A stretch of 64,000 nt of DNA from a virus. The translations under genes were made by a program, and so were the position numbers. Every line of letters begins with the position of its first letter. Positions within the stretch are counted from its first letter, which is position 1. The DNA lies in the IMG/VR virus record IMGVR_UViG_3300036768_001490, positions 62,001 through 126,000 of that record; one strand, given 5' to 3'. Below the pieces are notes generated by a model. The model was not told where the DNA came from. It worked only from the letters and a program-made list of their open reading frames with translations, and searched no databases. Of this stretch, positions 1-64,000 are shown piece after piece.

Positions 1-558
1 CGGCGTGTTAGAGTCCAGGGCATACTTGTGCCCGTCCAGCTCGTCGTTCTCGGTGGAGGCAGGATGGTCCGTGCCGCCGAGGCCGCCCTCTCTTTTGTCC
101 TCCTTGCCGGCCTTGGCGGACTCCGTTTCGTTCTTAGGGTCTTCGCCCGTGGGCTGGACGTTGGTGCCGATCTGCATTTGGTCGTCTGCAGCCGAGCCGC
201 CGACGCTGACCGCTTCTCCCTCTGCTGTCTTCTGCCGGCCGCCGGGACGGCGAGCGAAACGCGCGGCCAGGTCGAAGATGTTGAAGGCGCCGTTGGCGCT
301 GCCTACCTTGGCCTCGGATGCATTCTGCACGCTGGGAGGACCTTGGTCCTCGTTGACGTCCTCCGTGTTCTCGTCGAAACGTTCTCCCGTGGTGACGTCC
401 TGCAAGCGGTCATCCACCTCACCGCTTGGATGATCGGTCTCGCCGCCCTGGGAACCAGGTTCGCTGAGAGGCTGATCGTCCTCAGCAGTCTTGATCTGGC
501 CGACTTGCCGAAGGAACTGCTCGATGGTACGGATCGAATTCTGCGCGGAGGTAGGCAT
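1..558 (-). CDS. Acidic low-complexity protein after the prohead protease, scaffold candidate (partial)
   Basis: The frame opens at the ATG at 558 and is still open at the left edge, giving 186 codons of a protein whose C-terminus is missing. It starts MPTSAQNSIRTIEQF and is highly acidic and polar, with many E, D, S, G and N, a TDHPS-type stretch near the start and a TDHPAS stretch near the edge. I see no catalytic motif or membrane segment. It lies directly downstream of the prohead-protease-like gene. In many large tailed phages that slot holds a scaffold or capsid-assembly protein, and the acidic composition fits a scaffold, but that is inference from position and composition only. Confidence 0.6.
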   Translation of the reverse strand, partial: MPTSAQNSIRTIEQFLRQVGQIKTAEDDQPLSEPGSQGGETDHPSGEVDDRLQDVTTGERFDENTEDVNEDQGPPSVQNASEAKVGSANGAFNIFDLAARFARRPGGRQKTAEGEAVSVGGSAADDQMQIGTNVQPTGEDPKNETESAKAGKEDKREGGLGGTDHPASTENDELDGHKYALDSNTP

Positions 559-639
559 GTGACTGCACTCCTTTGCAAGTTTCCGGCCGCGTGTGTTCCG
601 TCACGGCGGCGAGTGGCCTTCGTGGACTGGGCCCGTTGG

Positions 640-2157
640 TTAGCGTGCCTGATTTTGGCAGCACGACAACCTTGCGGTCAAGAGGAAGTCATCATCGGAC
701 CCGGCGATCCGCTGCAGGGCGGCCACCTTGTAGACCGCGTAGTCGCGGGCCAGCTCCTCTGCTGCCTGGTCGTCGTGGTCCGCTGCTGCTGTCCTGGCCG
801 GCGCGGCCGCAGCACCTTGCCGCAGCGCGGCCCGCTGCGCGCGCTGGAAAACGGCATTTTTCTCCAGGGAGTAAAGACAGCGCACCCGCTCGGCGTAGCG
901 GCGCTGGCTGGCAGACGCCAGCTTCTCTCCGGGCGCGTAACGGTTCCGCGACAGCCTTCTTTCCAGGCTGCCGTCCGCGATCATGCGACGGTAGACACCA
1001 GGCAGTCGGACGGCGGCGGCAGAGGCCAGCGCTGCGCGCTTGGTCAGGCGGGCAAAATCGCGCAACGGCAGGATGATTTTCTGGTCCGCCAGGGCGCCCA
1101 GGGCAGCGGCCATCTTGACGTTGTCATTGTCGCCCAGGCCAATGGCATCCAGGTCGAAGTCGGGTTGCACGCTGGTGGTGAAGGCGTACCGGGCCGCCGC
1201 ATCTGCCGGGTCGCTGGCTGCGCCGACCTGGTCCTCCAGGTCGGCCAGGCCGTGGGCCAGCTTCACCTGTCCGGCCAGGAAGAGCGCCCGGCGGTCTGCC
1301 CAGGGACCGTCCTGGGCCAGAACCACGTCCAGCGGCGCCAGAACGCCAAGGTCGTCCGCCAGCTGGGCCCCGCCGCGATACCCGGGCAGGAGGTCGGCAG
1401 CTGACTTGGTGAGATAGTCGGCCTTACCGCCGTAGGCGATGCGGTCCGCTGGCCGGAAAACGGCGCTGATGTCGAACCAGTGCGGCTCGTCGTTGTCCAC
1501 GTAGAGGATGCGCGCGTCGTTGCCGTGCTTGACTAGACGGGTGAGGTTCTCGGCGCAACCTCCCCCCTTGCAGGAAGCAGACGTGCAATACTCCTCGCGC
1601 GAGCGCGCCCGGTTGCCGCACTCGCTGCACACGTCGTAGGGCACGCGGCACGCCATGCTGACCGGGATGTCGTCACCCCGGGCGAGCTTCTCCAGCTCCC
1701 GGTCGGCCACCCGGCCGCCGTTCCGCTCGGCCGCGGACTTCTCCCTGTTGAGGGCCACCAGAAGCTCGACGCGGCGCATGTCCGGGTTGTAGGCGGACAG
1801 CCGGACCTGGCCGTAGCTGATGTTTGGATCCTTGTTCTTGTGATTGCGGTAAAAACGGGCGAACTTGACGAAGGTGTCGTGGTACTTCTTGCAGACCGCT
1901 TCCCGGAAGGCGTCGCCGTTCCGGTTGGGGCCGTATGCCTCCGACGCCCCCAGAGCGATCAGGTGGACCGGTTCCTCGTCCGCGGCAATCTTGACTGTGT
2001 CCAGGTAGGGCAGGAAGACGTTGGCGGAGCCGGAGGCACGCTTGATGAACTGCCGGCGGTCGTGACCGCGCAGTCTGCCGGATGCCATCTTGACCAGGGA
2101 TGCCACCGGGCCGTCAAAGTCCCAGCCGGACGGGCTGACGATCTTGACCATCGCCAT
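640..2157 (-). CDS. Prohead protease-like capsid maturation protein
   Basis: The protein has 505 residues and starts at the outer of two close ATGs, with GGAGG about 11 bases upstream. Residues 76-84 contain the NRNGDAF motif, followed by KYHDTF (91-96), HKN (106-108) and YNPDMRRVELLV (123-134). I associate this succession with prohead-protease or head-assembly proteins of large phages. A cysteine-rich patch around residues 182-206 (CSECG, then CTSASC, then GGGC) could bind zinc. The usual family role is cleavage of scaffold and head proteins during capsid maturation. I could not assign catalytic residues. The acidic protein downstream is a natural partner. Confidence 0.6.
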   Translation of the reverse strand: MAMVKIVSPSGWDFDGPVASLVKMASGRLRGHDRRQFIKRASGSANVFLPYLDTVKIAADEEPVHLIALGASEAYGPNRNGDAFREAVCKKYHDTFVKFARFYRNHKNKDPNISYGQVRLSAYNPDMRRVELLVALNREKSAAERNGGRVADRELEKLARGDDIPVSMACRVPYDVCSECGNRARSREEYCTSASCKGGGCAENLTRLVKHGNDARILYVDNDEPHWFDISAVFRPADRIAYGGKADYLTKSAADLLPGYRGGAQLADDLGVLAPLDVVLAQDGPWADRRALFLAGQVKLAHGLADLEDQVGAASDPADAAARYAFTTSVQPDFDLDAIGLGDNDNVKMAAALGALADQKIILPLRDFARLTKRAALASAAAVRLPGVYRRMIADGSLERRLSRNRYAPGEKLASASQRRYAERVRCLYSLEKNAVFQRAQRAALRQGAAAAPARTAAADHDDQAAEELARDYAVYKVAALQRIAGSDDDFLLTARLSCCQNQAR

Positions 2158-2178
2158 GAGTTCTCTTGCCTCCTGCTT

Positions 2179-3633
2179 CTACTTCCGCTGTTGCTGCTGT
2201 TGCTGCTGTTGCTGCTGTTGCTGCTGTTGCTGCTGTTGCTGCTGCGTGGTCGTCGTGGGCTTGACGTGCTTCCGTACCAGCTCGCGCAGGCTTTCATGCC
2301 GCTTCGCTTCATCTCGTCTGACGTTGTACAACAGCTCTAATGCTGGCGGTAATGCATAGACTGCTAACCGGCCGCCGACACGTACGCCCTTGCTGGGCGA
2401 GGCGTACTGGTACGGTCCAATCCGGCGCAAGGGTCGTCCTGCCTGTCCCTCGGGAGATTTAAGGTAGCCCTCCTGCTTGTATTCGGAAAGTTGGTGGCGG
2501 GTAAGTTGCATCTTGACGGGATGGTCGATGCCTGTGGATTGAGTGCTTAATTGCGGTTCTCCTCCTGTGGTGGTTCCTCCTTTCGTGGTTTCTCCTTTCG
2601 TTGTTATCTTCGCCGGCGGGTTGTAAATCACCTCCGCTAAGACTTCGTCACGAGGCCCCGTCGTCGTGGAGGCTCTGCTCAGCAGTTCCATTGCCGTCAT
2701 GCCTTTCTCTCTGCCCGTCGCCAATGTGGAATAAACCCTCTCCATTCGTTCGGGAGTAGCACCAGGCTTTGGGGTTTTGAGGTCGGGAGCAGTTCCTTTT
2801 TCGGCACTAACTCTATTCAAGATGTTGATGACTTCTTCTGGCAATGGTGGATTGATTTCTCTCATTCCCTTAGCCAGATGCAATGGTTCAATAGAAGCCT
2901 TCGGCCGGAGGTAGCCGACGCGGAGCCATTCCCCCGTGCGCAGTGGCTGAGTATGTGTCAGGATGTCAACGACCCCCAGGGCCGGCAGGATGGAAGAAGA
3001 GACCGGCAGATTCTTGTCTATGAACGTGTCGCCTCCTCGCCAGGGTTGAAACGTCCTCTTCGCCACGGCTGCCAGGTTTTCGTAGATGTTGCCAGCGTAC
3101 CTTCGGGCCGTGGAAGGCTCGGCGGTCAGATTCCTGACCTGTTCAGACAGCTCATCCAGCTTATTCTCGTCGATTACCACTTTCTTGCCGCCGCCGATGT
3201 CCACCTCGATCTTTTTCCCTCCACTTGCATCTCCTCCTCCACTGCCGCTACTCCCCTTGTTGCCGCTTCCACCCTGGCCGGAGCCGGCGGCCGGGCCACC
3301 TACTCCCATCAGGTGGGCGGCCCCTCCGCCCACTATGGTGCCCGCCAGACCGCCAAGCAGGGCAGGACCGAGGATGCTCCTCCGCTCGTGCTCTTCCTTT
3401 TCCTGGTTGCTCCAGATGGTGCCCAGTCCACCAATGGCAGCGCCGCCGACTCCGCCAATCAGGGCGCTCGCGGCCGTCGGGTTGGCCTTGGCCCATTCGC
3501 CAAAGGAGGTAAGGAAGTCGCGCTCTTTCTGGGCCTTCTTCTCCAACGGGGTCGGTAGGCGCGTGCGCAGCTCCACGGCGCGGCGGGCCAGTGCCTCCAC
3601 CGCTCCTTCCAACGTGGTCCGGTCGGGGTGCAT
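2179..3633 (-). CDS. Glycine-zipper virion-like protein with a polyglutamine tail
   Basis: The protein has 484 residues; the start has a good AGGGAGG. Residues 55-110 hold two glycine-zipper hydrophobic stretches (ALIGGVGGAAIGG, and LLGGLAGTIVGGG), followed by a Gly/Ser linker and then a polar middle with an AKITTKGETTKGG-like threonine/lysine region. It ends in a tract of about 20 glutamines capped by RK, encoded by alternating CAA and CAG codons. Glycine-zipper segments in large-phage head clusters often belong to internal proteins that associate with membranes during infection; here that is inference. The region around 2330-2880 has lower GC than its neighbours. No enzyme motif seen. Confidence 0.6.
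   Translation of the reverse strand: MHPDRTTLEGAVEALARRAVELRTRLPTPLEKKAQKERDFLTSFGEWAKANPTAASALIGGVGGAAIGGLGTIWSNQEKEEHERRSILGPALLGGLAGTIVGGGAAHLMGVGGPAAGSGQGGSGNKGSSGSGGGDASGGKKIEVDIGGGKKVVIDENKLDELSEQVRNLTAEPSTARRYAGNIYENLAAVAKRTFQPWRGGDTFIDKNLPVSSSILPALGVVDILTHTQPLRTGEWLRVGYLRPKASIEPLHLAKGMREINPPLPEEVINILNRVSAEKGTAPDLKTPKPGATPERMERVYSTLATGREKGMTAMELLSRASTTTGPRDEVLAEVIYNPPAKITTKGETTKGGTTTGGEPQLSTQSTGIDHPVKMQLTRHQLSEYKQEGYLKSPEGQAGRPLRRIGPYQYASPSKGVRVGGRLAVYALPPALELLYNVRRDEAKRHESLRELVRKHVKPTTTTQQQQQQQQQQQQQQQQQQQRK
2181..2243 (-). repeat. CAA/CAG microsatellite encoding polyglutamine
   Basis: A trinucleotide array of CAG and CAA codons (read on the minus strand), mostly in a CAA-CAG-CAG pattern, forms the end of the 484-residue virion-like protein. 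Such arrays slip during replication, so length is likely to vary between isolates. A second glutamine-rich C-terminus occurs in the 1266-residue protein at 56852-60652. Confidence 0.85.
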
Positions 3634-3679
3634 GGCAACCTACCTCCCTGTCTCCTCCTGTCTTTGCCAGCTGTCCGTC

Positions 3680-5020
3680 CTAGCCAAGCACCGACTTGGG
3701 TGCCGAGGCGATCTCCTTCGTGAAAGGAGTTATATCCCTGCTCTGGGCCATGATCCGCTCCGTGTCTGCCAGTTCCTTGGCCTCGAACGGCTCCATCAGC
3801 CCCGCCAGCCGACGGTGCAGTACCGGCCGCAGCAGGGCCGCGTTGTCCGCCACGCGCGGCGCCACCTGGGAGATCTCGTTGTATGCCTGGAGTACCTTGT
3901 CCGGGTCGTAACCCGAAATGGGGTCGTCCGGGTCCGTCATGAATCGGGTCAGCATGGCATGCGACCGGATCTTGCGCAGCTCGTTCCGGTGGGTCGGGTC
4001 TTCCAGTTCTAGCCAGATGTCCTCCAGCAGCTCCTTCTTGGTCTGGGGCACGTTTTCCAGCAGGCGGGACACCATCGAGCCTGCCGTGGCAGCAATCGGA
4101 GTGTTGAACATCACAATGTCAGCGGCCGCCTTGTCACTGCCTCGTTGCGGTCCCGGCGGCCGTGGACCGCTGGCCTGAACGAAAGGGCGGAACGCTTCCT
4201 CCCGTACCGTGGCTTCCTTGGTCCGGCAGGCTGCCAGGGCCTGGCGGGCACGGACGCAGTCCTCCGCCGCCTGGATGCAGGCGCGGATGGAAGAGAACGG
4301 CTCGCTCTCCAGGTCCAGGGGCGACTTCTGGACCGTCAGTCCTGCCGCGGCCCGCTTCTCGCGTAGGTGGGCCTGAGAGTAGACCAGGTCAAGGAGCGGC
4401 GGCGCCGCGTTGCCGAAATAGGTCCGGGCCGCCTGCTCGACCGCGGCGAACGGCAGCCGGTCACGCGCCGTTTTCTTGAAGTAGTGTACCAGGCCGCCGA
4501 CATGGTGCCGGACCCGGTCGGCCGCCGCCGCTGCCCGGCGCGACCATTCCTCGGTCATCTGCTGGTGCCGCTGCACCGCGCCGTAGGCCCTGTGCAGCGC
4601 CGCCATTGAGTCCCGCGGATACGGCGCCGGGCGGTCAGCCAGAGGCGGCATCTCCCGCGCCGCCTTCTCCCGTGCGGGCCGCTTCCACCAGCGGTCCGGC
4701 GGGGAAGCATACTCATCCGGTAGGCGCTCCGACGCTTTCTTCTCGCCGCCGTAGAGATCGGCAATGACCTTCTCCGGGTCCGCCAGCGGATAGCTGGCCA
4801 GCTTGTCCAGGACGTTGCCGCCGCTCTGCCACTGGCCCAGCTGCCGGCCAGTGTTGTAGGCGTGGGCCACCAGCCGGATCTTGCCCGGCCCGAACTTCTC
4901 TTCCCGGGCAACCTTGGCCAGGGCCTGGTCCGGCGCCATGCCCCCTTCCACCAGGTCGTTGGCGCGCCGGACCGCTTCCACCAGCTGCTGCTCTTCCGCC
5001 GAGTCGATGGTCTGGACCAT
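3680..5020 (-). CDS. Unrecognised virion-cluster protein, 446 aa
   Basis: I do not recognise a family. The protein begins MVQTIDSAEEQQLVEAV and has an N-terminal helical part (LVEAVRRANDLVEGGMAPDQALAKVAREEKFGP, read in pieces at residues 13-45), then a basic, tryptophan-containing linker near residue 110 and a long predicted-helical remainder. There are no clear membrane segments or enzyme motifs. The start has a strong GGAAGGAGG. Short gaps of 20-45 bp on both sides place it in one operon with the head genes, so a structural or assembly role is likely but not shown. Confidence 0.55.
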   Translation of the reverse strand: MVQTIDSAEEQQLVEAVRRANDLVEGGMAPDQALAKVAREEKFGPGKIRLVAHAYNTGRQLGQWQSGGNVLDKLASYPLADPEKVIADLYGGEKKASERLPDEYASPPDRWWKRPAREKAAREMPPLADRPAPYPRDSMAALHRAYGAVQRHQQMTEEWSRRAAAAADRVRHHVGGLVHYFKKTARDRLPFAAVEQAARTYFGNAAPPLLDLVYSQAHLREKRAAAGLTVQKSPLDLESEPFSSIRACIQAAEDCVRARQALAACRTKEATVREEAFRPFVQASGPRPPGPQRGSDKAAADIVMFNTPIAATAGSMVSRLLENVPQTKKELLEDIWLELEDPTHRNELRKIRSHAMLTRFMTDPDDPISGYDPDKVLQAYNEISQVAPRVADNAALLRPVLHRRLAGLMEPFEAKELADTERIMAQSRDITPFTKEIASAPKSVLG

Positions 5021-5041
5021 GCCGTCCCTCCTTCCTTCTCG

Positions 5042-6079
5042 TTAGGGCAGCGGCGCCTCCTTGCGCGCGGCAGCGCCGGACTTCCGGCTGGGAGCCGGCA
5101 ACTTGTCCGGCCAGTCCTTGCCCAGGTCCGGCGCCTGCCCTCCGGCCGCGACCTGGAGCAGCTCATCATCGCGCAGCTCGGCCGCCATGCGGTCGAAGCG
5201 ACCGACCTCCGTGTCGCGGTATACCTTGTCCCCCTCGTCGCCGAAGGCCCAGGGGATCTCGTCGATCATGGCCTGGATGTGCCGCTCCGTGACTGTCCGT
5301 TGCTGCTCGCGCGACTCCTCCGAGCGCTCGAACTCGATGATGCGGGCGTGGATCTGGAACAGCTCCATCGCGTTGTACTTGTTGACCTCGAACTGGAGCG
5401 CCGCCTGCACGGAGCGCCGCCGGATGATGGCCGCCCAGGTCGCGTCCAGCCAGTTGGCCATGTCATCTGGCGACGTCAGCGGCTTGCCGACAGGCAGCGC
5501 GTGGATGAAAAAGTCAACCAGGTGCGGGCCGCCGAAGTAGGCGAACAGCTTGAGCGAGGCGTCTAGGAACGGGTGAGCCACGGTGCTGTCACGCGGCATG
5601 ACCACGCCGTCGTGGCTGACCGGCGCGGGGGCATAGTGCCGGTCGAACGCGGGCAGCAGCACCTGCTTGGTGATCCAGTCCCGCGCGTTCAGGTGCTCGA
5701 CCACGTTGAAGAACAGTGCCTCGTACCAGCGGATGGCGCCTGGCGTCGTCTTCATGACCTCGGCGATGTGCTCGAAGCTCTGTCGGGCCAGCAGGCGCGC
5801 CTCGATGAACAGGGCCCCTTCCGGCTCGCTGCTGTACCGCTCGTGGAACTCGTGCGCGTAGTACAGGTCGGGCATGTCCCAGAACAGGCGCTCGCGGTCA
5901 GCTTCGCTTTCGATGTGCTGCCAGCGCAGCTGGAACTTGCGCGCGGCCCGGATGAACTCGTCGTCGTGCCGCGTGCAGCGGCCGGGATTGGACCAGCGCA
6001 TCATGGACATGACCCGTTCCCAGCGCCAGTCTGGCCGACAGAAGAAGCTCTTCTTCTGATAGGTGGCGTTCAACTTCAT
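5042..6079 (-). CDS. Helix-turn-helix-containing protein, small-terminase candidate
   Basis: The protein has 345 residues and a GGGGAGAGG ribosome site. Residues about 93-127 read as a helix-turn-helix of the kind 'EARLLARQSFEHIAEVMK' then 'TTPGAIRWYEALFF', where a repeated helix is followed by a recognition-like helix and an aromatic WYEALFF motif. The remainder is helical, with an acidic middle and a basic Pro/Lys-rich tail. DNA-binding proteins of this layout in phage head clusters can be small terminase subunits or sigma-like regulators; I cannot choose. No large terminase is in the window to support the first reading. Confidence 0.45.
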   Translation of the reverse strand: MKLNATYQKKSFFCRPDWRWERVMSMMRWSNPGRCTRHDDEFIRAARKFQLRWQHIESEADRERLFWDMPDLYYAHEFHERYSSEPEGALFIEARLLARQSFEHIAEVMKTTPGAIRWYEALFFNVVEHLNARDWITKQVLLPAFDRHYAPAPVSHDGVVMPRDSTVAHPFLDASLKLFAYFGGPHLVDFFIHALPVGKPLTSPDDMANWLDATWAAIIRRRSVQAALQFEVNKYNAMELFQIHARIIEFERSEESREQQRTVTERHIQAMIDEIPWAFGDEGDKVYRDTEVGRFDRMAAELRDDELLQVAAGGQAPDLGKDWPDKLPAPSRKSGAAARKEAPLP

Positions 6080-6094
6080 GCTTGTCCTCTCCCC

Positions 6095-6556
6095 TTACTG
6101 GCCCACGCACTGTTCGCCGCCGATGCACAGGGCAAACTTCTTCGCGCCGGACCCCTGCGGCGCGATCTTGACGTACAGCTTGCGCACGTTGCCGAGCTGC
6201 CGCCCGGGCGGCTGCCGGTCCTGACTGTAGAATATGAAGCCGTAGCCACCGGTGGCCGTGTCCGAGAAGTAGATGAGCTTGCCGTTGCTGCCGTGCAGGT
6301 CGGGCGTGACCCGATAGCAGTCGGGCGGGATCGGACCCGTCTCGGATCCGACCGTGTCGGACATCTCCGTCCCCTCCAGCACGCTGACGTGGTTGTACAG
6401 GGCCACGGTCAGGTCGGCGAGGACGCCGTCGTACTGGACCACGATGATCTTCGAGACCGACGTGCGGCTCGGAAAGTCCACCGCGACAACCCGAGCGTCG
6501 CCACCCTGGATCTCGATGCCCGACATTGGCGGAATTTCGTAAGGCACGCCCCCCAT
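6095..6556 (-). CDS. Small beta-rich protein, possible decoration protein
   Basis: The protein has 153 residues, starts MGGVPYEIPPM with GAGGAAC upstream, and looks like an all-beta fold: alternating hydrophobic strands, few long helices, ending KFALCIGGEQCVGQ with two cysteines near the C-terminus. It is separated by a few bases from both neighbours. Size, predicted fold and position between head-cluster genes resemble capsid decoration or minor head proteins, but I recognise no family and the functional label is inference. Confidence 0.45.
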   Translation of the reverse strand: MGGVPYEIPPMSGIEIQGGDARVVAVDFPSRTSVSKIIVVQYDGVLADLTVALYNHVSVLEGTEMSDTVGSETGPIPPDCYRVTPDLHGSNGKLIYFSDTATGGYGFIFYSQDRQPPGRQLGNVRKLYVKIAPQGSGAKKFALCIGGEQCVGQ

Positions 6557-6558
6557 TG

Positions 6559-9204
6559 CTAGTTCCTCGCTGCTTCCAGGACGCTGGGCTCGGACGGGTC
6601 GGGGTTGCCCACGCCGTCCAGCAGGCTGCCGATGCCCTTGACTGTCTTCTCCTGGAGGAACAGGCAGACGTCGCCCAGCGTCTCAAAGGCGTTCCGGATG
6701 GAGTCCTCCAGCTCGGGCAAGTCTTGCTTGCCGTAGCGGTCCTCGAACTCCTCCTGGTGCCAGTAGAACATGAACAGGATCCGTCCCAGCTTGTCCAGCG
6801 CCTTCATCAGGTCGCCCAGGTAGCGGTCGATGAGGGTTTCCTGCCGCACCGACTTGAGCATGCCGCTTATCATGGCGGTGTCGAAGACCTCCTTCTGCCC
6901 GGACATGACCGCCTGCTGCGCCACCTGCATGGCCCGCTCGTCCGGCAGGTAGAAGGGGTCGTAGGCGGACGGGTTGGCCAGCTGGGACGACAGCGCGTCC
7001 ACCGGCAGGAACTCCTCCTGCGGGTAGATGGCAGGGACCGCGCCCAGGCCGCTGGGCTCGACCCCCAATAGCGGCGGCGGGAGCGCGGGCGCCTGCGGCC
7101 CCGGTTGCAGGTCCGTTCCCAGAGGCAGAGGGAAGCCCTGGCCGTACTTGACGAAGTAGGTGACGGGGCGGCCGCGCAGCCGGCTGGCGGCTGCTTCCTT
7201 GAGCATGAGGCGTGCCTGCTTCTCGCGCAGGCCGTGGTCGCGCACCAGGGAGATGAGCGCCGCCTTCTTGGACATGCGCTCCTGTCCGCGCTCGCTCCGG
7301 ATCCACACCTCGCCGGCACCCGTGTCGTGCAACCGCACCTGCGGCAGCGTGCCTTGCAGCATGAACTGGACGTCAATCAGGTTGCCTGGCTGGATCGGAG
7401 TATCAGCCGAGCCACTGTGGCCGCTGTCCTTCGCCTCGTCGTCCTCTTCCGCCCCGGAAGGCGCTTCGACCGTGATGACCTTGTAGTCTGCCGGCACGTA
7501 CAGCTCTCCGTTGACCGAGCGCAGGCCGGAGCCCCGCCGCCGGTTGATGACCAGCCAGTCGCCTCCTTGACCGTAGACCATCCACTCGCGGTGGCGCGGC
7601 CATTGCCTCCGGGCCGCTTGGCCAGGAGGGACGTCCCACCAGCGCACCTGGTCCTGCCATTCCACCCGGTAAGTGCCGTCGCCGTAGTCCTCCAGCACGC
7701 GGAACGGCACCGTACCCGAGCCGTTGGCGTGCAGGGCGACATAGGTGCCGCCCTCTTCCAGGCTGTCCACGCTGTCCAGGCCACGGACATAGTCCACGAA
7801 GTCCTGGCGCACCGGACAGTCGCAGGTCTTGACCCAGATGTTGTGGCGGTGCGTGTTTAGCCAGTCCCGCGGCCGTTCCCGCCGCAGCACCAGATAGAAG
7901 TCCTCGCGGCCGCGGCCGGAGTGAGGATGGCAGATGACCACCATCTCCTGGAAAGTGCCCGGCTTCTCCAGCACTTCGTACAGGCCGCTCTCCGCCGGGT
8001 TGGCCAGCTCCATCCGGACCTGCGTGTTGTAGGCGATGCTGGTGTCGTCACCGTGCGGGTCGCGCTGGTCCCGGATGAGTACCGTGTCGCGCAGCAGCCG
8101 CTCCCGTTCCTCCTCGGTCAGCTCGTCCTTGTTGACCGTGATGGGCACGTCGCCGTCCACGTCCAGGGCGATGACGGTCAGGCTGGCCTTCTTGGGCTCC
8201 TGCTCCTGCTCTGCCTCGTTCAGCAGCGCCGGCTGGGGCTGCTTATTCTTTTTGTTGCGCCGCAAGGGACGGGGAGGAACGATGTAGGACTCCGCTGCCT
8301 TGGTGACGAGGCTGTCCGCCGTGACCAGGGCCTGCTCGGCCAGGCGGCGGAAGAAGTCGGCGCCGTAGAACTGGTCGAAGCCTTTTTTGATGAGAGGATA
8401 CTTCAGGTAGCACTGCTCGAAGGCTAGCTTGAGCAGAGGGAAGTCCGCCAGGAAGCCGGACAGGTCGAACCGGTGCGCATGGGGTGCCAGGGCAGCCTTC
8501 CAGGGGGACGCCACGACCTGGTCCAGGCGCAGGTCGGTGGCGTCCTTGACCAGGTCGGGGTACAGGGCACTAGCCTTTCCGACTGCCAGGGCGCAGGCAA
8601 GCGGAAGGAATGGCCGGGCCCAAGCGGCAACGTGGACCGGCAACACCTGGCCGTGCCGGTCGGCGGCATACTTGGAGACGGACGGCGGCAGCTGGAGGCG
8701 GGTCAGATTGGGCATCAGGCCGCCAAGCTGGAAGGTGGTCTGATCGGACGGCTCTCCCAGGGTGTGGGGCAGGCGCGAGATCAGGTGGTTGACCCAGTTC
8801 TCCTTCAGGGGGACAAAGGTGTTGTACTTCTTGATGTAGAGCAGCTCGTGCCCTTTCAGGTCGCCATTGAGGAAGAAGCAGGGGACGTAGAGCCACTGGT
8901 CTCCCACCTTGAAGCCGAACAGGCCCACCGCCTTGGTGTTGTCCTCGTTGCGGTCCACGAGCTGGAAGCCGATAATGAAGTCCAGCAGGCGCGGGCTCTT
9001 GTCCTTGATGTAGGAGTAGGCAAGCGAGGAGAATGCCTGCTCGAACCCTTGCTCCTGCTCGCCGCCCAGGGACGCTGTCTTGAAGTGGGTGGTAGCACAG
9101 GAGCGCAGGTGCTGCCGGAGCGCCCGCGGCGGCAGGGCCGAGCGCCAGTAGGAACCGACCGCCGTGGCCCGTTTCTCGAACAGCGACTTGCGCGCGGTGT
9201 ACAT
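6559..9204 (-). CDS. Large conserved head-cluster protein, 881 aa
   Basis: I chose the ATG at 9204 (MYTARKSLFEKRA) because a GAGG lies about ten bases upstream; a GTG at 9243 would add 13 residues and overlap the preceding stop. The N-terminal third has an aromatic, well-conserved look (KAVGLFGFKVGDQWLYVPCF, then NGDLKGHELLYIKK), a pattern I associate with uncharacterised structural proteins of giant phages. A middle region has beta-rich DNA-mimic-like acidic segments and the C-terminal part (after about residue 650) is Pro-rich, then helical. A portal or neck role is possible from its place near the protease; nothing in the sequence proves it. Confidence 0.55.
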   Translation of the reverse strand: MYTARKSLFEKRATAVGSYWRSALPPRALRQHLRSCATTHFKTASLGGEQEQGFEQAFSSLAYSYIKDKSPRLLDFIIGFQLVDRNEDNTKAVGLFGFKVGDQWLYVPCFFLNGDLKGHELLYIKKYNTFVPLKENWVNHLISRLPHTLGEPSDQTTFQLGGLMPNLTRLQLPPSVSKYAADRHGQVLPVHVAAWARPFLPLACALAVGKASALYPDLVKDATDLRLDQVVASPWKAALAPHAHRFDLSGFLADFPLLKLAFEQCYLKYPLIKKGFDQFYGADFFRRLAEQALVTADSLVTKAAESYIVPPRPLRRNKKNKQPQPALLNEAEQEQEPKKASLTVIALDVDGDVPITVNKDELTEEERERLLRDTVLIRDQRDPHGDDTSIAYNTQVRMELANPAESGLYEVLEKPGTFQEMVVICHPHSGRGREDFYLVLRRERPRDWLNTHRHNIWVKTCDCPVRQDFVDYVRGLDSVDSLEEGGTYVALHANGSGTVPFRVLEDYGDGTYRVEWQDQVRWWDVPPGQAARRQWPRHREWMVYGQGGDWLVINRRRGSGLRSVNGELYVPADYKVITVEAPSGAEEDDEAKDSGHSGSADTPIQPGNLIDVQFMLQGTLPQVRLHDTGAGEVWIRSERGQERMSKKAALISLVRDHGLREKQARLMLKEAAASRLRGRPVTYFVKYGQGFPLPLGTDLQPGPQAPALPPPLLGVEPSGLGAVPAIYPQEEFLPVDALSSQLANPSAYDPFYLPDERAMQVAQQAVMSGQKEVFDTAMISGMLKSVRQETLIDRYLGDLMKALDKLGRILFMFYWHQEEFEDRYGKQDLPELEDSIRNAFETLGDVCLFLQEKTVKGIGSLLDGVGNPDPSEPSVLEAARN

Positions 9205-9239
9205 GGCTGACGTCACCTCGTCCTTGTTCCTGGTCACGG

Positions 9240-10415
9240 TCAATAGTAATTCGAGTTCAACAGTCTGTTGATGTCGTAGGCGGCGTATTGCTGCGCCTGC
9301 TGCTGGCGTTTGCGTTCGTCCTTCTTCTGCGGGAGGATGTGTTCATACGTGAACGCCTGGGGGCGATAGTTAAGTTTAACTGGAGCGTATGGATTCATGT
9401 ACGCATGGTGGATCTGGTTCCCCCGTTGCTGGTAACGGCCTGGACCAAAATGTGACAGGTAGCCGAGGCTGTCGTCTACTTCGTCATCAAACTTCTGTTG
9501 TCCAGGTTGTGCCGGCTGAGCTGGTGGCTTCGCTGGTGGCTGCGCTGGTGGCTGCGCTGGTGGCTGCGCTTGCTGCATCTCGGAAGGATGGTACGTTACG
9601 TTCAACGGTATAGGAAATCGCATATTTTCGCTCTTACTCTCTGGATTACTCCTGTAATAAGTTTGCCAGTTGCCCGAACCTTTTGCGAGTTCTCGCAGTT
9701 CTCCGAGCCTTGATGTTGGAATAAATTCCATCTGCTGACTGCTCCGCAGGCTTTCTATTTGGTCATTCAGCACTTGTTTACGAAAAGGATTGGTTTCATT
9801 GTTGGCCTCAGTTTCCAATAAACGTATGGTTTCAGCAATTCTTTTGCCAACGTCCGATTTGCTGTACTCGTAGTCGTATTCCTTTTTTAACTTACTTAAT
9901 GCCTTCTGTGCGCTATCCAAGTAATACTGGGCATTCACTGATCCGCCGAAAGACTTTGGTAGGGAATCTAGGAGGGTATAATCTGAACCAAATTCGTTTT
10001 TCTTCAGCTGATTTATCAAACGCAGCTTCTTGCTAATATCTCCCGCTGATCCAATATCACTGTATAGTGATCGAACCAACTCATTGTAACGCTCCATAGC
10101 GTTTTGGTAGGCTTCCTCCGCTGGAACCTCTTTGAAGAAAGGTGACAACCAGGGTGGCGGAGCGTCTTTTGCACCATATTTCAGATCACGATGAACGTCG
10201 GATATATGGCCATATAATCCTGTGCCAATACCAGTAATCCCGAGAGCACCGAGTATTTTTCCGTAATGATTTCTTAAAAGATTAGTAGCAGAGCCAAGCA
10301 ATGGAATCCTTGGCCCTCTGTACAGAGCATCCTTGTACAGACCATTGCGGCGGCAGATGTCGTCCAGTGTGGCACGGCAGGCGAGCGCCAACCCCGCGGT
10401 GAGTTCCCTGTTCAT
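9240..10415 (-). CDS. Low-GC virion-like protein with a hydrophobic N-terminus
   Basis: The start at 10415 (MNRELTAGLALACRATL) is preceded by GAGAGG; the longer frame to 10577 would overlap the RNA polymerase gene and lacks a ribosome site. The 391-residue protein has a short hydrophobic segment near residues 45-60 (LGALGITGIGTGLYGH), a long helical middle, then a PAQPPAQPPAQPPA proline repeat and a glutamine-rich end. Bases 9600-10330 are clearly AT-richer than the flanks, with codons such as AAA, TTA and AAT that neighbouring genes avoid, which suggests an acquired or fast-evolving insert. Function unknown; the layout resembles its virion-like neighbours. Confidence 0.5.
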   Translation of the reverse strand: MNRELTAGLALACRATLDDICRRNGLYKDALYRGPRIPLLGSATNLLRNHYGKILGALGITGIGTGLYGHISDVHRDLKYGAKDAPPPWLSPFFKEVPAEEAYQNAMERYNELVRSLYSDIGSAGDISKKLRLINQLKKNEFGSDYTLLDSLPKSFGGSVNAQYYLDSAQKALSKLKKEYDYEYSKSDVGKRIAETIRLLETEANNETNPFRKQVLNDQIESLRSSQQMEFIPTSRLGELRELAKGSGNWQTYYRSNPESKSENMRFPIPLNVTYHPSEMQQAQPPAQPPAQPPAKPPAQPAQPGQQKFDDEVDDSLGYLSHFGPGRYQQRGNQIHHAYMNPYAPVKLNYRPQAFTYEHILPQKKDERKRQQQAQQYAAYDINRLLNSNYY

Positions 10416-10485
10416 GGTTTCGTCCTCTCTTCCTTCAGGCATGGCGATTATAATCACCAGCGCCGGTAAGTTGCCAGCCTGGCCG

Positions 10486-13400
10486 TTACCAGCCAAAGGT
10501 CTCGCGGAACTGGCGTCTCCAGTGCAGGGGATTGAGCGCCGGCAGCGTTCTGCCGCCCGTGCCTGGAATGACCGCATTGCCTGTCAAATAGTCATCCCAG
10601 CCGGCCGCGGGACGCGAAAGAACGTCAACGATAAATTCAGTAGCATTGACAGCTCGGCGGAGGCCCTTGGTGTCCTTGGTGCCCTTCGCGTTCTCTTCAG
10701 CTAGCGCGCCAGCTAGAGCGTCCCTGACCAAGGTGGCCTCTTCCAGCATCTTCCCTCCCGTGAGCGGGTTCAGCGCTTCCTTGCGCTCCTCGTGACTGAA
10801 CGGGTTGATCATCTTGTGCCCCATCGCCATGTAAGTGAGGGACTGGGTGGGCGAAAGTTTGGAACTTTCTATGACAAGCTGGGCAGGCGTCTTGGTCTTG
10901 GCAATTTCCACATCGCGGATGAATTTCTCTTCCTGTTGGCTCAAACTTTCTCCTCTGGCCTTCTTGGCCTTGAGCCTCTCTGCTTCGGGGATGTCCTTTT
11001 CATGCAGTTGCTTCATCACGATCTTCTCGGCCTCCGTGGCAATGCCTTCCGCCTGCGCTGACATCGTCGTGCCGGCCGTGTGGATGTCCGCGACCGTCTT
11101 GGTAATGTTCTTAATCAGGTTCATGCTGCCTTCTGGGTTGTTGCTGTCCCGCTCAACGCGCGTGATCCCCTTGAACAGCCGGTGGAGCGAGTCGGCGACG
11201 ACGTTGCCCAGGGGGCCGTAATCCTTCGCACGCTCGTCTTCACTCAGCTGCAGTGCCGGCGTGAACGCGAAGGGGTCCACCGCGTTTCCACTCGCCAGCT
11301 CGCCTCGCCGGAGCCTGTCAGCCTGGTGTTTCCGGATGAGATTGCCAACGGCCGCCTGCGCCTCGAAGTGCTTGCCGATGTTCGACTCGGACGTCAGCTT
11401 GCTCTTGGCGGCGCCGTCGTCTGCCTGATCTTCGGACAGTGCCCGGTACAGGTCTTTGAAAAGGTTGTAACCCTCCACGCCCAGCTGGGCCCCTCCTTCC
11501 AGCATGATACGGCCGGTGTTGACGTGGTTGGAGCGAATGCCAAGTGCCGTGAGCAAGTTCATGCCCGGCTGCTGCCGCCACTTGTACAAGTCGAACAGGT
11601 CGGCCGTTCCCTGGATGGCCTTCTGGTTCTCGCTGCGGAACTTTCCCTCGGACGAGAGCAGCCGGTCCCAGCCGCCCTCTTGCCAGTCCTCCAGAATGTT
11701 GCTTCCGGCTTCGCCCAGGCCAGCGATAATAGCCGCAGGATTGACGACATATTTGCCTAGCCAGCCGGCCACGTTGAGCATCTTCGTGCCGCCGGACGTC
11801 AGTCCTCCCGCCGCGTTGAGGAGCCGAGCCGTAGTTCTTTCGCCCAGCAGGCGTTTCGCCACGTTGCTGGACGCTAGCCAATTCAGGGCCGTGCCGGTGC
11901 CTTGCATTCCACTGCCGGAAATCGAGGACAGCGCCTGCACGCCGGAAAACGGCAAGGACGCCAGGCTGACATAATTGTGCCACTTGAGCTGATTGTCGTC
12001 TTTCTTGCCTGCTGCCTCTGCATTATTGCTATTGTTTACGGCGGCGTCGCTATTGTTTACGACAGCATCTTCATGGCCACGGCCCAGGTCGAAGGCCAAG
12101 TAGGCCGGCGGCACAGCATACTGGTGGGGCGAGTGGGACGATTGGGAATACGGGTGGGGCAAGTGGGGCGATTGGGAGAAATCGTAGCTGAAGGTCCGCG
12201 GGCCGGTGACGTAGTCACCGTAGTCAGGCTGCTGCTGGCTGTTCTCGCCGGGACGTCCCGTCCCAGGCAGGTATCCTGGCGGCACCGGTCTGCCCTGTCC
12301 CTGCTGGCCTGGTCCAAAGGGCTGGTACTGGTACTGGCCGCGCACGTAGGGGCTCCGGCTGGTCAGGACATGGATCGCGTTCGGGTCCAGCAGGGAGCCG
12401 AAGCGGATGGCAGAGCCGACCAGGCCGCCGAAGCCAGAGTTGGGATCGTTCGGGTTGCCGCCGCCGCGGACAAACATGGCGGCCTGACGCGGATCGTCGT
12501 GCTGCCACATCATGGGTCTGCCCCGCGTGTACTCCCCCTGGTGCGGCGCGTACTGGTAGGGCTGGTACATGGTGGCGGGAGTGCGCACGACGCCGCGGAA
12601 CGGGTCTGGATTCCGGACAGAGGTTGGGCGGGTGGCCCCGGCGGTATGGGAGTTCCCTGCTGGCTGTGCCGCCGGCTTCGCCCCGCCGGAAGGATTCGCT
12701 CCGCCAGAGGCCGCCACCGGCTTGCTGCTGTCCTTGTTGTCGTCGGCGGCGGACTTGCCGAAGAACTGCGCCTCCGCCTGCCGCAGCAGGGCGTCCGCTT
12801 CCTGCCGCTGCGCTTCCTGGTCCCAGGACGACTTGTACCAGCCGCGGAAGATGCGGGACAGCATGCTGCCGCCCTCGTCGCTGCCGGCAGCTGCCGGAGG
12901 AGGTAAGTCGAGCGCCAGGCCGTCCGTGGCTACTAGCCGCGGTGCCGTCTTTCGCCGCGCCCCTCCCCGGGCGCTTTCCTCCATGCCGTCGGGAACGGTC
13001 CCCGGCTCCGGCTGACGTACCGGTCCGACCAGGCCGAAGTCCGAGGCCCTGGCCAGACCCGGCACGAAGCTGGTGCCGGACTCGTCCCAGCCGCGCCCCC
13101 GGTGGACGGCCTCCAGCAGGCCACCCTTGATGCCGGAGCCGTACATGCGCGCCAGGACGTCCGGGTCGTGCTGGAGAGAGTACATGCCGCGGATCATCTC
13201 GCCCTGGAACGGCGGCGGCTCGTCATGGACGACTACCCGCCGGATGCCGAACTGCTGAAGTTCCCGGATGACGCTGGGACGGACCCGGGTGCCGATGGTG
13301 TAGTGCAGCACCGGCTTCTCCAGGTACTTGCCGACCGCGCGGCGCACGTCCAGCTCCTGGTGGCCGGCGCGGGGCTGGTAGTTGTATTCCAGCGTGGCGT

Positions 13401-15372
13401 AGGGCACCACGTCGTCCGGCAGGTTCCCGCCGAACTCGTCCGTCAGGCGGACGTGGTTGATAAGGCCGCGGGCCAGGATTTCCACGTTGCGGCGGTTGAC
13501 CTTCAGCCCGGCCGACCGCATGGCGTCCGTGTAAGCCTGGACAAAGTAGCGGCGCCCCTCGCCGATGCCCTTGTGCTGCACGATCAGGTGTGGCTGCGGG
13601 ATACCGTCACTGATGACGTCACCGGCCTCGACCGTGTCGCCAGGACGGACCCGCAGGTTGAAGCCGGCGCCGACGTAGTGCCGGGTGCCGTTGATCCAGA
13701 CAAACTTGCCTCCGGCCGGAGCGTCCTCGATGCGCTCCACCGTGCCATCCTCGGTCGCGTGCGCTGCTCCGCCGCGGAACACCTTGGGCACCTGGATCAG
13801 CTGGTTAATGTACTGGAAACCGCTCACGGCCTTCTCACGTCCGGCCACGCCACCGCTGTGCTTGGCCGAAAGCTGCGCCTGCGACAGCGGCTCCGACAGG
13901 GCCTGGGCGGCGGTGAGGCCAACCTGCTCGCCGCGGCCAGGCAGAACGCCGCGTTCACGCACACCAACGTCCCGTGCGTAAACACCACCATCAGGACTGC
14001 CGCCCACCACCGGACTTCGCACAAGAATGCGAGCATGGCCTCTCCGCCGGATGTCCTTGAGAATCTTTGGCGTCAGCACCGTGTTCTTCCGGTACGGCCC
14101 CACGTCCTGAGCCAGCAGGGCGCCCTCGTTGTCCGGGTCGTCCACGTCCACGGGAAGTCCGCGCGGCGTCGGGTCGTCCCGCGGGTCTTCCTCGTCCACT
14201 ACCACCAGGCGGTGCGAGACCTGGTTGAGCTGCTTGCTGTTGGACACGACCATGCCGTTGGCCAGCACGAACAGGTGGTCCGGGTGGTCCACTTCGATGT
14301 CATAGGTCGGCCGCCAGCCGACTTCTTCCCGCCGCACCAGGCGGCACAGCAGGACGTGCCTGTCCACCGGCCGCCGCGGCTCCTCTCCGTACCCGACCCC
14401 GGCCGGGACAAGGGCCGGCTGCCGCGGCCTCGCCGCCACCAGGCGGAGGCCGGCAGCTGCCACCTGACGCAGCGGCAGCAGGAGGTAGGGACGTCGTCCT
14501 CCCGGCGGCGCTGCCAGGACACGGTGGTCCTCTGTCGCCTCGATGGTGATGGCGGCCCTGCCGGCGCGGAAGACGTACCGCCAGACCCGGCGGAGACCGT
14601 GGACAAACAGGGCCCGGACCCGCGTGGGGAACGTCCGTCCCCGCCGGTCGGCACCGAGGACAAGGTCGCCGGGACGCAGCTGCTCGATGGGGACGGAAGT
14701 CCCTTCCGGCCGGCACACCTGCGTTCCTTCCGCCAGGCACAGGAAACCGGCGTCCTGCGTGGAAAACTTGGTCGCCATGACGCCCTTGCGCGCCCCGTAG
14801 GTGCCTGCCCAGTATTCGACTGGCCGGTAGCCCTCGCTGTAGGACGACAGGATCGGCAGAGGCAGCACGTCGTCGCGGTGGTCGGCGAAGAGCAGGCCGG
14901 TGCCGCGCAGCTCCGCCAGGTTCATGGCGTTGCCGCGCGAACCGGACAGCACCTGGAAGGCCAGTGGGTTTTCCTCCCGCAGCGATTCCTGGTAGACCTC
15001 GTCTGGAATCTTCTCGGCCGCGCGGCCCACGGTCAGGACCAGCAGGTCGTTCCGCTGCCGGTCGGTCAGCCGGTCGTCGTCAAGGATCTTCTTGACCTTG
15101 GACCACAGTTCCCGTTGCTTCCGACGGGCAATCTCGGACTTGGCCATGTGCCGCAGGCCGAAGGAGAAGCCGCCCGTCTCCGACGCGGCCTGGCGGCCGA
15201 TGTCCGCCAGGTGCTTGCTAACGTCGCGGTATCGCTCCGTATGCTTCCGCGCCAGCTGGCGCAGCAACTCCGCCATGCCCTTCTTGTCCAGGACACGCTG
15301 GTAGTCGCGCAGGTCTTCTGGCAACGTCTCGTTGACCAGGAGCTGCCCCATGCTGGTGCGTAGAACTGGCAT
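10486..15372 (-). CDS. rpoC (C-terminal part): RNA polymerase beta' C-terminal part with a mini-intein, fused to a virion-like extension
   Basis: The start at 15372 (MPVLRTSMGQLLVNETLPEDL) sits four bases after the previous stop. The first part matches beta' beyond the catalytic loop: LLVNETLPEDL, SGSRGNAMNL, PILSSYSEGY and EYWAGTYGARKG. A 167-residue intein follows, then GLTAAQALSEPLSQAQLSAKHSGG (in two pieces, the trigger-loop region) and the C-terminal clamp up to about residue 780. After that come about 850 residues unlike any polymerase: Gly/Pro/Gln/Tyr-rich linkers (YQPYQY, PGQQGQGRP), small hydrophobic segments and long helices ending WRRQFRETFGW. The extension resembles the other virion-like proteins here. 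No stop or frameshift separates the two halves, so this is one polypeptide; an in-virion role is inference. Confidence 0.85.
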   Translation of the reverse strand: MPVLRTSMGQLLVNETLPEDLRDYQRVLDKKGMAELLRQLARKHTERYRDVSKHLADIGRQAASETGGFSFGLRHMAKSEIARRKQRELWSKVKKILDDDRLTDRQRNDLLVLTVGRAAEKIPDEVYQESLREENPLAFQVLSGSRGNAMNLAELRGTGLLFADHRDDVLPLPILSSYSEGYRPVEYWAGTYGARKGVMATKFSTQDAGFLCLAEGTQVCRPEGTSVPIEQLRPGDLVLGADRRGRTFPTRVRALFVHGLRRVWRYVFRAGRAAITIEATEDHRVLAAPPGGRRPYLLLPLRQVAAAGLRLVAARPRQPALVPAGVGYGEEPRRPVDRHVLLCRLVRREEVGWRPTYDIEVDHPDHLFVLANGMVVSNSKQLNQVSHRLVVVDEEDPRDDPTPRGLPVDVDDPDNEGALLAQDVGPYRKNTVLTPKILKDIRRRGHARILVRSPVVGGSPDGGVYARDVGVRERGVLPGRGEQVGLTAAQALSEPLSQAQLSAKHSGGVAGREKAVSGFQYINQLIQVPKVFRGGAAHATEDGTVERIEDAPAGGKFVWINGTRHYVGAGFNLRVRPGDTVEAGDVISDGIPQPHLIVQHKGIGEGRRYFVQAYTDAMRSAGLKVNRRNVEILARGLINHVRLTDEFGGNLPDDVVPYATLEYNYQPRAGHQELDVRRAVGKYLEKPVLHYTIGTRVRPSVIRELQQFGIRRVVVHDEPPPFQGEMIRGMYSLQHDPDVLARMYGSGIKGGLLEAVHRGRGWDESGTSFVPGLARASDFGLVGPVRQPEPGTVPDGMEESARGGARRKTAPRLVATDGLALDLPPPAAAGSDEGGSMLSRIFRGWYKSSWDQEAQRQEADALLRQAEAQFFGKSAADDNKDSSKPVAASGGANPSGGAKPAAQPAGNSHTAGATRPTSVRNPDPFRGVVRTPATMYQPYQYAPHQGEYTRGRPMMWQHDDPRQAAMFVRGGGNPNDPNSGFGGLVGSAIRFGSLLDPNAIHVLTSRSPYVRGQYQYQPFGPGQQGQGRPVPPGYLPGTGRPGENSQQQPDYGDYVTGPRTFSYDFSQSPHLPHPYSQSSHSPHQYAVPPAYLAFDLGRGHEDAVVNNSDAAVNNSNNAEAAGKKDDNQLKWHNYVSLASLPFSGVQALSSISGSGMQGTGTALNWLASSNVAKRLLGERTTARLLNAAGGLTSGGTKMLNVAGWLGKYVVNPAAIIAGLGEAGSNILEDWQEGGWDRLLSSEGKFRSENQKAIQGTADLFDLYKWRQQPGMNLLTALGIRSNHVNTGRIMLEGGAQLGVEGYNLFKDLYRALSEDQADDGAAKSKLTSESNIGKHFEAQAAVGNLIRKHQADRLRRGELASGNAVDPFAFTPALQLSEDERAKDYGPLGNVVADSLHRLFKGITRVERDSNNPEGSMNLIKNITKTVADIHTAGTTMSAQAEGIATEAEKIVMKQLHEKDIPEAERLKAKKARGESLSQQEEKFIRDVEIAKTKTPAQLVIESSKLSPTQSLTYMAMGHKMINPFSHEERKEALNPLTGGKMLEEATLVRDALAGALAEENAKGTKDTKGLRRAVNATEFIVDVLSRPAAGWDDYLTGNAVIPGTGGRTLPALNPLHWRRQFRETFGW
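14239..14739 (-). mobile_element. Mini-intein in RNA polymerase beta'
   Basis: The element is 167 residues with no endonuclease domain. It begins with Cys1 (CLAEGTQVCRPEG) directly after the extein STQDAGFL, contains a block-B-like TEDHRVL, a block-F-like TYDIEVDHPDHLFVLANG and ends VVSN before Ser+1 (SKQLNQ). The penultimate residue is Ser rather than His. It interrupts the beta' region just after the EYW-GARKG motif, a highly conserved site. Confidence 0.85.
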
Positions 15373-15374
15373 GG

Positions 15375-15794
15375 TCACTTCACCCACACCCTCTGGCCGT
15401 CAGCCAGGCGCAGGCAGCGCGACCGAGGGGAGAACAACCAGATGGTGATGCGCGGCTGGTTTGCCATGCATACCTCGCGGCAACGCCATACATGGTGCTC
15501 GTCCTGGCTGCTGGACACCAGCAACAGGACCACAGGCAGGCGTCGGGAGCGGGCGCCGTAATAGAGGGACTTACCCACTGCCTCGGCCCAGTCGGGTGCC
15601 CAGGCCACGGCGACGGCATGGTGAGGGGTCAGAAGGTCGATGCGCGTGCCGTCGTAGTTGCTTGCCCCGGCCTGGGCCGGCAGGCCGCTGGAGGTCAGGC
15701 TGGCTGCCAGGCATCCAGCCCAGTCCTCCTCTTCGGGAACGTTGCCGCCGGTCAGCAGGCGGCGCAGCCACGACCGGAAGTGCTGGAGCATCAC
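15375..15794 (-). CDS. Degenerate PD-(D/E)XK nuclease-like protein
   Basis: The protein has 139 residues. The order YDGTRIDLLTPHHAVAVAW, then WAEAVGKSLYYGARSRRLP (both cited in part), then a hydrophobic VVLLLV strand, follows the core of small PD-(D/E)XK endonuclease-like domains, where one expects D, then E-x-K on the next strand and a Q/K-LYY helix. Here the Asp of RIDLL and the LYYGA helix remain, but the strand expected to carry E-x-K reads AVAVAWAP, so the key acidic residue and lysine look absent. It is probably a non-catalytic relative. It lies between two unknown genes within the polymerase block. Confidence 0.5.
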   Translation of the reverse strand: MMLQHFRSWLRRLLTGGNVPEEEDWAGCLAASLTSSGLPAQAGASNYDGTRIDLLTPHHAVAVAWAPDWAEAVGKSLYYGARSRRLPVVLLLVSSSQDEHHVWRCREVCMANQPRITIWLFSPRSRCLRLADGQRVWVK

Positions 15795-15802
15795 GCCGGC
15801 CC

Positions 15803-15818
15803 AAAATCCGTTTTTTAG
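15803..15818 (+). repeat. AT-rich 16-mer, copy 1
   Basis: AAAATCCGTTTTTTAG stands out in GC-rich DNA. It overlaps the stop of the 274-residue gene. An identical 16-mer in the other orientation is at 43900-43915 and a 14/16 match at 59644-59659. Confidence 0.6.
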
Positions 15819-16639
15819 CTGTCCGCGGGCACCTGCCCGTCCGCTGGGACCGGGACCGCCACGTCCACTTCCTCCTGGTCCTGCTCCTGTCGGGACCGTC
15901 CCTTCCGGGACCGTCCCTTCCGGGGACGCTGCTCCGTGGTCGCGTCAACGGCAGCGTCCGCTTCCTGGACGAAAGAGGAGGGAGAAGGGACGTCCTCCGT
16001 CTCCGCCGCTGGCAGGTTGGCTGGATGCAGCAGGCATTCATCCACGGGGCCGCTGCCTGGGTCCGGACGCGGCTGCCCTCCGTCCTGCTGGGCCCGGGCC
16101 GCCGGGGCCTCTTCGGCCGGAGTGTAGGACAGGCGGCATTTGTGGTACTGGTCCTCCGTGATGACCTCGCGCGTCACCATCATTTCCAGGGCAGCGCGGG
16201 TCCGGCGCAGCAGCGCTCCGGCGCCATGCCGGACGTAAATGACCAGGCCGATAGCACCCTGGTGCAGCCGGGCCGCCGCTTCCTGCAAGACCTCAGAGAT
16301 GTCTCCTTCCTCACGCACGACCAGGCGGTCGTCGCCTCCTGTGGGCCAGAAGGCGGTCCTGGCCGGCGGCGGCGCAGCGGCCGTCCGCTCCGGGCAGCGG
16401 TAATACTCATCCGCCGAATAGAGGACGTCCGGGTAGCGCGTGGCCGGTCGCCTAGCCAGCCGGCAGGCCGGCGCGGGCCGCGCCCGCGTGTAGCACTCCT
16501 TGGTCACGGCCGAGACGTCGTTGCTGGCGTAATACCTGTCCGCGCTGCTCCGGTCGCGCCAGAAGTTTGTCCGCCGGGAAGGGATGGATCTGCGTGGAAG
16601 TTCCGGTGCCAAGGGCATTCCCTCCTTGTGTGCCTGCAT
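15815..16639 (-). CDS. Unrecognised 274-aa protein with a charged tail
   Basis: I recognise no family. The N-terminal half is Arg/Tyr-rich (RRTNFWRDRSSADRYYASND), the middle holds a compact predicted domain (residues about 105-165, EEGDISEVLQEAAARLH then a hydrophobic GAIGLVIYVRHG strand), and the tail alternates acidic segments with the basic KGRSRKGRSR. Two starts are possible: ATG 16639, or ATG 16618, which has AAGGAGG but only two bases of spacing. It sits in the gap between beta' halves together with four other small genes. Confidence 0.45.
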   Translation of the reverse strand: MQAHKEGMPLAPELPRRSIPSRRTNFWRDRSSADRYYASNDVSAVTKECYTRARPAPACRLARRPATRYPDVLYSADEYYRCPERTAAAPPPARTAFWPTGGDDRLVVREEGDISEVLQEAAARLHQGAIGLVIYVRHGAGALLRRTRAALEMMVTREVITEDQYHKCRLSYTPAEEAPAARAQQDGGQPRPDPGSGPVDECLLHPANLPAAETEDVPSPSSFVQEADAAVDATTEQRPRKGRSRKGRSRQEQDQEEVDVAVPVPADGQVPADS

Positions 16640-16678
16640 GGCAAGGGCCGTTTCCGCCTGGGATTATCACCCGTCACG

Positions 16679-16960
16679 TCACTCGCGTGGACGGGGTCCA
16701 GCGATCAGCTGGGCTCCCGGGGGTGGGCCCGACAAACGGATGCGGTCCACCACGGTCGTCTGGGAGACGCCGAGGCGGCGCAGCAGGCGGTTAAAGTCCT
16801 CCATGCCCGCCATGCTGGCCGAGTAGGCGCCGTCCGGGCCGTAGTGAGCGGCGGCGAAGATCGGCGTGCCGTCGTCCGTCTCCAGGATGACCTGGCTGAC
16901 CGGAAGGACCAGTACCTGCCCGCGGCCAATGCCGTCGAGCGGGATGAGCTTGGCGATCAT
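16679..16960 (-). CDS. Small conserved-looking protein, 93 aa
   Basis: The 93-residue protein begins MIAKLIPLDGIGRGQVLVLP. The first half is beta-like and the second a helix with a sequence reminiscent of a small DNA- or RNA-binding turn (DFNRLLRRLGVSQTTVVDRI). Its ATG overlaps the TGA of the upstream gene by four bases (ATGA), a sign of translational coupling with the coiled-coil repeat protein. Function unknown. Confidence 0.45.
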   Translation of the reverse strand: MIAKLIPLDGIGRGQVLVLPVSQVILETDDGTPIFAAAHYGPDGAYSASMAGMEDFNRLLRRLGVSQTTVVDRIRLSGPPPGAQLIAGPRPRE

Positions 16961-17787
16961 GCAGCGCCGCCCTTTGCCGCCCGTGCCGCCTGGCGGAAAC
17001 GGGCAATGGCAGCCGCCCGGTCCTGCACGGCGCTGAAGCCACTTGTGTCAAAGGATGAGCCGTCAAAGGCGTGGCCGTTGCCGCGGTAGGCCCGGCGGTC
17101 ATGCGCCGGCTTCTCTGCCCCCGGCTTGCCCGCCGGCTGTATGCCCTCCAGGGGAGGAATGGGAGGGATCGCGCCCTCCTCGCCCCCTGCGCCGTCAGCA
17201 GACGGGTCGATGCCAGGCATGGGACCGCCCGTGGTCGAGGCGTGGGCCAGGTTCGTGAGGTCTTGCTGGGTGGCGACCATCTCCGAGGCAGGGATCTTGA
17301 TGCCGAGCTGGTCGGCGATGCGTGCCTGGATCTTCAGGATCGACAGCAGCACGGCGTTGGTGTCGATCTTGGGCTTGATGACGCCGCCCGTGTTGCCACC
17401 GTTGCCACCGTTGCCACCGTTGCCACCGTTGCCACCAGAACCGTTGCTCGACTGCATCTGCTGGATCTGCTGCTGGAGCTGACGTACCTGGTCCTGCAAG
17501 GCAGCCACGTCCGCGCTGTTGTCCGGCGACGGCGGTGGCGACGGCATGCCGCCCGCTGCCATCATGCTGGGGTCTGCCGGCATGCCGCCCGCTGCCATCA
17601 TGCTGGGGTCTGCCGGCATGCCGCCCGCTGCCATCATGCTAGGGTCTGCCGGCATGCCGCCCGCTGCCATCATGCTGGGGTCGCCGGCGGGCACGAAGGC
17701 ACGCTTGTGGAACCCGCCCAGGTTCCGCCGTGCCATCTTGAGGACTTCAAAATTGACCAGATGGTCGTCGCGCGTGGGGGCGCCCAT
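16957..17787 (-). CDS. Repeat-bearing coiled-coil virion-like protein
   Basis: The start at 17787 (MGAPTRDDHLVNFEVLKMA) is chosen because GGAG lies eight bases upstream; the longer frame overlaps the membrane-protein gene. The 276 residues run as: a short basic head, four copies of the 12-mer DPSMMAAGGMPA, a coiled-coil rich in Q (ALQDQVRQLQQQIQQMQ), a GGN repeat, then a helical segment with KIQARIADQLGIKIPASEM and a Gly/Pro-rich end. This is the layout of a linker or scaffold protein rather than an enzyme. It is coupled to the 93-residue gene downstream. Confidence 0.55.
   Translation of the reverse strand: MGAPTRDDHLVNFEVLKMARRNLGGFHKRAFVPAGDPSMMAAGGMPADPSMMAAGGMPADPSMMAAGGMPADPSMMAAGGMPSPPPSPDNSADVAALQDQVRQLQQQIQQMQSSNGSGGNGGNGGNGGNGGNTGGVIKPKIDTNAVLLSILKIQARIADQLGIKIPASEMVATQQDLTNLAHASTTGGPMPGIDPSADGAGGEEGAIPPIPPLEGIQPAGKPGAEKPAHDRRAYRGNGHAFDGSSFDTSGFSAVQDRAAAIARFRQAARAAKGGAA
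17549..17692 (-). repeat. Four tandem 36-bp repeats
   Basis: Four nearly identical 36-bp units encode the 12-residue repeat DPSMMAAGGMPA. One unit differs by a single base (CTAGGG for CTGGGG on the plus strand). The units are directly adjacent and stay in frame, so this is a coding minisatellite, not a CRISPR array. Confidence 0.85.
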
Positions 17788-17879
17788 GTGAAAGCTCCAT
17801 TTTTCGTGGTCACGTACCGTGTGGCCCAGTCTACCGTACCTTGCCGGGCGCACACCAGTCCGCTTCGTCCGCCGCCCCC

Positions 17880-18380
17880 CTACGACGCCCGCCGCGGCCG
17901 CCGGAGACGGCGCCACAGCCGGCGGAGCGGCCGGACGTAGTAGTGGCCGACGAAGCCGCGGACCAGGGGCCAGCCGAGAGCCCGGCGGACGTCGTTTTCC
18001 CAGGCCGTGATCGGGCACTCGGCCCGGCTGCACACGGACCAGATGATGGCGAAGCAGGCAGGAAAGGCCAGATACCACGGGGCGTAGAACGGGGCGACGC
18101 AGAAGGCGGCCGCGTTCGCGCCCACCAGGGCCGAGTGGAACAGCCAGATCGCGGCCCAGCGGAATATGAGCCACGTCCGCTGCCACTCCCGCTCCCGGAC
18201 GGCCCCCACCTCCTCCGCTGCCCGGCGCAGCATGGCCAGCGACTGCCGGAGCGAGTCGTTCGTGCTGGTCTGGCCCACGGCCTCGTCCAGGGCGGTAAAG
18301 AGACAGCGCAGGTCCGCGTCCGAAAGGTACTCCCGTGCCAGGGCCAGGATGTTGCTGGCCTCCTCGGTCGTTGTTGGCAT
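17880..18380 (-). CDS. Two-segment membrane protein with a CPIT-WEN motif
   Basis: The start at 18380 (MPTTTEEASNILALAREYL) has GGGAGG five bases upstream and lies just after the stop of the beta/beta' gene, so the two are probably co-translated. Of 166 residues, the first 80 form a soluble helical part; then come two or three hydrophobic segments (residues about 82-128), followed by CPITAWENDVRR and a very basic tail (RPLRRLWRRLRRPRR). The CPIT-x-WEN motif after a membrane helix recalls the DUF2784 family, but the protein is otherwise different and I rate that link as weak. Confidence 0.55.
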   Translation of the reverse strand: MPTTTEEASNILALAREYLSDADLRCLFTALDEAVGQTSTNDSLRQSLAMLRRAAEEVGAVREREWQRTWLIFRWAAIWLFHSALVGANAAAFCVAPFYAPWYLAFPACFAIIWSVCSRAECPITAWENDVRRALGWPLVRGFVGHYYVRPLRRLWRRLRRPRRAS

Positions 18381-18381
18381 G

Positions 18382-20136
18382 TCAACCTCCCAGGATCTCG
18401 ACAGGGGTGTCCACTGTGATTTCACCGCGCCGATAGGCCCGGATGGCATCCTGGCGGGAACGGAACACGCGCGGGCGCTTCCTTGACACGGAGCGCCGCC
18501 GGGTGGACTCGTACAGCCCGCCCAGGTACTCCTGCCCCGGCATGTGTACCGGCGACTGGAAGTCCGCCGGCGAGAACAGGGACCGGCTGGGCAGCAGCCG
18601 GTCGTATGCCTCCTTCACCGCCTCCGGCGACGTCGGCACGTGGAACTGCATGGCGTCGCCGTCGAAGTCGGCGTTGAACCCCTTGGTCACGAGGGGGCTC
18701 AGGTGGATGGTGTTTCCGCTTACCAGCCGGGGGCGAAAGGCCAGGATGCCGAACTTGTGCAGCACGGGGGCCCGGTTGACGTACACGGGGCGCTCTTCCA
18801 TTTCCTCTTGCATGATGGAGCGGGCCAGCGGCGTCCGCTCCCGGACGTGGCGCAGGGCCTCGCGGATCGGCAGGCCGCGCCGCCGGAGCCGGCGGACGAT
18901 GAACTTGCTGTAGACGTCGAACGCCTGGTTCTCCGGGATGCCGATGGAGTCCATGTCCATGTCCGGGTCCGGCGTGATGACGGCCCGGCCGACGTTGTCC
19001 ACGGTGGTGGAGAGCAGCTTGCGCTGCATCGTGCCGAACTTGGGGGATTCTCCGAAGATGCTCTTCAGGATCCCACTGACGCCCTTCTCCTGGAGCTTGG
19101 GGTGCATGGGCTCGCCGAGACCCACGACGGCCTGGAAGGCGTGGTAGACGGCCAGGCGCTCGGGGCCCGCGTTCTTCTTGCCCACCTGCTTGACCATGTC
19201 GTTGTAGTTGCGGATGGCGTCCAGCAGCTCCTTGTACAGGTAGTTGGGGTCCGATATAAGCGGGATGCCCGTGTCTCCCAGCATGGACACGGGCCGGAAG
19301 GCAGGCGGCAGCACGGGCACCCGATGCAGCACCCAGTCGCGCGGGTGCAGGCCGAGCTTCTTGGCGCTGTCCAGGTACTGCCAGCGACGGATCGCCTCGT
19401 CCCGGTGGGAAGCGCGGCCGTACCGCCACTCCGCCCGGGCCTTGTCCAGCTCCTTGTCCAGGTCCAGCTGGTCCAGCGCCTTGGCCACGGCCTGGGGTCC
19501 GCTGCCGTACCCCGGCAGAGACTCGTCTCCGGCCAGCACCGCCTCGAACTTCTTCTGCGTCAGGCCCAGGATGCGGCGGATCGGCTCCTCCATGACCGGG
19601 TTCGGCAGCGGCTCGGGCAACTCGATGGCGGCCCAGCGCCGGCCGCCGTGTCCACCCGTCAGTTTGGGGTCAAACAGGCCGCCGGGGATGGGACTCATGT
19701 TGTCGTCGAAGCGCACCAGCTCCCCGGAACGGATGATGCGGTTGCCTGCCAGCTCCTTGACGTCCTGGTCCGTCAGGGCCATGACGTTTGCCCGGTGCCC
19801 GTCCGGGACGACATTGATGCCTGCCGCCTTCAGCTGGTGGACGAACTTATCGTACACGTAGGGCACCTTGGGCTTCACCGGCGTGAAGCCCAACATGAAC
19901 TGGAGCCAGAACTGTTCGTTCTTCTGTCCCCGGATGAGGCGGGCGTCCCGGAGCGTCTCCGTGGCCCCGTGGGACATCAGGGCGTTGACGTCCAGCATGG
20001 ACAGCCTCTTCGAGTTGCTGACGAGCACGCCGCAGACCGCGTACAGGTGGACGTCAGCGACCGTGATGTCGTAGACATCGGCCAGGCTGTCCCTGCCGGC
20101 AGACGGACAGTATGGCCGGACCTCCCTGACGCGCAT
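18382..20136 (-). CDS. rpoB-rpoC (central part): IntC of a split intein, then RNA polymerase beta C-terminus fused to beta' N-terminus
   Basis: Residues 1-41 are the C-terminal half of an intein (SLADVYDITVADVHLYAVCG, then VLVSN). Ser42 opens the extein SKRLSMLDVNALMSHGATE, matching the beta C-terminus after GEM (compare cellular GEMEVWALEAYGA). From about residue 111 the sequence is beta': RIIRSGEL, PGGLFDPKLTGG, IELPEPLPNPVMEEPIRRIL, APVLHKFGILAFRP and the Mg-binding NADFDGD at 488-494, so catalysis is likely intact. It ends after VDTPVEILGG, near the point where cyanobacterial beta' is split. The missing remainder is at 10486-15372. Maturation needs trans-splicing with the upstream gene, 31 bp away. 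Confidence 0.92.
   Translation of the reverse strand: MRVREVRPYCPSAGRDSLADVYDITVADVHLYAVCGVLVSNSKRLSMLDVNALMSHGATETLRDARLIRGQKNEQFWLQFMLGFTPVKPKVPYVYDKFVHQLKAAGINVVPDGHRANVMALTDQDVKELAGNRIIRSGELVRFDDNMSPIPGGLFDPKLTGGHGGRRWAAIELPEPLPNPVMEEPIRRILGLTQKKFEAVLAGDESLPGYGSGPQAVAKALDQLDLDKELDKARAEWRYGRASHRDEAIRRWQYLDSAKKLGLHPRDWVLHRVPVLPPAFRPVSMLGDTGIPLISDPNYLYKELLDAIRNYNDMVKQVGKKNAGPERLAVYHAFQAVVGLGEPMHPKLQEKGVSGILKSIFGESPKFGTMQRKLLSTTVDNVGRAVITPDPDMDMDSIGIPENQAFDVYSKFIVRRLRRRGLPIREALRHVRERTPLARSIMQEEMEERPVYVNRAPVLHKFGILAFRPRLVSGNTIHLSPLVTKGFNADFDGDAMQFHVPTSPEAVKEAYDRLLPSRSLFSPADFQSPVHMPGQEYLGGLYESTRRRSVSRKRPRVFRSRQDAIRAYRRGEITVDTPVEILGG
20014..20136 (-). mobile_element. Split intein, C-terminal half (IntC)
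   Basis: Forty-one residues at the start of the beta/beta' gene include a block-F-like DVYDITVADVHLYAVCG and end VLVSN before Ser+1. The length and the Ser-Asn ending resemble naturally split DnaE-type inteins, whose IntC is about 35-40 residues. The partner IntN is the last 98 residues of the preceding gene. Confidence 0.88.
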
Positions 20137-20167
20137 GCTACGCCCTCCCTGGAGACCGCGCCGGACC

Positions 20168-23100
20168 CTAGCACTCCATCAGGTCGTCTCCCGCCGCCAG
20201 CTGGCACGCCAGCTTCCTGCTGCCATCTTGCAGCACGAACTCATGGTTGCGGGTGCATACCAGCGTGGCTCCGTCCGCCAGCTCGACCTCCACCAGCGTG
20301 GACGCGGGCACCCGGTAGTGGAACCAGTCCGTGACGGCGTACCAGCCTGCCTCCTGGCCCTCCAGGCCCCGCGCGCGGACGCGCAGAGGCAGACGTCCCT
20401 CCACCACCTGCCGGATCGTCCGCGGCCCCTGGTCCGTGTGCAACACGGTGTCGCCCAGGAAGCAGCCCATTTCCCCTCCCTTGGACGGGCTCTCGTCCAG
20501 GGAGTACGCGCCCCCGCCGCGGCCCTGGCCCTTGGAATTGCCGGACAGCATCGGCTTGCCGTTGCGACGGACATACAGCAGACCTGTCTCCATTTCCGCG
20601 CAGTAGACGATGCCGTTGTAGTCCTTGGTCCAGAAACGGCCCTCGCCCGGACCGGCCCAGGCATCGGTGCGCTCCGGCACCACGCGGCAGACCCAGGAGG
20701 GCAGGAAGTGGGAACTGGGCCCGGGCGGCCGCCGCTGCACGATGGCGCCAAGTCCCGCCCGGATGAACAGCTCCTGGAAATCGTCCGCCAGGCCCCGGGA
20801 CAGGGACACGTAGCCCAGGCGCCGCCCCGCCTCGTCCCTGCCGCAGCTAGCCAGCCAGGCGGCACAGGTCCGGCGCAGCACGTCCGGCGGCTGCTCCAGC
20901 AAGTGGCGTGGCAGGCGCTTGGAGCGGGCATGCCCGCCGTACCGCCGCAGGTGTTGCGCAAGAGGACGGTGCGCCAGGACGTAACCCTTACCGGGGACGT
21001 ACTCCCACGGCAGGGCCAGACGTTGCAGCAGCTCCTCCAGCGCCGCAGCCCGCGCCGGCCCGTCGCCCGGCTTTTGCCCACGGACGAAGAAGGTGACGTC
21101 CGCGCGCCGCGGCGTCACCCGGGCATGGCCCGCGCCGGCCCACCAGCCGACCAGCTCGGCGTAGTCCCCGCAGTCCATCTCCTGGCCGCACACGAGCAGT
21201 CTGGCAGCGCAGACCTGGCCATTCTCCACTGGCCAGCCAAACTGGGGCACGCGGAAGCGGCGGCCATGCACCTCCTGCGCCGGCAGCAGGGCGCACACCG
21301 GGTCGGGACACTGGCCCAGGTCCGCGTACAGGCGGTGGTTTCCCGTGACCAGGTAGTCGAGGTCGCGGCTCGTGAAGCCGTACAGGGTGCCACGGAAGGA
21401 AGCCCGGATGAGGCGCAGCGGCCGCTCGAACACCAGCCGGCCGCCACGCACCGTGGCCAGCTCGTCGTCGCAGCGCACCTGGGGCCAGGGCACCCAGCCA
21501 CGGGCAGTCAGGGCCTCCGTGGCGGCATCGAAGCACTCCGCCGTGTGGTGCAGCTTCATGAAGAAGCGGTTGCCGGTAGCGATCCCGCGGACCTTCATGT
21601 CCCTTTCCGGCCAGAAGATGTCCTCGGTGTCCTTCAGGCCGTGCCGCTCCAGCTGCCGCCGCACCCAGGCGGTCATGTCCTCCTCGCCCTCGAAATCAGT
21701 CACCTTGATGGGGCGTCCCAGCTTCCGGGCCAGCTTGCCCAGCATGGCCTCCGCGATCTGGGCCGGGTTGACACGGGTGATGACGCCGAGCGGGTTCAGC
21801 AGGACTTCCAAAGGCTCGCCGTCCTCGCCCCGCGGCATCAGGCTGTCTGGCACAATGGCGGCGACCACGCCCTTGTCCCCGTAGCGCCCGGACATCTTGT
21901 CGCCGACCTGCATTGGCTCGACGGACTTGACCACGACGACCGGCCCGCTCTTGCTCCAGACCACGTCGGTGACGACGCCCGGCTGGTGGTGCTTCCACAG
22001 CACGCTCTCGTCGTTGTACCCAGGCTGCTTCTTCCGGTGGACCTTGTTCTGTGCATGCTCCCGCTGCCGCGCCGCCAAGATGAGCGGGTCGCCGTACTGG
22101 ACGACCGTGCCCGGCTTGACCGTGCCGTCGTCGTTGATGGTGTCCAGCACCTTCCGCTCGAACTTCTGGGGAAAGAGGCCGATGAAATCGCGCTTGCCCA
22201 GCTTGTGTCGGTCGCTCACCTCCAGACTGTGCTGGTACATGTGCTCGGACGACATCTTCTTGGCCATGCCCTCGGAGATCACGACGGCGTCCTCGTAGTT
22301 GTACCCCAGGTAGGGCCAGTAGGCCACGCGGGCATTGACCCCCAGGGCCATCGCGCCGTTGTTGTCCGTGTAGTTGCTCCGGGCCAAAAGCTGGCCGCGT
22401 CGGAAGTTGTCGCCTGGTCGGACCAGGGGGATCTGGTGGATGAACGTCTTGCGGTTGAATGGATAGTTGTCGTACAGCTCGATCTCTTCCTTCCGGCCAT
22501 CCGCGTACTGGACCTTGATTACTCCGTCACGGACGTCGATGACCCGTCCGTCCGCACCAGCCTCCACTGCGCCAAGGTGCTTGCCGTACTCTTCCTCAAA
22601 AGATCTCTTCCCCTTGGACTCTGGTGTGCCGGATTGTACAAGCGGAGCCTCGGCGGCGATGAGAGGAAGGGCCTGCGTAATGTAGCGGCTGCCCATCGCC
22701 ACGCGCTGTCCCTTGACCATGCTTTTAAGCGGCACCAGGTTGCCCAGAGGGCTGAACGTGTCCTCGAAATGAGGGATGACAAAGTCGATGTCTTTCTTGC
22801 GCACATAGGACAGTTTGCCTCCCTTCATCACAGGCACGCGCTTGCTGTCCCAGCGGAGGACGTCCGGCGTGGCCACGGCCGCGTCGGCCAGGTCGCGCGG
22901 CCCCTTCCAGACCAGCTTTCCCCTCCGGTCGAGCAGCTGCACGTACAAGCTGCCGTCACTCCCCTTGCGCGCACCCCGGGCCACATGCAGGTCCACGCCT
23001 GCCCGGAAGCTGTTACCAGACCAGTGACCCGGAGTGCCGTCCCGGCGGACGTAGAGAAGTCCGCCCGGCACCGTGGCGCAGTAGACGGGGCCGTCGTAGT

Positions 23101-25330
23101 CCAGCCGGTAGTAGGACGCTGGCGATGCGCCCCATTCCTCGTCGCCAGCATAGAGGCGGACGCGGTGCCGGCGCCGCTGCCCGTCCGGCTCAGGACGCAG
23201 CACGCTGGGGATGCCCAGCGTGAAGGCCAGCAGGACCATCTGCTTGGCCAGGGCCAGGCTGCTAGACTGGAACTGGACGAACCGGCCGTGCCGGTCCTTC
23301 CTTCCACCGGCCAGCAGCAGGACCGCGTACAGGCGGCGGCGGGACTCCAGGCTGCCGGCCAGCAGACAATCCGGCAGCCTGCGGCCGTGTGGACCGTCCA
23401 GCTCCCGGCAGAGACCGGCCAGGCGCCTGTCCTCCAACACGAAGACCTGGCCGGCCGCGTCATACTCCCAGACAAGTCCCAGGCGCGTCAGCAGGGCGGT
23501 GAGCCGCGCGTGCTGGGAACGGTACGCTTGCGGACGGCAAGACAGGCGCAGCCTGTCCGGGTTGATGACGTCTTCCTCCTGGTCAGCCGTCCCGGCCGCG
23601 GCCGTGTACCAGCAGACCAGCTCCGCCCAATCCTCCGCCGACCCGGGCCGACCCGAGGTCCACTCCTCCCAGGCACCGTATAGATCATCGCCGCGGTAGC
23701 AGGGACCGCCGCCGAGATGGAGGCGGGGCCGGCCAAAGGCTGCCGCGGCCGTCTCTTCCTGGTAAGTCCCGTCCGCCTGGCCGCGCGGCCGCACCCACAG
23801 GCGATGGTCCGGCGTGACCAGATAGCTCAGCAGCCGCGTCCGCACACCCAGCAGCTTGCCACGGTAATGGCCACAGTGCAGCTGCGTGGGCCGGTGCCAC
23901 TCCACGGTGCCACCGACCAGGCAGGCCAGCTCGTCCTTCTGGGCCACTTCCGGCCACGCCTTCCAGCCGGAGCGAGTCATCACCTCGGTCCGGGCGTCGT
24001 AGCACTCCGGCGTGCGCAGCGGGTCGATGAAGCCCAGGTGCGACGGCTGCACGGAGCGGGCCTCGTCCGGAATGGAGTCGATGTTCGGGATGCCGCCCTC
24101 TCCCATGCGCGTGATCCGCGTCTGCTTGTCAAACACTTCCGCCGGGTTGATCTCCTCCAGCGCCTCTGCCAGGCCGCTGCCCAGCAAGACCTCCTCGATC
24201 TGAGGCGTCAGGGCACCGCTCGGCATCTTGTCCAGCGAGCCGGCCAGGGAGACCTTGCGGAACAGCTGCGCCAGGGTCCGGCCGTGGTCGCGGGCGATGC
24301 GCTCGGCGAACATGTCCTCGGGACCGAGGAAGACCTGGTAAGCCAGGTGGTCGCGGTCGTCCGGGTCGGTTTCCCGGCGGCTGACCTGGAGCAGCTTCTG
24401 CGTGGCCTTGAGGATGACCTCCTTGCTGAGCCGGTCATACGGCTGCCCCAGGGTGTGGCGGGTGACTTCCGGGTCCAGCTCCATCGCCTGGAACTTGGCG
24501 ACCAGCTTTTGCCGTTCGCTGCCCTCGTCCCCGTCCCGCTCGTTCTTCCGCAGCAGGCGGTCGGCCAGTTTTCGCATGGTCCCCCGGTCGGGATACTGGG
24601 CATTGGCGGCGTACAGATCGTTGCCCCAGTAGGCCCGCACCTCCCGGTCGGTGGCCCCCATAGCTTGCAGCAGCGGCAGTAGCGGCATCTCCGCCTGGCC
24701 CAGGCGGATCTTGAACAATCCCTTTTCTGGGTCCAGGAAGTAACGGTGCGAGACGCCCTTCCCTGGCAGCACGTTGACGTGGCTTTCCAGCTCCCCGTTG
24801 TCCTTGATGCGGGTGAAGATGCCCGGCCGCAGCCGTTGCTGGTGGCTGACCGTGTACTCGTTGCCCCGGTGGATGAACGTCCCCAGGCTGGACAGATAGG
24901 GCACGCGCGCGATGACCTGGGTGCGACGTTGTAGCTCCTTGCCAGTGGCCGAGTCCTCCAGCACCCAGGTGCCCTGCAAGCGCCGGGCCAGCGTGCCGCC
25001 CGTGAGAACGGCCTGCTTGCGCTGACGGCGAGAGAAGCGCTCCGGGTCGGCCCACTTCACGTCGGTCAGGCGCAGACGGTGCTTGCCGTCATCCAGCGGA
25101 GCAATGGACTGGGCGGCATGGAGCACGTTGTCGTAGAGGGAACGGCGCGTGGCATCGGTGTCGCCAAAGGCGCGCAATGCCGGCAGAGGTGACGGCGGAG
25201 CCGCGCCGGCGCCGGCGAGCACGGCGTCGGCCCTCGTTGGTGGCAGTAGCGACGACACGGCTTGCCCCTTCCTTGCCAAGTCACCTTCCCGTCCGCCGCT
25301 ACCGTGTCCGGCCGGACGGAGCGCGGCCAT
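20168..25330 (-). CDS. rpoB (N-terminal part): RNA polymerase beta with two inteins and a C-terminal IntN
   Basis: The precursor has 1720 residues. Exteins are 1-442, 774-1265 and 1599-1622. Beta signatures include FIHRGNEYTVSHQQRLRPG (residues 152-170), HLGFIDPLRTPE, GYNYEDAVVISEG, the catalytic-site lysine motif MQVGDKMSGRYGDKGV, LLNPLGVITRVN and MKLHH, then YSLDESPSKGGEMG. Two large inteins interrupt at RTPE and HHTAE; the chain then stops inside a third, at residue 1720, leaving an N-terminal half. After two cis events and one trans event the beta part would continue into the next gene's product. The start at 25330 has GGGGG upstream and overlaps the previous gene by 32 bp. No alpha, omega or sigma subunit is seen in the window. 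Confidence 0.93.
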   Translation of the reverse strand: MAALRPAGHGSGGREGDLARKGQAVSSLLPPTRADAVLAGAGAAPPSPLPALRAFGDTDATRRSLYDNVLHAAQSIAPLDDGKHRLRLTDVKWADPERFSRRQRKQAVLTGGTLARRLQGTWVLEDSATGKELQRRTQVIARVPYLSSLGTFIHRGNEYTVSHQQRLRPGIFTRIKDNGELESHVNVLPGKGVSHRYFLDPEKGLFKIRLGQAEMPLLPLLQAMGATDREVRAYWGNDLYAANAQYPDRGTMRKLADRLLRKNERDGDEGSERQKLVAKFQAMELDPEVTRHTLGQPYDRLSKEVILKATQKLLQVSRRETDPDDRDHLAYQVFLGPEDMFAERIARDHGRTLAQLFRKVSLAGSLDKMPSGALTPQIEEVLLGSGLAEALEEINPAEVFDKQTRITRMGEGGIPNIDSIPDEARSVQPSHLGFIDPLRTPECYDARTEVMTRSGWKAWPEVAQKDELACLVGGTVEWHRPTQLHCGHYRGKLLGVRTRLLSYLVTPDHRLWVRPRGQADGTYQEETAAAAFGRPRLHLGGGPCYRGDDLYGAWEEWTSGRPGSAEDWAELVCWYTAAAGTADQEEDVINPDRLRLSCRPQAYRSQHARLTALLTRLGLVWEYDAAGQVFVLEDRRLAGLCRELDGPHGRRLPDCLLAGSLESRRRLYAVLLLAGGRKDRHGRFVQFQSSSLALAKQMVLLAFTLGIPSVLRPEPDGQRRRHRVRLYAGDEEWGASPASYYRLDYDGPVYCATVPGGLLYVRRDGTPGHWSGNSFRAGVDLHVARGARKGSDGSLYVQLLDRRGKLVWKGPRDLADAAVATPDVLRWDSKRVPVMKGGKLSYVRKKDIDFVIPHFEDTFSPLGNLVPLKSMVKGQRVAMGSRYITQALPLIAAEAPLVQSGTPESKGKRSFEEEYGKHLGAVEAGADGRVIDVRDGVIKVQYADGRKEEIELYDNYPFNRKTFIHQIPLVRPGDNFRRGQLLARSNYTDNNGAMALGVNARVAYWPYLGYNYEDAVVISEGMAKKMSSEHMYQHSLEVSDRHKLGKRDFIGLFPQKFERKVLDTINDDGTVKPGTVVQYGDPLILAARQREHAQNKVHRKKQPGYNDESVLWKHHQPGVVTDVVWSKSGPVVVVKSVEPMQVGDKMSGRYGDKGVVAAIVPDSLMPRGEDGEPLEVLLNPLGVITRVNPAQIAEAMLGKLARKLGRPIKVTDFEGEEDMTAWVRRQLERHGLKDTEDIFWPERDMKVRGIATGNRFFMKLHHTAECFDAATEALTARGWVPWPQVRCDDELATVRGGRLVFERPLRLIRASFRGTLYGFTSRDLDYLVTGNHRLYADLGQCPDPVCALLPAQEVHGRRFRVPQFGWPVENGQVCAARLLVCGQEMDCGDYAELVGWWAGAGHARVTPRRADVTFFVRGQKPGDGPARAAALEELLQRLALPWEYVPGKGYVLAHRPLAQHLRRYGGHARSKRLPRHLLEQPPDVLRRTCAAWLASCGRDEAGRRLGYVSLSRGLADDFQELFIRAGLGAIVQRRPPGPSSHFLPSWVCRVVPERTDAWAGPGEGRFWTKDYNGIVYCAEMETGLLYVRRNGKPMLSGNSKGQGRGGGAYSLDESPSKGGEMGCFLGDTVLHTDQGPRTIRQVVEGRLPLRVRARGLEGQEAGWYAVTDWFHYRVPASTLVEVELADGATLVCTRNHEFVLQDGSRKLACQLAAGDDLMEC
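20171..20464 (-). mobile_element. Split intein, N-terminal half (IntN)
   Basis: The last 98 residues of the beta gene begin with Cys1 (CFLGDTVLHTDQGPRTI) after GGEMG, contain the block-B-like CTRNHEFVL and then stop after LAAGDDLMEC. No endonuclease sequence follows; the complementary 41-residue IntC starts the next gene 31 bp downstream. Confidence 0.88.
20537..21535 (-). mobile_element. Intein 2 in RNA polymerase beta
   Basis: The intein spans 333 residues (1266-1598). Cys1 (CFDAATEALTARGW) follows KLHHTAE; TGNHRLYA is the block-B-like motif; the end is LLYVRRNGKPMLSGN before Ser+1. The central domain again looks like a decayed LAGLIDADG enzyme (LVGWWAGAGH and CAAWLASCGRD). Similarity of start, end and layout to intein 1 suggests that the two share an origin. 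Confidence 0.88.
23012..24004 (-). mobile_element. Intein 1 in RNA polymerase beta
   Basis: The intein spans 331 residues (443-773). Cys1 (CYDARTEVMTRSGW) follows RTPE; a block-B-like TPDHRLWV is at positions 64-71; the end is GLLYVRRDGTPGHWSGN before Ser+1. The middle resembles a LAGLIDADG endonuclease, but the two expected acidic repeats read LVCWYTAAAG and LYAVLLLAGG, without the catalytic aspartates, so homing activity is probably lost. Confidence 0.88.
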
Positions 25331-26297
25331 GTCCCCCTTCTGTCCCGGCAGGCACTGGCGGCACCATGACCGGCTCGGGAATGGCGTAGATCGCGTCCGG
25401 CTGCTGCTCGAACAGGCGCCGCTGCTGGCGACGCAAGGCGTTCTCCAGGAGCTTCCGCCGCGAACGCTTCTCTATCCGGTCGTACACGATGGCCCCCGTC
25501 AGCAAGGCGCTGAGGCCGGCATAGGCCCCATAAATGCCGGGAAGGCGCTCCAGGAAGCCGGGAATGCGATCCATGAGGCCGCCGATGTCCAGTGCCTCCT
25601 TTTCCAGGGAAGTGCCCAGCAGCTGCTGCATCCTGCCCCACAGTGCGTCGAGCGCCTTGCCGACCTTGACCATGTCCGGCTCGTCCTTCTCCTGGCCACG
25701 GTCGGCGGCCTTCTTGGGAGAAACGCCAGGCAGCGACTCCAGGGGCTCGTCGTACTGCGCGAGAATGGCCTGGCGGAACTCACGCCGCGCCTTGCTCAGC
25801 TCCTCCTCGTTTTCCCGCCGCCGCTGCTCCCGGAGCAGGTTCGTCAGGCCACCGTAGCCCAGGCCGAAGCCGCCGAGCGCGGCGGCGAACATGGCGGGGT
25901 AGTACCAGGGGAAGCCACCCTTGGAACGGGGCGGCGACACCTCCACCTGCACCTTCTCCACCTGCCCCTCCTTCACCTGCCCCTGCGGGGACTCCTCCAC
26001 CGGGTAGGGCAGCGGCAGCAGGGCAGGCCCCCAGCGCCGACGCTTGCGCTGCTTCGAGCGCATCATGTTGTACATGCCCACCGCGCTGGCGCCGGCGGCG
26101 CCGATGCCCAACGAGGCAAGGCCCAGTTTGCGGATGTCCTGCAATGCCTCGTCCTGGAGCTTGGACAGCTTCAGCCGCTTCACCGCGTTGACGAAGTTCT
26201 GCACGTCGTCCGGCGTGACATTCATCCCTTGCTTACTGGCGATTTCTTTCACCTGTGACGGGGAGAGAAAATTCGCGTTGCTGCGGAGGCCAAACAT
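25299..26297 (-). CDS. Membrane-associated virion-like protein, 332 aa
   Basis: The start at 26297 (MFGLRSNANFLSPSQV) has GGAG eight bases upstream even though it overlaps the previous gene by 65 bp; an ATG at 26225 would avoid overlap but has a poorer site. There is a hydrophobic segment near residues 55-75 (LGLASLGIGAAGASAVGMY), a second near 130-155 (YYPAMFAAALGGFGLGYGG), a helical charged part and a third hydrophobic stretch near 260-275, then a basic Arg/Gln-rich tail. No enzyme motif is present. The 3' end overlaps the beta start by 32 bp, so expression is probably coupled to the polymerase. Confidence 0.5.
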   Translation of the reverse strand: MFGLRSNANFLSPSQVKEIASKQGMNVTPDDVQNFVNAVKRLKLSKLQDEALQDIRKLGLASLGIGAAGASAVGMYNMMRSKQRKRRRWGPALLPLPYPVEESPQGQVKEGQVEKVQVEVSPPRSKGGFPWYYPAMFAAALGGFGLGYGGLTNLLREQRRRENEEELSKARREFRQAILAQYDEPLESLPGVSPKKAADRGQEKDEPDMVKVGKALDALWGRMQQLLGTSLEKEALDIGGLMDRIPGFLERLPGIYGAYAGLSALLTGAIVYDRIEKRSRRKLLENALRRQQRRLFEQQPDAIYAIPEPVMVPPVPAGTEGGHGRAPSGRTR

Positions 26298-26667
26298 GTC
26301 CTAACTCCACTGTCTTGTCACTCAAGAACGGCGTGCGCGTGCCATCTTCCAGGTAATACTCAAACCACTCGACGTAATGCTTGGTGGTCCCGCGCCAGAA
26401 TCGTTCCAGGTAAAACAGCTGAAACCAGCCGTTGCCGCAACACTCCATGACGTCGCAGAACAGCTTGTTCTCCCGAGGCACGGTCACGTCAAAGAACGCA
26501 TTGCGGAAGTCCGAGACCTTGACGACGCGAGCCTCGTACTCGTCCTCGGGCAGCACGGGCGCGGTCGGCCCACGGAACGGCAGGCCGTCCACAGACGACC
26601 TGCCCCACCAGAGCCGCTGCCCGGCGCTGTGCGTCCGGTTGCTGAACTTGACCAGGCTGGAAGGCAT
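26233..26667 (-). CDS. Conserved-looking aromatic protein, 144 aa
   Basis: The 144-residue protein has a distinctive core: DFRNAFFDVTVPRENKLF, CGNGWFQLFYLERFWRG and TTKHYVEWFEYYLEDG. The density of aromatic residues and the TTKHYVEWFEYYLE segment look like a conserved small phage protein that I associate with planctomycete genomes; no function is known to me. Two cysteines precede CGNGW. Its 3' end overlaps the next gene by 65 bp. Confidence 0.5.
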   Translation of the reverse strand: MPSSLVKFSNRTHSAGQRLWWGRSSVDGLPFRGPTAPVLPEDEYEARVVKVSDFRNAFFDVTVPRENKLFCDVMECCGNGWFQLFYLERFWRGTTKHYVEWFEYYLEDGTRTPFLSDKTVELGHVWPPQQREFSLPVTGERNRQ

Positions 26668-26685
26668 GGACGACGCTCGCGGGTT

Positions 26686-27096
26686 CTAGGGGAAGACACG
26701 CCCCGTCTTCCGCTTCTTCTTGGCATAGTCCTTGATGGCCCGCCGGCGGCGGAGGGCTTCCGTCTCCCGCTTGTACGCCTCCACCAGCTCCATGTTCTTG
26801 ACTTCCTCGATGTCCTGGTAGTCGATGTCGGTGGCGCGAGACAGGGCGTAACCGCCGATGCCGCCAATGATGGGCGGAGCAGCCAGAGCCAGCGGTAGGC
26901 CGTACATGAACAAGCCCTTTGCGACCCCCTCGCCCAGGCCGTACAACTTGTCCAGCATGCCCGTGATGAAGGCGCGCTTCTCCAGCAGGTCGTTGGCTGC
27001 CTGGACCCGTTCCAGCATCTGCGCCGGTGTCAGCTGCTCTTCCACACAGCGGGAGAGGAAGCCGACCTTGAAAGCCTCCCTGGCAGAAAGCGCCAT
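26686..27096 (-). CDS. Small membrane-associated virion-cluster protein
   Basis: The start at 27096 (MALSAREAFKVGFLSRCVEE) is chosen because GGAAGG precedes it; a longer start at 27114 lacks a site. The first 35 residues match a pattern seen in minor structural proteins of large phages (AFKVGFLSRCVEEQLTP). A hydrophobic glycine-rich segment follows (residues about 58-82), then a charged helix with a very basic end (KDYAKKKRKTGR). Probably a virion or membrane-associated factor; function unknown. Confidence 0.5.
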   Translation of the reverse strand: MALSAREAFKVGFLSRCVEEQLTPAQMLERVQAANDLLEKRAFITGMLDKLYGLGEGVAKGLFMYGLPLALAAPPIIGGIGGYALSRATDIDYQDIEEVKNMELVEAYKRETEALRRRRAIKDYAKKKRKTGRVFP

Positions 27097-27119
27097 GCCC
27101 CACGTCCTTCCCATACCAT

Positions 27120-27509
27120 TTACAGCCCGCCGCCGTATCCTGGCATGACCAGGCTGAGAGGACGACGGCGCACCAGATCCCGGCGGGCACTCGCGTCCGA
27201 CGGCATCCCCTGCTGCTGGGCCTTGCGGCAGACCTCGATCATGGCATCCAGGTAGTCTTGCAGGCGCTGCCGGTTGGCCTGGTCGAACTGGTCCTCCGTG
27301 TAGGGCACGCGCCGGCTGTTGTTGAGCATGTCCTGGATGCTGCGCAGGCGGTGCAGGCAGGTGCGGACGGAAATGACCTCATACGAGTTGTCCCGCTCGT
27401 CCTCTATGTGGATAAGGCCGCGCTCGGCCCAGAAGCGGAGAGGACCCAGGCGTACCAGGTCGCCAGCGGTCCCTGTGACCGCGCCGTCCGTGAACGTGGT
27501 ACTTCCCAT
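27120..27509 (-). CDS. Unrecognised protein, 129 aa
   Basis: The start at 27509 (MGSTTFTDGAVTGTAGDL) is preferred over 27605 because the longer form would translate through an 11-bp perfect hairpin. The first 60 residues look beta-rich (VRLGPLRFWAERGLIHIEDE) and the rest helical (FDQANRQRLQDYLDAMIEVC). I know no family. It lies in the operon of virion-cluster genes, 23 bp upstream of the next start. Confidence 0.45.
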   Translation of the reverse strand: MGSTTFTDGAVTGTAGDLVRLGPLRFWAERGLIHIEDERDNSYEVISVRTCLHRLRSIQDMLNNSRRVPYTEDQFDQANRQRLQDYLDAMIEVCRKAQQQGMPSDASARRDLVRRRPLSLVMPGYGGGL

Positions 27510-27549
27510 CAGCAAGCCATCCCGTCTTGCCGGCGAAGAGGGATCGGAA

Positions 27550-27576
27550 CCCGCCCCGGCACCGCGCCGGGGCGGG
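27550..27576 (-). terminator. Perfect 11-bp hairpin between small genes
   Basis: Arms CCCGCCCCGGC and GCCGGGGCGGG pair perfectly around the five-base loop ACCGC. No T-run follows on the minus strand, so it may be an attenuator, an RNA-processing or stability element rather than a full terminator. It lies between the stop at 27628 and the start at 27509. Confidence 0.5.
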
Positions 27577-27627
27577 CCGTTCGCAGCCCTCCTGCACGTC
27601 GCCACACATCACGTGAGGAGGAAGCTC

Positions 27628-28035
27628 TCAGTACGGCACCCAGTTCTGTGACGGTCCGGCGGCGCCAGGCCAGCCAGCCTGGTTGAACACGTGGACCAGG
27701 CCGTCCACCAGGACAGCGACGAGCCGGAGCCACAGCTTCTTGAGGATGGGATCAATCAGTCCCGCCTCCAGGAATTCCGGCACCTTGGGAATGTCTATCG
27801 GGGCAATGACCTCGTCGTAGAACTTTGCCGCGGCCGCCAGGACGGCCTCCTTCTTGTCCGCGCCGCTGGCGCCGCGGAACTGTTCTGCCAGCAGCACCAG
27901 GAACGTCACGGCCCGGATCGCCATCGACCAGACCTCGTCCAGGGAGAGGTTGGCCGGCATGCTCTCCCGTGCGCGGGTAATGAATTTGGCCACGTGGCCA
28001 TCCATCTGCTCGGTCAGGTTGCTGTCACTGTCCAT
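27628..28035 (-). CDS. Unrecognised helical protein, 135 aa
   Basis: The start at 28035 (MDSDSNLTEQMDGHV) has GGAGG seven bases upstream. The protein is almost wholly helical, with FITRARESMPANLSLDEV, WSMAIRAVTFLVLLAEQF and a repeated PKVPEFLEAGLIDPILKKLW motif before two hydrophobic helices. The mild hydrophobicity of the last third leaves open a holin-like membrane role, but no clear transmembrane pair is visible. About 30 bases encoding WSMAIRAV resemble a stretch in the cassette gene at 40566-41102. Confidence 0.45.
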   Translation of the reverse strand: MDSDSNLTEQMDGHVAKFITRARESMPANLSLDEVWSMAIRAVTFLVLLAEQFRGASGADKKEAVLAAAAKFYDEVIAPIDIPKVPEFLEAGLIDPILKKLWLRLVAVLVDGLVHVFNQAGWPGAAGPSQNWVPY

Positions 28036-28077
28036 TGCATGTCCTCCGTCCAAGTGTCCAGTAAAGTGACCTTCGCC

Positions 28078-29304
28078 CTAGCCGCCAAAGAGCTTGGGGA
28101 CCGCGGCGCCGATGATGCCAAGGGCCACGTTTCCTAACCCGAAGGACTGGGGAGAGAAAGGCGTACCGACTAGCAAGTTGAGGACATCGCCGACCAGCAC
28201 GCCATTCATGTAATTGCCCGCCGCGTTCATGGCCAGCTGCCCCAACTGGTGGAAAGTCACCCGGCCAGGGCGCGACTGCGGGTCGGGCATCTGTTGCGCC
28301 GCGTACATGGCTCCCATCGTCGAGCCGGCCAGCCTCGGTGAGGCCCCCGACTGCCACAGCGTCTGGCCCAGCGCGTTGATGTTGACGTCATAGGTTGACG
28401 GCTGGCGCCGCGCGTCATCGCCCAGAGTGTCGGCGAAAGCCCGCTTGATGAAGAAGTCCACGGCTTTCCGGTAGGGCTCCGCCAGCGGCACGTCCGCCAG
28501 CTGGTCCGACCCTCCCTTACCCATCCACGCCGACCGCGGCGACGGAGAAGGGGAGTTGCCGCCGGCGCCCATGCTGTTGATGCGGATGTCATGAAGCTGC
28601 TGGATAGTGTCCTTCCAGGCACTGCTGGGCTGCTTGCTGGTCGTCAGGCCATCCTTGCCGGAAAGGTCTGCGTTGGACAGGGAGGCCGTGTCGTCCCCCG
28701 GCTCGCCCCGGAGCAGCTCCGGGTCGTTGAAGCGGCGGCCGGTCATCTTGTTGGTGATGCCCCACAGCAGACCAGGAGAAGCACCCACCAGACCGCCAAG
28801 GATGAGCCCCGTGGTGCCCAGGTTGTCGCCGAACTGGTCGGGCAGCACAGAGGCCAATAGCTTGCCTCCGGCCCAGCCCAGGCCGGCGCCAAGCAGGCCC
28901 GATGTCAGCATGGCAGCCAGAGGGGAAGCCTGGTTGGGCAGGCCGATGACCGGATACTGTCCGGGAAAGAAGTTCAGGGCCTCGCCGATGCGCCGCAGCA
29001 CCTTGCTATACGCGACTTTAACCCAGCGCGTGTCCGGGTCCGACAGCTCGTCCAGGGACAGGGGAGACTGCCGCACCGCCGTGCGGCCGGCCCCGTGTTC
29101 CGCCGCCAGCTTGCAGCGGGCGAAATCGGTAGCCGTTGCCTGCGGGGCAAACAGGGCCACGCGGCCGCTGTCCGCGTGGCAGTAGTAGCCGACCGGGCTC
29201 AGAGTGTAGACGCCGGCAGCGCTCTGGCGCACGTCATGGGCCAGGGCGGCGAGCTTCTCGGCCCAGGTGTCGATGGTTTCCGGCAGTTCTTCCCAGCGCA
29301 ACAT
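28078..29304 (-). CDS. Glycine-zipper virion-like protein, 408 aa
   Basis: The start at 29304 (MLRWEELPETIDTW) has GGGAGG five bases upstream; a GTG at 29349 is possible but lacks a site. Hydrophobic, glycine-rich segments occur at residues about 125-150 (LAAMLTSGLLGAGLGWAGG), 160-185 (GLILGGLVGASPGLLWGI) and at the very C-terminus (LGNVALGIIGAAVPKLFGG). The centre is polar. The design is like that of the other virion-cluster proteins with membrane-active segments. A CCGGTTATG motif about 60 bp upstream may promote it. Confidence 0.5.
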   Translation of the reverse strand: MLRWEELPETIDTWAEKLAALAHDVRQSAAGVYTLSPVGYYCHADSGRVALFAPQATATDFARCKLAAEHGAGRTAVRQSPLSLDELSDPDTRWVKVAYSKVLRRIGEALNFFPGQYPVIGLPNQASPLAAMLTSGLLGAGLGWAGGKLLASVLPDQFGDNLGTTGLILGGLVGASPGLLWGITNKMTGRRFNDPELLRGEPGDDTASLSNADLSGKDGLTTSKQPSSAWKDTIQQLHDIRINSMGAGGNSPSPSPRSAWMGKGGSDQLADVPLAEPYRKAVDFFIKRAFADTLGDDARRQPSTYDVNINALGQTLWQSGASPRLAGSTMGAMYAAQQMPDPQSRPGRVTFHQLGQLAMNAAGNYMNGVLVGDVLNLLVGTPFSPQSFGLGNVALGIIGAAVPKLFGG

Positions 29305-29362
29305 CCGTGCCTCCCACTTGGGGCCGGGAGAGTCCATTCCCAGGACCACGGCTGCCGCCCAT

Positions 29363-29372
29363 CATAACCGGC
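29363..29372 (-). promoter_or_regulatory. CCGGTTATG motif, copy 1
   Basis: GCCGGTTATG on the minus strand, in the gap before the 408-residue gene. The same CCGGTTATG occurs in the gaps at 34306-34315 and 38975-38984. The TATG part could also serve as a -10 (TATGAT here). Confidence 0.4.
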
Positions 29373-29414
29373 CGCTCCTGGCCAATCCAGAGAAAAGAGG
29401 CCAGGGCAGGCCGG

Positions 29415-32228
29415 CTACAGCTCGCAGCGGTCGCCGGTACAGGCCCAGGAGCGCACGGGGCTGGCACTGTCCTCCTGCTCGTAATGCACCAGCTTGGCCC
29501 AGTTAAGCGTGGGAAAGCTGGCCACGAACTCGTCGTACTGCGCGCGGGTGAGTTCCTCGTTGGGGGCGTAGGTGTAGCGGCCGTTGTCCTTGGGCAGGAA
29601 GCTCAGGCCGGTGATATGGTCCCAGTGTTCCTGCCGGTAGACCCAGGCGCCGACCTCCAGCCACTCGTCGGCGTCGATGTAGATGGTGGCGGACACGGAA
29701 TGCTCCGCGTAGTTCTTCTTCCAGCTCAGCCAGTTCTCCAGCTGCTGCACCGCCGTCAGGTCGTCCCGCGTGATGGCCCCCGCCGGCGCCGCCTTGGGGA
29801 AGCCGAAGACCAGCAGCTCGCCCGGTGCCTCCGGGGCCGGCGCGTGCGGCACGCCACTGTCGATCAGGAAGCGGGCGATGGCGCTGTCCTTGCGCTCGCG
29901 CACCCAGCGGACCTGGTAGGGGGCGAAGCGCGGGCTGATGCCGGCTGCGCAGTCAAAAAAGATGCTGGAATCGCCGCCTGGCTTGATGCACGTGTCCGCG
30001 GCAGACAGGGCGATGCCGAAGCGGGGCGCGTACTGGGCCTTGGTGTCATGCACCACCTGCCGGAGGGCGCGCTGCAACTCGGCCAGACCCGCCGCGCCGT
30101 GATGCAGCAACGGGCAGTCGGCGTGGCCGGTGATGTCCACGCCTAGCAGCCGCTCCTCCTCGCAATTCTTCTTCCAGTCCGGCCGGATGTACTGGAACTG
30201 GGTGCAGGTGGACTGCATCAGTCCGAACAAGGTGGCCAGGCGGACCTTCCGCTTCAGGGAGTCCACCGTGTCGTCCGGCCGGGCGACCGCGATGCTCAGG
30301 TTGCAGAACTCATATGGCCGCAGGATGACCTCGGCGCACGGGTTCACGCCGAAGCGGGCCTTCCTGCGCCGCGCCGGCCGGTGGTTGACCGCCGCCTGCC
30401 GGTTGTAAATGCCGCGCTCGCCCGAGCGGGAATTGAGCAGGGCCAGCCACTCCCGCAAGAAGACGTCGATGGGGGGCCGTTCCTCGTAGACGGCCGAGTT
30501 GTTGGCCATCGTCAGGTACTTGCCGTCCGTCCAGTACGTCCGGTCGTTGTACCAGTCCCCCGACTTGATGTCGCGCATGCCGGCCGAGGCCAGATCGGAA
30601 AGGGACAGCGTTGCGGCCCGGCGCACGCCGCCGACCTGGACGATGCGCCCCGTGAAGCAGGCCAGACGGTGGGCGTCCGTGTCATCCAGGTAGCGACCCT
30701 GGCGGGCCAGGATGACGTTACGGCTGAACTCCATCAGCTCCAGAAACGGGCCAGGCCCCGAGGCCAGACCGCCCTTGGTACGAAGACGGCTGCCGGCCGG
30801 ACGCACGCCGCTGACGTCGAAGCGCACGTCATGGCCGTCAAACCAACGCTGGAGGGCCTCGAAGTAGGCCGTGCACCAGCCCTCCGTGCTGTCGGTCACA
30901 GCAAGGACGTCCGCCTTCTTGCCCCGCTGCTTCTTGACGCGCGGCAGCTCGCCGACGTAGTCCGACTCCACGCTGAAGCCGACCCCCGTGCCCTGCATGA
31001 GAATGTAAAGCATCTCAGGGAACGAGAAGATGTCCGCCATCGGCTGGTAGGCGCAGTTGCCAGTAACGATGCAGCCGTCCAGGACAAAGGACTGCTCGCC
31101 TGGCACCTCCAGGCACCAGACGTCCGTGTCCTCGCCGTGGCTGCCCACTTCCAGGACGAGAGGAGGCAAGGAGGCCGCGTCCGTGCCACCGGCGTCCGCG
31201 GCAAGGGACACGGCCTCGGCCGGAGCCGGGCACAGCTTGTCTCCGGCCACGATCCACGGCAGGACGTTGCCGTCCTGGCCAAGCCAGCGGTGGTCGCGCG
31301 TGGCATGCACGACATGCCGCTCTAGCCCCCGCGCCAGCACGATGGGATAGGTCACGTCCCTGCCGTAGCAGCGCACCGTGGCCGTGCGCCAGTTCCCCAT
31401 GTGGGTCAGGACGTCCACCGTGTCACCGTCAGCAAAGTCGAGAAAGGAACGCACGCCGTCCCGCGTCCAGAAGCGCGTGTCACGCCGCAGGCAGTTGTAC
31501 ACGCCGACGTGGCAGCGGTCGAGAGCCGGCCCCGCCATCTGCACCACGCGCAGGGCGGGGGACACCTCCAGGCGGTACATGGCGTCCGCCAGCTCGTCCC
31601 ACTCGGCCGCCGATAGTTTGCCGGCCACCAGCGGCAGGCGCTGGAACCAGGGGATGACCCGCTCGTACACTGCCTCCCGCCACGTCTCGCGCCGGCCGTC
31701 CTGGTCGCGCCAGCGGGAGAACTTGCCCATGAACTGGTAGTATTGCAGGTCGGTCGGAAAGTGCTTCCGGTCCTCCAGGAAGCGCGCGGCAACCTCGGGC
31801 GGGATGGGGCGCAGCTCCCGCGCCCGGCGCCGCTCCTCCCGGTAGTTCTGGTACTGCTCCGCCGCCTCGAACAGGCCGGCGCCCCACAGCTGCTGGATGA
31901 CCAGGCGCTGGACCTCCTCCACCCCCGGACGGGTGATGCCCTGGGCCGCCAGGTTGTTGCAGACGGCACGGGTGATCTGTTCGATCAGCGCCTGCTCCTC
32001 GCCAGCTCCCGGCACAAGGGAAGAAGGGCCACCGGCGTCCGCGCGGATGCTGTGGAAACACCGGGACAGGGCCCGGCGGATCTTGTCCGGGTCGAAGGGG
32101 ACGGCCTGGCCGTCCCGCTTCACGCACGTCCAGCCCGCGGACATTTCCTCGGGAGTGAGTGCTTTGCCGTTGCGAAGACCGGGATGGATGGCCGCTGCGC
32201 GCGCGGCCGACGAAGTGCCATGTTGCAT
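29415..32228 (-). CDS. nrdJ: Adenosylcobalamin-dependent ribonucleotide reductase (class II) with an intein
   Basis: The precursor has 937 residues. An ATP-cone-like domain starts near residue 33 (CVKRDGQAVPFDPDKIRRAL). After removal of a 146-residue intein, Cys392 joins HVGVYN, the position of the reducible active-site Cys. NPCAE at 629-633 gives the thiyl-radical Cys631 and Glu633, and Cys642 follows eleven residues after Cys631, the spacing known for Lactobacillus RTPR (C408, E410, C419). The C-terminal CTGDRCEL supplies the shuttle pair Cys930/Cys935. The enzyme makes deoxynucleotides for phage replication and needs B12 from the host. The start has GGGAGG. It is flanked upstream by a TATAAT box. 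Confidence 0.92.
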   Translation of the reverse strand: MQHGTSSAARAAAIHPGLRNGKALTPEEMSAGWTCVKRDGQAVPFDPDKIRRALSRCFHSIRADAGGPSSLVPGAGEEQALIEQITRAVCNNLAAQGITRPGVEEVQRLVIQQLWGAGLFEAAEQYQNYREERRRARELRPIPPEVAARFLEDRKHFPTDLQYYQFMGKFSRWRDQDGRRETWREAVYERVIPWFQRLPLVAGKLSAAEWDELADAMYRLEVSPALRVVQMAGPALDRCHVGVYNCLRRDTRFWTRDGVRSFLDFADGDTVDVLTHMGNWRTATVRCYGRDVTYPIVLARGLERHVVHATRDHRWLGQDGNVLPWIVAGDKLCPAPAEAVSLAADAGGTDAASLPPLVLEVGSHGEDTDVWCLEVPGEQSFVLDGCIVTGNCAYQPMADIFSFPEMLYILMQGTGVGFSVESDYVGELPRVKKQRGKKADVLAVTDSTEGWCTAYFEALQRWFDGHDVRFDVSGVRPAGSRLRTKGGLASGPGPFLELMEFSRNVILARQGRYLDDTDAHRLACFTGRIVQVGGVRRAATLSLSDLASAGMRDIKSGDWYNDRTYWTDGKYLTMANNSAVYEERPPIDVFLREWLALLNSRSGERGIYNRQAAVNHRPARRRKARFGVNPCAEVILRPYEFCNLSIAVARPDDTVDSLKRKVRLATLFGLMQSTCTQFQYIRPDWKKNCEEERLLGVDITGHADCPLLHHGAAGLAELQRALRQVVHDTKAQYAPRFGIALSAADTCIKPGGDSSIFFDCAAGISPRFAPYQVRWVRERKDSAIARFLIDSGVPHAPAPEAPGELLVFGFPKAAPAGAITRDDLTAVQQLENWLSWKKNYAEHSVSATIYIDADEWLEVGAWVYRQEHWDHITGLSFLPKDNGRYTYAPNEELTRAQYDEFVASFPTLNWAKLVHYEQEDSASPVRSWACTGDRCEL
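31056..31493 (-). mobile_element. Mini-intein in ribonucleotide reductase
   Basis: The element is 146 residues (246-391). Cys1 (CLRRDTRFWTRDGVR) follows HVGVYN; ATRDHRWLG is the block-B-like motif; the end is VWCLEVPGEQSFVLDG, then CIVTGN before Cys+1. There is no endonuclease domain. The insertion point is directly at an active-site cysteine, so unspliced protein should be inactive. Confidence 0.85.
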
Positions 32229-32431
32229 GGCTTCTCCTCCCTATGGACACTGGAAGTACCGTCGTGTGCCCGCGTGCCACCGCACCGGCGCCCTCCGCGC
32301 CTCGCAGCCAGGACCAGTGACGTCCGGCACCTCCCCGGCCCGGTGGTGGCGGGACAGCTACCCGGGACCCAGCGCTCCTGCCCGCGTCCTGCCTTTCCTT
32401 ACGCGCCCGGTCCCGGACTGCCACAGTGCCT

Positions 32432-32460
32432 ATTATACTGCGGTCCGTCCTCTCCTACGA
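32432..32460 (-). promoter_or_regulatory. TATAAT box upstream of ribonucleotide reductase
   Basis: A perfect TATAAT lies on the minus strand at 32432-32437, about 200 bp before the reductase start. The -35 region is poor (TTCGTA at 18 bp), so this is a candidate only. Confidence 0.4.
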
Positions 32461-32499
32461 AGTATTTTCCGGCTGACGGCGACGCCCCGGGACAGGCCG

Positions 32500-33603
32500 T
32501 CAGCCGTCCTCCTCCCCTTCCTCATCCTCCTCATCACCCTCCTCGTCGCCGTCGTCCTCCATTTCCATCGCCCCCAGCACGTCCTCCGGCGACAACATGA
32601 CGCAGGTGTCCTCCTGTACGACCGTGACGCTGACCTGCGCCGGGCCGCCTGCCAGCCAACCGTCGCCCCAGTAGGCGTCCGCAGCCACGCCGTCCTCTCC
32701 TGGGCGTCCAGCAGGGACAGGCAGGCAGCAAGCGTCCCGGCCGACACGGACGTCGTCGGCGGGAACCTTGTGCTTCTTCAGCCAGTCCCGTACCTGCTCC
32801 TCGTCCGCGCGGGACGTGCAGACCACGAGGCGGGCGCCGGCATCATGCAGACGGCGGGCCCACTCCAGCGCGCGCTCCCGGGGGCGCCCCAGGCCCGCGC
32901 CGCCCTTCCCTTCCTCCTCATCCTCCTCCTCCGGGCCGCCGTCCAGCAGGACGCTGTCCAGGTCCACCGCCAGGGTAAACGGCTCCTCCTCGGAACGGGC
33001 GCGCTTGACGACCCGCAGGGGGGCCACGGCGTCGGCGCCCTTCTTCGTGTCGTTCCGTCCCAGCACGCCGCGGCGACGGCAGGCGACGACCACGTGGAAG
33101 CCGTGCGTCGAGTCGGGCAGGGAGGGCAGGCCGTAGCTGCGGCGCAGGGCCTGCAACTCGGGGGAATGCACGCGCACGGACCAGATCCTGGCCATCCCAG
33201 GCCAGTGCCAGTCCTCGTCCGGCGCGGACTCGTACAGCCTCCCCAGGGAGTAGTGGAACTGCTTGCCCCGCTCCGTGATCTGGTCCGCGCCGCCGGCCCG
33301 CGCCACCTCCTCGGGGTGCATGACGACGATGTGCGCATTCATCCGGCCGCCGTCCCGTCCCGGCGGCAGCTCGACCCCCGGGGCGCCCAGGGCCGAGAAG
33401 ATGCCGTGGACCAGGGCATTCGGCACGGACAGCAACAGCCAGTCGCCGGCGGACAGGTAGAGCTGGCCGGCCAGGTCCGAGGACAGTTCCGGGGTGCCAC
33501 CGTCCTCCTCATCCTCCGCTGCCTGCTTGGTCAGGGACTGGCCGAGACGAAAGACGGCTGCCACCCAGTCCGGCAGGCCGTCGCGCACGCGCAAGATGGA
33601 CAT
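32500..33603 (-). CDS. Fusion of a 2H-phosphoesterase-like domain with a HAD-like domain and an acidic tail
   Basis: The start at 33603 (MSILRVRDGLPDWVAAV) has GGGGAGG seven bases upstream; any longer frame is overlapping. Of 367 residues, about 85-175 resemble a 2H phosphoesterase fold: NAHIVVMHPEEV at one end and HGFHVVVACRRRG at the other, with YGLPSLPDSTHGF between. Both His motifs lack the usual Ser/Thr. Residues about 205-270 are HAD-like, with DLDSVLLDGG and RLVVCTSRADEEQ, resembling polynucleotide-kinase-type 3'-phosphatases. The last 25 residues are almost all D and E. A nucleic-acid end-processing or nucleotide role is plausible, but catalysis is uncertain. Confidence 0.55.
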   Translation of the reverse strand: MSILRVRDGLPDWVAAVFRLGQSLTKQAAEDEEDGGTPELSSDLAGQLYLSAGDWLLLSVPNALVHGIFSALGAPGVELPPGRDGGRMNAHIVVMHPEEVARAGGADQITERGKQFHYSLGRLYESAPDEDWHWPGMARIWSVRVHSPELQALRRSYGLPSLPDSTHGFHVVVACRRRGVLGRNDTKKGADAVAPLRVVKRARSEEEPFTLAVDLDSVLLDGGPEEEDEEEGKGGAGLGRPRERALEWARRLHDAGARLVVCTSRADEEQVRDWLKKHKVPADDVRVGRDACCLPVPAGRPGEDGVAADAYWGDGWLAGGPAQVSVTVVQEDTCVMLSPEDVLGAMEMEDDGDEEGDEEDEEGEEDG

Positions 33604-33635
33604 TCGCGCCTCCCCGCGCCTTGCCTGTTCCGCGC

Positions 33636-34085
33636 CTACTTCATGAGCTGGGCAATGATGGCACCCAGGGACATCAGGGCGCTGATGATGACGCCTGCCA
33701 CGCCGGCAAGCAGCTGGCCCTGCGTGACCACCCGCGCCGCCTGGATACCGTTCAGGTGTTTCTGCAAGGAGGCAATGTCCCGCGCGTGCTGACTTTGCAC
33801 CACGGCCGCCCGCGCGTACATGACCTCCAACTCGGCCAGACGGTGCATGAGAGAGGGCTGGCCGTTGCCGTCCCGGACCAGCTTGACCAGCAGCTTGAAG
33901 TCGTCGGCCAATGTCTCCTGGATGCGCTGGATGCCGGCCAGCTGCACGCCCAGGCCGTGCTGGTACTTCGTGTTCTCGCGCAGGTCCGAGCGCAGCTCGC
34001 TGACAGCCTTCGTGAGGCTCTCCAGCTCCGTGGTCAGGCTGTGGATTGCCCGTTGCTCCGGCGTAGGGCCAGAGGTGGGTGACAT
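33636..34085 (-). CDS. XhlA-like coiled-coil protein with a C-terminal membrane anchor
   Basis: The 149-residue protein has a long coiled coil from about residue 9 to 115 (TTELESLTKAVSELRSDL, then IQRIQETLADDF) and a single hydrophobic C-terminal helix (QLLAGVAGVIISALMSLGAI) ending in LMK. This is the layout of hemolysin/XhlA-type phage proteins, which help holins or sit in the host membrane, although XhlA is usually shorter (about 90 residues). GGAGG lies seven bases before the start. No holin or endolysin has been recognised nearby, so a lysis role is only possible. Confidence 0.55.
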   Translation of the reverse strand: MSPTSGPTPEQRAIHSLTTELESLTKAVSELRSDLRENTKYQHGLGVQLAGIQRIQETLADDFKLLVKLVRDGNGQPSLMHRLAELEVMYARAAVVQSQHARDIASLQKHLNGIQAARVVTQGQLLAGVAGVIISALMSLGAIIAQLMK

Positions 34086-34305
34086 CGGCGCGCCTCCGTT
34101 TCCTTACGTTGGCCACCAGGGAATGGGAAAGGCTGGCCGGACGCTGTCTCCCCAGCTTCCCCAGGTGCTGGGGCACCGCCGCGCACCTTGCAGGCACGCG
34201 CCACGAGCGGCCAGACGGCGTTCCGCTCGACCTCCTAGCCCCCGGCTTTTCGCCACGGGACCGTACCCGACCAGGGTAGCGCCATCCTAAACGCTCCCCG
34301 GCACC

Positions 34306-34315
34306 CATAACCGGC
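34306..34315 (-). promoter_or_regulatory. CCGGTTATG motif, copy 2, in a 303-bp gap
   Basis: GCCGGTTATG on the minus strand, about 220 bp upstream of the XhlA-like gene. The rest of the gap (34086-34388) shows no convincing gene or terminator. Confidence 0.4.
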
Positions 34316-34388
34316 CGACGCCAGCGGCAGGCAGCGGCCGGCCAGCGACACGCATTGTAACGGCGGGCAGCGCCACGGGGCCAGACCA

Positions 34389-34652
34389 TCAGCCCACGGG
34401 TCGCACGCAACGCCCCTCGGTGAAGCTGTGACAGTGGTACGGCCGGCCGCAGTCGCAGGAATGGGTCAACGTGGCCAGAACCCGGGACACGGCGGCCTTG
34501 GAATGGGACCAGACCGGACCGACGCGCACGCCGCTGTAAAGGCATTCCGCGTACACGCAAAGCTGGTTCTGGCCCCTTTCGTTGCGGGACCGTGTGAAGT
34601 GAACGACGGCAGGCGCCGCCCGGCGTGGCAGGAAATGTCGGCGGCTGGTCAT
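34389..34652 (-). CDS. Cysteine/histidine-rich small protein, 87 aa
   Basis: The 87-residue protein has a basic N-terminus, then LCVYAECLYSGVRVGPVW, SHSKAAVSRVLATLTHSC and CDCGRPYHCHSF. Four to five Cys and three His near the C-terminus could bind a metal. I have an impression of related small planctomycete proteins with an 'SGVR-GP-WSHS' core, but no function. No clear ribosome site is visible, so the true start could be internal. A terminator lies just upstream, so it is probably transcribed separately from the glycosyltransferase gene. Confidence 0.4.
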   Translation of the reverse strand: MTSRRHFLPRRAAPAVVHFTRSRNERGQNQLCVYAECLYSGVRVGPVWSHSKAAVSRVLATLTHSCDCGRPYHCHSFTEGRCVRPVG

Positions 34653-34672
34653 GGTCGGGGCACTCGGAAAAG

Positions 34673-34703
34673 AAACCGGCAGACGTCCGTGGCCTGCCGG
34701 TTT
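34673..34703 (-). terminator. Rho-independent terminator after the 291-aa glycosyltransferase
   Basis: Arms AAACCGGCAG and CTGCCGGTTT form a ten-base perfect stem around an 11-base loop, followed on the minus strand by TTTCTTTTCC. It lies just downstream of the stop at 34808. Confidence 0.75.
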
Positions 34704-34807
34704 CGACGGTACTCCTCCGCCCAGGAGGAGATGCGCATGGTCCCGCTCTCCTTCCAGTCTACCACCCGGGGCGCGAGCTTTCCAGCCCGCCCGACGCAGG
34801 CCAGGGG

Positions 34808-35683
34808 CTAGACCTCCTGGACAATCTCCACACTATCGTCGGCCTGCAAGTTGACAGGGTAGAGGCCGTCCGGCCAGCGGCCCGAGGTTTCGTGGGTGAA
34901 GGCCACGGCGTCCACGCCGCTCACCGTCACCGTGGCAGCGTCCCACAGGTAGTGGTCCAGAGCGGCCCGCACGTCCGGCTCATGCCGCCGCAGCCACTCC
35001 GCCGTCCGTCCCCGGGACTGCGCCAGCTTGCGATGGGCCTCGTGGCCGCGCAGGTTGTTATGAGTCACGCCGACCATGTGGTGATAGGTCAGGTCGCCCA
35101 ACGCGACCAGGCGCGGCCGCTGGCCGATGGTGTGCGGCCCGCTCAGAATCTCAACTGCCGGCGACAGACGGAAATGCCCCTCCGGGCAGGGGAACACGTC
35201 CCGCGGCCCCATGACCGTCGAGGGGACAACGCGCTCGGCAGCCGGCGCCCCAGGCACCTCGCAGTGGACCACAAAGACCTCGTTGCTGTCATGGAAGTAA
35301 TAGAGCGACCCCGCGAACGCGGTCAGCGCGTCCGGGAAGCGCAGCTGCCGGTCCACCTGCACCTCCAGGCGTTCCGGCTGGTTCAGGTTGTCGTCGTCCC
35401 AGACAGTGATGAAGTCGCCCCGTGCCTGGCACAGGGCGTACAGCAAGCCCTCGGACGGCTGGTACACGCCGCGCGCGAACACCTTGACCACGCCTTCCCC
35501 ATCCACGCGCTGGGAAACGAAGTCCTGCACCAGAGAGGCGTAGTCGTTCTGGTCGCCCACCACGATGACCAGCTCGCGCCGCGGATAGGTCTGCCGCTGA
35601 AAGTCCAGGATGGCGCGTTGCAGCTGCCCCCAGCGCTCCGGGCGGCTGCTGCACAGGCACGATACCAGGGGGCCGTCCGCCAT
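34808..35683 (-). CDS. Family 2-type glycosyltransferase
   Basis: The protein has 291 residues. It opens with a GT-A fold: PLVSCLCSSRPERWGQLQRA, then TYPRRELVIVVGDQNDY and DFITVWDDDNLNQPERLEVQ, where the DDD is the metal/nucleotide-sugar-binding motif. The C-terminal part has HHMVGVTHNN and is unlike common families. The enzyme should transfer a sugar from an activated donor in the cytoplasm; the acceptor is unknown. AGGAGG lies seven bases before the start. It belongs to the 34808-38767 sugar-modification group. Confidence 0.75.
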   Translation of the reverse strand: MADGPLVSCLCSSRPERWGQLQRAILDFQRQTYPRRELVIVVGDQNDYASLVQDFVSQRVDGEGVVKVFARGVYQPSEGLLYALCQARGDFITVWDDDNLNQPERLEVQVDRQLRFPDALTAFAGSLYYFHDSNEVFVVHCEVPGAPAAERVVPSTVMGPRDVFPCPEGHFRLSPAVEILSGPHTIGQRPRLVALGDLTYHHMVGVTHNNLRGHEAHRKLAQSRGRTAEWLRRHEPDVRAALDHYLWDAATVTVSGVDAVAFTHETSGRWPDGLYPVNLQADDSVEIVQEV

Positions 35684-35708
35684 GCAAAGTCCTCCTCTCG
35701 CCTTCCAC

Positions 35709-36269
35709 CTAGACCGCGCCGCACAGGACCAGGGCGCTGGCGACCCGGTAGCCGTCCGGCTCGTTCACGTCCAGGGCCTCCACCAGCCCGACCGGGACAA
35801 TGTCCACGCGGACCGCCGGCGCCGGCGGCGCGGCGAACACACGCAGGCTGTCCAGCAGGACGTGCCCCTGCCGGAACAACCACGCCGGCTGGCACGCCGG
35901 ACTGCCGCCGTCCACGACCCGGGCGACGCACTCCTCGATCTTGGCCGCTGGCAAGAACGGAGTGGCAGGCCGCAGCACGGCCACGGCCGCGGCGCCGGCG
36001 GCCGGCCCCTGCGGCCCGCACAGCCAACTATCTAGACCGGCACGGTCGGCCAGCAGGTCCGCGGGGGCCGGCACCACCTCGACCTCCTCCGGCACCGCCA
36101 GCAGCTGCCGGGCCGTGTCTGCCAGGCCCGCGGAAACGACGCAGACGGACCGGTCCACGCCGCGGGCCTCCAGCAACTGCCCCAGGCACCAAGACAGCAC
36201 GGTCAGGTGCCCCAGGCGACGGAACGCCTGGTCGTCCTGGACAATCATGCAGGCCACCGTCCTGGCCAT
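35709..36269 (-). CDS. Cytidylyltransferase-like protein
   Basis: The 186-residue protein has VAVLRPATPFLPAAKIEECV in the middle and EALDVNEPDGYRVAS near the end. These match the 'LRPTSP' and 'D-N-P-D-A' elements of CMP-sugar (acylneuraminate-type) cytidylyltransferases. The N-terminal nucleotide-binding loop expected as 'IPARGGSK' is not evident (MARTVACMIVQDDQAF), so activity is uncertain and a degenerate nucleotide-sugar transferase is possible. Neighbouring glycosyltransferases suggest a role in supplying or handling an activated sugar. Confidence 0.55.
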   Translation of the reverse strand: MARTVACMIVQDDQAFRRLGHLTVLSWCLGQLLEARGVDRSVCVVSAGLADTARQLLAVPEEVEVVPAPADLLADRAGLDSWLCGPQGPAAGAAAVAVLRPATPFLPAAKIEECVARVVDGGSPACQPAWLFRQGHVLLDSLRVFAAPPAPAVRVDIVPVGLVEALDVNEPDGYRVASALVLCGAV

Positions 36270-36280
36270 CGCGCAGTCCC

Positions 36281-36874
36281 TTACGGCTGACCAGAAGAAG
36301 ACCAGCGCGGACGCCGCTCCGCCCTCCCCCGGCGCTCCACGCGCCCGTCCGTGTGGTAGATGGTGGACGACCCGTCATGCGGGTCCAGCGTGACCACCCG
36401 GTCGCGGCCAATGAAGGTGATGACCGCGTCCACCGGCACGTCCACCACGCCATCGTCACAAACAATCAGTCGGCCAGGGGTGCGGGCCGGGCCGGCCGGT
36501 CCCTTCCCAGACCACCCCTGACCATTCCCGCCGGCACCAGCAGCCGGCTGCGGCACCGGCCCGGGCTCCGTCAGCTGTTTCCTCTGTCCGTCCGGCCCCT
36601 CCAGAAAGCTCGACCCGTCCTCGTACAGCACAGCCCACCAGCCCCGCGCTCCTGCCACCGGCAGACGGCGCGGCCAGCGGCCAGGAGACGTCTCCTTCTC
36701 CTCCGTCTCTTCCACGCTGCCGGCCACCCCGGCCGACGACGTGGAAGGCACAGGAGAGGGAGCAGCGCCGTCCAGGATGACAGCCAACGCGACCAGCCCC
36801 AAGACAGCGGCGGCCGCCGCGGCGGCCAGCAGTCCAGGCCGCGCGGGCCAGCGGTCATGTCCCATCCCAACCAT
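36281..36874 (-). CDS. Single-pass membrane protein, 197 aa
   Basis: The 197-residue protein has one clear hydrophobic helix near residues 14-33 (GLLAAAAAAAVLGLVALAVI) with positive residues before it, so the bulk should lie outside the cytoplasm. The rest is Pro/Gly/Glu-rich linker, then a beta-like domain with RLIVCDDGVVDVPVDAVITF and GRDRVVTLDPHDGSSTIY. The start has GGAG five bases upstream. No enzyme motif; it may present or anchor the products of the surrounding sugar genes. Confidence 0.5.
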   Translation of the reverse strand: MVGMGHDRWPARPGLLAAAAAAAVLGLVALAVILDGAAPSPVPSTSSAGVAGSVEETEEKETSPGRWPRRLPVAGARGWWAVLYEDGSSFLEGPDGQRKQLTEPGPVPQPAAGAGGNGQGWSGKGPAGPARTPGRLIVCDDGVVDVPVDAVITFIGRDRVVTLDPHDGSSTIYHTDGRVERRGRAERRPRWSSSGQP

Positions 36875-36885
36875 GTTGCTCCGCC

Positions 36886-37686
36886 TCAGACCAGGTCGTC
36901 TGCCAGCAGGCAGTCCCGGACGTCCGAGGGTACGCAGCGCAACAGGCTGTCCAGGTTCGCAATGCGCTCCCGGACCCGGTTGCGGTTGCGTAGGCGGCGG
37001 CAGCCCGGGACCGCCCGGTCCGCGCAGGAAGGCAGCTCCAGGAAGTCAAATACCCGCTGCATCTCCCTCTGATAGTCCCGCAGCAGGTCACGGTACTGCA
37101 CCTCCAGACGGTCGGCGCAGGAGGCCCGGACCTTGCCCAGGGTGGCGGCGTGGCAGCGGCAGAACTCCGTCACCTCGTCCGCGTCCAGGTGGACCGGAGC
37201 AGGACAGGCCGCCGGCGCCGCGTCCCAGCCGCGCGTCCACACACCGGAGCGCTCGGCCTGCTTGAGGCTCACCAGGCAAGCCACCGGATTGCGCAGGACA
37301 ACGACCAGGCAGAAGTCCCCCTCGCGGTAACGCGACTCGAACAGCTCCCACAGCTCCAGCCGGCGCACGTCCGGGTACAGCACGCGGAAGCCGACCGCGC
37401 GCTCCCCCCGAAGGGGACGGTCCAGGATGACATGGTTGATGTACTGCCAGGGGGACGTCACGCCTTCCTGGAACCACTCCGGCAGGTGCCGCGGCCACCG
37501 GCTGGGGCCGAAGTATTCCTCGTGGCTGGCCCGCCGGACCTTCTCGTCCGGGTGAAACAGGTCGCCGTGGCAGACCGCGACGTGCCCCGGACGGTTGTTC
37601 AAGGTGGACTGGACCACGCGGGAGCCGCTGCGCACTTCGCCCACGACCACGTAGTTCAGGACGCGGACGTCCTGTCCTAGCAACAC
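36886..37686 (-). CDS. Sulfotransferase-like protein
   Basis: The GTG start at 37686 has GGGGGG upstream. Of 266 residues, VGEVRSGSRVVQSTL near the N-terminus fits the 5'-phosphosulfate-binding loop of PAPS-dependent sulfotransferases, CLVVVLRNPVACLVSLKQ fits the 3'-phosphate-binding strand, and RLEVQYRDLLRDYQREMQ plus VFDFLELP fits the C-terminal helix of Stf0-type enzymes. Such enzymes move sulfate from PAPS to sugars or other acceptors. The loop RSGSRVV lacks the usual 'T' and 'K', so activity needs testing. Its place among glycosyltransferases suggests sulfated glycans. Confidence 0.65.
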   Translation of the reverse strand: MLLGQDVRVLNYVVVGEVRSGSRVVQSTLNNRPGHVAVCHGDLFHPDEKVRRASHEEYFGPSRWPRHLPEWFQEGVTSPWQYINHVILDRPLRGERAVGFRVLYPDVRRLELWELFESRYREGDFCLVVVLRNPVACLVSLKQAERSGVWTRGWDAAPAACPAPVHLDADEVTEFCRCHAATLGKVRASCADRLEVQYRDLLRDYQREMQRVFDFLELPSCADRAVPGCRRLRNRNRVRERIANLDSLLRCVPSDVRDCLLADDLV

Positions 37687-37711
37687 GGTCCGTCCCCCCT
37701 TTCCCTGACGG

Positions 37712-38767
37712 TCAGGACAGCAACTGGCCGGCAGTCCCTGCCACTACCTCGTCGGACGTCCGGGGCCTGGCCTCGATGCCGAAGCCGGCCAGCAACACGC
37801 GCAGGTGCATGGCCTCCTGCTCGTCCAGCTCCCAGCGGCCGTGGTACTCCTCCTCGCTGTGGCCGTACATGAACTCCTCCCGGGGAGTGACGTTGTGCCC
37901 GTGGTAGGCTGCCACGGACAGGCCGTTAAAGGGGAACTGGCCATTGTCCACGGCCACGGTCCTGTCGCCGTAGTTCTCCAGCCAGAACGCCTGGGCATCG
38001 TTCACGTCCACGTCCGGGAAGCGCGCCTGGGAAGAGCGGGGCACCAGCATGGTGTTGGGGATGCCCTCTTCCTGGTGGTGGACGTAAGCCGTGGCCGTGT
38101 TAATGTCCACGCGCATCTGGTGCGTGAGCAGGGAGGCATGCCCAGGACGGCGAAAGCACATCTGGTAAGCCAGCTGGAGCGGATGGTAGTAGTCATCGTC
38201 GTCCCAGCAGGGACGGACCCAGTCGCCGTCCGCCAGCTCCAGGCCAATGTTGCGCATCTGGCCCAGGGTGAGCCGCCGCGGCAGGCTGACCCGGCGCTCC
38301 TTGATGGCGAAGTGGGGCACCGTGGTCACGTCCAGGTCGGTCGTGTTGACGATGACCAGCTGCTTGCGCGGGTAGACCTGCTCCACGAACTGCTGCACGG
38401 CCTTGCGGGCCATGCGGATGCGCTCCCGCAGGCCAAAGACCAGGATGCACGTCACCAGGGGCAAGTCCTCCCCCAGGCCGGAAGGAGGCACCACGGACTC
38501 CTTGCCCGCGTGCGGGTCCACCAGGGGGAACGGGAACGCGGACAGCGGTGCCGGCAGAAGGCTGGCCCCGCCGACCTGCCCACCTGCCTCTTCCTCCTTC
38601 TTTTCCTCCGGGCCTCGGTAGTCCGGGCTGGGAGGGACCGGCCTACCGGCCCGAATCGCCTCGACCTGCTCCCGCGTCAGATGAGGGAAGATCTCCCCCA
38701 GACTAGCCTTGGCCATCTCGCCGATGGGAATCCGCGCACTACCTCGGATCGGCATGCCGTTGCCCAT
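37712..38767 (-). CDS. Family 2-like glycosyltransferase, 351 aa
   Basis: The start at 38767 (MGNGMPIRGSARIP) is preferred because the longer open frame begins in the noncoding gap; GGAGGG is somewhat far upstream. An N-terminal charged linker (residues 40-80) precedes the catalytic domain: LVTCILVFGLRERIRM, VYPRKQLVIVNTTD and WVRPCWDDDDYYHPLQLA, where the DDDD-YYH motif matches nucleotide-sugar-binding glycosyltransferases. The protein ends in a helical region. A sugar is probably transferred in the cytoplasm; the acceptor is not known. Confidence 0.7.
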   Translation of the reverse strand: MGNGMPIRGSARIPIGEMAKASLGEIFPHLTREQVEAIRAGRPVPPSPDYRGPEEKKEEEAGGQVGGASLLPAPLSAFPFPLVDPHAGKESVVPPSGLGEDLPLVTCILVFGLRERIRMARKAVQQFVEQVYPRKQLVIVNTTDLDVTTVPHFAIKERRVSLPRRLTLGQMRNIGLELADGDWVRPCWDDDDYYHPLQLAYQMCFRRPGHASLLTHQMRVDINTATAYVHHQEEGIPNTMLVPRSSQARFPDVDVNDAQAFWLENYGDRTVAVDNGQFPFNGLSVAAYHGHNVTPREEFMYGHSEEEYHGRWELDEQEAMHLRVLLAGFGIEARPRTSDEVVAGTAGQLLS

Positions 38768-38974
38768 GTGTCGGATGCTCCCTCCAGAAAGAAAGGAGAA
38801 GGAAAGGACAGCGATGGGGCCGATGCCCCGCCGGACGGAAGGGACCACGCGACCGGGAACGGCAGAAGGGAAACGGACCGCCTGGTAAGGGTAAGGGGCT
38901 AAAGGGAAAGTTACCGTCACCGGCCGCGTGGACCCGTCCGTCCTGCCACAGGACAGCGGCGGACGACAGCATAA

Positions 38975-38984
38975 CATAACCGGT
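38975..38984 (-). promoter_or_regulatory. CCGGTTATG motif, copy 3
   Basis: ACCGGTTATG on the minus strand, 208 bp upstream of the glycosyltransferase start at 38767. A TTGCTT about 20 bases before TATGCT may make it sigma70-like. Confidence 0.4.
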
Positions 38985-39056
38985 CTTCCGACAAAAGCAA
39001 CTCGATTTTTGCAGGCAATGGTCCCCGCGGCAGGGACGGACCGGAAGCAAAAGAAC

Positions 39057-39090
39057 GGGGCCGGCCACGTAGACAGTCATGACCGGCCCC
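39057..39090 (-). terminator. Terminator-like hairpin of the noncoding region
   Basis: Arms GGGGCCGG and CCGGCCCC form an eight-base stem with an 18-base loop, followed on the minus strand by GTTCTTTTGC. It lies about 450 bases downstream of the promoter at 39541-39569. Confidence 0.6.
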
Positions 39091-39534
39091 AGCGGAGGGG
39101 AAGGAACGAACAGGTTGACAGCACTCGTACCCTTTGAGGAGGAAGGAGAAAGTTCCCTTGTGGCGGCCGCGCCGAACCGCCTTAACCCGCCAAGTACCCG
39201 CCCGGACAGCGTGCAGGCCAGCTGCTCCTCCCACCTTCGCCCCTGGTGGCAGCTTCCTTGCCCGGGTAGCCAGCCACAGCACGGCTGCTCCACCCCTGCG
39301 CCAGGACCGCCACGGCCTCCGTCATCCCAAACGCCGTCCGTGCCGGGAGGAAAAAAGCAACAGGATGCAACCCCCACCGGGCGGGACAAGGTACAGGGAC
39401 AGATACCGACGCTACCGTGGCCGGCCACGGCCAGCCGGCCCACGCTCGGCTTCTTGCCTGGTCCGAGCCGGACATGACAGTCGCCACGGCACCGTGGTCC
39501 TGGTCCCGCCTGGCGCACTGCAAGAGTTGCGCCA
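39057..39534 (-). ncRNA. Candidate noncoding RNA between promoter and terminator
   Basis: A near-consensus promoter at 39541-39569 and a terminator-like hairpin at 39057-39090 enclose about 480 bases with no well-supported gene. The sequence is GC-rich with several short inverted repeats (for example GGCCGTGGCCGGCCACGG-type). A protein of 117 codons starts at 39535, but that ATG would lie at the transcription start with no leader. A regulatory or decoy RNA is possible. Confidence 0.35.
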
Positions 39535-39540
39535 AGAGGG

Positions 39541-39569
39541 AGTGTAGAAAACGGCACGCGCACTGTCAA
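39541..39569 (-). promoter_or_regulatory. Strong sigma70-like promoter
   Basis: TTGACA (minus strand, 39564-39569), a 17-base spacer and TACACT (39541-39546). This is a near-consensus host-type promoter reading toward lower coordinates. Confidence 0.75.
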
Positions 39570-39649
39570 TAGGCCAGCTTCGACTTTTCTGCCAGGACGG
39601 ACCTGGGCTCCACCACCCCCACACCCACCTATTCCAGCCAGCCCTACAC

Positions 39650-39742
39650 CAGCCGAAAGCGACCACAAGAAGACATGCCTTGCTGATAGCTAAGAAAAAG
39701 AACGACGCCCCAGCCGATCCGCTTCCTGCGAATCGGCTGGGG
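39650..39742 (-). repeat. Cassette repeat R0 (partial) with terminator
   Basis: The left-most, partial copy of the intergenic repeat. It contains GCGACCACA-AGA-ACATGCCT and TAGCTAAGAAAAAGAACGAC as in the other copies. The terminator (39708-39742) has 15-base arms, CCCCAGCCGATCCGC and GCGAATCGGCTGGGG, with one mismatch, followed by a T-rich run (TTCTTTTTCTTA) on the minus strand. It closes the 151-residue gene. Confidence 0.8.
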
Positions 39743-39747
39743 AGAGA

Positions 39748-39775
39748 GGAGTAGTCACTACATGGTGACTACTCC
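39748..39775 (-). repeat. Stop-codon hairpin of cassette A
   Basis: Arms GGAGTAGTCAC and GTGACTACTCC, 11 bp perfect, loop six bases; the stop codon of gene A is in the right arm. Analogous hairpins end genes B and C. Confidence 0.75.
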
Positions 39776-40224
39776 ATCACAGCCCTAACCTCCTCCATGA
39801 CGATGGAGGATGCCTTCATCCAGCGGATGAAGGCATCAAAAGAACTCGCTCTTTTGATGCCTTCCCTGGCCAGCTCCAACCTCCATCCTGGCGGACCATG
39901 CGTACCGTCCACCTGGATGGTCTCCCCACCCAGGCGGAACATTATCTTCCCATCCCTCGATGGGAAGAATGCAGCCCCCCCACTACCCTCCGTCAGCATC
40001 CTTGCCATTTCCGAGACAATCCTGTTCCCTTCCTGGGTTCTCACCTTCTCCCAGCCCCATAGGGCCGGGTGGTGACACTTCCTTTCCCTCCCGGCCAAGT
40101 CGGCCAGGAGGATGACCGCTACGTGGTGGTCGACGCCTTGGCGTCGACCTCCACGCCCTTGGCGGGAGATAATATACTCCTCTGCCGCTTGGCGGAGGAG
40201 TCCAAAGGTATTGGTGGTGGACAT
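39769..40224 (-). CDS. Cassette gene A, hairpin-rich paralogue of gene B
   Basis: The 151-residue protein has AAAGGAGG eight bases upstream of its ATG. Its core (AVILLADLAGRERKCHHPALWGWE, quoted in part, then RIVSEMARML and GPPGWRLELAREGIKRASS) aligns with cassette gene B over HPA-WGW, RI and GPPGWRL-AREG, so the two are diverged paralogues. No enzyme motif or membrane helix is seen. The coding DNA contains at least eight perfect hairpins, including arms of 13 bp (39809-39837), 12 bp (39832-39861) and 11 bp over the stop codon (39748-39775). Function unknown. Confidence 0.7.
   Translation of the reverse strand: MSTTNTFGLLRQAAEEYIISRQGRGGRRQGVDHHVAVILLADLAGRERKCHHPALWGWEKVRTQEGNRIVSEMARMLTEGSGGAAFFPSRDGKIMFRLGGETIQVDGTHGPPGWRLELAREGIKRASSFDAFIRWMKASSIVMEEVRAVME
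40128..40149 (-). repeat. Ten-base palindrome in gene A
   Basis: Arms GGTCGACGCC and GGCGTCGACC with only TT between, inside the coding sequence of gene A. Confidence 0.75.
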
Positions 40225-40254
40225 AAGAGTCCCCTCCTTTGCGGCATCTAGCCG

Positions 40255-40542
40255 CAGTTGTGTGGTAATAAAAATTGGACAGGAACGTCCTGTCCACCTT
40301 TTGTGACATCAATGGAGAAGATATTTAGGCAGGAGGCGGAGCACCCTGGTCAGAGCAGGGAGCATGGCGCAGGTAGCGCGCCTGAGCCTGATGGGAAGTA
40401 CACTGGCCTGATTGGTGGGAAACGTCTCCCGTGCTTGCTGACCCACGCCAGACGAAAGCGACCACAGGAAAACATGCCTGGCTGATAACTAAGAAAAAGA
40501 ACGACGCCCCAGCTGGTCCGCTTCCTGCGGATCGGCTGGGGA
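40255..40542 (-). repeat. Cassette repeat R1: leader of gene A and terminator of gene B
   Basis: About 280 bases shared with R2 and R3 at roughly 90% identity by eye. From right to left it carries the terminator of gene B (arms near 40507-40541, minus-strand run TTCTTTTTCTTAG), a conserved core of about 150 bases with an AT-rich CTAAATATC block, and the leader hairpin GGACAGGA/TCCTGTCC (40277-40295) just before the Shine-Dalgarno of gene A. Confidence 0.85.
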
Positions 40543-40544
40543 AG

Positions 40545-40573
40545 AGGAGTAAGCCGCTACGCGGCTTACTCCT
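40545..40573 (-). repeat. Stop-codon hairpin of cassette B
   Basis: Arms AGGAGTAAGCCGC and GCGGCTTACTCCT, 13 bp perfect, loop TAC. It contains the stop codon of gene B. Confidence 0.8.
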
Positions 40574-41102
40574 TTCGGATCTCTTCCGTGATACTCCTCA
40601 CGACCGTACTCCAGATGGGTAGGTCATGAGGGATGGATATTACGTGAATCATTCTAAGTTGGGGTGGATACCCCGCTGATCGGAGTAGCCCTTCACGGGC
40701 TACTCTTAACCTCCATCCTGGAGGTCCGTGCTCGCGGCCGAGCAGTACCCTGCGTCCGTCATCCGTGACGAACACCAGCCTTTCTATCTCGGGGTGAAAT
40801 ACCCCGCCGTAAAACGGCGGCGATCCCCCTACGCTGCAGCGTCTTGCGACGGCCCGGATCGCCATCGACCATACCTCAATCCTTGCTTTGGGCTGTTGGC
40901 CGCTGCCCCAGCCCCAGAAAGCCGGGTGGCGTGCGCATCCCTCCTCTTCTCCGGCCATGTCAAGCATGGCGATGGCCGCAGAGTGTGCTGCAAGCTCCTC
41001 CGAGGAAACGTCTTTGCGATCCAGCCCGGCGAGGCGTAGGTAGTATTCCTCGGCCATGTTTGCCGCCATTATGAACCTGGTGGTTTCGTGATGGGACATC
41101 AT
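40566..41102 (-). CDS. Cassette gene B, paralogue of gene A
   Basis: The 178-residue protein has AAAGGAGG before two adjacent ATGs. Residues about 40-75 (AAIAMLDMAGEEEGCARHPA, then FWGWG) and GPPGWRLRVAREGLLRSAG match cassette gene A; the middle WSMAIRAVARRC resembles a stretch of the 27628-28035 protein. There is a Gly-rich loop (GGSPPFYGGVFHPEIER) and no membrane segment. The coding sequence holds hairpins such as arms of 13 bp over the stop codon (40545-40573) and 9 bp at 40683-40705, and an ACGCTGCAGCGT palindrome (40831-40842). Function unknown. Confidence 0.7.
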   Translation of the reverse strand: MMSHHETTRFIMAANMAEEYYLRLAGLDRKDVSSEELAAHSAAIAMLDMAGEEEGCARHPAFWGWGSGQQPKARIEVWSMAIRAVARRCSVGGSPPFYGGVFHPEIERLVFVTDDGRRVLLGREHGPPGWRLRVAREGLLRSAGYPPQLRMIHVISIPHDLPIWSTVVRSITEEIRKE

Positions 41103-41124
41103 GGTGTCCTCCTTTGCGGCTGTG

Positions 41125-41419
41125 CCGCAGTTGTGTGGTAATAAAAATTGGACAGGAACGTCCTGTCCGCGGCATTTATTGTGACATCAATGGAGAAGAT
41201 ATTTAGGCAGGATGTGAAGCACCCTGGTCAGGGCAGGGAGCATGGCGCAGGTAGCGCGCCTGAGCCTGATGGGAAGTACACTGGCCTGATTGGTGGGAAA
41301 CGTCTCTCGTGCTTGCTGACCCACACCAGCAGGAAGCTACCGCGAGAAAACACGACGGGCTGATAGCTAAGAAAAAGAACGACGCCCCAGCCGATCCGCT
41401 TCCTGCAGATCGGCTGGGG
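41125..41419 (-). repeat. Cassette repeat R2: leader of gene B and terminator of gene C
   Basis: A second full copy of the repeat. Terminator arms CCCCAGCCGAT (41385-41395) and ATCGGCTGGGG (41409-41419) are followed on the minus strand by a T-rich run. The leader hairpin GGACAGGA/TCCTGTCC is at 41150-41168. The central 150 bases are nearly identical to R1 and R3. Confidence 0.85.
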
Positions 41420-41428
41420 AGAGAGAGA

Positions 41429-41460
41429 GAGGAGTAGTCACCGAGTAGTGACTACTCCTC
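41429..41460 (-). repeat. Stop-codon hairpin of cassette C
   Basis: Arms GAGGAGTAGTCAC and GTGACTACTCCTC, 13 bp perfect, six-base loop. It contains the stop codon of the HEAT-repeat gene. Confidence 0.8.
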
Positions 41461-42366
41461 TTCTTTCTTGCCGCCAATCCTCCTCATGGCCTCGGCGACG
41501 GACTGTCGTACTCTTTCGTTTTGGTCCAGCCTATACCTGTTCAAGGCTGGCACGGCGTCCTTGCCGTCCGGGCCGAGCTTGCCGATGGCCTTGCACACAT
41601 GCTCTCGGATCATCCTGTTCTCGAGGGCTTTGACAAGAACCGGCAGCAAGGCCCTACCCTTGGAGGGGAAATCATCCACGATCTCCCCGAGGACCTCGAC
41701 CGCTGCTACCTGGGCGATATAGTGAAAGTAACCCGAACTAGAGTTCGGGTCGGATGAGATCAGCTTGACCATCATGGCGACCGTTTCGCCATCGTCCGGC
41801 GACACGGCGCCAAGGGCCTTGACCAGGCCCCTCACGTTTACGGTCTTGCTGTCCAGGCAGCGCTGAAGCGCTGCCCTCATAAGCGGGGCAAGCGGCCGAG
41901 CACCACGCTTCATCTCTTTGACTTCGTCGGCCAACGCCAGCAACTCTCTTGGCTGGCCGACTGCAAAGACGACCGCGTACTTGTACAGGTCTGGGCGAAC
42001 CTGCCGCAACGCTTTGGCGGCAGCCTGCACAACCTCCTTGTTGTTAGCCGACACCGCCATCGCCTCACACAGGGCATAGGCAGACTCCTCTTCCCTGGAC
42101 TTTGCCAATGCCTTGGCGGCGATCTTCTCGGCATCCGTACCTTCATGGCGCGCAATGGCTTCCTTGCACTTGGCCTTCGCCTGCTCTCCTCTCACGTCGC
42201 AGCCGCAGCCGCATTGCCAACCTAGCTTGGCCGCTGCACATGCCCCGATCACCATCCCGATCACCACTCCGAGCAGCAGGGCGGGAATGATGCCCTTGCT
42301 GCGGGAAGTTGCCGGCTGCAGCAGCACGACTACCTTGCACGAGTCGAGGACGAAGATGGTGTTCAT
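41452..42366 (-). CDS. Cassette gene C, membrane-anchored HEAT-repeat protein
   Basis: The 304-residue protein has GGGGAG before its ATG. A hydrophobic helix at residues about 27-50 (IIPALLLGVVIGMVIGACAA) is followed by a cysteine cluster (CGCGCD) and then HEAT/armadillo-like helical repeats (for example VAAVEVLGEIVDDFPSKG, then AIGKLGPDGKDAVPALNR, then ERVRQSVAEAMRRIGG). Such repeats form curved scaffolds for protein binding; the helix suggests it faces the membrane. The coding DNA again has perfect hairpins at 41731-41750 (9 bp), 41774-41792 (7 bp) and 41856-41875 (9 bp). Function unknown. Confidence 0.7.
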   Translation of the reverse strand: MNTIFVLDSCKVVVLLQPATSRSKGIIPALLLGVVIGMVIGACAAAKLGWQCGCGCDVRGEQAKAKCKEAIARHEGTDAEKIAAKALAKSREEESAYALCEAMAVSANNKEVVQAAAKALRQVRPDLYKYAVVFAVGQPRELLALADEVKEMKRGARPLAPLMRAALQRCLDSKTVNVRGLVKALGAVSPDDGETVAMMVKLISSDPNSSSGYFHYIAQVAAVEVLGEIVDDFPSKGRALLPVLVKALENRMIREHVCKAIGKLGPDGKDAVPALNRYRLDQNERVRQSVAEAMRRIGGKKEEE

Positions 42367-42414
42367 AACGAACTCCCCAAATGGGCGACGCCCAACTGAC
42401 GCACATGCGTCAGT

Positions 42415-42694
42415 CGTGGTTAGATTGGACAGGAACGTCCTGTCCGCGGCATTTATTGTGGCACCAATGGAGAAGATATTTAGGCAGGAGGCGGAGCACC
42501 CTGGTCAGGGCAGGGAGCATGGCGCAGGTAGCGCGCCTGAACCTGATGGGAAGTACACTGGCCTGGTTGGTGGGAAACGTCTCTCGTGCTTGCTGACCCA
42601 TGCCAGCCGGAGGCTACCACGAGAAAACATGCCGGGCCGATAGCTAAGAAAAAGAACGACCCCAGCCGATCCGCTTCCTGCAGATCGGCTGGGG
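42415..42694 (-). repeat. Cassette repeat R3: leader of gene C and terminator of gene D
   Basis: The third full copy. The leader hairpin is at 42427-42445; the conserved core and CTAAATATC block follow; terminator arms CCCCAGCCGAT (42660-42670) and ATCGGCTGGGG (42684-42694) close gene D. The copy differs from R1 and R2 at scattered positions only. Confidence 0.85.
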
Positions 42695-42709
42695 GGAATG
42701 CGGGCAGCC

Positions 42710-42856
42710 CTAAACGGGCCACCCGCAGGTGGGACACTCCTCCGTGAAACACGGAGGAGTGTCCTCACCGCAGTGAGGACACCTGTCGGCCCCCACTGCC
42801 TCCTCCTCATCGAGGAGGATGTCGTCGTCGTACTCGAAGTCGTAGTAGTACATCAT
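42710..42856 (-). CDS. Cassette gene D, 48-aa zinc-ribbon protein
   Basis: This gene is too small for routine gene finding. Its two adjacent ATGs follow AAGGAGGGG. The product is 48 residues: an acidic N-terminus (YYYDFEYDDDILLDEEE) and a CPHC-x9-C-x4-CPTC-type zinc ribbon (RCPHCGEDTPPCFTEECPTC in part), ending GWPV. The spacing of the four outer cysteines fits a rubredoxin-like zinc knuckle used for protein or nucleic-acid binding. The coding DNA is dominated by three perfect hairpins (15, 10 and 8 bp), two of which share an arm. It occupies the same repeat-flanked layout as genes A-C. Confidence 0.7.
   Translation of the reverse strand: MMYYYDFEYDDDILLDEEEAVGADRCPHCGEDTPPCFTEECPTCGWPV
42732..42764 (-). 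repeat. 15-bp perfect hairpin in gene D
   Basis: Arms GGACACTCCTCCGTG and CACGGAGGAGTGTCC with loop AAA. Its right arm overlaps the left arm of the next hairpin (42759-42782). Confidence 0.85.
42759..42782 (-). repeat. 10-bp hairpin in gene D, exclusive with the 15-bp one
   Basis: Arms GTGTCCTCAC and GTGAGGACAC with loop CGCA. Because it shares bases 42759-42764 with the previous hairpin, both cannot form at once in full. Confidence 0.8.
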
Positions 42857-42879
42857 TTCCCCTCCTTAAGGGATAACGT

Positions 42880-42945
42880 TTATTGGACAGGTACGTCCTG
42901 TCCACCTTTTATGACACCAGTGGAGGGGATATTTAGGCGGGGAGG
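42880..42945 (-). repeat. Cassette repeat R4 (partial): leader of gene D
   Basis: A short copy with the leader hairpin (42885-42903, variant loop), the ATGTC-like bases and the CTAAATATC block, before the sequence changes to the terminator of the metacaspase gene. Confidence 0.7.
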
Positions 42946-42975
42946 ATGGAGCGCCTGAATGTTGGCAGAGAAAGG

Positions 42976-43010
42976 AAAAACCCCGCCACCGTGACGCCAC
43001 GGCGGCGGGG
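42976..43010 (-). terminator. Rho-independent terminator of the metacaspase gene
   Basis: Arms CCCCGCCACCGTG (plus strand) and CACGGCGGCGGGG around a short ACGC loop form a long GC stem, followed on the minus strand by TTTTT. It is 33 bp downstream of the stop. Confidence 0.9.
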
Positions 43011-43043
43011 CCGTCAGGGATGACCGGAGGTGGAGCGCCCCGG

Positions 43044-43847
43044 TCAGAACAGGGGAGTATTCCGAAGCGCCGGCAGCGCGTTAAGCTGAGGCGTCTGCTG
43101 GAAGTCCCAGGAGGGCAAATACTGCCGCAACTGGCGGAAAACGTCCTGATACGTGCCGCCCCGCGACTGCACCAGCCGGAAGGCACGCAGGGCGTAATAG
43201 GTCATGGCGCCGCAGAAGCGGCCGCCAATCCGCGCGTCCGCGCTGTACTCATGGTCCCGGCAGGCCGAGAAGTGAATGACGCCAGGCAGAGGCTGGTCCT
43301 GCCACCGGACCTGCTGGCCAAAGGCGCGCTCCATGCCATGCCACAACGGACTGTCGGGCGAAAGGAAGTGGGACGGCGGCAGGAAACGGACCCTCCGCTC
43401 CGACACGCTGCTGTCCGTGGCGAAGCGGAAGACCGAGCCCGAATGGCAGCAGTCACTGATCCAGAGCAGGCGCGCTCCCGGACGCAGCCGGCCAAACAGA
43501 TCGGCCAGTTCGTCGTCCAGGATCAGGTTGCGGCCATTGTCGCCCATGTCCGCCGGGCACAGCGCCTCGTCCCGGCCGTCCGGCTCGTCCCCGGAGAGGT
43601 CCGGCAGCCAGGTGCCGTGGCCAGAATACGTCACGGCGCTGCACGTGCCCGGCGACGTCTGGTCGATGACCTGCCGCAGGGCCGTCAGGATGTTACAGCG
43701 GCTGGCCTGGCGCTCCAGCATGGAGACGACGTCGAAGCCCTGGCCATGCAGGAAGCTGCCCCAGTCGTTGGCATCGTTGATGCAGCCGCGCAGCTCAAAC
43801 GGAGTGCCCGTGTAATTGATGCCGATGCACAGTGCCTTGCCCGACAT
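43044..43847 (-). CDS. Metacaspase-like cysteine peptidase (C14)
   Basis: The 267-residue protein opens KALCIGINYTGTPFELRGC and follows the p20-like caspase-fold order: VTYSGHGTWLPD with His77, GRDEALCPAD with an Asp suited to the basic S1 pocket, and LLWISDCCHSGSVF with catalytic Cys134. The His-Cys dyad is intact. The C-terminal part (HFSACRDHEYSADA, then GAMTYYAL) looks like the p10-like region. Metacaspases usually cut after Arg or Lys and act in proteolysis or cell-death-like processes. It has its own terminator and GAGGAGGG ribosome site. It is a rare find in phage and may process virion or host proteins. Confidence 0.8.
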   Translation of the reverse strand: MSGKALCIGINYTGTPFELRGCINDANDWGSFLHGQGFDVVSMLERQASRCNILTALRQVIDQTSPGTCSAVTYSGHGTWLPDLSGDEPDGRDEALCPADMGDNGRNLILDDELADLFGRLRPGARLLWISDCCHSGSVFRFATDSSVSERRVRFLPPSHFLSPDSPLWHGMERAFGQQVRWQDQPLPGVIHFSACRDHEYSADARIGGRFCGAMTYYALRAFRLVQSRGGTYQDVFRQLRQYLPSWDFQQTPQLNALPALRNTPLF

Positions 43848-43899
43848 GCCTGCCCTCCTCTCCCATTGCCTCCGGGCGACGGCCCAGCCCGCAGGAAAC

Positions 43900-43915
43900 C
43901 TAAAAAACGGATTTT
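43900..43915 (-). repeat. AT-rich 16-mer, copy 2 (inverted)
   Basis: AAAATCCGTTTTTTAG on the minus strand, identical to 15803-15818 but opposite in orientation; it overlaps the 3' end of the small membrane-protein gene. Confidence 0.6.
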
Positions 43916-44156
43916 ACCGGGCAGACGGCTGGACCGGGGCATCTCCCCCGCTTCTGGCCGCCGACGTCTCCCGATCCGTCGGCGGCCGGCTGGCCGGCGG
44001 CCAGCCACGGAACCAGACGCCCAGGTAGTAGCAGACCTGGGCCAGTACCGTCCCGGCCACGAACAGCAGCACAAGCCCGAGGACCAGGACGCTGAGGCTG
44101 AAGGCCATCTGGCTCAGCGCGGGCCACTTCCCGTAGGCTTCCAACCACCTGTCCAT
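43914..44156 (-). CDS. Small single-pass membrane protein, 80 aa
   Basis: The start at 44156 (MDRWLEAYGKWPALSQ) has GGGGG seven bases upstream and lies below a good promoter. The product has one strong hydrophobic helix (residues about 20-45, LSVLVLGLVLLFVAGTVLAQ) and a polar tail of about 28 residues with GVWFRGWPPAS. I associate this type with small planctomycete and phage membrane proteins of unknown role. It precedes the metacaspase, and the two may be co-transcribed. Confidence 0.55.
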   Translation of the reverse strand: MDRWLEAYGKWPALSQMAFSLSVLVLGLVLLFVAGTVLAQVCYYLGVWFRGWPPASRPPTDRETSAARSGGDAPVQPSAR

Positions 44157-44218
44157 TGCGCCCCCAGACAACAGCCCGCCAGCGAAGGCGGCACGGAACG
44201 ACCTGACGTCCGGTGCCA

Positions 44219-44247
44219 AGTATAGACGGCACGGCCCCTGACAGCAA
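44219..44247 (-). promoter_or_regulatory. Sigma70-like promoter before the membrane-protein/metacaspase pair
   Basis: TTGCTG (44242-44247), a 17-base spacer and TATACT (44219-44224), both on the minus strand. It lies just upstream of the start at 44156 and can drive the membrane protein and the metacaspase. Confidence 0.7.
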
Positions 44248-44253
44248 GCCGGC

Positions 44254-44832
44254 CTAACGCGCCGCCAGCAGCTCCCGCGCCTGCCGCAGGGCCTCCTCGT
44301 AGCGCTCCCCGAAGTAGCACCGGTCCCCCGCGTGGGCCTCCTGGAGAAGTCCCTGGATAAAGCAGGGGGACACGCCCAGGTCGAGCAGGTCGGACATCAG
44401 CAGACGGGTCGCGCGGCGATAGCCCAGGTACGGGTAGCCCGAGTCACCGGCGGCATGGCAGTAGGAGCGGTAGCTGGACAGGGAGGCATAACGCTGGGCC
44501 AGCGGACAGTCCCCTTCCATCACATAGGTCCGGCGGCGCGTGCAGTACCACAGGCCGTCCAGGCAGGGGTAGGGCTCCAGCTCCTCCAGCCAGGCCGCGT
44601 GCAGGGCGTCCAGCAGCCGGCGGGAGCGGCGCGCGACCTCCGCGTCCGGGTGGGTCCGCCCCGCCAGCAGGACGGGCCGGACCTGCCAGCCCAGGCGCTC
44701 CAGCCGGACGGACGCCTCCTCGCGCCGGCCGAAGTCCGGGTCGCCCAGCTGGTGGACCAGGGACCAGGCGTCCGGGTCCAGGCACAGGGGCCCCGCCGCC
44801 CACAGGTAAAGGCCAAGGAACAGGGCGTCCAT
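44254..44832 (-). CDS. Exported protein with planctomycete-type HEAT segment
   Basis: The 192-residue protein has GGAGGG before its ATG and a hydrophobic N-terminus (MDALFLGLYLWAAGPLCLD), likely a signal peptide or anchor. Residues about 23-80 (LVHQLGDPDFGRREEASVRL, then HPDAEVARRSRRLLDAL) follow the HEAT pattern 'L--LG-P-F--RE-A---LE' very common in planctomycete proteins. The rest has Cys/Tyr-rich stretches (CLDGLWYCTRRRTYV, then YRSYCHAAG) that may bind metal or form disulfides. It supports a planctomycete host by style only; function unknown. Confidence 0.6.
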   Translation of the reverse strand: MDALFLGLYLWAAGPLCLDPDAWSLVHQLGDPDFGRREEASVRLERLGWQVRPVLLAGRTHPDAEVARRSRRLLDALHAAWLEELEPYPCLDGLWYCTRRRTYVMEGDCPLAQRYASLSSYRSYCHAAGDSGYPYLGYRRATRLLMSDLLDLGVSPCFIQGLLQEAHAGDRCYFGERYEEALRQARELLAAR

Positions 44833-44870
44833 CGTTCTCCCTCCATCCTCTTCTCGGAAGCCAGTCAGAG

Positions 44871-45512
44871 CTAGTTATGCACGAACAGCGTGGCGCGGAC
44901 CTTCACGACCAGCCGGGGGCCAGCTACCCGGACCAGCCGGTCGATCCAGTCGCCGTCCGCGTTGAACGATGTCTTGTCGAAGGGCACCCGCCGGGCCAGC
45001 GCCGCCGCCACCAGCAGGCCGCCCAGGTCCAGGTGCCGGTAGCGCGGCTGAGTGACCAGCGGCTGCCACAGCCGATGGCTATGGACCATGTCGCAGTAGG
45101 CCAGCTGGGCCGGAGGCCGCGCCGCCGTGGCCTCGGCCAGCAGCCACTCCAGGAAGACCGGGGCGTACCAGTTGTCGTCGTTGGTCAGCAGCAGCCACGG
45201 ACACGTCCCCGCCAGCTCCTCGATGGCGCGCTGCCGCCAAGGGTGGCCGAACTGCTGCTTCCGGCTGGGCGTCTCCACCAGGGACAGGCGGGAGTCGCGG
45301 GCCGCTTCCTGCTCCCATTCCCGCCGGACGTCCGCGCTGGCCGGCCCGTCGTGGTAGGCCACCAGCCGCCAGTGGGGGTAGGTCTGAGCCTGGAAGGAGG
45401 CCAGCAGGGAACGCAGGGCGGCGCGGCGGCGCGGCTCGTCGTTGAGATAGGTGGCGACTCCGATGCCGACCGTGGGCGTGCCCCGGACCTGCTTGCTCCG
45501 CCAGTAGCGCAC
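44871..45512 (-). CDS. Family 2-like glycosyltransferase, 213 aa
   Basis: The GTG start at 45512 has GGGAGG five bases upstream. The fold reads VGIGVATYLNDEPRRRAALR, then FQAQTYPHWRLVAYHDG and PWLLLTNDDNWYAPVFLE, where the NDDN motif is the metal/donor site of GT-A enzymes. The end (FNADGDWIDRLVRVAG) may form the acceptor side. At 213 residues it is short for the family, so it could be a single-domain enzyme. Gene order with the methyltransferase and Maf-like genes suggests one glycan pathway. Confidence 0.7.
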   Translation of the reverse strand: MRYWRSKQVRGTPTVGIGVATYLNDEPRRRAALRSLLASFQAQTYPHWRLVAYHDGPASADVRREWEQEAARDSRLSLVETPSRKQQFGHPWRQRAIEELAGTCPWLLLTNDDNWYAPVFLEWLLAEATAARPPAQLAYCDMVHSHRLWQPLVTQPRYRHLDLGGLLVAAALARRVPFDKTSFNADGDWIDRLVRVAGPRLVVKVRATLFVHN

Positions 45513-45534
45513 CGTGGCCTCCCGCCGCCCGCCG

Positions 45535-46146
45535 TCAGGGGCGCAGCGTCACCTCCACCATGCGGATGTCCAGGCCCGTGTGGGTGAAGTGGTCCACCGG
45601 GTCCAGCAGGACCACCTGGTAGCGCTCCCGGTCCAGGCCGTTCACCAGGGGGCGGCAGCCAAAGTCGTCCCGTCCCTCGTAGTAGTCGTCCAGCAGGACA
45701 AGCGTGTGCGGCCCCATGACCCGGGCGACAGCGCCCCAGTCCGAGGCCACCGTGTCCAGGCTGTGCCCGCCGTCCAGGAAGATCAGGTCCGGCCGGATGT
45801 CCGTGTGCTTCGACCAGGGAACCAGCCGGTCGCGCGTGAAGCCCTTGAACAGCGTGACCTGGGCGCCCGTGGCCAGCAGCCGGAGCTTGACCTCGCTCTC
45901 GCGCGGCGGCAGGCGCTCCTTGGACAGCTCCGCCCGCGCGATCTCCGGCGTGCATAGCTCGAACAGGTCGAAGCCGATGTAGTGGGCCGTGCGGCCGGCG
46001 CTGTCCTTCAGCCAGGTGCTGAGCAGCTGGCTGGCGCGCACGCCGTCGTACGTCCCCACCTCCAGGAAGACCAGGTGCTTCCGCCCGCTCCGGCCGATCC
46101 GGTCCAGGGCACGGAACAGGTGGACATACCTTCCTAGCATGGCCAT
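45535..46146 (-). CDS. SAM-dependent methyltransferase-like protein
   Basis: The start at 46146 is chosen because GGAGG lies about nine bases upstream. Of 203 residues, HLVFLEVGTYDGVRASQLLS is the SAM-binding motif I, HYIGFDLFELC follows, and DLIFLDGGHSLDTVASDW is the DGGH-type motif of methyltransferase-24 family enzymes. It should move a methyl group from S-adenosylmethionine; many relatives act on sugars or antibiotics. Its neighbours suggest sugar methylation. Confidence 0.7.
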   Translation of the reverse strand: MAMLGRYVHLFRALDRIGRSGRKHLVFLEVGTYDGVRASQLLSTWLKDSAGRTAHYIGFDLFELCTPEIARAELSKERLPPRESEVKLRLLATGAQVTLFKGFTRDRLVPWSKHTDIRPDLIFLDGGHSLDTVASDWGAVARVMGPHTLVLLDDYYEGRDDFGCRPLVNGLDRERYQVVLLDPVDHFTHTGLDIRMVEVTLRP

Positions 46147-46204
46147 GCCATCCATCCTCCTCCCAGACATTCCCATGCGGCCGTGACTCCCCGCCCTTCC
46201 CCCA

Positions 46205-46903
46205 TCACAGCCTGGGCCGCGCCCTACGGTACGGCGACGTGTCCCGCGGCGGAGGCAGACGGGACAGGCCCCGCTCCAGGCAGAGGCGCTGGTAGTCCTC
46301 CTGCGGAGCGTCCAGGCCGACAAACGGGCTCAGAGTCAGCGTCTGCACGCCGAACGCCTCGCGCAGGGCCTTGCGGACCTTGGCCGTGTACCGGCGGTAC
46401 TCCTTGTAGATGATGTCCGGCTCCAGGCCATAGAAGCGGACATGCTGGTCGTGGCCGTGGTGGTCGCCGCACAGGTCGCAGTGGTCGCAGCCGACCAGGA
46501 TGACCGTGCGCGCCCCCATGCGGGCGGCCATGTCCATCGCCGTACACTGGACGCCGCGACCCAAAAACAGAGTGTCCCGCGGCCGGGCGCGCAGCGTGTT
46601 CCAGTCCTCGCTGGTATGGAAGACGTAGTGGCTCGGGTCGTCCAGCTCCAGGCATTTCATGGGCGGCTTCTTCTTGATGAGCCACTGCGTTGCCGGCCGC
46701 GACGGCAGCTGGAGGTACTCCAGGACCAGCTCCGGATGGACCGTGATGGAGTAGGTGGGCGCGAAGTAGCGGAACGCCTGGTTGAGGCCGATGGTGACGC
46801 GGCCGCGCAAGAACTCCATTGGGAAGCAGCGCATGGACGGCCCCGTGCCAACCACGTAGATGTCGTCGTTGCAGTGCTTGCGGTAAAGTTGTTCGATACG
46901 CAT
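46205..46903 (-). CDS. Maf/MptE-like (DUF115) protein
   Basis: The 232-residue protein starts MRIEQLYRKHCNDDIYVVGT with AGGG upstream. The segment DDIYVVGTGPSMRCFPMEF, then GRVTIGLNQAFRYFAPTY, fits the DUF115 / MptE-like domain (the 'GxGPS' nucleotide-binding loop) found in motility-accessory factors and glycosylation proteins. A second member is at 50573-51220. These domains handle nucleotide-linked sugars or pterins; here a sugar role is more likely because of the neighbours. Confidence 0.6.
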   Translation of the reverse strand: MRIEQLYRKHCNDDIYVVGTGPSMRCFPMEFLRGRVTIGLNQAFRYFAPTYSITVHPELVLEYLQLPSRPATQWLIKKKPPMKCLELDDPSHYVFHTSEDWNTLRARPRDTLFLGRGVQCTAMDMAARMGARTVILVGCDHCDLCGDHHGHDQHVRFYGLEPDIIYKEYRRYTAKVRKALREAFGVQTLTLSPFVGLDAPQEDYQRLCLERGLSRLPPPRDTSPYRRARPRL

Positions 46904-46922
46904 GGCGTCACCCTGTCTACGG

Positions 46923-47063
46923 CTAGCGCCACAGGACCACGTTGGTGCGCCAGGGAGCGGACCGCATGTAACGGCGGAAGCGGCGCGTGGCCAGTCCCAG
47001 GAACACGCCGGTCCCGCCCCGCTGCTCCAGCCGGTGCGGCGCCAGCTCCACGCACCAGGGCAT
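46923..47063 (-). CDS. Very small basic protein, 46 aa
   Basis: The start at 47063 (MPWCVELAPHRLEQRGG) follows GGAGGAAGGGACC, a strong ribosome site, and the frame ends at 46923 in VVLWR. It is Arg-rich (GLATRRFRRYMRSAPWR) and has no clear fold. Supported by the ribosome site and tight spacing rather than by similarity; function unknown. Confidence 0.4.
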   Translation of the reverse strand: MPWCVELAPHRLEQRGGTGVFLGLATRRFRRYMRSAPWRTNVVLWR

Positions 47064-47112
47064 GGTCCCTTCCTCCAGCAGACGGCGCGCCCGCCAGCAC
47101 CTGCCCTTCTGC

Positions 47113-47733
47113 TCAGGCCGGCGCGGGCGAGATGTCCAGGCCGTGCTCCCGCAGCCACTCCTCCACGTCCAGCTGGACGGCAGCGTAAGCGTCGTGCCGC
47201 TCCGCGTGGCGCCGGTTCCAGATGCGTGGGCACAGGATGGCGCCGGCTGGCACGCCATCCTCCTGGGCCCGGCCAAGGAAGGAGTCCACGTTCTCGTCCG
47301 AGTCGTCGATCAGGAGCGCGTGGGGCGCCGCGCACAGGTGCTTGTGCCGCGTCATGACGTAGCGGTCAAAGCCCGGATCTCCCGTCCATGCCCGCAGCCA
47401 GCGCTCCTTGCCCCAGGAGGCGGCGCCGCTGGGCGGCGCCGTCAGGAAGAAGACATCGGCCCGCTGGCGCAGCCAGGCATAAAAGTCCCGCGCTCCCGGG
47501 TACTCCTCCAAGGAGGACCAGAAGGAGGCATCGAGCCGCCGCAGGCGGCGACGGTACTGCCCCAGCGACCAGCCCAGAGAAACGCTCAGGTGCCAGTAGT
47601 CGCCCGGCGGCCAGGAAGCCTGCCTCTCCTCGGCGTCCAGGCCAAGGGAGCGGTACATGCCGCCGACGAAATCGGCCACGACTCCGTCCATGTCCAGCAG
47701 GACCGTGGCCCTTCTCTTCTTCCTGCGGCGCAC
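47113..47733 (-). CDS. 5'-nucleotidase-like HAD protein
   Basis: The GTG start at 47733 follows GAGGTGG. Of 206 residues, VLLDMDGVVADFVGGMYRSL is HAD motif I of the deoxyribonucleotidase (NT5C) type, VFFLTAPPSGAASWGKERWL is the T-x-P--K segment of motifs II-III, and HALLIDDSDENVDSF is motif IV. These enzymes dephosphorylate (deoxy)nucleoside monophosphates and so tune nucleotide pools; the phage also has a reductase. Confidence 0.7.
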   Translation of the reverse strand: MRRRKKRRATVLLDMDGVVADFVGGMYRSLGLDAEERQASWPPGDYWHLSVSLGWSLGQYRRRLRRLDASFWSSLEEYPGARDFYAWLRQRADVFFLTAPPSGAASWGKERWLRAWTGDPGFDRYVMTRHKHLCAAPHALLIDDSDENVDSFLGRAQEDGVPAGAILCPRIWNRRHAERHDAYAAVQLDVEEWLREHGLDISPAPA

Positions 47734-48237
47734 CTATTCCACCTCGCTCTCCCCGTCTCCGTCCGCGGCGGCGCCACGGAACGGCCGCAGGAACTCCCAC
47801 TCCTCATCATGCCACCGGCCGTCGCCGGGCAACTGCGACCACTGGCAGCGCAGCCGGCCGTCCGGCAAGATGGCCATGACGGCCACCCCGCGCTCCCGGC
47901 CGCTTCTGCCGCTGAAGCCGACCACCAGCGTGTTGTGCATGCGCTTGCCGGGGCCATACGGGCTGTCGTCGCCGTACCACTGCACCAGGTAGATGTCCCG
48001 CGCCTTGCGGATGCTGGCGACCAGCTCGTAGCTCTGGCCGCTGGCGATGTAGTAGCCTTCCCGCAGCTCGTTCTGCCGCAGCGCGGCCGGCACGTCCAGG
48101 CGGTCGTCCGCCCCCGCCCGAGGGGGCGGCAGGTGCTCCGCCACGACGCCCTGGCGGACACAGGCGCAGTCCAGCAGCGGCGGCAGGCCGCAGGTAAGGG
48201 CCAGGAAGGAAGACAGGAACCAGCCATGCAGGGACAT
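47734..48237 (-). CDS. Probable secreted protein, 167 aa
   Basis: The start at 48237 (MSLHGWFLSSFLALTCGLPP) has AGGAGGG about seven bases upstream; the first 20 residues look like a signal peptide ending near CGLPPLLDCAC, which may be lipoprotein-like. The mature part has YYIASGQSYELVASIRKARD and DIYLVQWYGDD, apparently beta-rich, followed by an acidic C-terminus. No enzyme motif. The stop abuts the next start. Confidence 0.5.
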   Translation of the reverse strand: MSLHGWFLSSFLALTCGLPPLLDCACVRQGVVAEHLPPPRAGADDRLDVPAALRQNELREGYYIASGQSYELVASIRKARDIYLVQWYGDDSPYGPGKRMHNTLVVGFSGRSGRERGVAVMAILPDGRLRCQWSQLPGDGRWHDEEWEFLRPFRGAAADGDGESEVE

Positions 48238-48292
48238 GAAGATACCCTCCTGTGCGGTTAGGTGAAAGCCGGGGGCCACCCGGGCGGCCGCG

Positions 48293-49159
48293 TCACGTCA
48301 TGATCCCGCGGCCGCGGCCGCGCGAGTGGCGCCCCTTGTCGTGTACGATGAAGCCGGCCAGCGCGCTGTAAGGGACCACCGCCGCGTGTTCCCCGACCCC
48401 GTGGGCCAGGTCCACCCGGGGCACGTCCGGGCAACGCTCCAGAGCCTTTTGCAAGACGTAGCAGTCGTCCCAGCGCTGGAGGCCGCGGTAGGACTTGCTG
48501 ACGTAACACTGCCGCATCCAGTCCAGGCAGACAGCCCCGCTCCGGTCGATGCGGTAGCCGACGACGCAACCCTCCAGGACCGGGCGCGTGCTGCGCAGGT
48601 AGAAAACGTCCGCCTGGCCGCGCTGGAACCACTCCCACAGCCGGTCCACGGACACGGCCTGCTGGAACTCGCAGTCGGCGTCGATCCAGACTAGCGTGTC
48701 CGCTGCCAGCGTGCCCGCCCGCGCCAGCTCCCAGGCCAGGTCCAGCGCCGCCATCTTGCGGAACCAGCGGCTGGCGTTGCGGCAAAACCACTGGCCGACG
48801 CAGGGCATGCGGTGCCGCTTGTCGTGCGGCCCGTACGGGCCGCCAGGGCACTGGCAGCCGCGCTCCTCCCGGCCGCCCAGGTGGGTCGGGATGATGTCCG
48901 CGTTGTCCTCCAGCCAGCGGCGCAGGAACTCCCGGCTGCCCAGGTCCACGGCCAGCACCCGCTGGTCCCCCGGAGGGGCGCCGGCGGCGGCCACCGCGTC
49001 CGGGTCCAGCCCCTCCGTGCAGGCCAGCAGCCGGCCCGCCGTCCCCTGGTCGCGGAAGGACGCCAGCAGGGGCGCGCCGCTGATAGCGTACATGTCGGCG
49101 GCAAAGGACGTCACCCACAAGGGACGCAGCACGTCAGGCGGCACGGACCGTTCCTCCAT
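48293..49159 (-). CDS. Glycosyltransferase-like protein with WIDAD motif
   Basis: The start at 49159 follows GAGAGGGGG and overlaps the 3' end of the previous gene by 26 bases. The 288 residues have an N-terminal sequence-binding region (VTSFAADMYAISGAPLLASF) and TLVWIDADCEFQQAVSVDRL, a D-x-D-like donor-binding motif of GT-A enzymes. Later KSYRGLQRWDDCYVLQKALE and VVPYSALAGFIVHDKGRHSR suggest an acceptor-binding part. Two Cys-rich clusters near residue 102. Likely a glycosyltransferase, acceptor unknown. Confidence 0.6.
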   Translation of the reverse strand: MEERSVPPDVLRPLWVTSFAADMYAISGAPLLASFRDQGTAGRLLACTEGLDPDAVAAAGAPPGDQRVLAVDLGSREFLRRWLEDNADIIPTHLGGREERGCQCPGGPYGPHDKRHRMPCVGQWFCRNASRWFRKMAALDLAWELARAGTLAADTLVWIDADCEFQQAVSVDRLWEWFQRGQADVFYLRSTRPVLEGCVVGYRIDRSGAVCLDWMRQCYVSKSYRGLQRWDDCYVLQKALERCPDVPRVDLAHGVGEHAAVVPYSALAGFIVHDKGRHSRGRGRGIMT

Positions 49160-49403
49160 CCCCCTCTCCCGGGGCGGCAGCCATGACGTCGTACTCCTCC
49201 GGCCAGGGGCAGTAGCCGCCGTCCGCTGACCAATAGCGCCGGCCGTTCCGGCCGACGACCCAGACCTCCTGCCTGCTACCGTCCAGCAGAAGTAGTTCCC
49301 GGGCGGCCCGCACCGCCTCGGCCAGACAGCTCTGGCCCAGCTCCTGACGGCACACCCACGGCCCGCCCGGAAGACGGTGCATCGGCCAGTACAGAGGGAC
49401 CAT
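49134..49403 (-). CDS. Small protein, 89 aa
   Basis: The start at 49403 (MVPLYWPMHRLPGGPW) has GGGAG ten bases upstream. The 89 residues include a helix (CLAEAVRAARELLLLDG) and a beta-like segment (EVWVVGRNGRRYWSADGG). No family recognised. Its end overlaps the next gene by 26 bp, indicating coupling. Confidence 0.45.
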   Translation of the reverse strand: MVPLYWPMHRLPGGPWVCRQELGQSCLAEAVRAARELLLLDGSRQEVWVVGRNGRRYWSADGGYCPWPEEYDVMAAAPGEGDGGTVRAA

Positions 49404-49408
49404 CCGCG

Positions 49409-50215
49409 TCACGCTCCCTTCTTCTTGCCGCCCTTGCTCAGAAAGCGGGCATAGTCCGGGTGCAGGCCATTGGTCGTCCGCCAGTCCTCCCGGACATTCC
49501 ACTTCGCCAGGGCCTGCCGCAACATGTCGTCGGTGACGTAGCCGGTGGCGATGGCCACGCTCAGCTCCAGCTGCCACTCCCGCGCGTACGGATGGTCGGG
49601 CCGATACCAGGGCTGCTCCGGCTCCTTGGTGTAGTGCAGGAGCTTGGTCTGGCCCGGCTGGTACACGTTGAGGTGGTTCCAGGCGTCCTCGATCCGCTGC
49701 GGCGGCGGCTCCATCCAGGTGCAGTGCATGAAGTCGGCGTACGCCTGCTTGCTGGGATGGCGGCGCAGATGGTCCAGCACCCGCGCGATGTCCCATCCCC
49801 ACTGGCCCCGGGCCGCCTCGCAGTCGATGACCATGACGCTGGACTGCGGCCAGGGAGCGGCCGAGAACTTGTCCGGCTGGTAGGTCAGCCAGGCCGACGT
49901 GCCGCGCGGACCCGGCACCTGCTCCGGCTTGGTCCACAGATCCCAGATGTCGGACAGGACCAGCTGGTCCGCGTCCAGGTAAATGGCACGGCCCTGCCAG
50001 TTGCAGGCGGCCGGGACCATCCAGCGGCGGAGAGAGAAGCCCGTCCCCTGGGTGAAGCCGTCCGTCGGGTACTCCCAGGCCGGTCCCAGCATGGGCGTGA
50101 ACTCGACCGTCATGTCCGTACGCCGCTGGATGCTGCACTCCAGTACCTTGCGAGCAATCTCTGTCTTGGGCTCCGTGCCGATGAAGATACGGATCCGTTC
50201 ACCCACGTACCTCAT
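49409..50215 (-). CDS. GT8-like glycosyltransferase
   Basis: The start at 50215 (MRYVGERIRIFIGTEPKTEI) gives 268 residues. RIRIFIGTEP and GRAIYLDADQLVLSDIWDLW fit the glycogenin/GT8 pattern with the D-x-D metal site; WNHLNVYQPGQTKLLHYTKE, with its conserved His, fits the C-terminal part. These enzymes use UDP-sugars to extend glycans. The C-terminus is basic (GGKKKGA). Acceptor unknown. Confidence 0.75.
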   Translation of the reverse strand: MRYVGERIRIFIGTEPKTEIARKVLECSIQRRTDMTVEFTPMLGPAWEYPTDGFTQGTGFSLRRWMVPAACNWQGRAIYLDADQLVLSDIWDLWTKPEQVPGPRGTSAWLTYQPDKFSAAPWPQSSVMVIDCEAARGQWGWDIARVLDHLRRHPSKQAYADFMHCTWMEPPPQRIEDAWNHLNVYQPGQTKLLHYTKEPEQPWYRPDHPYAREWQLELSVAIATGYVTDDMLRQALAKWNVREDWRTTNGLHPDYARFLSKGGKKKGA

Positions 50216-50229
50216 TGCTGGCAACCTCA

Positions 50230-50538
50230 CTACCTCCCCATGCTCCCAGGGAACGTGTCCGCGGCCGGGGGCGCTGGCCCGACCTCCTTCTCGTGCGGCC
50301 AGGGCGGCCGGCCGCCCGGCTCCTGGTGGTCCACGTCCACCAGGACGCCCGTGATCTCCGGCAGAGTGCAAGTGAATTCCCGGCCCGTAACCAGGCAGCG
50401 CAGCACCACCGGCATGACCCAGCGGCTGCGCGTCAGGTCGAAGCTGCGCACCTCGCAGATGGAGCCGTCCGGCACCCGCACCACCGTGCCGGGGCGCAGC
50501 ATCTGGAGCAAGGACCAGACGTCCACGCTCGCGTTCAT
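50230..50538 (-). CDS. Small beta-rich protein, 102 aa
   Basis: The start at 50538 (MNASVDVWSLLQMLRPGTVV) follows GGAGG. The sequence RVPDGSICEVRSFDLTRSRW, then MPVVLRCLVTGREF, looks like a compact beta-barrel with a tail of Pro/Gly. No family recognised. It is separated by 14 bp from the next start. Confidence 0.45.
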   Translation of the reverse strand: MNASVDVWSLLQMLRPGTVVRVPDGSICEVRSFDLTRSRWVMPVVLRCLVTGREFTCTLPEITGVLVDVDHQEPGGRPPWPHEKEVGPAPPAADTFPGSMGR

Positions 50539-50572
50539 GCCCGCCTCCACCTCTCCCTCCCTTCCTCTCCCC

Positions 50573-51220
50573 TCATGCCAGCGCCGCCAGGTTGACCCAG
50601 ACCATGTGGTGCCGCGCCAGCGTCCGCTGGATTTCCTGGAACTGGCAGTCAAAGCTGTCCCGGCCGTTGGCCAGGCAGTGCCGAGGGTCCATGCCGGCAG
50701 CATAGGACGTACCGCCGTCGATCCCCAGCGTATACACTTCCTTGCAGCCGGCCAATGCCAGCAAGTTGAAGGCGGCCACCGCGCTGAAGTAGCGGACCCG
50801 CACCCGCCGGAGCCCGGGATGGTGACGCTGCCGCGGCACGCGCGTCGAGTTGTAAGACCACAGGCGGCCGGCAGCGGCCAGGTGGTCCAGGCCGCCCCAG
50901 CCGTCCCGCACCAGCTCCTCCAGGGTGAAATGGCCAGGGCCCATGTTCCGGTGCGGCACCCAGGGGAGGACCACGTCCGGGACATGGGGCAGGACCACGC
51001 CGTCCGCGGACAGGACGTCCGCGCGGCAGTCCAGGTACGCCTCCAGGTCCATGAAGTGGACGCAGGTGGCCGGCCAGACCCGGCACGCATGGTTGAGGGC
51101 CAGGACGTGAAAGCGGTCGAGGTCGAAGCAGTCCCGCAGGTCCAGCGACGGCCCCTTGCCCAGGACCAGCCAGGGCCTGGAACGGTACGTGCCCAGCCGC
51201 TCCACCGCGTCACCGATCAC
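50573..51220 (-). CDS. Second Maf/MptE-like protein
   Basis: The GTG start at 51220 gives 215 residues. RPWLVLGKGPSLDLRDCFDL, then RFHVLALNHACRVWPATCVH, matches the 'GKGPS' loop and following strand of DUF115-type proteins; VRVRYFSAVAAFNLLALAGC and KEVYTLGIDGG continue the Rossmann-like core. It is only distantly similar to the protein at 46205-46903. Likely a nucleotide-sugar-related enzyme in the same pathway. Confidence 0.6.
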   Translation of the reverse strand: MIGDAVERLGTYRSRPWLVLGKGPSLDLRDCFDLDRFHVLALNHACRVWPATCVHFMDLEAYLDCRADVLSADGVVLPHVPDVVLPWVPHRNMGPGHFTLEELVRDGWGGLDHLAAAGRLWSYNSTRVPRQRHHPGLRRVRVRYFSAVAAFNLLALAGCKEVYTLGIDGGTSYAAGMDPRHCLANGRDSFDCQFQEIQRTLARHHMVWVNLAALA

Positions 51221-51250
51221 ACGGAGGCCCTCTCTTTCCCGCCCATCTGC

Positions 51251-52267
51251 CTACCACACCCTGCCGTCCACCACGCGCAGGTTCTCCACATGGAAGCCGC
51301 CGTCCCGGGAAATCTCGACGTAGGCGAAGCCGTGGTTCCAGTTGTTGAGCGGCGCATACTCCGGATGCATGTCGCACAGGCAACCCGTGGAGAAGGTGGT
51401 GATGACCCGCTGCTCCAGGTCTTTCTCGCTGTGCTCGCTGCTGTGATGGAAATGGCCGCCCAGTACATGAGTCTTGGCCCGAAGGAAGAAGCCCCGGGCC
51501 GGGTTGACCGGATTGGAAATGCGGAAGCGGTACTCATGCCCGTGGATGACGTTCAGCTTGCCCAGCTGGATCGGCCTCCGGTCGGCCACCACCTGGATGC
51601 GCTGCTTCTTTAGCCCGACTACATTGTCCCAGCTGAAGGCGGGCACGTCCAGCAGCTCCGGCGCCTTGACCCGCATGTAGCGCTCGTACCTCTCCTCGTG
51701 GTTGCCAAGCTTGTAGACGATGCGGGCCCGAGGAAACTGCCGCCGCAGGCCAGACAGGAAGTATTGCAGGCTGCACAGCTCTTCCCAGAAGTCGCGCTTG
51801 CGCGGGTCACGCTCCCAGTGACTCACCGCATAGTGGTCGGCAATGTCGCCGTTGAGCAAGAGGAAGTTCACCTTGCGCGCAGCGGCAAGGTCCAGGGCCA
51901 GACGCAGGCTGGTCTCGTTGTGATAAGGGATGTGCAGGTCAGACAAGACCAGGGCGCGCATGGGGCCCGGAAAAGACACCGCCCGCCAGGAGTCGAAGTA
52001 GGACTGGGGCGGCGGGACCACGTTCTGCCAGGGGTCGCCCGGCCGCCGCGCGGGCCGGCGGCGAGAACTGTCCCCCTGCGGCCGACGGCTGGACGCGCCC
52101 GCCTGGCCCAGACGCCGACGGACCAGCGTGCGGGCATGCTCGATGCTGTTGAACAGCTCAGGGTGCTCCCGCACCGCCTTGCGCGCCAGGGTCAGGGCCG
52201 GCGCGTCCGGGAACCGATCAAGCAGCTCATCGACCACGGCGCCGGCTGCCGTCATGCGCCTGGCCAC
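51251..52267 (-). CDS. Calcineurin-like metallophosphoesterase
   Basis: The GTG start at 52267 has AAGGAGG six bases upstream. After a basic N-terminal stretch of about 95 residues, the 338-residue protein carries all metal-site motifs of this family in order: LSDLHIPYH, LLNGDIADHY, KLGNHEERY, VIHGHEYRF and GGHFHHSSE. Catalysis is therefore likely intact. Relatives include phage nucleic-acid and phosphoester hydrolases; the substrate cannot be told from sequence. Confidence 0.85.
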   Translation of the reverse strand: MARRMTAAGAVVDELLDRFPDAPALTLARKAVREHPELFNSIEHARTLVRRRLGQAGASSRRPQGDSSRRRPARRPGDPWQNVVPPPQSYFDSWRAVSFPGPMRALVLSDLHIPYHNETSLRLALDLAAARKVNFLLLNGDIADHYAVSHWERDPRKRDFWEELCSLQYFLSGLRRQFPRARIVYKLGNHEERYERYMRVKAPELLDVPAFSWDNVVGLKKQRIQVVADRRPIQLGKLNVIHGHEYRFRISNPVNPARGFFLRAKTHVLGGHFHHSSEHSEKDLEQRVITTFSTGCLCDMHPEYAPLNNWNHGFAYVEISRDGGFHVENLRVVDGRVW

Positions 52268-52284
52268 GGACCGCCTCCTTGTCG

Positions 52285-52677
52285 TTACACCCGCGCCTGC
52301 ACCCGCATCCCGCCCTGGTCGTGCCGCTCGATGTCAGACGGGTCAACGGCGTCGGTCCAGTACCATTCCACCAGTTCCACGTCGGTGACAGCCTCGAAGC
52401 GGTGCCACTCGCCCCGTCCGCAGACCAGCTTCTGACCCGCCGTGAGACGGACCGTGGCGCACGGGTCCTGGTCCCCACGCTGACGGTAAAAATGGACCAG
52501 CAGCTCACCGCGGACCACGTAAAAGGCGTTAGACTTGTCGCGGTGACAGTGCTGGCTGCTGTAACCGCCCGCCCGGATGGAAGCGTGGTGGACCTCGAAA
52601 GCGTGGCTGCGCTCCAGACCACGGTTGGTCCCCCAGGACTTCTCCAAGGCCACCGGCTCCGTCACTTCCGCTGGCAT
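52285..52677 (-). CDS. Cupin-domain protein
   Basis: The start at 52677 (MPAEVTEPVALEKSWGTN) has GGGAG upstream. The 130-residue protein has the first cupin motif HHASIRAGGYSSQHCHRDKS with two histidines and Lys/Glu, and the second motif VCGRGEWHRFEAV. It resembles the sugar-isomerase type (mannose-6-phosphate isomerase II-like) but is shorter. A role in sugar handling is plausible in this neighbourhood. Confidence 0.6.
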   Translation of the reverse strand: MPAEVTEPVALEKSWGTNRGLERSHAFEVHHASIRAGGYSSQHCHRDKSNAFYVVRGELLVHFYRQRGDQDPCATVRLTAGQKLVCGRGEWHRFEAVTDVELVEWYWTDAVDPSDIERHDQGGMRVQARV

Positions 52678-52721
52678 GCTCTCTTCTCCCCGGCGAAGAA
52701 CACCACGGCCGGCCCAGCGCC

Positions 52722-53345
52722 TCATTCCGTCACGGCCGGCGGCAGGCTCAGGGAGGACTGCCACGGCGGCGCCGGCGCTGCCAGCACCGCGCACCAGTAG
52801 GGCCGGCCCGAGCTGTCATAGGACAGGCCGAAGCCGGCATGCTGGTAGGCCGTGTCCTGGATGTTCTGCCGGTGGCCCGGACTGCTCAGCCAGGCCGCCA
52901 CCACCTGCTCCGGCCCCCGCTGGCCCAGGGCAATGTTCTCTCCACCCGTGCGCAGGCGATAACCCGCCAGGTGGACCCGTTCGGCAAGATTACGGCCAAA
53001 GAAGCCCGGCGTCCCCGTCTCCTGCCAGTGCTCCAGGGACCGGTTCAGAGACATCCAGTCCGCATGCTTCTGGGCCGCCAGGTGCAGCTTCCGGTCCAAA
53101 GACAGCGGACGCGCGCCGACCTGGGCGCGAGCCCGGTTGTGCAGCTCCAGCAGCCGGTAAGAAGTCGCGTCCGGTGCCGGCTCCGGCGGCGGAGGAGCTG
53201 GCAAAGGCGGCGGGGCCGAGGGGGACGCCGGGGGCGGAGCAGGCGCGGGCGACGGCGCCCCGCCCAGCGCGGATAGCAGCCAGTCCAGCAGGCTGCCACC
53301 AAGCTGAATGCACAACTGCCACAGGCTCTGCCAGAGCGACGACAT
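52722..53345 (-). CDS. CAP/SCP-domain protein with proline-rich linker
   Basis: The 207-residue protein has a hydrophobic N-terminus (residues 5-25), a long Pro/Ala linker and then a CAP domain: LLELHNRARAQVGARPLSLD, AAQKHADWMSLNRSLEHWQE, LRTGGENIALGQRG and AAWLSSPGHRQNI, which include the His/Glu/His cavity residues. CAP proteins are usually exported and have varied roles. AGGAGG precedes the start. It is placed beside the papain-like peptidase, and both may act outside the cell. Confidence 0.75.
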   Translation of the reverse strand: MSSLWQSLWQLCIQLGGSLLDWLLSALGGAPSPAPAPPPASPSAPPPLPAPPPPEPAPDATSYRLLELHNRARAQVGARPLSLDRKLHLAAQKHADWMSLNRSLEHWQETGTPGFFGRNLAERVHLAGYRLRTGGENIALGQRGPEQVVAAWLSSPGHRQNIQDTAYQHAGFGLSYDSSGRPYWCAVLAAPAPPWQSSLSLPPAVTE

Positions 53346-53399
53346 GGAACGGTCCTCCTCTTCTTTTTTCCTCCCCTGTGCCTGCCACTCCCACCGGCC

Positions 53400-54383
53400 T
53401 CAGCGGCCGCCGCCAGCGGGCAGGCGCCGGTACTGCTGGAAGTAGTCGTGCGCCGGATAGACGAAGCAGCCGTACTCCAGCGTGTCCGCGGGACGGTGAA
53501 TGCCGTCGTCGATGTCCTGGTTGCTGGGCAACTTGCCCGTAAAGGGACGCACCGCGACGGCGTGAGACGGTGGCGGCAGGAAGGACCGCCAGACGGCGGC
53601 GCCGGCCGTGTCCCGCCGCAACAGGAGAGACGGATCCTGCTCGCGCGGGCTGAAGGCGTACGCCCGCCCGGTCCAGGCCGAGACGAACCACTGCCAGGTG
53701 TGCGTGTAGTCGCTGTCCGGATAGTTCGGGTCGATGTAGCGCACCACCCAGTCCCGCGTCCGGTAGCCCTGGCCGTTGTCGAAATCGACCTTGTTGGATG
53801 TGATGTGCGTCAGCAGGATGGCGTGGTTCCCCTCCCGCACGGTAGAGATGCTGGCCACGACGGGCAGCCCCTCCCGCAACTGCTGCATCAGCCAGTCATA
53901 CCCCGCCCGGGTGTTGCCGTGCGGGTTGGTCCGCGCCCGCACACGCAGCGTCCGCAGCCAGTAGGCCACCGCCTCGTCCGTAGCTCCCGAGTGGAAGCCG
54001 ATGCCGCTCTCGACCACCTGGCGCGTGATCGTGGTCAGCGGCGCGATGCCGGCGTGCCGCCCCGCCATCTCCGCGCAGCACCACCAGCAGATGCCGTGGT
54101 CCCGACGGTTGCCCACACGCTCCTGCACGGTGATCGGGGCTTCCTGCCCCCGCGCCGCTGCCGCCAGCAGCAGACAGACAGCCACGACCAACACGTGGAC
54201 GACCGCGGCTACCCAGAACAGCCGCCGTGCCAGCGGACATTTGCCACTGCCTCCACGGGCAGCGTCCTTCTCTTCCCGCAACGGACGGGAACAGGCCCTC
54301 CGGCACACGCCCCGCGACGGACAGGAGGCCCGGCAACGTCCACCACCGTCCGCGTCCGGCCCCACGCCCACGCCACCTGCCAT
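53400..54383 (-). CDS. Membrane-anchored papain-like (C39-type) peptidase
   Basis: The start at 54383 (MAGGVGVGPDADGGG) is chosen because a perfect AAGGAGGT is six bases upstream. A single membrane helix near residues 52-75 (FWVAAVVHVLVVAVCLLLAA) leads to the catalytic domain: GICWWCCAEMAGRHAGI (Cys region), NHAILLTHI (His region) and YIDPNYPD (Asp). This is a papain-like cysteine-peptidase order as in C39-type proteins. The family cleaves peptides or leaders, often outside the membrane. At 327 residues the protein is longer than needed because of an extended C-terminus. Confidence 0.6.
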   Translation of the reverse strand: MAGGVGVGPDADGGGRCRASCPSRGVCRRACSRPLREEKDAARGGSGKCPLARRLFWVAAVVHVLVVAVCLLLAAAARGQEAPITVQERVGNRRDHGICWWCCAEMAGRHAGIAPLTTITRQVVESGIGFHSGATDEAVAYWLRTLRVRARTNPHGNTRAGYDWLMQQLREGLPVVASISTVREGNHAILLTHITSNKVDFDNGQGYRTRDWVVRYIDPNYPDSDYTHTWQWFVSAWTGRAYAFSPREQDPSLLLRRDTAGAAVWRSFLPPPSHAVAVRPFTGKLPSNQDIDDGIHRPADTLEYGCFVYPAHDYFQQYRRLPAGGGR

Positions 54384-54578
54384 ACCCTGACCTCCTTGTG
54401 GAGCAGGCACGGCCATCCTGGCCATCCGCGAGGACTGCTCCATCTCCTCATCCTGCCGAACTCAGACCAGCGCTCCACGGCGCCTGGCCTTCCCCCTCAC
54501 AAGCTGCAAGGTGGCGGTCTTAGAAGTTATGGAGAACGGGTTAAGCTACCCCGCTAGAGAGAATAGCTAAAAGAAAGA

Positions 54579-54608
54579 CCCCGATCAATCCAACAAGGAT
54601 GATCGGGG
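54579..54608 (-). terminator. Rho-independent terminator of the TROVE gene
   Basis: Arms CCCCGATCA and TGATCGGGG, nine bases, loop about 12, followed on the minus strand by TCTTTCTTTT. It lies about 50 bp downstream of the stop at 54660. Confidence 0.85.
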
Positions 54609-54659
54609 CCAAAGGAGTCTGGAAGCAAGCCCGCCGAGGCAAGCAGATGGCCAAACGGT

Positions 54660-56345
54660 CTAAATCTCGACTGCCTTGACCATGTCCACGAACCGCTGGC
54701 TGTCGTCAGCCAGGTGCGCGGCCATGACCTCAAAGACCACGTCGCTGAAGCCGCCGATATTCAGCGTTTCGGCAGTCTCCGGGGCCTGGGAGCTGCCGCC
54801 CATCTGCAAGTCACAGCAGATGAGCTTCGGCCGCGGAAACCGACCCAACCGCCGCTGGTTGGCCACAAACTTATCCCACTCATGCACGAGTGCCGTGACA
54901 CAGTGGAACATCCTCACTGACGGCGTTACCCAGCTCTGATTGTCAGAGATCAGGATAACACCGCAGAACGCCCGATCCTTGAGTTTCTCGTTGGCGTGCG
55001 CAACCGGCAAATGGCAGTCGGTGCCGCCACCGCCGAAGCGCGAAAGCCGAGTCGAGATGCTCAGAATCTGATCGCCCGGGTCAGCGCTGAACGGACGGAC
55101 CCAGTCGCTGAATGGCACGACGACCGAGTCGGGATTCTTGCGCAGAATCGCTGCTGAGATCAGCGCCGCCACGTCGATGCACCGCATCTTCGAGGACTGC
55201 CCCGGCTTGTCACGGCGTCCCGTGATCGGCGCAAGCATGGAACCGGAGACGTCGCAGCCAATGACGACAGGGCCAGGGAACTTCGGCACCGCCTCGCACG
55301 CCACCTCCGCGGCATCGTTGAGGGCCTTGCGGATGCAGTACGGGATCTCCTCGCTGGCGTTCAGATACGCCGCGAAGAACTGGTACGGCATCTGCTTGGA
55401 CCGACGGACCTCGTTCATGTCGGCAAGACGGCTGGCCACCTCATCGACCATGCGCGGGTCCCGGAATACACCGTGGCGGTTGAGCGTATTCAGGTTCATG
55501 CGCAACGCCTGGTAGCCCATGTTCCTGGCTATCTCCGCCCACACCGGACTCGGACGGACCAGGCGCCGGGTGGCGCCACAACCCTCGTACACCTCGCCCT
55601 TGACCGCGTCCACCAGGAGATCCCAGCGGATGTAGGTCTTGGCGAACTGCCGCGCAAGCTGCACCTGCTCGTCCGGGTCCGTGGTGCCGCGGAACCGGTC
55701 GAGCAGCCGGATCTCCAGCGGGAGATCGTCGTAGGTAGCCGGCCTCCACTTCTCGACCGGATTGCCGCACAGCCAGCCATACAACGCGCGACGGGCATTG
55801 TTGGGCGGCGTCGGCCGCACCAGGCGCAGCACGTCGCGCAACGACGGGTTCTTGCCGACCGAGGCCGACAGGAGCTTGTCGTCGCTAGCGTTGTTCAGCA
55901 GCCTGGACATGACCCGCTGCTTGGCGTGGCTGAAGCACCGCTTCCTGGTGCCGGCGCCGCTGCGCACCATCTGGAAGGCCGTCAGGATCATCTTGCCACT
56001 GTCCACGACACGGTCAGCAATCCGGTCCCACAGCTTGATGTCCATATCGGCGAGCTTCGCCCAACCCGCCGCCGGGGCGTCCTTGAGCAAACCGTCCCGA
56101 CGCGCGGCAATGCACGCCTTGGCCAAGAACTCGGGCGTCACGCACGCTGCCAGCTCGTGAAACCTGGCAAGCTGCTCGGCGCCGCTCTCGTAGTACGCCC
56201 CGTTGAAGCAGGACGTGAACAGGAACTGTGCCAGGGCATGTTCGGACCCGTAAGCGTAAGCCGAGCCGCCAGCCTGATTGATGGCATCAACCGGGCGGTC
56301 AACCAGGGCGGACGAACTGGTGCCGAAGAGGGACTTGCTGGCCAC
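54660..56345 (-). CDS. rsr: TROVE-domain protein with vWA (Ro60/Rsr-like)
   Basis: The GTG start at 56345 follows AAGGAGG with an eight-base spacer. The 561-residue protein has HEAT-like helical repeats of a TROVE ring (for example LARFHELAACVTPEFLAKAC, RFRGTTDPDEQVQLARQFAK, QALRMNLNTLNRHGVFRD) and a vWA domain with MIDAS residues DVSGSM (365-370) and a GGGGTD motif near 435. Ro60-type proteins bind misfolded RNA and small Y RNAs and take part in RNA quality control with exoribonucleases. It has its own promoter, an upstream structured RNA candidate and its own terminator. Confidence 0.9.
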   Translation of the reverse strand: MASKSLFGTSSSALVDRPVDAINQAGGSAYAYGSEHALAQFLFTSCFNGAYYESGAEQLARFHELAACVTPEFLAKACIAARRDGLLKDAPAAGWAKLADMDIKLWDRIADRVVDSGKMILTAFQMVRSGAGTRKRCFSHAKQRVMSRLLNNASDDKLLSASVGKNPSLRDVLRLVRPTPPNNARRALYGWLCGNPVEKWRPATYDDLPLEIRLLDRFRGTTDPDEQVQLARQFAKTYIRWDLLVDAVKGEVYEGCGATRRLVRPSPVWAEIARNMGYQALRMNLNTLNRHGVFRDPRMVDEVASRLADMNEVRRSKQMPYQFFAAYLNASEEIPYCIRKALNDAAEVACEAVPKFPGPVVIGCDVSGSMLAPITGRRDKPGQSSKMRCIDVAALISAAILRKNPDSVVVPFSDWVRPFSADPGDQILSISTRLSRFGGGGTDCHLPVAHANEKLKDRAFCGVILISDNQSWVTPSVRMFHCVTALVHEWDKFVANQRRLGRFPRPKLICCDLQMGGSSQAPETAETLNIGGFSDVVFEVMAAHLADDSQRFVDMVKAVEI

Positions 56346-56728
56346 GGTGTTGGCCTCCTTGGGTCATTGGAGTAAGCGCAGGTCGAACCCGTATCCCATC
56401 ACTGGCGGTGAGTACGCTCCACCGAGACAGTCAGATTGTTCACACAACGGGAGTCGAAGGGCGAATACCGACGAGTTCTCGAAGCAGCCTTTCTATCCTC
56501 AAGATGAAAGCCGCCCCGACAGTCGGTATGCTCCTTTCAGAATCAGACCATTCGGAGTCTCTTGATCTTCCAACTGCTGAGCCGCCGAAGGTTCGCCATG
56601 ACCAAGGACTCGAACCCAGAACAGAGAGATTACGGGCCCAAGAATGGCAGCCAGGTTAACTGGGTCCCGACGAATTCGTCGCGGCAGAGAAACATTCAGC
56701 ATGTACTCCGCCACAGCAGTCGGGATGC
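56346..56728 (-). ncRNA. Structured leader RNA, Y-RNA-like candidate
   Basis: About 380 bases lie between a promoter and the TROVE start with no good gene. They hold a 14-base palindrome (56668-56681, CGACGAATTCGTCG), a T-arm-like GGTTCGAGTCC (plus-strand 56606-56616) with no complete tRNA around it, a long-range stem ATACCGAC/GTCGGTAT enclosing nested hairpins (56463-56528) and a GGTG/CACC hairpin near 56410-56430. Bacterial Y RNAs of TROVE loci often contain a tRNA-like module, which fits. Alternatively this is simply a structured 5' leader of rsr. Confidence 0.45.
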
Positions 56729-56759
56729 CTATAAAACATGGTAGCGGGACGAGTGCCAA
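56729..56759 (-). promoter_or_regulatory. Promoter of the TROVE locus
   Basis: TTGGCA (minus strand, 56754-56759), a 17-base spacer and TTTTAT (56731-56736), or TTATAG at 19 bases. It sits immediately after the terminator of the large virion-like gene. Confidence 0.5.
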
Positions 56760-56763
56760 AATC

Positions 56764-56799
56764 AAGAGGTTCGCGCCAGAAATCCGGCGCGAACCTCTT
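56764..56799 (-). terminator. Terminator of the 1266-aa gene
   Basis: Arms AAGAGGTTCGCGCC and GGCGCGAACCTCTT form a perfect 14-base stem with an eight-base loop, followed on the minus strand by GATTTTGG. It lies about 55 bp downstream of the stop at 56852. Confidence 0.85.
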
Positions 56800-56851
56800 C
56801 TCGCCGCATGGGACAATGACTTCCTTCCGTCTGCCACGCCCGCAGCCAGCC

Positions 56852-60652
<3,801 letters not shown>

Positions 60653-60724
60653 GCTTACCTTCCCGGGACAGGATGGCCAGAAGTGTCAGGAGACATCATC
60701 ACTGTCGCCAGGCCAGGGACAGCA

Positions 60725-60767
60725 GCAGGGATGGTGGGAGGGCTGGCAGCCATCCCACCATCCCTGC
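60725..60767 (-). terminator. 15-bp hairpin downstream of the 889-aa gene
   Basis: Arms GCAGGGATGGTGGGA and TCCCACCATCCCTGC form a perfect 15-base stem with a 13-base loop that contains a four-base inner stem (GGCT/AGCC). No T-run follows on the minus strand, so it may be a weak terminator or a processing element. It lies just after the stop at 60775. Confidence 0.6.
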
Positions 60768-60774
60768 CACGTTC

Positions 60775-63444
60775 CTAGCGACGGCCGCCACTTGCCAGCT
60801 GGGCCAGCGCCTGGGCATTGGCGGACACGCGGTCGCCGATGGAGCCTATCGCTCCGCCGAGCGTGCCGCCGGCCAGAATGCCTGGCAACAGGCGGAGCAG
60901 GGCCCCATACCTTCCTCCTAACCGACCACCGCCGACCGGCAGCCGTTGCAAGTGGCGTGGCAAGTTGCTCAGTCCCTGGGACGCCCGCAGGTAGGCGTTG
61001 CGCATGGCGGGCATGGCAGTTCTGGCAGGACTCAACAGGTGCTGGGCACCGGCACCGATCATGGAACCGATAGCGGCGCCGCCAATGCCGATGGGGCCGA
61101 TGCCCTGGTCGTCAACTGCCTGGGGTTGCTGCTGCGCCGGGGCTGTCTGCGTGCCGAAGAAGAGCGCCTTCTTCGTCATCCGTTCCAGTTCCTTGGCGCC
61201 ACGGCTGACAGGCCCCGTGAAGGTGCGCTGCTTCGTGTACCGCAAGCGCGGTCTCGAAGGGAGGACATCCAAATCGGAATCCTCCTCATCGGCCTTCTTG
61301 GCCCAGGCCACCGTGCTGCGCGCTATCTTGGTCGCCAGCACGCCGCGCTGCTCGCCATTCAGGTGAGGATAGGCGGACCGGATCGCCCGCGTCAGCGACT
61401 TGCCGGCTAGCAGCTCGCTCTGGAGCTTGCGCACCTGCGCCGCCTTCTCCAGCGGCAGAACCCGGCAGATGTCATCCAGGTGGCTGCACATCAAACAGGC
61501 CGCCTGCTGCCGCACCAGGTCGCTCGCCTTCTTGACGACCGCCGAGCGCATGGCGTTCAACAGCAAGTCAGAAGCCCGCTTCTGCCGCCGCCGACGCCGG
61601 AGAAGGCGACCGATGCCGTAACCCGCCGAACCACCAGCACCCAGAAGACCGCCGCCAATTATCAAGGCGCGCGCTACCGGGTCCATCGACTCCCAATTCT
61701 TCTGGGCACTGTCCAGCAAGGGTGCAACACGCTCAGCGTAAAAGGCAGGGATGTCCTTCTCCACGAGCCCCCTGGCCCTCTCCTGCATCGCCTGCCAGCC
61801 CTCCTGAAGAGGAGCGCCAAACTGATTATACAGTTTCCGCAGCCAGCCAGGCTCTTCCTCCACATTGCTTGTCGTCGCACCACTGCCTGCAGCCGCACCA
61901 CTGCCTGCAGACGCATCGCTCGCTGCGGCCGCATCGCTTGCCGCCGCAGCCGCATCGCCCGCTGCCTTCACGCCTCTTCTCTTGCGCAGACGCCGGAGAA
62001 GACGGCTGAGGCCGTAACCCGACGCACCGCCAGCACCCAGAAGTCCGCCACCAACTATCAAGGCGCGCGCCAACGGGTCTAGCGACTCCCAATTCTTCTG
62101 GGCACTGTCCAGCAAGGGCGAAACACTCTCTGTGTAAAAGGCAGGGATGTCCTTTTCCACGAGCCCCCTGGCTCTGTCCTGCACCGCCTGCAAGCCCTCA
62201 TTAAACCTGTTCACCAGGGGAGCGCCATGCTGCTCATACAGTTTCCGCAGCCAGCCAGGCTCTTCCTCCACGTTGCTTGTCGCCGCACCACTGCCTGCGG
62301 CCGCACCACTGCCTGCGGCCGCACCACTGCCTGCGGCCGCATCGCTTGCCGCCGCAGCTGCATCGCCCGCTTCCTTCTCGCCTCTTCTCTTGCGCCGGCG
62401 CCGGCGCTCTATCAGGCGATCCAGGCCGAAGCCGGCCAGGCCGCCAGCTCCCAGAAGTCCGCCGCCAATCAGCAGGGCACGGGTGGTCGGGTCCAGCTTG
62501 TCCAGCCCCAGTCTGCTCCCCAGACGGGACAGCCAGTTCAGACTACCGGAGTCATCAGGCGCTGTAGGCAGAGTTAGCAAGCTCTTCAGGCGGCGGAGAT
62601 GCTCATCCTTGATAGGAGACGAAGCTAGCCCGCGATTCAGACGGTGGATAGACTCAGCAGCCGCGATAGGAGGAGAAGTTAGCCAGCGACTCAGGCTGCG
62701 AGAGAGAGGACCAATATAACTATTATCATTGGTAGGAGGCGAAAGTAGCTGGCTCTGCAGTTGCTCAATGTTCTTCAGATTGCGGCTAAACTCATCTCCG
62801 ACAGAATCCTGAGACGGAGGAGGTATCTGGCGTCGCAGGTTGCGGAAAAGCCCAAGATTATCATTATTGTTAGAAGGCGAACTATCATCCTTGGTAGGAG
62901 AAATTAGCCAGCGCTGCAGGTGCTGCAGGTTGCGGAGAGGCTCCTCCTCAGCAAGAGGCTGAGGCGGAGCTAGATATTTCCTCATGTAGCCGCTGAGAGA
63001 TGAATCAATAGGCTCTCCACGGGAAGGCGCGGCCATCTTTTGGAACCAAAGACGGCGCACCGCCGGCACGGTCGTCTCGTACAGCTCCTGGAGTCTCCTA
63101 GCCCCCAGGGAAGAACCGGAACCACCGGCCACCCCGGCCCTCTTCTCTCTTCTCCGTGCGTCCATGTCGATCCTCCGTCTGACGCCGGCGGACGTGCCGG
63201 CAGGAAACGTCTCCATGCCAGCCACTCCCCGGGCCGGCCCACCCAGCGCCGCCATGTCCGGCGCACCGTCCACGGCGCTGCACCTCTTCTCCCTCCCCTT
63301 CCCGTTCCCCTTCCCGTTCCCCTTCTTCTGGCCAACGCGCTCCGGCAAGTCCGCGTCGTCCGGGGTATGGGCCTCCCAGCGCCGCGCCATCTCCGGATCG
63401 TTGGCCCACATCCAGCGGCGCTGCGCCTCGCTACGAAAAGGCAT
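60775..63444 (-). CDS. Virion-like protein with three tandem modules, 889 aa
   Basis: The start at 63444 (MPFRSEAQRRWMWAND) has GGGAG nine bases upstream and matches the 'MPF-SEAQRR--WA--PE-ARRW' opening common to small phage proteins; a longer frame exists but is unconvincing. A helical region is followed by three copies of a module containing ALLIGGGLLGAGG-like Gly zippers, an Arg-rich segment (RRRRRKRR), Ala/Ser repeats and RARGLVEKDIPAFY, spaced about 135 residues. A Cys-rich helical domain (LVRQQAACLMCSHLDDICRV) and more Gly zippers follow. A virion role is likely; a pore- or membrane-related function is possible. Confidence 0.6.
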   Translation of the reverse strand: MPFRSEAQRRWMWANDPEMARRWEAHTPDDADLPERVGQKKGNGKGNGKGREKRCSAVDGAPDMAALGGPARGVAGMETFPAGTSAGVRRRIDMDARRREKRAGVAGGSGSSLGARRLQELYETTVPAVRRLWFQKMAAPSRGEPIDSSLSGYMRKYLAPPQPLAEEEPLRNLQHLQRWLISPTKDDSSPSNNNDNLGLFRNLRRQIPPPSQDSVGDEFSRNLKNIEQLQSQLLSPPTNDNSYIGPLSRSLSRWLTSPPIAAAESIHRLNRGLASSPIKDEHLRRLKSLLTLPTAPDDSGSLNWLSRLGSRLGLDKLDPTTRALLIGGGLLGAGGLAGFGLDRLIERRRRRKRRGEKEAGDAAAAASDAAAGSGAAAGSGAAAGSGAATSNVEEEPGWLRKLYEQHGAPLVNRFNEGLQAVQDRARGLVEKDIPAFYTESVSPLLDSAQKNWESLDPLARALIVGGGLLGAGGASGYGLSRLLRRLRKRRGVKAAGDAAAAASDAAAASDASAGSGAAAGSGATTSNVEEEPGWLRKLYNQFGAPLQEGWQAMQERARGLVEKDIPAFYAERVAPLLDSAQKNWESMDPVARALIIGGGLLGAGGSAGYGIGRLLRRRRRQKRASDLLLNAMRSAVVKKASDLVRQQAACLMCSHLDDICRVLPLEKAAQVRKLQSELLAGKSLTRAIRSAYPHLNGEQRGVLATKIARSTVAWAKKADEEDSDLDVLPSRPRLRYTKQRTFTGPVSRGAKELERMTKKALFFGTQTAPAQQQPQAVDDQGIGPIGIGGAAIGSMIGAGAQHLLSPARTAMPAMRNAYLRASQGLSNLPRHLQRLPVGGGRLGGRYGALLRLLPGILAGGTLGGAIGSIGDRVSANAQALAQLASGGRR
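61640..62500 (-). repeat. Triplicated module in the 889-aa gene
   Basis: Three copies of an approximately 405-bp module, with the conserved Gly-zipper stretch at about 61640-61684, 62035-62080 and 62450-62495. The copies diverge most in the Ala/Ser/Gly linkers, and the first copy is most different. Confidence 0.8.
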
Positions 63445-63472
63445 GACTGGTTCTCCCTTCCTGTCGGCGCAA

Positions 63473-64000
63473 CTATCCTTCACCCCTACCTGCCGCTTCC
63501 TTATCCCCGCCCTCTCCGTCCCGGAGGAAAAATCGGAGGCAGCGCTCCTCGGTGCCGGCCGGCAGGACGCCCCGGAACCGGTCCAGATAGGACAGCAAGG
63601 CCCCACGGAGAAGCTGACGGTCCACGGAAACGTGGACCTCCTGGTCCTCGTCGGTGCCCAACGTCAGACGGTAACGGCCGGTAGGGACCACTACCCCGGC
63701 AGCGGGACAGCGCAGGAACTGCCGCGCGCACAGGATGCGGAACAGACCGCCGCGCGTGTGCAGGGCGAGCGAGTTCTCCACCCACTCCGAGGACCAGCCG
63801 TCCGGGCCAGAGGAGACCGGCGGCGCCGCGTCCGTCTCTGCCTCGGACAGGAACCCTTCCAGATAGGCCACGCCAGCAAGCACCTGGCGCAGGCCGAACG
63901 CCAGCTCGGGGTGGTCTGTCTCCCGGAGTAGACCGTCCGCAAGTAGCAGCAGGCGCCGCAGCTCGCCACGGGACGGAAAGTTGGCGGGCAACACCGGCAT
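63473..64000 (-). CDS. Unrecognised protein, 175 aa (start at window edge)
   Basis: The ATG at 64000 is the last base of the window, so it may not be the true start. The 175 residues have an N-terminal helical bundle (ELRRLLLLADGLLRETDHPE, then LAFGLRQVLAGVAYLEGFL) and a beta-rich C-terminal half (TGRYRLTLGTDEDQEVHVSV). No family recognised. The stop lies 29 bp before the next start, so the two are probably co-expressed. Confidence 0.5.
   Translation of the reverse strand: MPVLPANFPSRGELRRLLLLADGLLRETDHPELAFGLRQVLAGVAYLEGFLSEAETDAAPPVSSGPDGWSSEWVENSLALHTRGGLFRILCARQFLRCPAAGVVVPTGRYRLTLGTDEDQEVHVSVDRQLLRGALLSYLDRFRGVLPAGTEERCLRFFLRDGEGGDKEAAGRGEG

What the first reader, a model, noticed from the sequence alone, without database searches (positions are those of the whole stretch)
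20014..20464. Split intein would trans-splice phage RNA polymerase beta to a beta-C/beta'-N chain
Seen: the beta gene stops inside an intein after 98 residues that hold Cys1 and a block-B-like motif; the next gene, 31 bp on, begins with 41 residues of blocks F/G ending VSN and Ser+1. The joined exteins (GGEMG then SKRLSMLDV) reproduce the continuous beta C-terminus. Known: natural split inteins (DnaE type) have IntN of about 100 and IntC of about 35-40 residues. Inferred: protein trans-splicing is needed to rebuild a beta-beta' fused polymerase chain. A split intein inside a phage RNA polymerase, at a beta-beta' junction, is not something I know to be described.
Basis: partly seen in the sequence, partly recalled or inferred. 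Interest (0 to 1): 0.95.

Follow-up and report, generated by a model that had tools for sequence, protein, structure and literature searches.

The report
Split intein inside phage RNA polymerase
A large phage encodes its multisubunit RNA polymerase in two pieces, each ending or starting with half of a self-splicing protein element (a natural split intein), so the two pieces very probably have to be joined after translation to rebuild a chain that related phages simply make from one gene.

Summary
On the minus strand the beta gene ends in a 98-residue IntN (20464-20171, TAG at 20170-20168). After 31 bp, with a GGAGG seven bases before the ATG, the next gene starts with a 41-residue IntC (20136-20014) followed by Ser+1. 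Both halves match curated intein models above cut-off.

The split is not a sequencing error. Two other phages (71% and 63% identical to the IntC gene product) have it at the same site, with a 637-aa or a 134-aa gene lying between the halves. All splicing residues are conserved in the three.

More than 90 related phages have an empty site, where beta and the N-terminal half of beta' are one continuous ORF. Three others carry a contiguous intein at exactly this site, two of them with a LAGLIDADG endonuclease. The split halves stop and resume where that endonuclease sits.

So this is a natural class-1 split intein, very probably derived from a homing intein, whose trans-splicing would rebuild a beta-beta'N chain. 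Splicing itself is not shown. Natural phage split inteins are known; I found none described in an RNA polymerase. The trans-spliced enzyme and the empty/contiguous/split allele series are the interesting part.

The parts
20465..25330 (-). RNAP beta N-extein (gene start to GGEMG), itself holding two contiguous inteins
   Evidence: rpoB models NF001616/TIGR02013 and PF00562; gene 25330-20168, 1720 aa
20171..20464 (-). IntN, 98 aa (Cys1; block B T71-R-N-H74); stop TAG at 20170-20168
   Evidence: TIGR01445 26.4 bits, above cut-off; conserved in L003 and L004; PDB intein hits
20137..20167 (-). 31-bp spacer with GGAGG (20148-20144) seven bases before the ATG
   Evidence: sequence read
20014..20136 (-). 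IntC, 41 aa (block F D23 and H30; block G ...VSN41)
   Evidence: TIGR01443 17.1 bits, above cut-off; same length and residues in L003 and L004
18382..20013 (-). C-extein: Ser+1, beta C-terminus fused to beta'N with the NADFDGDA catalytic motif
   Evidence: PF00623 and rpoC models; continuous with beta in relatives; junction lies in the GGQRFGEMEVWALEAYGA region of bacterial beta
23012..24004 (-). contiguous intein 1 in beta (331 aa, TPE|C...N|SFRAG)
   Evidence: gap in extein alignment; weak LAGLIDADG_3 below cut-off
20537..21535 (-). contiguous intein 2 in beta (333 aa, HTAE|C...N|SKGQG)
   Evidence: gap in extein alignment
10486..15387 (-). separate gene for the beta' C-half (RNAP part in its N-terminal portion), with a contiguous mini-intein at 14739-14239
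   Evidence: rpoC models and TIGR01443

Best explanation
This is a natural class-1 split intein. The phage makes two precursor proteins from adjacent genes: beta ending in IntN, and IntC followed by the beta C-terminus and beta'N. The halves associate and fold into one Hint domain. Cys1 attacks the N-junction, the N-extein moves to Ser+1, Asn41 of IntC cyclises, and a native peptide bond forms between GGEMG and SKRLS. The product is the continuous beta-beta'N chain that relatives make from one ORF (here after excision of two cis inteins as well). The element very probably arose from a LAGLIDADG homing intein at the same site: the endonuclease segment was lost and the coding frame broken there, leaving a 31-bp spacer (this phage) or an unrelated captured gene (L003, L004). 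Shown: gene anatomy, site homology, conservation of splicing residues, allelic contiguous inteins, no second RNAP copy in the record. Inferred: the splicing reaction, its efficiency and the need for it.
For: Both halves match intein models and known inteins. Same split in L003 and L004 with genes between the halves. Splicing residues invariant at 52% and 40% IntN identity. Empty site with continuous beta-beta'N ORF in the other loci; gapless alignment of the joined exteins. Contiguous inteins at the same site in L093, L126 and L137, two with LAGLIDADG_2; halves match residues 1-108 and about 341-379 of the L093 intein. Predicted fold of the L093 allele: intein plus LAGLIDADG nuclease, pLDDT 89.5. 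Split inteins group together, 90/100. One RNAP copy only.
Against: No splicing data. Penultimate residue is Ser, not the usual His. No opposite net charge on the halves as in DnaE-type pairs. Jumbo-phage RNAPs show that polymerases of several chains can work unjoined (PMC7598289).
Confidence: 0.87

Rival explanations
1. Assembly or sequencing frameshift: the locus is really one gene with a contiguous mini-intein of about 150 aa.
For: A one-base shift near the TAG would join the frames.
Against: Same split in L003 and L004 with complete genes between the halves; identical sequence in a second record; Shine-Dalgarno-like site and ATG in the right place.
Confidence: 0.02
2. The halves are inactive relics, and the polymerase works as separate unspliced chains.
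For: Multi-chain phage RNAPs exist (PMC7598289); splicing is not shown.
Against: All splicing residues kept over deep divergence; beta would end in 98 foreign residues at a conserved core motif; relatives keep beta-beta'N fused.
Confidence: 0.07
3. Programmed +1 frameshift at TAGG makes a contiguous precursor, so splicing is in cis.
For: In the window TAGG read as four bases enters the IntC frame.
Against: Impossible in L003 and L004, where 637- and 134-aa genes intervene; the IntC gene has its own ribosome-binding site.
Confidence: 0.02
4. The split intein is a real device for timing or gating polymerase assembly, not a neutral remnant that merely has to splice.
For: Several inteins in one enzyme; persistence in three phages; genes without endonuclease signature in the gap.
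Against: Sister phages L005 and L006 in the same clade lack the intein, so it is not required in this group; nothing here measures regulation.
Confidence: 0.1

Closest known systems
Fractured-gene split inteins of phage-like metagenomic DNA (gp41-1, gp41-8, NrdJ-1, IMPDH-1, TerL; Dassa et al. 2009, known to me from memory and from citations in PMC6892783 and PMC6801210)
   Same: Canonical split between blocks B and F, Ser+1 (memory), phage-type essential enzymes, halves in neighbouring genes; NrdJ-1 is among the nearest folds of the allelic intein's splicing domain
   Different: Host protein is a multisubunit RNA polymerase; no endonuclease gene between the halves, but 31 bp or an unrelated gene
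Putative split intein with HNH gene in PolB of jumbo phage MIJ3 (PMC6892783)
   Same: Jumbo-phage polymerase gene broken inside an intein
   Different: DNA polymerase B, HNH endonuclease gene in the gap; single phage
Cyanobacterial DnaE split inteins (Npu, Ssp)
   Same: IntN sequence matches them (E about 8e-5); IntN about 100 and IntC about 36-41 residues; Ser before the terminal Asn in Npu (memory)
   Different: DnaE host with distant gene loci and Cys+1; no charge complementarity here
Contiguous LAGLIDADG inteins in RNAP of related phages (L093, L126; and L137 with no detectable endonuclease)
   Same: Identical insertion point, homologous splicing halves
   Different: One ORF, with an insert between the splicing halves, cis-splicing
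mReC phages with deep-branching multisubunit RNAP (PMC7481178) and jumbo-phage split RNAPs (PMC7598289)
   Same: Phage-encoded beta and beta' close enough to cellular ones for standard models; beta' divided after the catalytic barrel
   Different: No intein mentioned in either paper; beta fused to beta'N here

Membership tests
Class 1 intein (criteria as in PMC4031507) | Cys or Ser at position 1 | tested here: met
   Cys1 in window, L003, L004
Class 1 intein (criteria as in PMC4031507) | Block B Thr and His (TxxH) | tested here: met
   T71-R-N-H74 invariant
Class 1 intein (criteria as in PMC4031507) | Block F Asp and His | tested here: met
   D23 and H30 of IntC invariant
Class 1 intein (criteria as in PMC4031507) | C-terminal Asn and Cys/Ser/Thr at +1 | tested here: met
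   N41 and Ser+1 invariant
Class 1 intein (criteria as in PMC4031507) | Penultimate His (common, not obligatory) | tested here: not met
   Ser in all three and in the same-site contiguous alleles
Natural split intein | Halves encoded by two separate genes | tested here: met
   Own stop, start and ribosome-binding site; genes between the halves in L003 and L004
Natural split intein | Split at the endonuclease insertion region | tested here: met
   Halves map to residues 1-108 and about 341-379 of the L093 intein; endonuclease match 120-288
Natural split intein | Splices in trans | not testable with these tools
   Needs co-expression or proteomics
Fractured gene (Dassa 2009) | Homing endonuclease gene between the two halves | tested here: not met
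   31 bp in the window; genes without Pfam or PHROG hits in L003 and L004
DnaE-type split intein | Oppositely charged halves | tested here: not met
   Net charges -4/-1, +1/-4, -2/0
mReC phage lineage (PMC7481178) | Encodes beta and beta' recognisable by cellular models | tested here: met
   rpoB and rpoC model hits
mReC phage lineage (PMC7481178) | Branches inside the mReC clade of the RNAP tree | not tested
   mReC reference sequences were not at hand

The most novel reading that the evidence does not exclude
Trans-splicing is an obligatory, timed assembly step of the phage's RNA polymerase: no complete beta-beta'N chain exists until both genes are translated and the intein halves meet, and the fracture has in addition become a stable site where phages of this group insert other genes into the RNAP operon without losing the polymerase.
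Probability: 0.12. Interest if true: 0.85.

Novelty: new member of a known kind. Interest (0 to 1): 0.62.

Why it matters
It would be, as far as I could find, the first natural split intein in a multisubunit RNA polymerase, an enzyme that would then have to be ligated after translation. At one insertion site the family shows empty alleles, contiguous homing inteins with endonuclease, one with no detectable endonuclease, a split mini-intein with a 31-bp gap, and split inteins with a captured gene. The origin of split inteins from homing inteins can therefore be tested directly with these sequences. It also offers a concrete route by which phage RNAP genes become broken into several reading frames, and three diverged Ser+1 split pairs for protein ligation work.

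Tried and rejected
Frameshift explanation: rejected. A second intact RNAP copy: none in the own record. The intervening gene as a hidden homing endonuclease: no Pfam or PHROG hit, and no homologue of the L003 gene found in the own record or in the L004, L005, L006 and L009 records; the L003 and L004 genes share only short N- and C-terminal similarity. DnaE-style charge pairing: absent. A first fold with a thin alignment was poor (pLDDT 56); the second, with allelic inteins added, was good. A broad IntN profile was too degenerate to scan with. The genome-contig scan found four RNAP relatives; the only one whose junction I inspected (L094) has an empty site. A search with L093's beta'N alone returned only itself. 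Sigma-70 promoters and terminators: none found in 17.8-26.5 kb, uninformative in such GC-rich DNA. Dassa 2009 is not held, so statements about it rest on memory and on citing papers.

Full report
What is there. The window is bases 62001-126000 of an IMG/VR virus record of 182,719 bp. On the minus strand lie a beta gene (25330-20168, 1720 aa), a second gene (20136-18382, 584 aa) and, further on, a third (15387-10486) that match rpoB, rpoC N-half and rpoC C-half models. The beta gene stops 98 codons after ...SPSKGGEMG, at the end of CFLGDTVLHT...CTRNHEFVLQDGSRKLACQLAAGDDLMEC. The second gene begins 31 bp later with MRVREV...DVYDITVADVHLYAVCGVLVSN and continues SKRLSMLDVNALMSHGATETLRD. The spacer holds GGAGG seven bases before the ATG.

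It is an intein. The first half scores 26.4 bits against TIGR01445 (cut-off 24.5) and the second 17.1 bits against TIGR01443 (cut-off 15.6). The IntN halves of L003 and L004 fall just below the curated cut-off of the same model (23.0 and 21.9 bits); their IntC halves are above it (22.5 and 19.8 bits). A profile of the three IntN sequences finds Npu and Ssp DnaE and Mtu RecA inteins first among all PDB chains (E about 5e-5), and the IntC profile finds intein C-termini, weakly.

It is really split. Among 80 viral relatives of the second gene three carry the intein half. L002 is identical to the window over its whole 21,752 bp and is probably the same virus in another record. L003 (71%) and L004 (63%) are different phages. 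In both, IntN ends with a stop codon and a complete gene follows before IntC: 637 aa in L003 and 134 aa in L004. The inserted gene's ATG overlaps or closely follows IntN's stop, and the IntC gene's GTG or ATG overlaps the stop of the inserted gene, a pattern typical of translational coupling. No sequencing error could produce this. IntC is 41 aa in all three; IntN is 98, 99 and 99 aa. Cys1, T71, H74, D23, H30, N41 and Ser+1 are invariant although IntN identity to the window is only 52% and 40%.

What the two halves rebuild. In the other loci the site is empty and beta runs on into beta'N in one ORF, usually about 1,460-1,500 aa. With the intein removed on paper, the window's exteins align to L005 with no gap at the junction (GGEMG-SKRLSMLDV against GGESG-SKRISMLDV; 66% over 565 aa). 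Against bacterial beta chains the junction falls in the conserved stretch GGQRFGEMEVWALEAYGA near the beta C-terminus. The beta' C-half is a separate gene here and in relatives, so trans-splicing would give a beta-beta'N chain plus a separate beta'C, not one complete beta-beta' protein. No second copy of the region exists in the record.

Origin. An IntC profile scan found L093, and a wider scan of the polymerase (455 relatives, 80 fetched) found more phages with a contiguous intein here. L093 (379 aa), L126 (393 aa) and L137 (292 aa) have it at exactly the same junction; L106-L108 and L177 have related inteins about five residues downstream. All except L137 match LAGLIDADG_2 (E 8e-15 to 4e-20). 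The window's IntN aligns to residues 1-108 of the L093 intein (E 4e-12) and the IntC halves to about 341-379; the endonuclease (Pfam match 120-288) lies between. An AlphaFold model of the L093 intein (pLDDT 89.5, pTM 0.84, alignment of 10 rows including the split halves) matches LAGLIDADG inteins and nucleases, and in its splicing part NrdJ-1, Npu DnaE and Mtu RecA inteins. I read the split form as a homing intein that lost its endonuclease segment and broke there; the direction is inferred from the endonuclease-bearing contiguous alleles. In the polymerase tree window+L003 (100/99), L004 and the intein-less L005 and L006 form a 100/100 clade. The split inteins group together (90/100), consistent with one origin plus loss or exchange, which the data do not resolve.

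Occupancy. Over roughly 100 distinct relatives I count about 94 empty sites, three split (window/L002, L003, L004), three contiguous at the same site and two shifted (L147 there duplicates L002's contig and is discounted, and some empties may be counted twice). The first extein residue after the site is Ser in all same-site intein bearers; among empty sites it is Ala in 50 and Ser in 39. Scans with intein profiles found no more split copies, but they need near-exact motifs, so more may exist.

Mechanism and confidence. Anatomy and conservation fit the class-1 splicing path in trans. The unusual point is Ser instead of His before the terminal Asn, shared with the same-site contiguous alleles. 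PMC4031507 lists His as the common assisting residue and reports Ser in class 2 inteins; from memory Npu DnaE also ends in SN. The splicing reaction, its yield and its necessity are not shown. The main live rival is a polymerase that works unspliced, as multi-chain jumbo-phage RNAPs do (PMC7598289). Conservation of every splicing residue over this divergence argues against a relic. In the codon counts, third-position changes exceed first- and second-position ones in every pair for IntN and IntC, a weak sign of coding constraint.

Novelty. Natural split inteins in phage enzymes are a known kind: fractured genes (Dassa 2009, from memory and via PMC6892783 and PMC6801210) and the MIJ3 PolB case (PMC6892783). 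Inteins in RNA polymerase genes are known in eukaryotes (PMC1635734, title and abstract only). An engineered split T7 RNAP exists (PMC4231753). Nine text searches gave no natural split intein in any RNA polymerase; subscription papers were not searchable. I therefore file it as a new member of a known kind, with a new host protein and an informative allelic series.

Noticed in passing
L009 ~9588, L065 ~8578 (L006 and L007 identical), L081 ~9585: A contiguous intein in beta at GDK|C...N|SGRYG is followed at once by a stop codon (TGA or TAA) and a 4-7 nt insertion before (G)DKGVV, in three different phages; L067 has an intein at this site in a continuous frame. Unexplained: recoding, a second way of breaking the gene, or error.
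   Followed up: partly
L003:8091-10004, L004:9600-10004: The genes between the intein halves (637 and 134 aa) share only their first ~21 and last ~75 residues and have no family hit; they may be long and shortened forms of one gene.
   Followed up: partly
window 23012-24004, 20537-21535, 14239-14739, 31056-31493 (-): Four more inteins in the same window: two in beta, a mini-intein in beta'C and a mini-intein in the B12-dependent ribonucleotide reductase. The RNAP of this family has about ten intein sites.
   Followed up: partly
window 54660-56345 (-): A TROVE/Ro60-like protein with a vWA domain (PF25045 E 6e-13, PF05731 E 9e-8; phrog_850 RNA-binding E 4e-25).
   Followed up: no
L093, right behind ADFDGD in beta'N: A second apparent intein interrupts the catalytic Asp motif region of beta'N; the locus ends inside it.
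   Followed up: no
L094 (JAFQXE010000002.1): The same RNAP type, empty site, lies on a 183-kb contig binned in a Thermoguttaceae (Planctomycetota) MAG, a possible host hint or a binning error.
   Followed up: no
window 17542-17688: Tandem repeat coding for (M)PADPSMMAAGG repeated in the gene 16957-18186.
   Followed up: no

What the first reader, a model, noticed from the sequence alone, without database searches (positions are those of the whole stretch)
20537..31493. Five inteins in two enzymes, all at strictly conserved sites, endonucleases absent or decayed
Seen: inteins in beta (two, 331 and 333 aa), the split one, beta' (167 aa) and ribonucleotide reductase (146 aa). The two larger have central regions resembling LAGLIDADG domains whose acidic motifs read LVCWYTAAAG and LVGWWAGAGH; the others lack a nuclease. 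Several end in Gly-Asn or Ser-Asn rather than His-Asn. The reductase intein interrupts exactly before an active-site Cys. Inferred: the elements are now fixed or regulatory rather than mobile.
Basis: partly seen in the sequence, partly recalled or inferred. Interest (0 to 1): 0.7.

Follow-up and report, generated by a model that had tools for sequence, protein, structure and literature searches.

The report
Seven-intein phage with split RNA polymerase
This large bacterial virus carries seven self-removing protein inserts (inteins), five of them in the stretch examined, and one is split over two genes so that its RNA polymerase probably has to be stitched together from two proteins; the inserts' DNA-cutting parts are mostly mutated or gone, which looks like ordinary genetic parasites late in their life cycle rather than regulators.

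Summary
The window is part of a 182,719-bp phage record and encodes five inteins: three in an RNA polymerase beta–beta'N polypeptide (331 aa, 333 aa, and a split one of 98+41 aa), one in beta' (167 aa), one in class II ribonucleotide reductase (146 aa). Two more lie outside the window, in the portal protein and ThyX. Relatives with empty sites fix the junctions to the residue. The spliced product matches the intein-free beta–beta'N protein of Salmonella phage Arash, the most detected virion protein there. Splicing residues are intact in all seven. The two LAGLIDADG inteins lack both catalytic acids; of 55 related inteins only these two do. The reductase intein lies exactly before the Cys119 equivalent. 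"No longer self-mobile" is supported; "fixed" at most for this lineage (nearly all relatives have empty sites); "regulatory" is not supported. Gly-Asn/Ser-Asn ends are a family trait, not decay. Best reading: inteins late in the homing cycle, plus a natural split intein that trans-splices a phage RNA polymerase and is conserved in a 72%-identical relative whose two halves lie 1.9 kb apart. Splicing itself is inferred, not shown.

The parts
20168..25330 (-). RNA polymerase beta gene (N-terminal part), 1720 aa, holding inteins beta-a and beta-b and ending in the N half of a split intein
   Evidence: Pfam RNA_pol_Rpb2_6 E 4e-49; bacterial beta chains E 1e-60
23012..24004 (-). Intein beta-a, 331 aa, RTPE|C...GN|SFRAG; Hint plus LAGLIDADG fold, both catalytic acids lost
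   Evidence: empty sites; fold: TliVMA, PhoVMA, PI-SceI; acids; tree, relative rate
23591..23620 (-). Block C LAGLIDADG motif of beta-a, LVCWYTAAAG (acid column = Ala)
23303..23332 (-). Block E LAGLIDADG motif of beta-a, LYAVLLLAGG (acid column = Gly)
20537..21535 (-). Intein beta-b, 333 aa, HTAE|C...GN|SKGQG; both catalytic acids lost
21125..21154 (-). Block C LAGLIDADG motif of beta-b, LVGWWAGAGH (acid column = Ala)
20837..20866 (-). Block E region of beta-b, CAAWLASCGR (acid column = Cys)
20171..20464 (-). Split intein N half (IntN), 98 aa, GEMG|C..., blocks A and B, followed by a TAG stop
   Evidence: TIGR01445 above cut-off
20137..20170 (-). 34-base junction: TAG stop plus spacer with Shine-Dalgarno-like GGAGGG; the C half is in another frame
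20014..20136 (-). Split intein C half (IntC), 41 aa, blocks F and G, ...VSN|SKRLS
   Evidence: TIGR01443 above cut-off
18382..20136 (-). Gene for IntC + C-terminal beta + N-terminal beta' (NADFDGD motif)
   Evidence: Pfam RNA_pol_Rpb1_2 E 8e-28; same order as Arash gp206 and Vibrio D69
10486..15387 (-). Gene for the C-terminal part of beta', with an intein
   Evidence: Pfam RNA_pol_Rpb1_5 E 2e-15
14239..14739 (-). Mini-intein of beta', 167 aa, AGFL|C...SN|SKQLN, no endonuclease
29415..32228 (-). Class II (B12-dependent, RTPR-type) ribonucleotide reductase gene with an intein
   Evidence: PHROG 367 E 3e-118
31056..31493 (-). Mini-intein of the reductase, 146 aa, GVYN|C...GN|CAYQ; +1 residue is the Cys119 equivalent; no endonuclease

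Best explanation
A set of class-1 inteins late in the homing cycle, in a large phage with a multisubunit RNA polymerase of the Arash type. Each entered its gene by homing (inferred) and has since lost (beta', reductase, split) or inactivated (beta-a, beta-b) its LAGLIDADG endonuclease; the splicing module is kept because RNA polymerase and reductase cannot work without removal of the insert. Four of the five in the window should splice in cis. The fifth is a natural split intein: beta is translated as two proteins, with IntN at the end of one and IntC at the start of the next, which associate and trans-splice to give the continuous beta-beta'N chain found uninterrupted in relatives. Shown: anatomy, boundaries, loss of acids, retention of splicing residues, selection on the split halves. 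Inferred: splicing, endonuclease inactivity, virion packaging of the polymerase.
For: Exact boundaries and empty sites in relatives. Cys1, TxxH block B, block F and terminal Asn in all seven, with Ser, Cys or Thr at +1. Restored beta-beta'N of 1501 aa is collinear with Arash gp206 (1525 aa) and Vibrio D69 (1527 aa). Split intein kept in L012 (IntN 52%, IntC 54% identity), halves 1.9 kb apart there, dN/dS 0.45 at dS 1.0 versus flanking exteins 0.25-0.27 at dS 0.85. Both acids lost only in beta-a and beta-b out of 55 family members. The beta-a inteins of ten phages form one clade (98/94); the window copy pairs with L158 (100/95) but on a branch of 1.37 against 0.29; relative-rate test in the endonuclease region 52 to 15 changes, P 6e-6. 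The beta-a model matches TliVMA, PhoVMA and PI-SceI over its whole length; PhoVMA is an experimentally dead endonuclease that lacks acids of the same two blocks (PMC8966425). Relatives of the beta' and reductase mini-inteins with an endonuclease exist.
Against: No splicing or cleavage was measured. All seven lack the penultimate His, which slows or blocks splicing in some inteins (own knowledge). The faster change of beta-a is not shown to be confined to the endonuclease: the splicing part leans the same way (15 to 8) and the two parts do not differ significantly (Fisher P 0.27). The reductase intein model is of low confidence (pLDDT 50), so its Hint fold rests on sequence. The near-identical contig G001/L011 may not be an independent sample.
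Confidence: 0.86

Rival explanations
1. The split halves do not splice: beta works as two separate subunits, as in phiKZ/AR9-type jumbo phages, and the intein halves are leftover tails.
For: Fragmented beta subunits are normal in jumbo phages (PMC7598289); no splicing has been measured.
Against: All catalytic residues are kept in both halves and in both phages, with dN/dS 0.45 (pN 0.34, pS 0.55 over 139 codons) at a synonymous distance of about 1; intein-free relatives have one continuous chain.
Confidence: 0.06
2. The inteins have become regulatory: splicing responds to redox state, metals or DNA damage and times the activity of reductase and polymerase.
For: Conditional splicing is known for other inteins (own knowledge); the reductase insertion is before a redox-active Cys; seven inteins in proteins of transcription, nucleotide metabolism and packaging.
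Against: Insertion at or near catalytic sites is usual for inteins (PMC1635734, PMC5050341); related inteins with LAGLIDADG motifs occupy the equivalent Cys of class III reductases, as plain mobile elements would; nearly all relatives do without.
Confidence: 0.06
3. The elements are still mobile, with endonuclease supplied in trans by another element, or with atypical but active nucleases.
For: Presence or absence of the beta-a intein between near-identical phages L013 and L014-L016 shows recent gain or loss at this site; the ThyX intein keeps one acid and the portal intein keeps a Glu in its second motif.
Against: L013 carries both acids, the window copies do not; empty near-matching sites persist in relatives.
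Confidence: 0.08
4. Frameshift or assembly error: the split intein is really one continuous cis intein.
For: The two halves are only 34 bases apart in the window and in different frames.
Against: The C half has its own ATG and Shine-Dalgarno-like site; in L012 the halves are separated by a 1.9-kb ORF whose stop overlaps the IntC start; the near-identical contig L011 agrees.
Confidence: 0.03

Closest known systems
PhoVMA intein (P. horikoshii), a dead LAGLIDADG intein
   Same: Hint plus LAGLIDADG architecture, endonuclease scaffold kept, acids of blocks C and E lost (PMC8966425)
   Different: Archaeal ATPase host gene; sequence identity only about 15-17%
Natural split inteins of phages: fractured genes (Dassa 2009, cited in PMC7090010) and the PolB of phage MIJ3 (PMC6892783)
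   Same: Intein broken between blocks B and F, halves on two genes
   Different: Here in a multisubunit RNA polymerase; no recognisable endonuclease gene between the halves (34 bases in the window, an unknown ORF in L012)
Eukaryotic and viral RNA polymerase inteins (RPB2-a, b, c, RPA2, RPC2; PMC1635734)
   Same: Several non-allelic inteins in second-largest subunits, all near the active site, some ending Gly-Asn
   Different: Here a bacterial-type phage enzyme with several in one molecule, one of them split, and one in beta'
RNA polymerase of Salmonella phage Arash (gp206, gp216; PMC10585845) and Vibrio phage D69
   Same: beta-beta'N fusion followed by a separate beta' part
   Different: No inteins; about 29-30% identity; abundant in virions by mass spectrometry there, untested here
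Mycobacteriophage C1 inteins in portal and ThyX (PMC5050341); ThyX intein of Corynebacterium phage P1201
   Same: Same kinds of host protein as the two extra inteins; the P1201 ThyX intein is the best match of beta-a in the named phage collection
   Different: Insertion sites were not compared residue by residue
NrdD inteins of Vibrio V6Aob, Morganella MP1 and Klebsiella FBKp34 phages
   Same: Related splicing domain (41-48% over 91 aa); in V6Aob and MP1 inserted before the first active-site Cys
   Different: Class III reductase; longer, with LAGLIDADG motifs in V6Aob and MP1

Membership tests
Class-1 intein | In-frame insert absent from homologues, with exact empty sites | tested here: met
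   for the five in the window
Class-1 intein | Cys/Ser at position 1, TxxH in block B, terminal Asn, Cys/Ser/Thr at +1 | tested here: met
   all seven
Class-1 intein | Penultimate His (usual, not obligatory) | tested here: not met
   GN or SN in all seven; a common but not defining feature, also absent in RNA polymerase inteins of PMC1635734
Class-1 intein | Protein splicing activity | not testable with these tools
   needs expression
Active LAGLIDADG homing endonuclease (beta-a, beta-b) | Acidic residue in both LAGLIDADG motifs | tested here: not met
   Ala/Gly and Ala/Cys; 52 and 51 of 55 aligned inteins have the acids
Active LAGLIDADG homing endonuclease (beta-a, beta-b) | LAGLIDADG fold | tested here: met
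   beta-a model residues 116-287 match I-DmoI at Z about 11 and whole inteins at Z about 17; beta-b by alignment only
Natural split intein | N and C splicing halves on separate genes, each fused to an extein half | tested here: met
Natural split intein | Trans-splicing in the cell | not testable with these tools
   selection on both halves is indirect support
Class II (RTPR-type) ribonucleotide reductase | Cys119, Cys408 and Cys419 equivalents | tested here: met
mReC, the multisubunit-RNAP Caudovirales clade of PMC7481178 | Placement in that RNAP clade | not tested
   their sequences were not assembled here; a likely home

The most novel reading that the evidence does not exclude
The split intein is a captured step in the fragmentation of a phage RNA polymerase: it lets the beta-beta'N gene be cut and its halves drift apart (34 bases in one phage, 1.9 kb in another) while the protein stays whole, so trans-splicing has become an obligatory maturation step of a virion RNA polymerase and offers a route to the split subunits of jumbo-phage polymerases.
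Probability: 0.2. Interest if true: 0.72.

Novelty: new variant of a known kind. Interest (0 to 1): 0.52.

Why it matters
Inteins, and split inteins too, are known in phages, but in the papers searched I found no natural split intein in a multisubunit RNA polymerase, and crAss-like phages with up to three inteins per genome were called unprecedented in their density of introns and inteins (PMC7886860), against seven inteins here. It matters in three ways. The origin of fragmented RNA polymerase subunits in large phages is open (PMC7598289), and a split intein is a concrete, testable intermediate. Intact, dead and empty states of one homing site (beta-a) in related phages make the homing cycle directly testable in phages. 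The split intein and the mini-inteins could be useful for protein ligation, if they splice.

Tried and rejected
(1) Intragenomic duplication of beta-a into beta-b and ThyX: BLAST similarity suggested paralogues, but in the tree beta-b groups with other viral inteins (L173, L233) and beta-a with beta-a alleles of other phages, so separate arrivals are more likely; the ThyX branch is too long to place. (2) Pfam Intein_splicing found nothing in the whole genome; TIGR01445/TIGR01443 and direct comparison were needed. (3) Readthrough of the TAG between the halves: rejected, they are in different frames. (4) An endonuclease gene between the halves as in fractured genes: absent in the window (34 bases); the L012 ORF has no match in Pfam, PHROGs or the phage collection. 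(5) The interruption of beta in Vibrio phage D181, taken at first for a split intein: it is a group I intron. (6) Host clue from bacterial genomes: no relative found. (7) Structure of the reductase intein: model too weak to use. (8) Faster evolution of beta-a confined to its endonuclease: not shown.

Full report
What the window is. It is bases 62001-126000 of a 182,719-bp viral record; I fetched the rest piece by piece. The genes concerned lie on the minus strand. The polymerase is bacterial in type: beta matches solved bacterial beta chains at E 1e-60, and the following segment matches beta'. The reductase is a class II enzyme of the RTPR type.

The inteins. Translation gives beta-a (331 aa), beta-b (333 aa), the split halves (98 and 41 aa), beta' (167 aa) and the reductase intein (146 aa), at the coordinates in the parts list. 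All start with Cys, carry TxxH in block B, end in Asn and are followed by Ser or Cys. Outside the window the same genome has an intein of 324 aa in the portal protein (the protein matches the portal protein gp204 of phage Arash at E 4e-55) and one of 360 aa in ThyX. A near-identical contig, G001, carries inteins at the same places; in 19 other related records the same searches found none, one or two.

Proof of the boundaries. In relative L012 (72% identity) the beta-a, beta-b and beta' sites are empty, and about 25 further contigs have the RNAP sites empty with gap 0 at the predicted residue, the split site included. The reductase site is empty in 33 contigs. The spliced beta–beta'N chain of 1501 aa is collinear with the continuous proteins of Salmonella phage Arash (1525 aa) and Vibrio phage D69 (1527 aa). 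In Arash this protein has the highest spectrum count of all virion proteins (PMC10585845), so the window's polymerase is probably a virion polymerase too; that is inference by homology.

The split intein. IntN ends at a TAG; 31 bases later, in another frame and after GGAGGG, the ATG of IntC follows. In L012 the same two halves are separated by a 637-aa ORF without any known relative, whose stop overlaps the GTG of IntC. Synonymous distance between the two phages is 1.0 in the split intein and 0.85 in the flanking exteins, and dN/dS is 0.45 against 0.25-0.27. The simplest reading is a split intein inherited vertically since before the two phages parted, under purifying selection, and therefore working. 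A scan of IMG/VR with its N half found only these two phages.

State of the endonucleases. The beta-a model (mean pLDDT 72, four sequences in the alignment) resembles whole inteins with LAGLIDADG endonucleases: TliVMA, PhoVMA, PI-SceI, PI-PfuI. A scan with four family members brought 79 viral loci; 51 of these plus three inteins of the window phage and that of L013 were aligned. The block C acid is present in 52 of 55 and the block E acid in 51 of 55. The only members without both are beta-a (Ala, Gly) and beta-b (Ala, Cys); the ThyX intein lacks one. PhoVMA, an experimentally dead intein endonuclease, lacks acids in the same two blocks (PMC8966425). The beta-a inteins of ten phages form one clade; the window copy pairs with L158 but on a branch nearly five times as long, and in the endonuclease region it has 52 private changes against 15 (P 6e-6). 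The splicing region leans the same way without significance, so confinement to the endonuclease is not shown. For beta', a relative with an intact LAGLIDADG pair, LLGLLLGDG and GGYFVADGS, sits in L125 at another conserved beta' site, before SGGVGG. For the portal, an allele with GDG and ADG is in G015, where the window phage has GAS and AEG.

The reductase site. A profile of phage reductases aligned to L. leichmannii RTPR places the +1 Cys on Cys119 and keeps Cys408 and Cys419 (that these are the active-site residues is my own knowledge). The mini-intein is 41-48% identical over 91 aa to inteins of class III NrdD in other phages. In V6Aob and MP1 these lie before the corresponding Cys (78 residues precede it in MP1, which fits Cys79 of T4 NrdD by my own knowledge) and still have LAGLIDADG motifs. 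So the same kind of intein has found the same catalytic Cys in two reductase classes. This argues for targeting of a conserved context rather than for redox control.

Mobility. L013 and L014-L016 are 99.5-99.9% identical around the site, yet only L013 has the beta-a intein. The site is occupied with acid-bearing alleles in L158, L159, L162, L163, L164, L168, L169 and L172. Vacant sites with 30-32 of 36 matching bases exist in relatives of the window phage. The elements here are therefore probably immobile by their own means but not fixed in the clade.

Verdict. A confirmed and slightly enlarged observation. Most of it is classic intein biology; the split RNA polymerase and the load of seven are the unusual parts.

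Noticed in passing
L017 (Vibrio phage D181) 13479-13759 and 9682-9889: The intein-free beta gene of D181 is interrupted by a group I intron with a homing endonuclease gene; a second group I intron lies upstream. The polymerase gene attracts introns as well as inteins.
   Followed up: partly
L134 (L012's genome, terminase-like gene): A mini-intein near a Walker A-like motif (QVSK|C...HN|STSL), ending in His-Asn, unlike the inteins of the window phage.
   Followed up: no
L013 1662-4340: RecQ-like helicase with an intein in the DE|CH Walker B motif, present in L013 and in L016.
   Followed up: no
L152 (Thermus phage P23-45) 1849-4512: Class II reductase with an intein at the Cys408-type motif (NP|C...GN|CAEI); part of its N half resembles the window's split IntN.
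   Followed up: partly
window 54660-56345 (-): Protein with TROVE and Ro60-type vWA domains, a Ro60 relative in a phage.
   Followed up: no
window 17542-17688: 36-base tandem repeats coding for DPSMMAAGGMPA in a gene between the two polymerase genes.
   Followed up: no
L012 13097-15010: 637-aa ORF of unknown family lodged exactly between the two halves of the split intein.
   Followed up: partly
L182, L215, L170, L233: Inteins of the same family at what look like further sites of RNA polymerase beta genes in other viral contigs, judged from flanking residues only.
   Followed up: no

Follow-up and report, generated by a model that had tools for sequence, protein, structure and literature searches.

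Dense hairpins in the coding sequences of cassette-like genes of a probable large phage, with signs of selection on the message

An array of four cassette-like genes and its surroundings

The window analysed here (the whole stretch of 64,000 nucleotides) covers positions 62,001-126,000 of a 182.7 kb (~183 kb) IMG/VR virus record, in which all called genes lie on the minus strand. Its gene products include RNA polymerase beta-type subunits, a ribonucleotide reductase, a DNA polymerase of phage type and a Ro60-like protein, so that it most likely represents a large double-stranded-DNA phage; the relatives of its DNA polymerase are other metagenomic phages. A near-identical record (G001; 100% identity across the 10.5 kb compared) contributes no variation. 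The region of interest is a set of four genes, A-D, with the following features (window coordinates, all on the minus strand):

39708-39742 (-): terminator-like hairpin after gene A
39748-39775 (-): stop-codon hairpin of gene A, 11 bp
39769-40224 (-): gene A, 151 aa orphan, the most folded of 148 genes; perfect hairpins at 39791-39810, 39809-39837, 39829-39864, 39945-39968 and 40128-40149
39809-39864 (-): two overlapping hairpins (13 and 15 bp) at the 3' end of gene A, with the common arm GATGCCTTC
40225-40565 (-): B-A spacer, with the B terminator-like hairpin, a conserved block of ~240 nt, CCTAAATATC, palindrome GGACAGGACGTTCCTGTCC and Shine-Dalgarno; leader hairpin TGCGGC/GCCGCA within it
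40545-40573 (-): stop-codon hairpin of gene B, 13 bp
40566-41102 (-): gene B, 178 aa orphan; hairpins at 40683-40705, 40709-40725 and 40804-40820
41103-41451 (-): C-B spacer, planned as the B-A spacer
41428-41461 (-): stop-codon hairpin of gene C, 14 bp
41452-42366 (-): gene C, 304 aa HEAT-repeat protein; hairpins at 41731-41750, 41774-41792 and 41856-41875
42367-42709 (-): D-C spacer, planned as the B-A spacer; leader hairpin ACTGACGCA/TGCGTCAGT at 42395-42414
42710-42856 (-): gene D, 48 aa, with two zinc-ribbon-like knuckles (CPHCG, CPTCG); hairpins at 42732-42764 (15 bp), 42759-42782 (10 bp) and 42801-42819
42857-42960 (-): gene D leader, with the CCTAAATATC element and the palindrome

Read along the minus strand, each cassette runs from the CCTAAATATC element through the palindrome GGACAGGACGTTCCTGTCC (which differs by one base before D), a leader hairpin, a Shine-Dalgarno sequence, the gene and a stop-codon hairpin to a terminator-like stem. 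The CCTAAATATC element has only four copies in the 183 kb, one per gene, 80-118 nt upstream of A-D, and the leader palindrome of A and B is followed by a T-run. Every cassette has a stop-codon hairpin whose form is kept while its letters differ: the arms are GAGTAGTCAC/GTGACTACTC in A and C and GAGTAAGCCGC/GCGGCTTACTC in B, and the D hairpin includes two G-U pairs (as judged by eye and from the transcript fold). Judged by this layout, the array appears to consist of four single-gene transcription cassettes, each with a promoter-like element, a leader hairpin, a gene and a terminator-like hairpin.

Full-length comparison of the A, B and C spacers gives 83-88% identity. By contrast, the paralogous A and B proteins (E 7e-19) share only 30%. 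Searches for relatives of A and B beyond each other found none; one match in another genome (L082) was discarded, as it lay antisense to a longer reading frame resembling a transporter-binding protein. Structure prediction for gene B was poor (pLDDT 49). The coding hairpins of the array have no sequence in common.

Several other elements of the record deserve mention in their own right. A caspase-domain (Peptidase_C14) gene lies immediately upstream of the array (43044-43847, minus strand), and a Ro60-like protein with TROVE and Ro60 vWA domains, a member of an RNA-binding family, is encoded 12 kb from it (54660-56345, minus strand) and is a possible candidate for a partner of structured RNA. 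The RNA polymerase beta-type protein at 20168-25222 (minus strand; 1684 aa) also matches a thymidylate synthase family over residues 403-477, possibly owing to an inserted element, e.g., an intein. Repeats occur as low-complexity tracts (CTGCGG-type and GGAGCAG-type, partly without a called gene) at 56828-56992 and 58357-60061, and as about 37 copies of a 44-60 nt direct repeat at L008:11147-13456, where there is no called gene (record 50,966-54,164).

Hairpin density and folding against codon-preserving controls

We counted perfect stems with arms of at least 9 bp and loops of 2-8 nt across the 64 kb window, and found that 14 of 28 fall within the 3.0 kb from 39,748 to 42,782; the longest arm in the window is 15 bp. 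Nine of these 14 lie wholly inside open reading frames (four in A, one in B, two each in C and D), three are located on or next to the stop codon of gene A, B or C, and the other two are palindromes in leaders. A sequence-only reading of this DNA had pointed to eight hairpins inside codons of A-D, and all eight are present. Its placement within codons holds for nine of the 14 strongest stems but not for the five stop-codon or leader hairpins; for example, the hairpin at 40545-40573, cited as coding, spans the gene B stop, and most of it is 3' of the reading frame. Another, cited as 39832-39861 with 12 bp, exists but really extends over 39829-39864 with a 15-bp arm. That flanking genes look different was borne out, as stems with arms of at least 9 bp were absent from 11 of 12 neighbouring genes tested, the remaining one (47113) having a single 9-bp stem (reached by 10/300 shuffles).

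The same reading had named codon-shuffled genes as the control, and their hairpin density did not equal that of A-D, in which the excess persists. Specifically, we permuted synonymous codons within each gene 300 times, keeping protein and codon counts, and counted stems with arms of at least 7 bp. Gene A has 5 such stems against 0.88 expected, a number reached by 0/300 shuffles, while genes B (3 vs. 0.44) and C (3 vs. 0.57) were each matched by 4/300; for gene D (4 vs. 2.36) the count was reached by 2/300 shuffles and the total arm length by 0/300. Folding energies relative to these shuffles gave z-scores of -6.5 for A, -3.3 for B, -3.5 for C and only -1.5 for D, compared to a mean of -1.1 for 24 control genes. 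A stricter shuffle that also kept dinucleotides left z-scores of -3.7, -2.5 and -3.1 for A, B and C; it gives no test of D, only 2% of whose bases can move.

Predicted folds of the transcripts, likewise proposed in the sequence-only reading, were extreme: that of gene A is a chain of hairpins at -290 kcal/mol vs. -216 for dinucleotide shuffles (z -10.9), and that of gene D has a z-score of -10.3. In the hairpin-rich gene islands, deviations per 80-nt window range from -3.0 to -10.6 kcal/mol, while the median over the record's genes is -0.6. In A, B and C antisense folding is almost as extreme as sense folding. Gene starts are not unusually folded, the codon phase of the stems is biased equally in genes and shuffles, stable tetraloops on the mRNA strand show no strand difference (3 sense, 4 antisense), and a scan of the arrays with Rfam 15 found no catalogued structured RNA at gathering score.

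We rejected a genome-wide hairpin property, since the remaining genes of the record are near expectation (160 stems observed vs. 134 expected). A scan of the whole record found one other hairpin-dense region, at 136.7-142.2 kb, with three paralogous genes, M1-M3:

L010:10600-16170 (record 136.6-142.2 kb): second cassette array rich in hairpins; its genes are MORN-fold paralogues, its spacers are repeated and it has terminator-like stems

The predicted fold of M1-M3 includes MORN-type repeats, the best PDB matches being radial-spoke and SET7/9 MORN domains (probability 1.00, none passing E 0.001). Taken jointly, A, B, M1, M2 and a small gene, K, contain 22 stems vs. 3.2 expected, and the stem count of M1 was not reached in 100 shuffles. 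Against codon shuffles the folding z-scores are -9.0 for M1, -4.6 for M2 and -5.2 for M3; among 148 genes ranked by foldedness, A comes first and M2 second, with M1, C, M3 and B within the top ten.

Smaller phages that are apparently unrelated carry homologues of the MORN genes (P1, P2 and Q1), which are also strongly folded (z of -5.1, -3.8 and -4.7, respectively). In the small phages the P1, P2, DUF669, AAA_24 and DUF3799 genes are strongly folded, as opposed to the clamp, helicase-like and primase-like genes (the latter two named by eye). Corresponding protein positions again carry hairpins, though with other sequences and in some cases a different pairing register (arms GCACCCGG/CCGGGTGC in M1a, TGTACCAGG/CCTGGTACA in M1b and CTGCACAA/TTGTGCAG in P1 and Q1). 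The related phages G004 and G013 have strongly folded genes, yet these hold only 0-1 perfect stems with arms of at least 8 bp. As a separate observation, phages with MORN homologues carry type II hammerhead ribozymes (Rfam RF02276, 52-53 bits) between small genes; in one of them two lie ~700 nt apart, flanking a stretch with a gene:

L025:2369-2437 and 3073-3139 (-): type II hammerhead ribozymes, RF02276
L048:4384-4450 (-): type II hammerhead ribozyme, RF02276

Selection on the message and competing explanations

To separate the RNA from the DNA level, we compared stems interrupted by G-U with stems interrupted by A-C. An A-C interruption on the mRNA strand is a G-U on the other strand, so that a strand-symmetric cause acting on DNA would enrich both alike. 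G-U-interrupted stems (at least 8 bp) numbered 8 against 2.4 expected in the first array, 14 against 5.1 in the second and 7 against 2.5 in the other phages, whereas A-C-interrupted stems numbered 3 against 2.4, 3 against 3.3 and 2 against 2.0, with the first array independent but the other two sets not fully so, as the MORN genes are kin. Both kinds were near expectation in the rest of the genome, and the asymmetry also held in a single-interruption version. Enrichment of G-U but not A-C interruptions therefore favours selection on mRNA and points to the transcript, rather than to a strand-symmetric DNA process. Selection for RNA structure inside genes, one of two causes put forward in the sequence-only reading, is thus supported by both the codon-shuffle folding z-scores and this asymmetry in three gene sets.

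When homologues were compared, compensatory changes in stems were not in excess (14 vs. 18 expected) and G-U pairs were not preferred above controls. Stem pairs were altered less often than control pairs (36% vs. 49%), and many stems were lost or replaced. Because individual stems turn over, the target of selection would be overall foldedness, not particular hairpins, with stems replaced over time; compensatory change is then supportive but not required.

The hairpin excess is genuine, and its action seems to be on message RNA: it stands over codon shuffles, returns in the second array and in homologues from other phages, and comes with a G-U strand bias. Our preferred reading, which we hold to be slightly more probable than not, is that these are single-gene mRNA cassettes whose coding sequences are under mRNA-level selection for dense chains of local hairpins, with the protein left unchanged. 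Such structure may shield transcripts from ribonucleases or RNA-targeting defences, or may pace translation, and its purpose is probably stability or translation control. Resistance to, or control of, nucleases or ribosomes had also been suggested in the sequence-only reading. A bolder version, offered tentatively and in our view rather unlikely, is that of armoured mRNAs, i.e., accessory genes kept in single-gene cassettes and selected, over their entire coding sequence, to form a hairpin chain, so that the transcript would resist host ribonucleases or RNA-guided defence and stay translated while its stems are replaced.

An alternative that we consider rather unlikely is that palindrome-generating mutation (polymerase template switching or fold-back copying) makes the stems, which then decay neutrally and have no role in RNA. 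The process has been documented elsewhere (PMC8794818, PMC8604942), and it would account for hairpins turning over between paralogues without excess compensation and for the similarly extreme folding of sense and antisense strands in A-C. It also suits the overlapping 13-15 bp hairpins of gene A, which look like serial copies and whose repeated 9-mer lies in different reading frames. As these two hairpins share an arm (GATGCCTTC), they cannot both form fully; selection on RNA alone therefore leaves them unexplained, and they are the observation that it explains least well. By contrast, a strand-symmetric process does not predict the enrichment of G-U over A-C stems, and the excess is limited to particular genes. 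A scan for template switches across the paralogues and the two small phages, of low power given diverged homologues, turned up 6 clusters of the reverse-complement type (one counted twice), compared to 2 in the reverse and 5 in the complement control, and so lent no direct support to the mutation process that was the other cause suggested in the sequence-only reading. Such a process may nevertheless supply new stems.

Acquisition from a donor (host or element) with structured genes, the hairpins being inherited and without present function, appears improbable to us. The array genes have 59-62% GC vs. ~66-67% around them, A and B failed the coding model of the phage, and the MORN homologues reside in phages of ~57% GC, all of which would fit a foreign source; but searches found no relative in bacteria or plasmids, unmaintained perfect stems would decay, and structure is limited to some of the genes in the donor-like phages. 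We think it a little less probable still that the hairpins are regulatory switches, i.e., alternative terminator or attenuator folds controlling transcription or translation of each gene. The leader and stop hairpins, the terminator-like stems, the T-run that follows the leader palindrome in A and B, and the overlapping alternative stems in A have that appearance, yet most coding stems lack T-runs, their sequence, position and register vary among homologues, and folding at gene starts is unremarkable. Chance is very improbable as a cause, and so is a side effect of protein sequence and base composition. Two kinds of codon shuffle led us to reject both, as protein- and codon-preserving shuffles fail to reproduce the pattern in A-C, M1-M3, P1 and Q1. 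The exception is gene D: its freedom to vary is too limited, its repeated Cys-Pro motif aids pairing, and it still gives 2.4 stems when shuffled.

If selection on the message is the cause, the arrays would be a clear example from nature of strong mRNA structure built into particular protein genes by a DNA phage, and would offer a direct, recodable test of how coding structure affects mRNA survival and translation. If a mutation process is responsible instead, they would afford a rare view of the birth of hairpins inside coding DNA.

Comparison with known systems

Rickettsia palindromic elements and REP repeats are copies of one sequence family, unlike the coding hairpins described here, which share no sequence. 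What the two have in common with our arrays is the presence of palindromes in or near genes (REP: PMC3733652). From each of the three closer precedents that follow, our arrays depart in one or more tested features. RNA hairpins created by template switching (PMC8794818; in yeast coding genes, PMC8604942) resemble ours in their perfect local stems, short loops and changes to both coding arms, but are defined by clustered one-step changes, which in our low-power comparison were not above controls.

Across the tree of life, local mRNA folding in coding regions is under selection (PMC7063772), and genes there likewise fold more strongly than protein- and codon-preserving shuffles. Unlike that general pattern, the effect is confined here to a few gene islands and takes the form of perfect stems of 8-15 bp, so the present case would be a strong, island-restricted form of known selection on coding-region folding.

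The nearest precedent is found in the coding palindromes of Nematomorpha mitochondria, which are up to 284 bp long and perfect in an all-or-none manner, imperfect ones being absent as a class (PMC6649704). There, as here, many perfect inverted repeats lie inside real protein genes and are gained or lost between relatives. The two systems differ in tested features: arms in our arrays do not exceed 15 bp, and stems with G-U interruptions show roughly 3-fold or greater enrichment on the mRNA strand.

Follow-up and report, generated by a model that had tools for sequence, protein, structure and literature searches.

Overlapping hairpins in coding sequences of a phage accessory-gene array: probable products of template switching, not an mRNA switch

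The overlapping perfect stems in the coding sequences of two phage genes, A and D, probably represent successive inverted copies (X, X', X) left where a DNA polymerase switched templates at short quasi-palindromes, and not a regulatory switch. Both genes lie in the window (the whole stretch of 64,000 nucleotides analysed), which corresponds to G000:C1:62001-126000 of a 182,719-base virus record. Among the products encoded in the window were pieces of a multisubunit RNA polymerase and a ribonucleotide reductase. Relatives of this RNA polymerase were encoded at 80 IMG/VR loci, several of them on contigs of ~200 kb; the contig is therefore part of a large (~180-kb) phage that brings its own multisubunit RNA polymerase. 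Two accessory arrays of the contig, A-D and MORN-type, were saturated with hairpins and lay ~32 kb apart. The A-D array consisted of four minus-strand genes (A, B, C, and D), so that their transcripts read as the reverse complement of the letters shown, and had the following features:

39708-39742, minus: intrinsic terminator of cassette A (near-identical copies at 40507-40541, 41385-41419, and 42660-42694)
39748-39775, minus: stop-codon stem of A, 11 bp; stop codon in the 5' arm
39769-40224, minus: gene A, 151 aa; paralog of B (34% identity)
39809-39837, minus: 13-bp perfect stem in A; loop 3
39829-39864, minus: 15-bp perfect stem in A; loop 6; 39829-39837 common with the 13-bp stem
39945-39968, minus: further stem in A, 10 bp, perfect
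40122-40155, minus: further stem in A, 14 pairs, interrupted by a single A-A mismatch
40276-40296, minus: leader dyad GGACAGGACGTTCCTGTCC, downstream of the common block CCTAAATATC (copies at 41150-41168, 42427-42445, and 42885-42903)
40545-40573, minus: stop-codon stem of B, 13 bp; stop codon in the 5' arm
40566-41102, minus: gene B, 178 aa; paralog of A; stem excess z 4.4
40683-40705, minus: stem in B, 9 bp, perfect
41428-41461, minus: stop-codon stem of C, 14 bp; stop codon in the 5' arm
41452-42366, minus: gene C, HEAT-repeat protein, 304 aa; paralog outside the array (L006:1898-2995) without stem excess
41731-41750, minus: stem in C, 8 bp; unpaired with a different spacer in the paralog; template-switch-like
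42700-42726, minus: stop-codon stem of D, 11 pairs including two G-U in the mRNA; from a wide fold of D
42710-42856, minus: gene D, 48 aa; two CxxC knuckles (CPHC..CPTC), zinc-ribbon-like; two overlapping stems in the coding sequence
42732-42764, minus: 15-bp perfect stem in D; arms 42732-42746 and 42750-42764, loop 3
42759-42782, minus: 10-bp perfect stem in D; loop 4; 42759-42764 common with the 15-bp stem

Intergenic copies of ~270 bases (90-94% identical) were found between the array genes, each of which had its own promoter-like block and its own terminator (15-bp arms and a T-rich tail); within the contig, the block CCTAAATATC occurred only upstream of these four genes. Gene A matched no family in Pfam or PHROGs. 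A gene with a caspase domain (Peptidase_C14; 43044-43847) adjoined the array, and glycosyltransferase- and sulfotransferase-like genes flanked it on both sides (35709-38767 and 44871-46155). The phage also encoded a TROVE/Ro60 vWA-domain protein (54660-56345), and intein-like ends (VCGVLVSNS; VLANGVLTSNC) were recognised by eye in an RNA polymerase gene (18382-20136) and a long structural-looking gene (L010:4479-7346).

The two stems of D were present exactly as claimed in the first-pass annotation: 15 bp (42732-42764) and 10 bp (42759-42782), with six common bases. For gene A, the 13-bp stem (39809-39837) and the sharing of an arm were confirmed, but the second stem was 15 bp (39829-39864) and not 12 bp (39832-39861), and the overlap was nine bases (39829-39837; GAAGGCATC) and not six. 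Part of the overlap in D arises because both zinc knuckles of the protein open with Cys-Pro, hence TGTCC twice with GGACA between.

The array accounted for 11 of the 24 perfect stems of at least 9 bp in the window. Using first-order Markov shuffles as the chance baseline (64 kb, n = 20), 9 stems of at least 11 bp were observed against a mean of 0.2, and 6 of at least 12 bp against 0. When codons were shuffled within each gene with the protein and codon usage kept, the z values for total stem length were 7.15, 4.6, 4.4, and 3.6 for A, D, B, and C, respectively, and a 15-bp stem arose in only 0.05% (A) and 0.8% (D) of shuffles. In the same shuffles, stem base pairs amounted to 141 against 32 expected in the array, and 1128 against 840 in the other 153 genes. 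Chance is thus excluded as the source of the overlapping stems. Folding energies against codon-preserving shuffles gave z values of -7.3 (A), -2.9 (B), -4.9 (C), and -3.6 (D), and of -6.8, -5.3, and -4.6 to -4.8 for M1, M2, and M3 of the MORN-type array, compared with -0.5 for the paralog of C (Cpar) and -0.8 to -1.2 for homologs of the M genes outside the arrays (L012). Most ordinary genes were close to 0, with one (36886-37686) at -3.5. The stem excess is, therefore, a property of the arrays and not of the gene families, the same families being unsaturated elsewhere in the contig.

Two other causes were set aside. Low G+C was rejected since other low-G+C windows, including that of the C paralog, had no excess, and coding constraint was ruled out by the codon-preserving shuffles. 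The main peaks in a scan of the whole contig were the A-D array (z up to 17), L010:10.7-16.2 kb (z up to 15), and a repetitive gene at L006:9000-10500. In 50-kb pieces of two unrelated phages, short stretches reached z values of 7.8 and 9.9; therefore, moderate stem-rich patches are not special, and what is special here is only the height of the peaks and their location in coding sequence.

The second hairpin-rich array (L010:10737-16064, minus strand) contained three MORN-like genes, M1-M3, with repeated terminator and leader segments. The MORN-like repeats (HGRWVYPDGR) were assigned by eye, and the M genes had no Pfam match; the homologs outside the array, N1-N3 (L012), showed no stem excess. 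An ORF of 108 codons in a related phage (L109:1959-2285, minus strand) carried seven consecutive perfect stems of up to 16 bp, with a folding z of -12.5 relative to codon-preserving shuffles. A contig of a related phage was saturated with stems at L130:12000-13100, mostly without plausible genes, and contained overlapping X-X'-X and X-X'-X-X' runs (GGGTTGG..CCAACCC). Since related phages also have patches rich in stems, and unrelated phages have weaker ones, the stem-forming process is probably general, only its concentration in the present arrays being unusual.

Homologous copies provided the evidence on origin. The first-pass annotation had offered template switching at short palindromes as its alternative; this fits the paralog comparisons. 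The comparison of arms covered C and the M genes and not the stems of A and D, these having no close homologs. Among the lineage-specific differences between homologous copies, 57 created palindromes against 19 expected, and one-arm cases numbered 16 against 6.8, the expectation being obtained by local permutation of the variable letters and the pairs being overlapping and not independent, so that these counts do not constitute a single test. This excess was present in C and M1-M3, and absent in the outside homologs Cpar and N1-N3. In C and the M genes, where the arm-rewrite test was run, comparison with the homolog showed that one arm had been replaced by the reverse complement of the other; for example, C has acccgaac-TCTA-gttcgggt where the paralog has ACCCGAAT CAGA GTTTAGAT. 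Spacers were also inverted: ATCGTACGA in M2 against TCGCACGAT in M3 (8/9 positions matched inverted, 0/9 direct), TCGG against CCGA in the terminators of M1 and M2, and, for the stop stems of A and C, 4/6 inverted against 1/6 direct. Spacer inversion was clear in three cases, and the direct spacer was kept in other stems. When A was aligned with B, the residues encoded by the 5' arm aligned (AREG-I-K-R) and those of the 3' arm were unconserved, which suggests that the 5' arm in A came first and the other arms later.

The sole close relative found was 100% identical over the array and thus yielded no polarised history. Usable diverged orthologs for a polarised test were found neither with B in viral and genome contigs nor with an A+B alignment in viral contigs; 42 related phage contigs contained no homologs of C or the MORN-like gene, and no usable relative was obtained with C in genome contigs or with the array DNA in phages. 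With D, phages and viral contigs gave one distant partial match only (L153), from whose sequence the stems were absent.

The array-specific excess, the rewritten arms, and the inverted spacers point to template switching at quasi-palindromes, and the nearly flat energy ladder of the overlapping stems (see below) also speaks for it. Template switching is known to make and repair perfect stems (PMC8794818), and, between inverted repeats in coding genes, to homogenise arms and invert spacers (PMC8604942); quasi-palindrome mutation in highly transcribed yeast DNA is among the matters treated in PMC3820800. As described for E. coli, yeast coding genes, and RNA genes (PMC7202029, PMC8604942, PMC8794818, PMC3820800), such mutation shares with the arrays the conversion of imperfect into perfect stems, the rewriting of one arm, the inverted spacer, and the blockwise alteration of coding sequence. 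On the other hand, events in the known systems were inferred with a known phylogeny or measured directly in strains, whereas those reported here were deduced from paralogs only; the present events are also piled into two arrays of one phage, and adjacent stems share arms. In the mRNA sense, a fold-back would copy arm X as X', and the end of X' together with the next bases would then serve as the template for another arm; two such events in succession would give the X-X'-X layout, with two hairpins having a common arm. We infer that the switching took place during replication. Its concentration in the arrays may reflect their dispensability and individual transcription, as in the transcription-associated quasi-palindrome mutation of yeast.

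The first-pass annotation had instead proposed that the stems of each pair are mutually exclusive and act as a two-state, attenuator-like switch, in which the shared arm alternates partners and sets expression. Shared arms do exist, far above chance. However, mutual exclusion holds for the shared bases only. When the boundary of these bases was shifted between the stems one base per step, the energies formed a nearly flat ladder without two distinct states: -33.7, -34.3, -34.4, -34.1, -34.8, -34.1, and -34.7 kcal/mol for the seven registers of D (spread 1.1), and -23.8 to -25.5 kcal/mol for the ten of A (spread 1.7). Stem cores of at least 9 and at least 4 bp (D), or at least 6 and at least 4 bp (A), persisted in every register, and both loops were retained throughout. 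Since all registers lie within 1.1 (D) or 1.7 (A) kcal/mol, the two hairpins are predicted to coexist, with the shared bases branch-migrating freely between them. Furthermore, the stems are located inside translated ORFs and not in leaders, there is no leader peptide, and neither stem of a pair is followed by a U-run; no competing terminator occurs among the pairs, the actual terminators being separate and downstream (39708-39742 and 42660-42694). A search of 34000-48000 against Rfam found no family at the gathering score. Trp-type transcription attenuators resemble these stems in having alternative pairings with a common arm, but differ from them in that the array stems lie in the coding body, have near-equal registers, and include no terminator as either alternative. 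The two-state switch was rejected on energies and location, and we regard it as highly improbable.

If attenuation exists in the array, the leader dyads of A and B are the better candidates. These dyads (40276-40296 and 41150-41168, minus strand) are followed by ATTTTTATT and thus look like terminators, placed after the promoter-like block and ahead of the start codon; the T-run is absent from the leader dyads of C and D. Similar to phage operons with intrinsic terminators, every cassette closes with a stem of 15 pairs followed by a T-rich tail; the array differs in its overlapping coding stems without a T-run and in an extra stop-codon stem per cassette. In all four genes, a stem covered or adjoined the stop codon directly before the terminator, and in B both arms were unlike those of A and C, with pairing still complete. 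The stop-codon stems may additionally be retained as a 3'-end component.

Selection for mRNA structure is a possible, although rather unlikely, explanation of the whole. Heavy folding of the array transcripts would be maintained, for instance as protection from nucleases or to set the pace of translation, template switching would be only the source of raw material, and the overlapping stems would be part of this folding and not a switch. The strongly negative folding z values of A-D and M1-M3, compared with values near 0 for Cpar, the M homologs, and most ordinary genes, are consistent with this, as is the closing of all four A-D genes with a stop-codon stem. Compensated differences between copies (terminators and stop stems) are expected equally from selection and so count against template switching, which by itself also leaves the saturation of the arrays alone unexplained; in near-perfect stems, the slight preponderance of G-U over A-C mismatches (7 to 3, not significant at such small numbers) hints at selection at the RNA level. 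However, the stem in A was paid for in unconserved amino acids and not in synonymous choices, selection for pairing does not require inverted spacers, the very stem-rich L130:12000-13100 lies largely outside plausible genes, and the ordinary gene at 36886-37686 likewise reached a z of -3.5.

A small family of mobile palindromic elements inserted in genes might be suspected from the many stems in a small region and the relatedness of the stop stems of A and C; this is very doubtful because blastn with the whole array located no further copy in the contig of the stems in the coding sequences of A and D, and stem sequences and lengths differ. The mobile family was rejected on this lack of recurrence within the contig. 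Inverted copies are a known artefact of amplification, and an artefact of amplification or assembly would produce them here as well; we consider this equally implausible, since an identical array was found in a second IMG/VR record, the reading frames are unbroken, and contigs of other metagenomes have patches of the same kind.

Taken with template switching as the probable origin, it is tentatively proposed that large phages of this RNA-polymerase-bearing group hold accessory-gene islands whose coding sequences actively gain hairpins and retain them, namely a local, transcription-linked template-switch hotspot that diversifies proteins and makes their mRNAs unusually folded. If such a hotspot is real, it would be a natural system for learning why quasi-palindrome template switching concentrates in certain genes, and a route to blockwise change in phage accessory proteins. 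It would also be a caution that a strong hairpin with compensated arms, in genes of this kind, is on its own no evidence of regulation.
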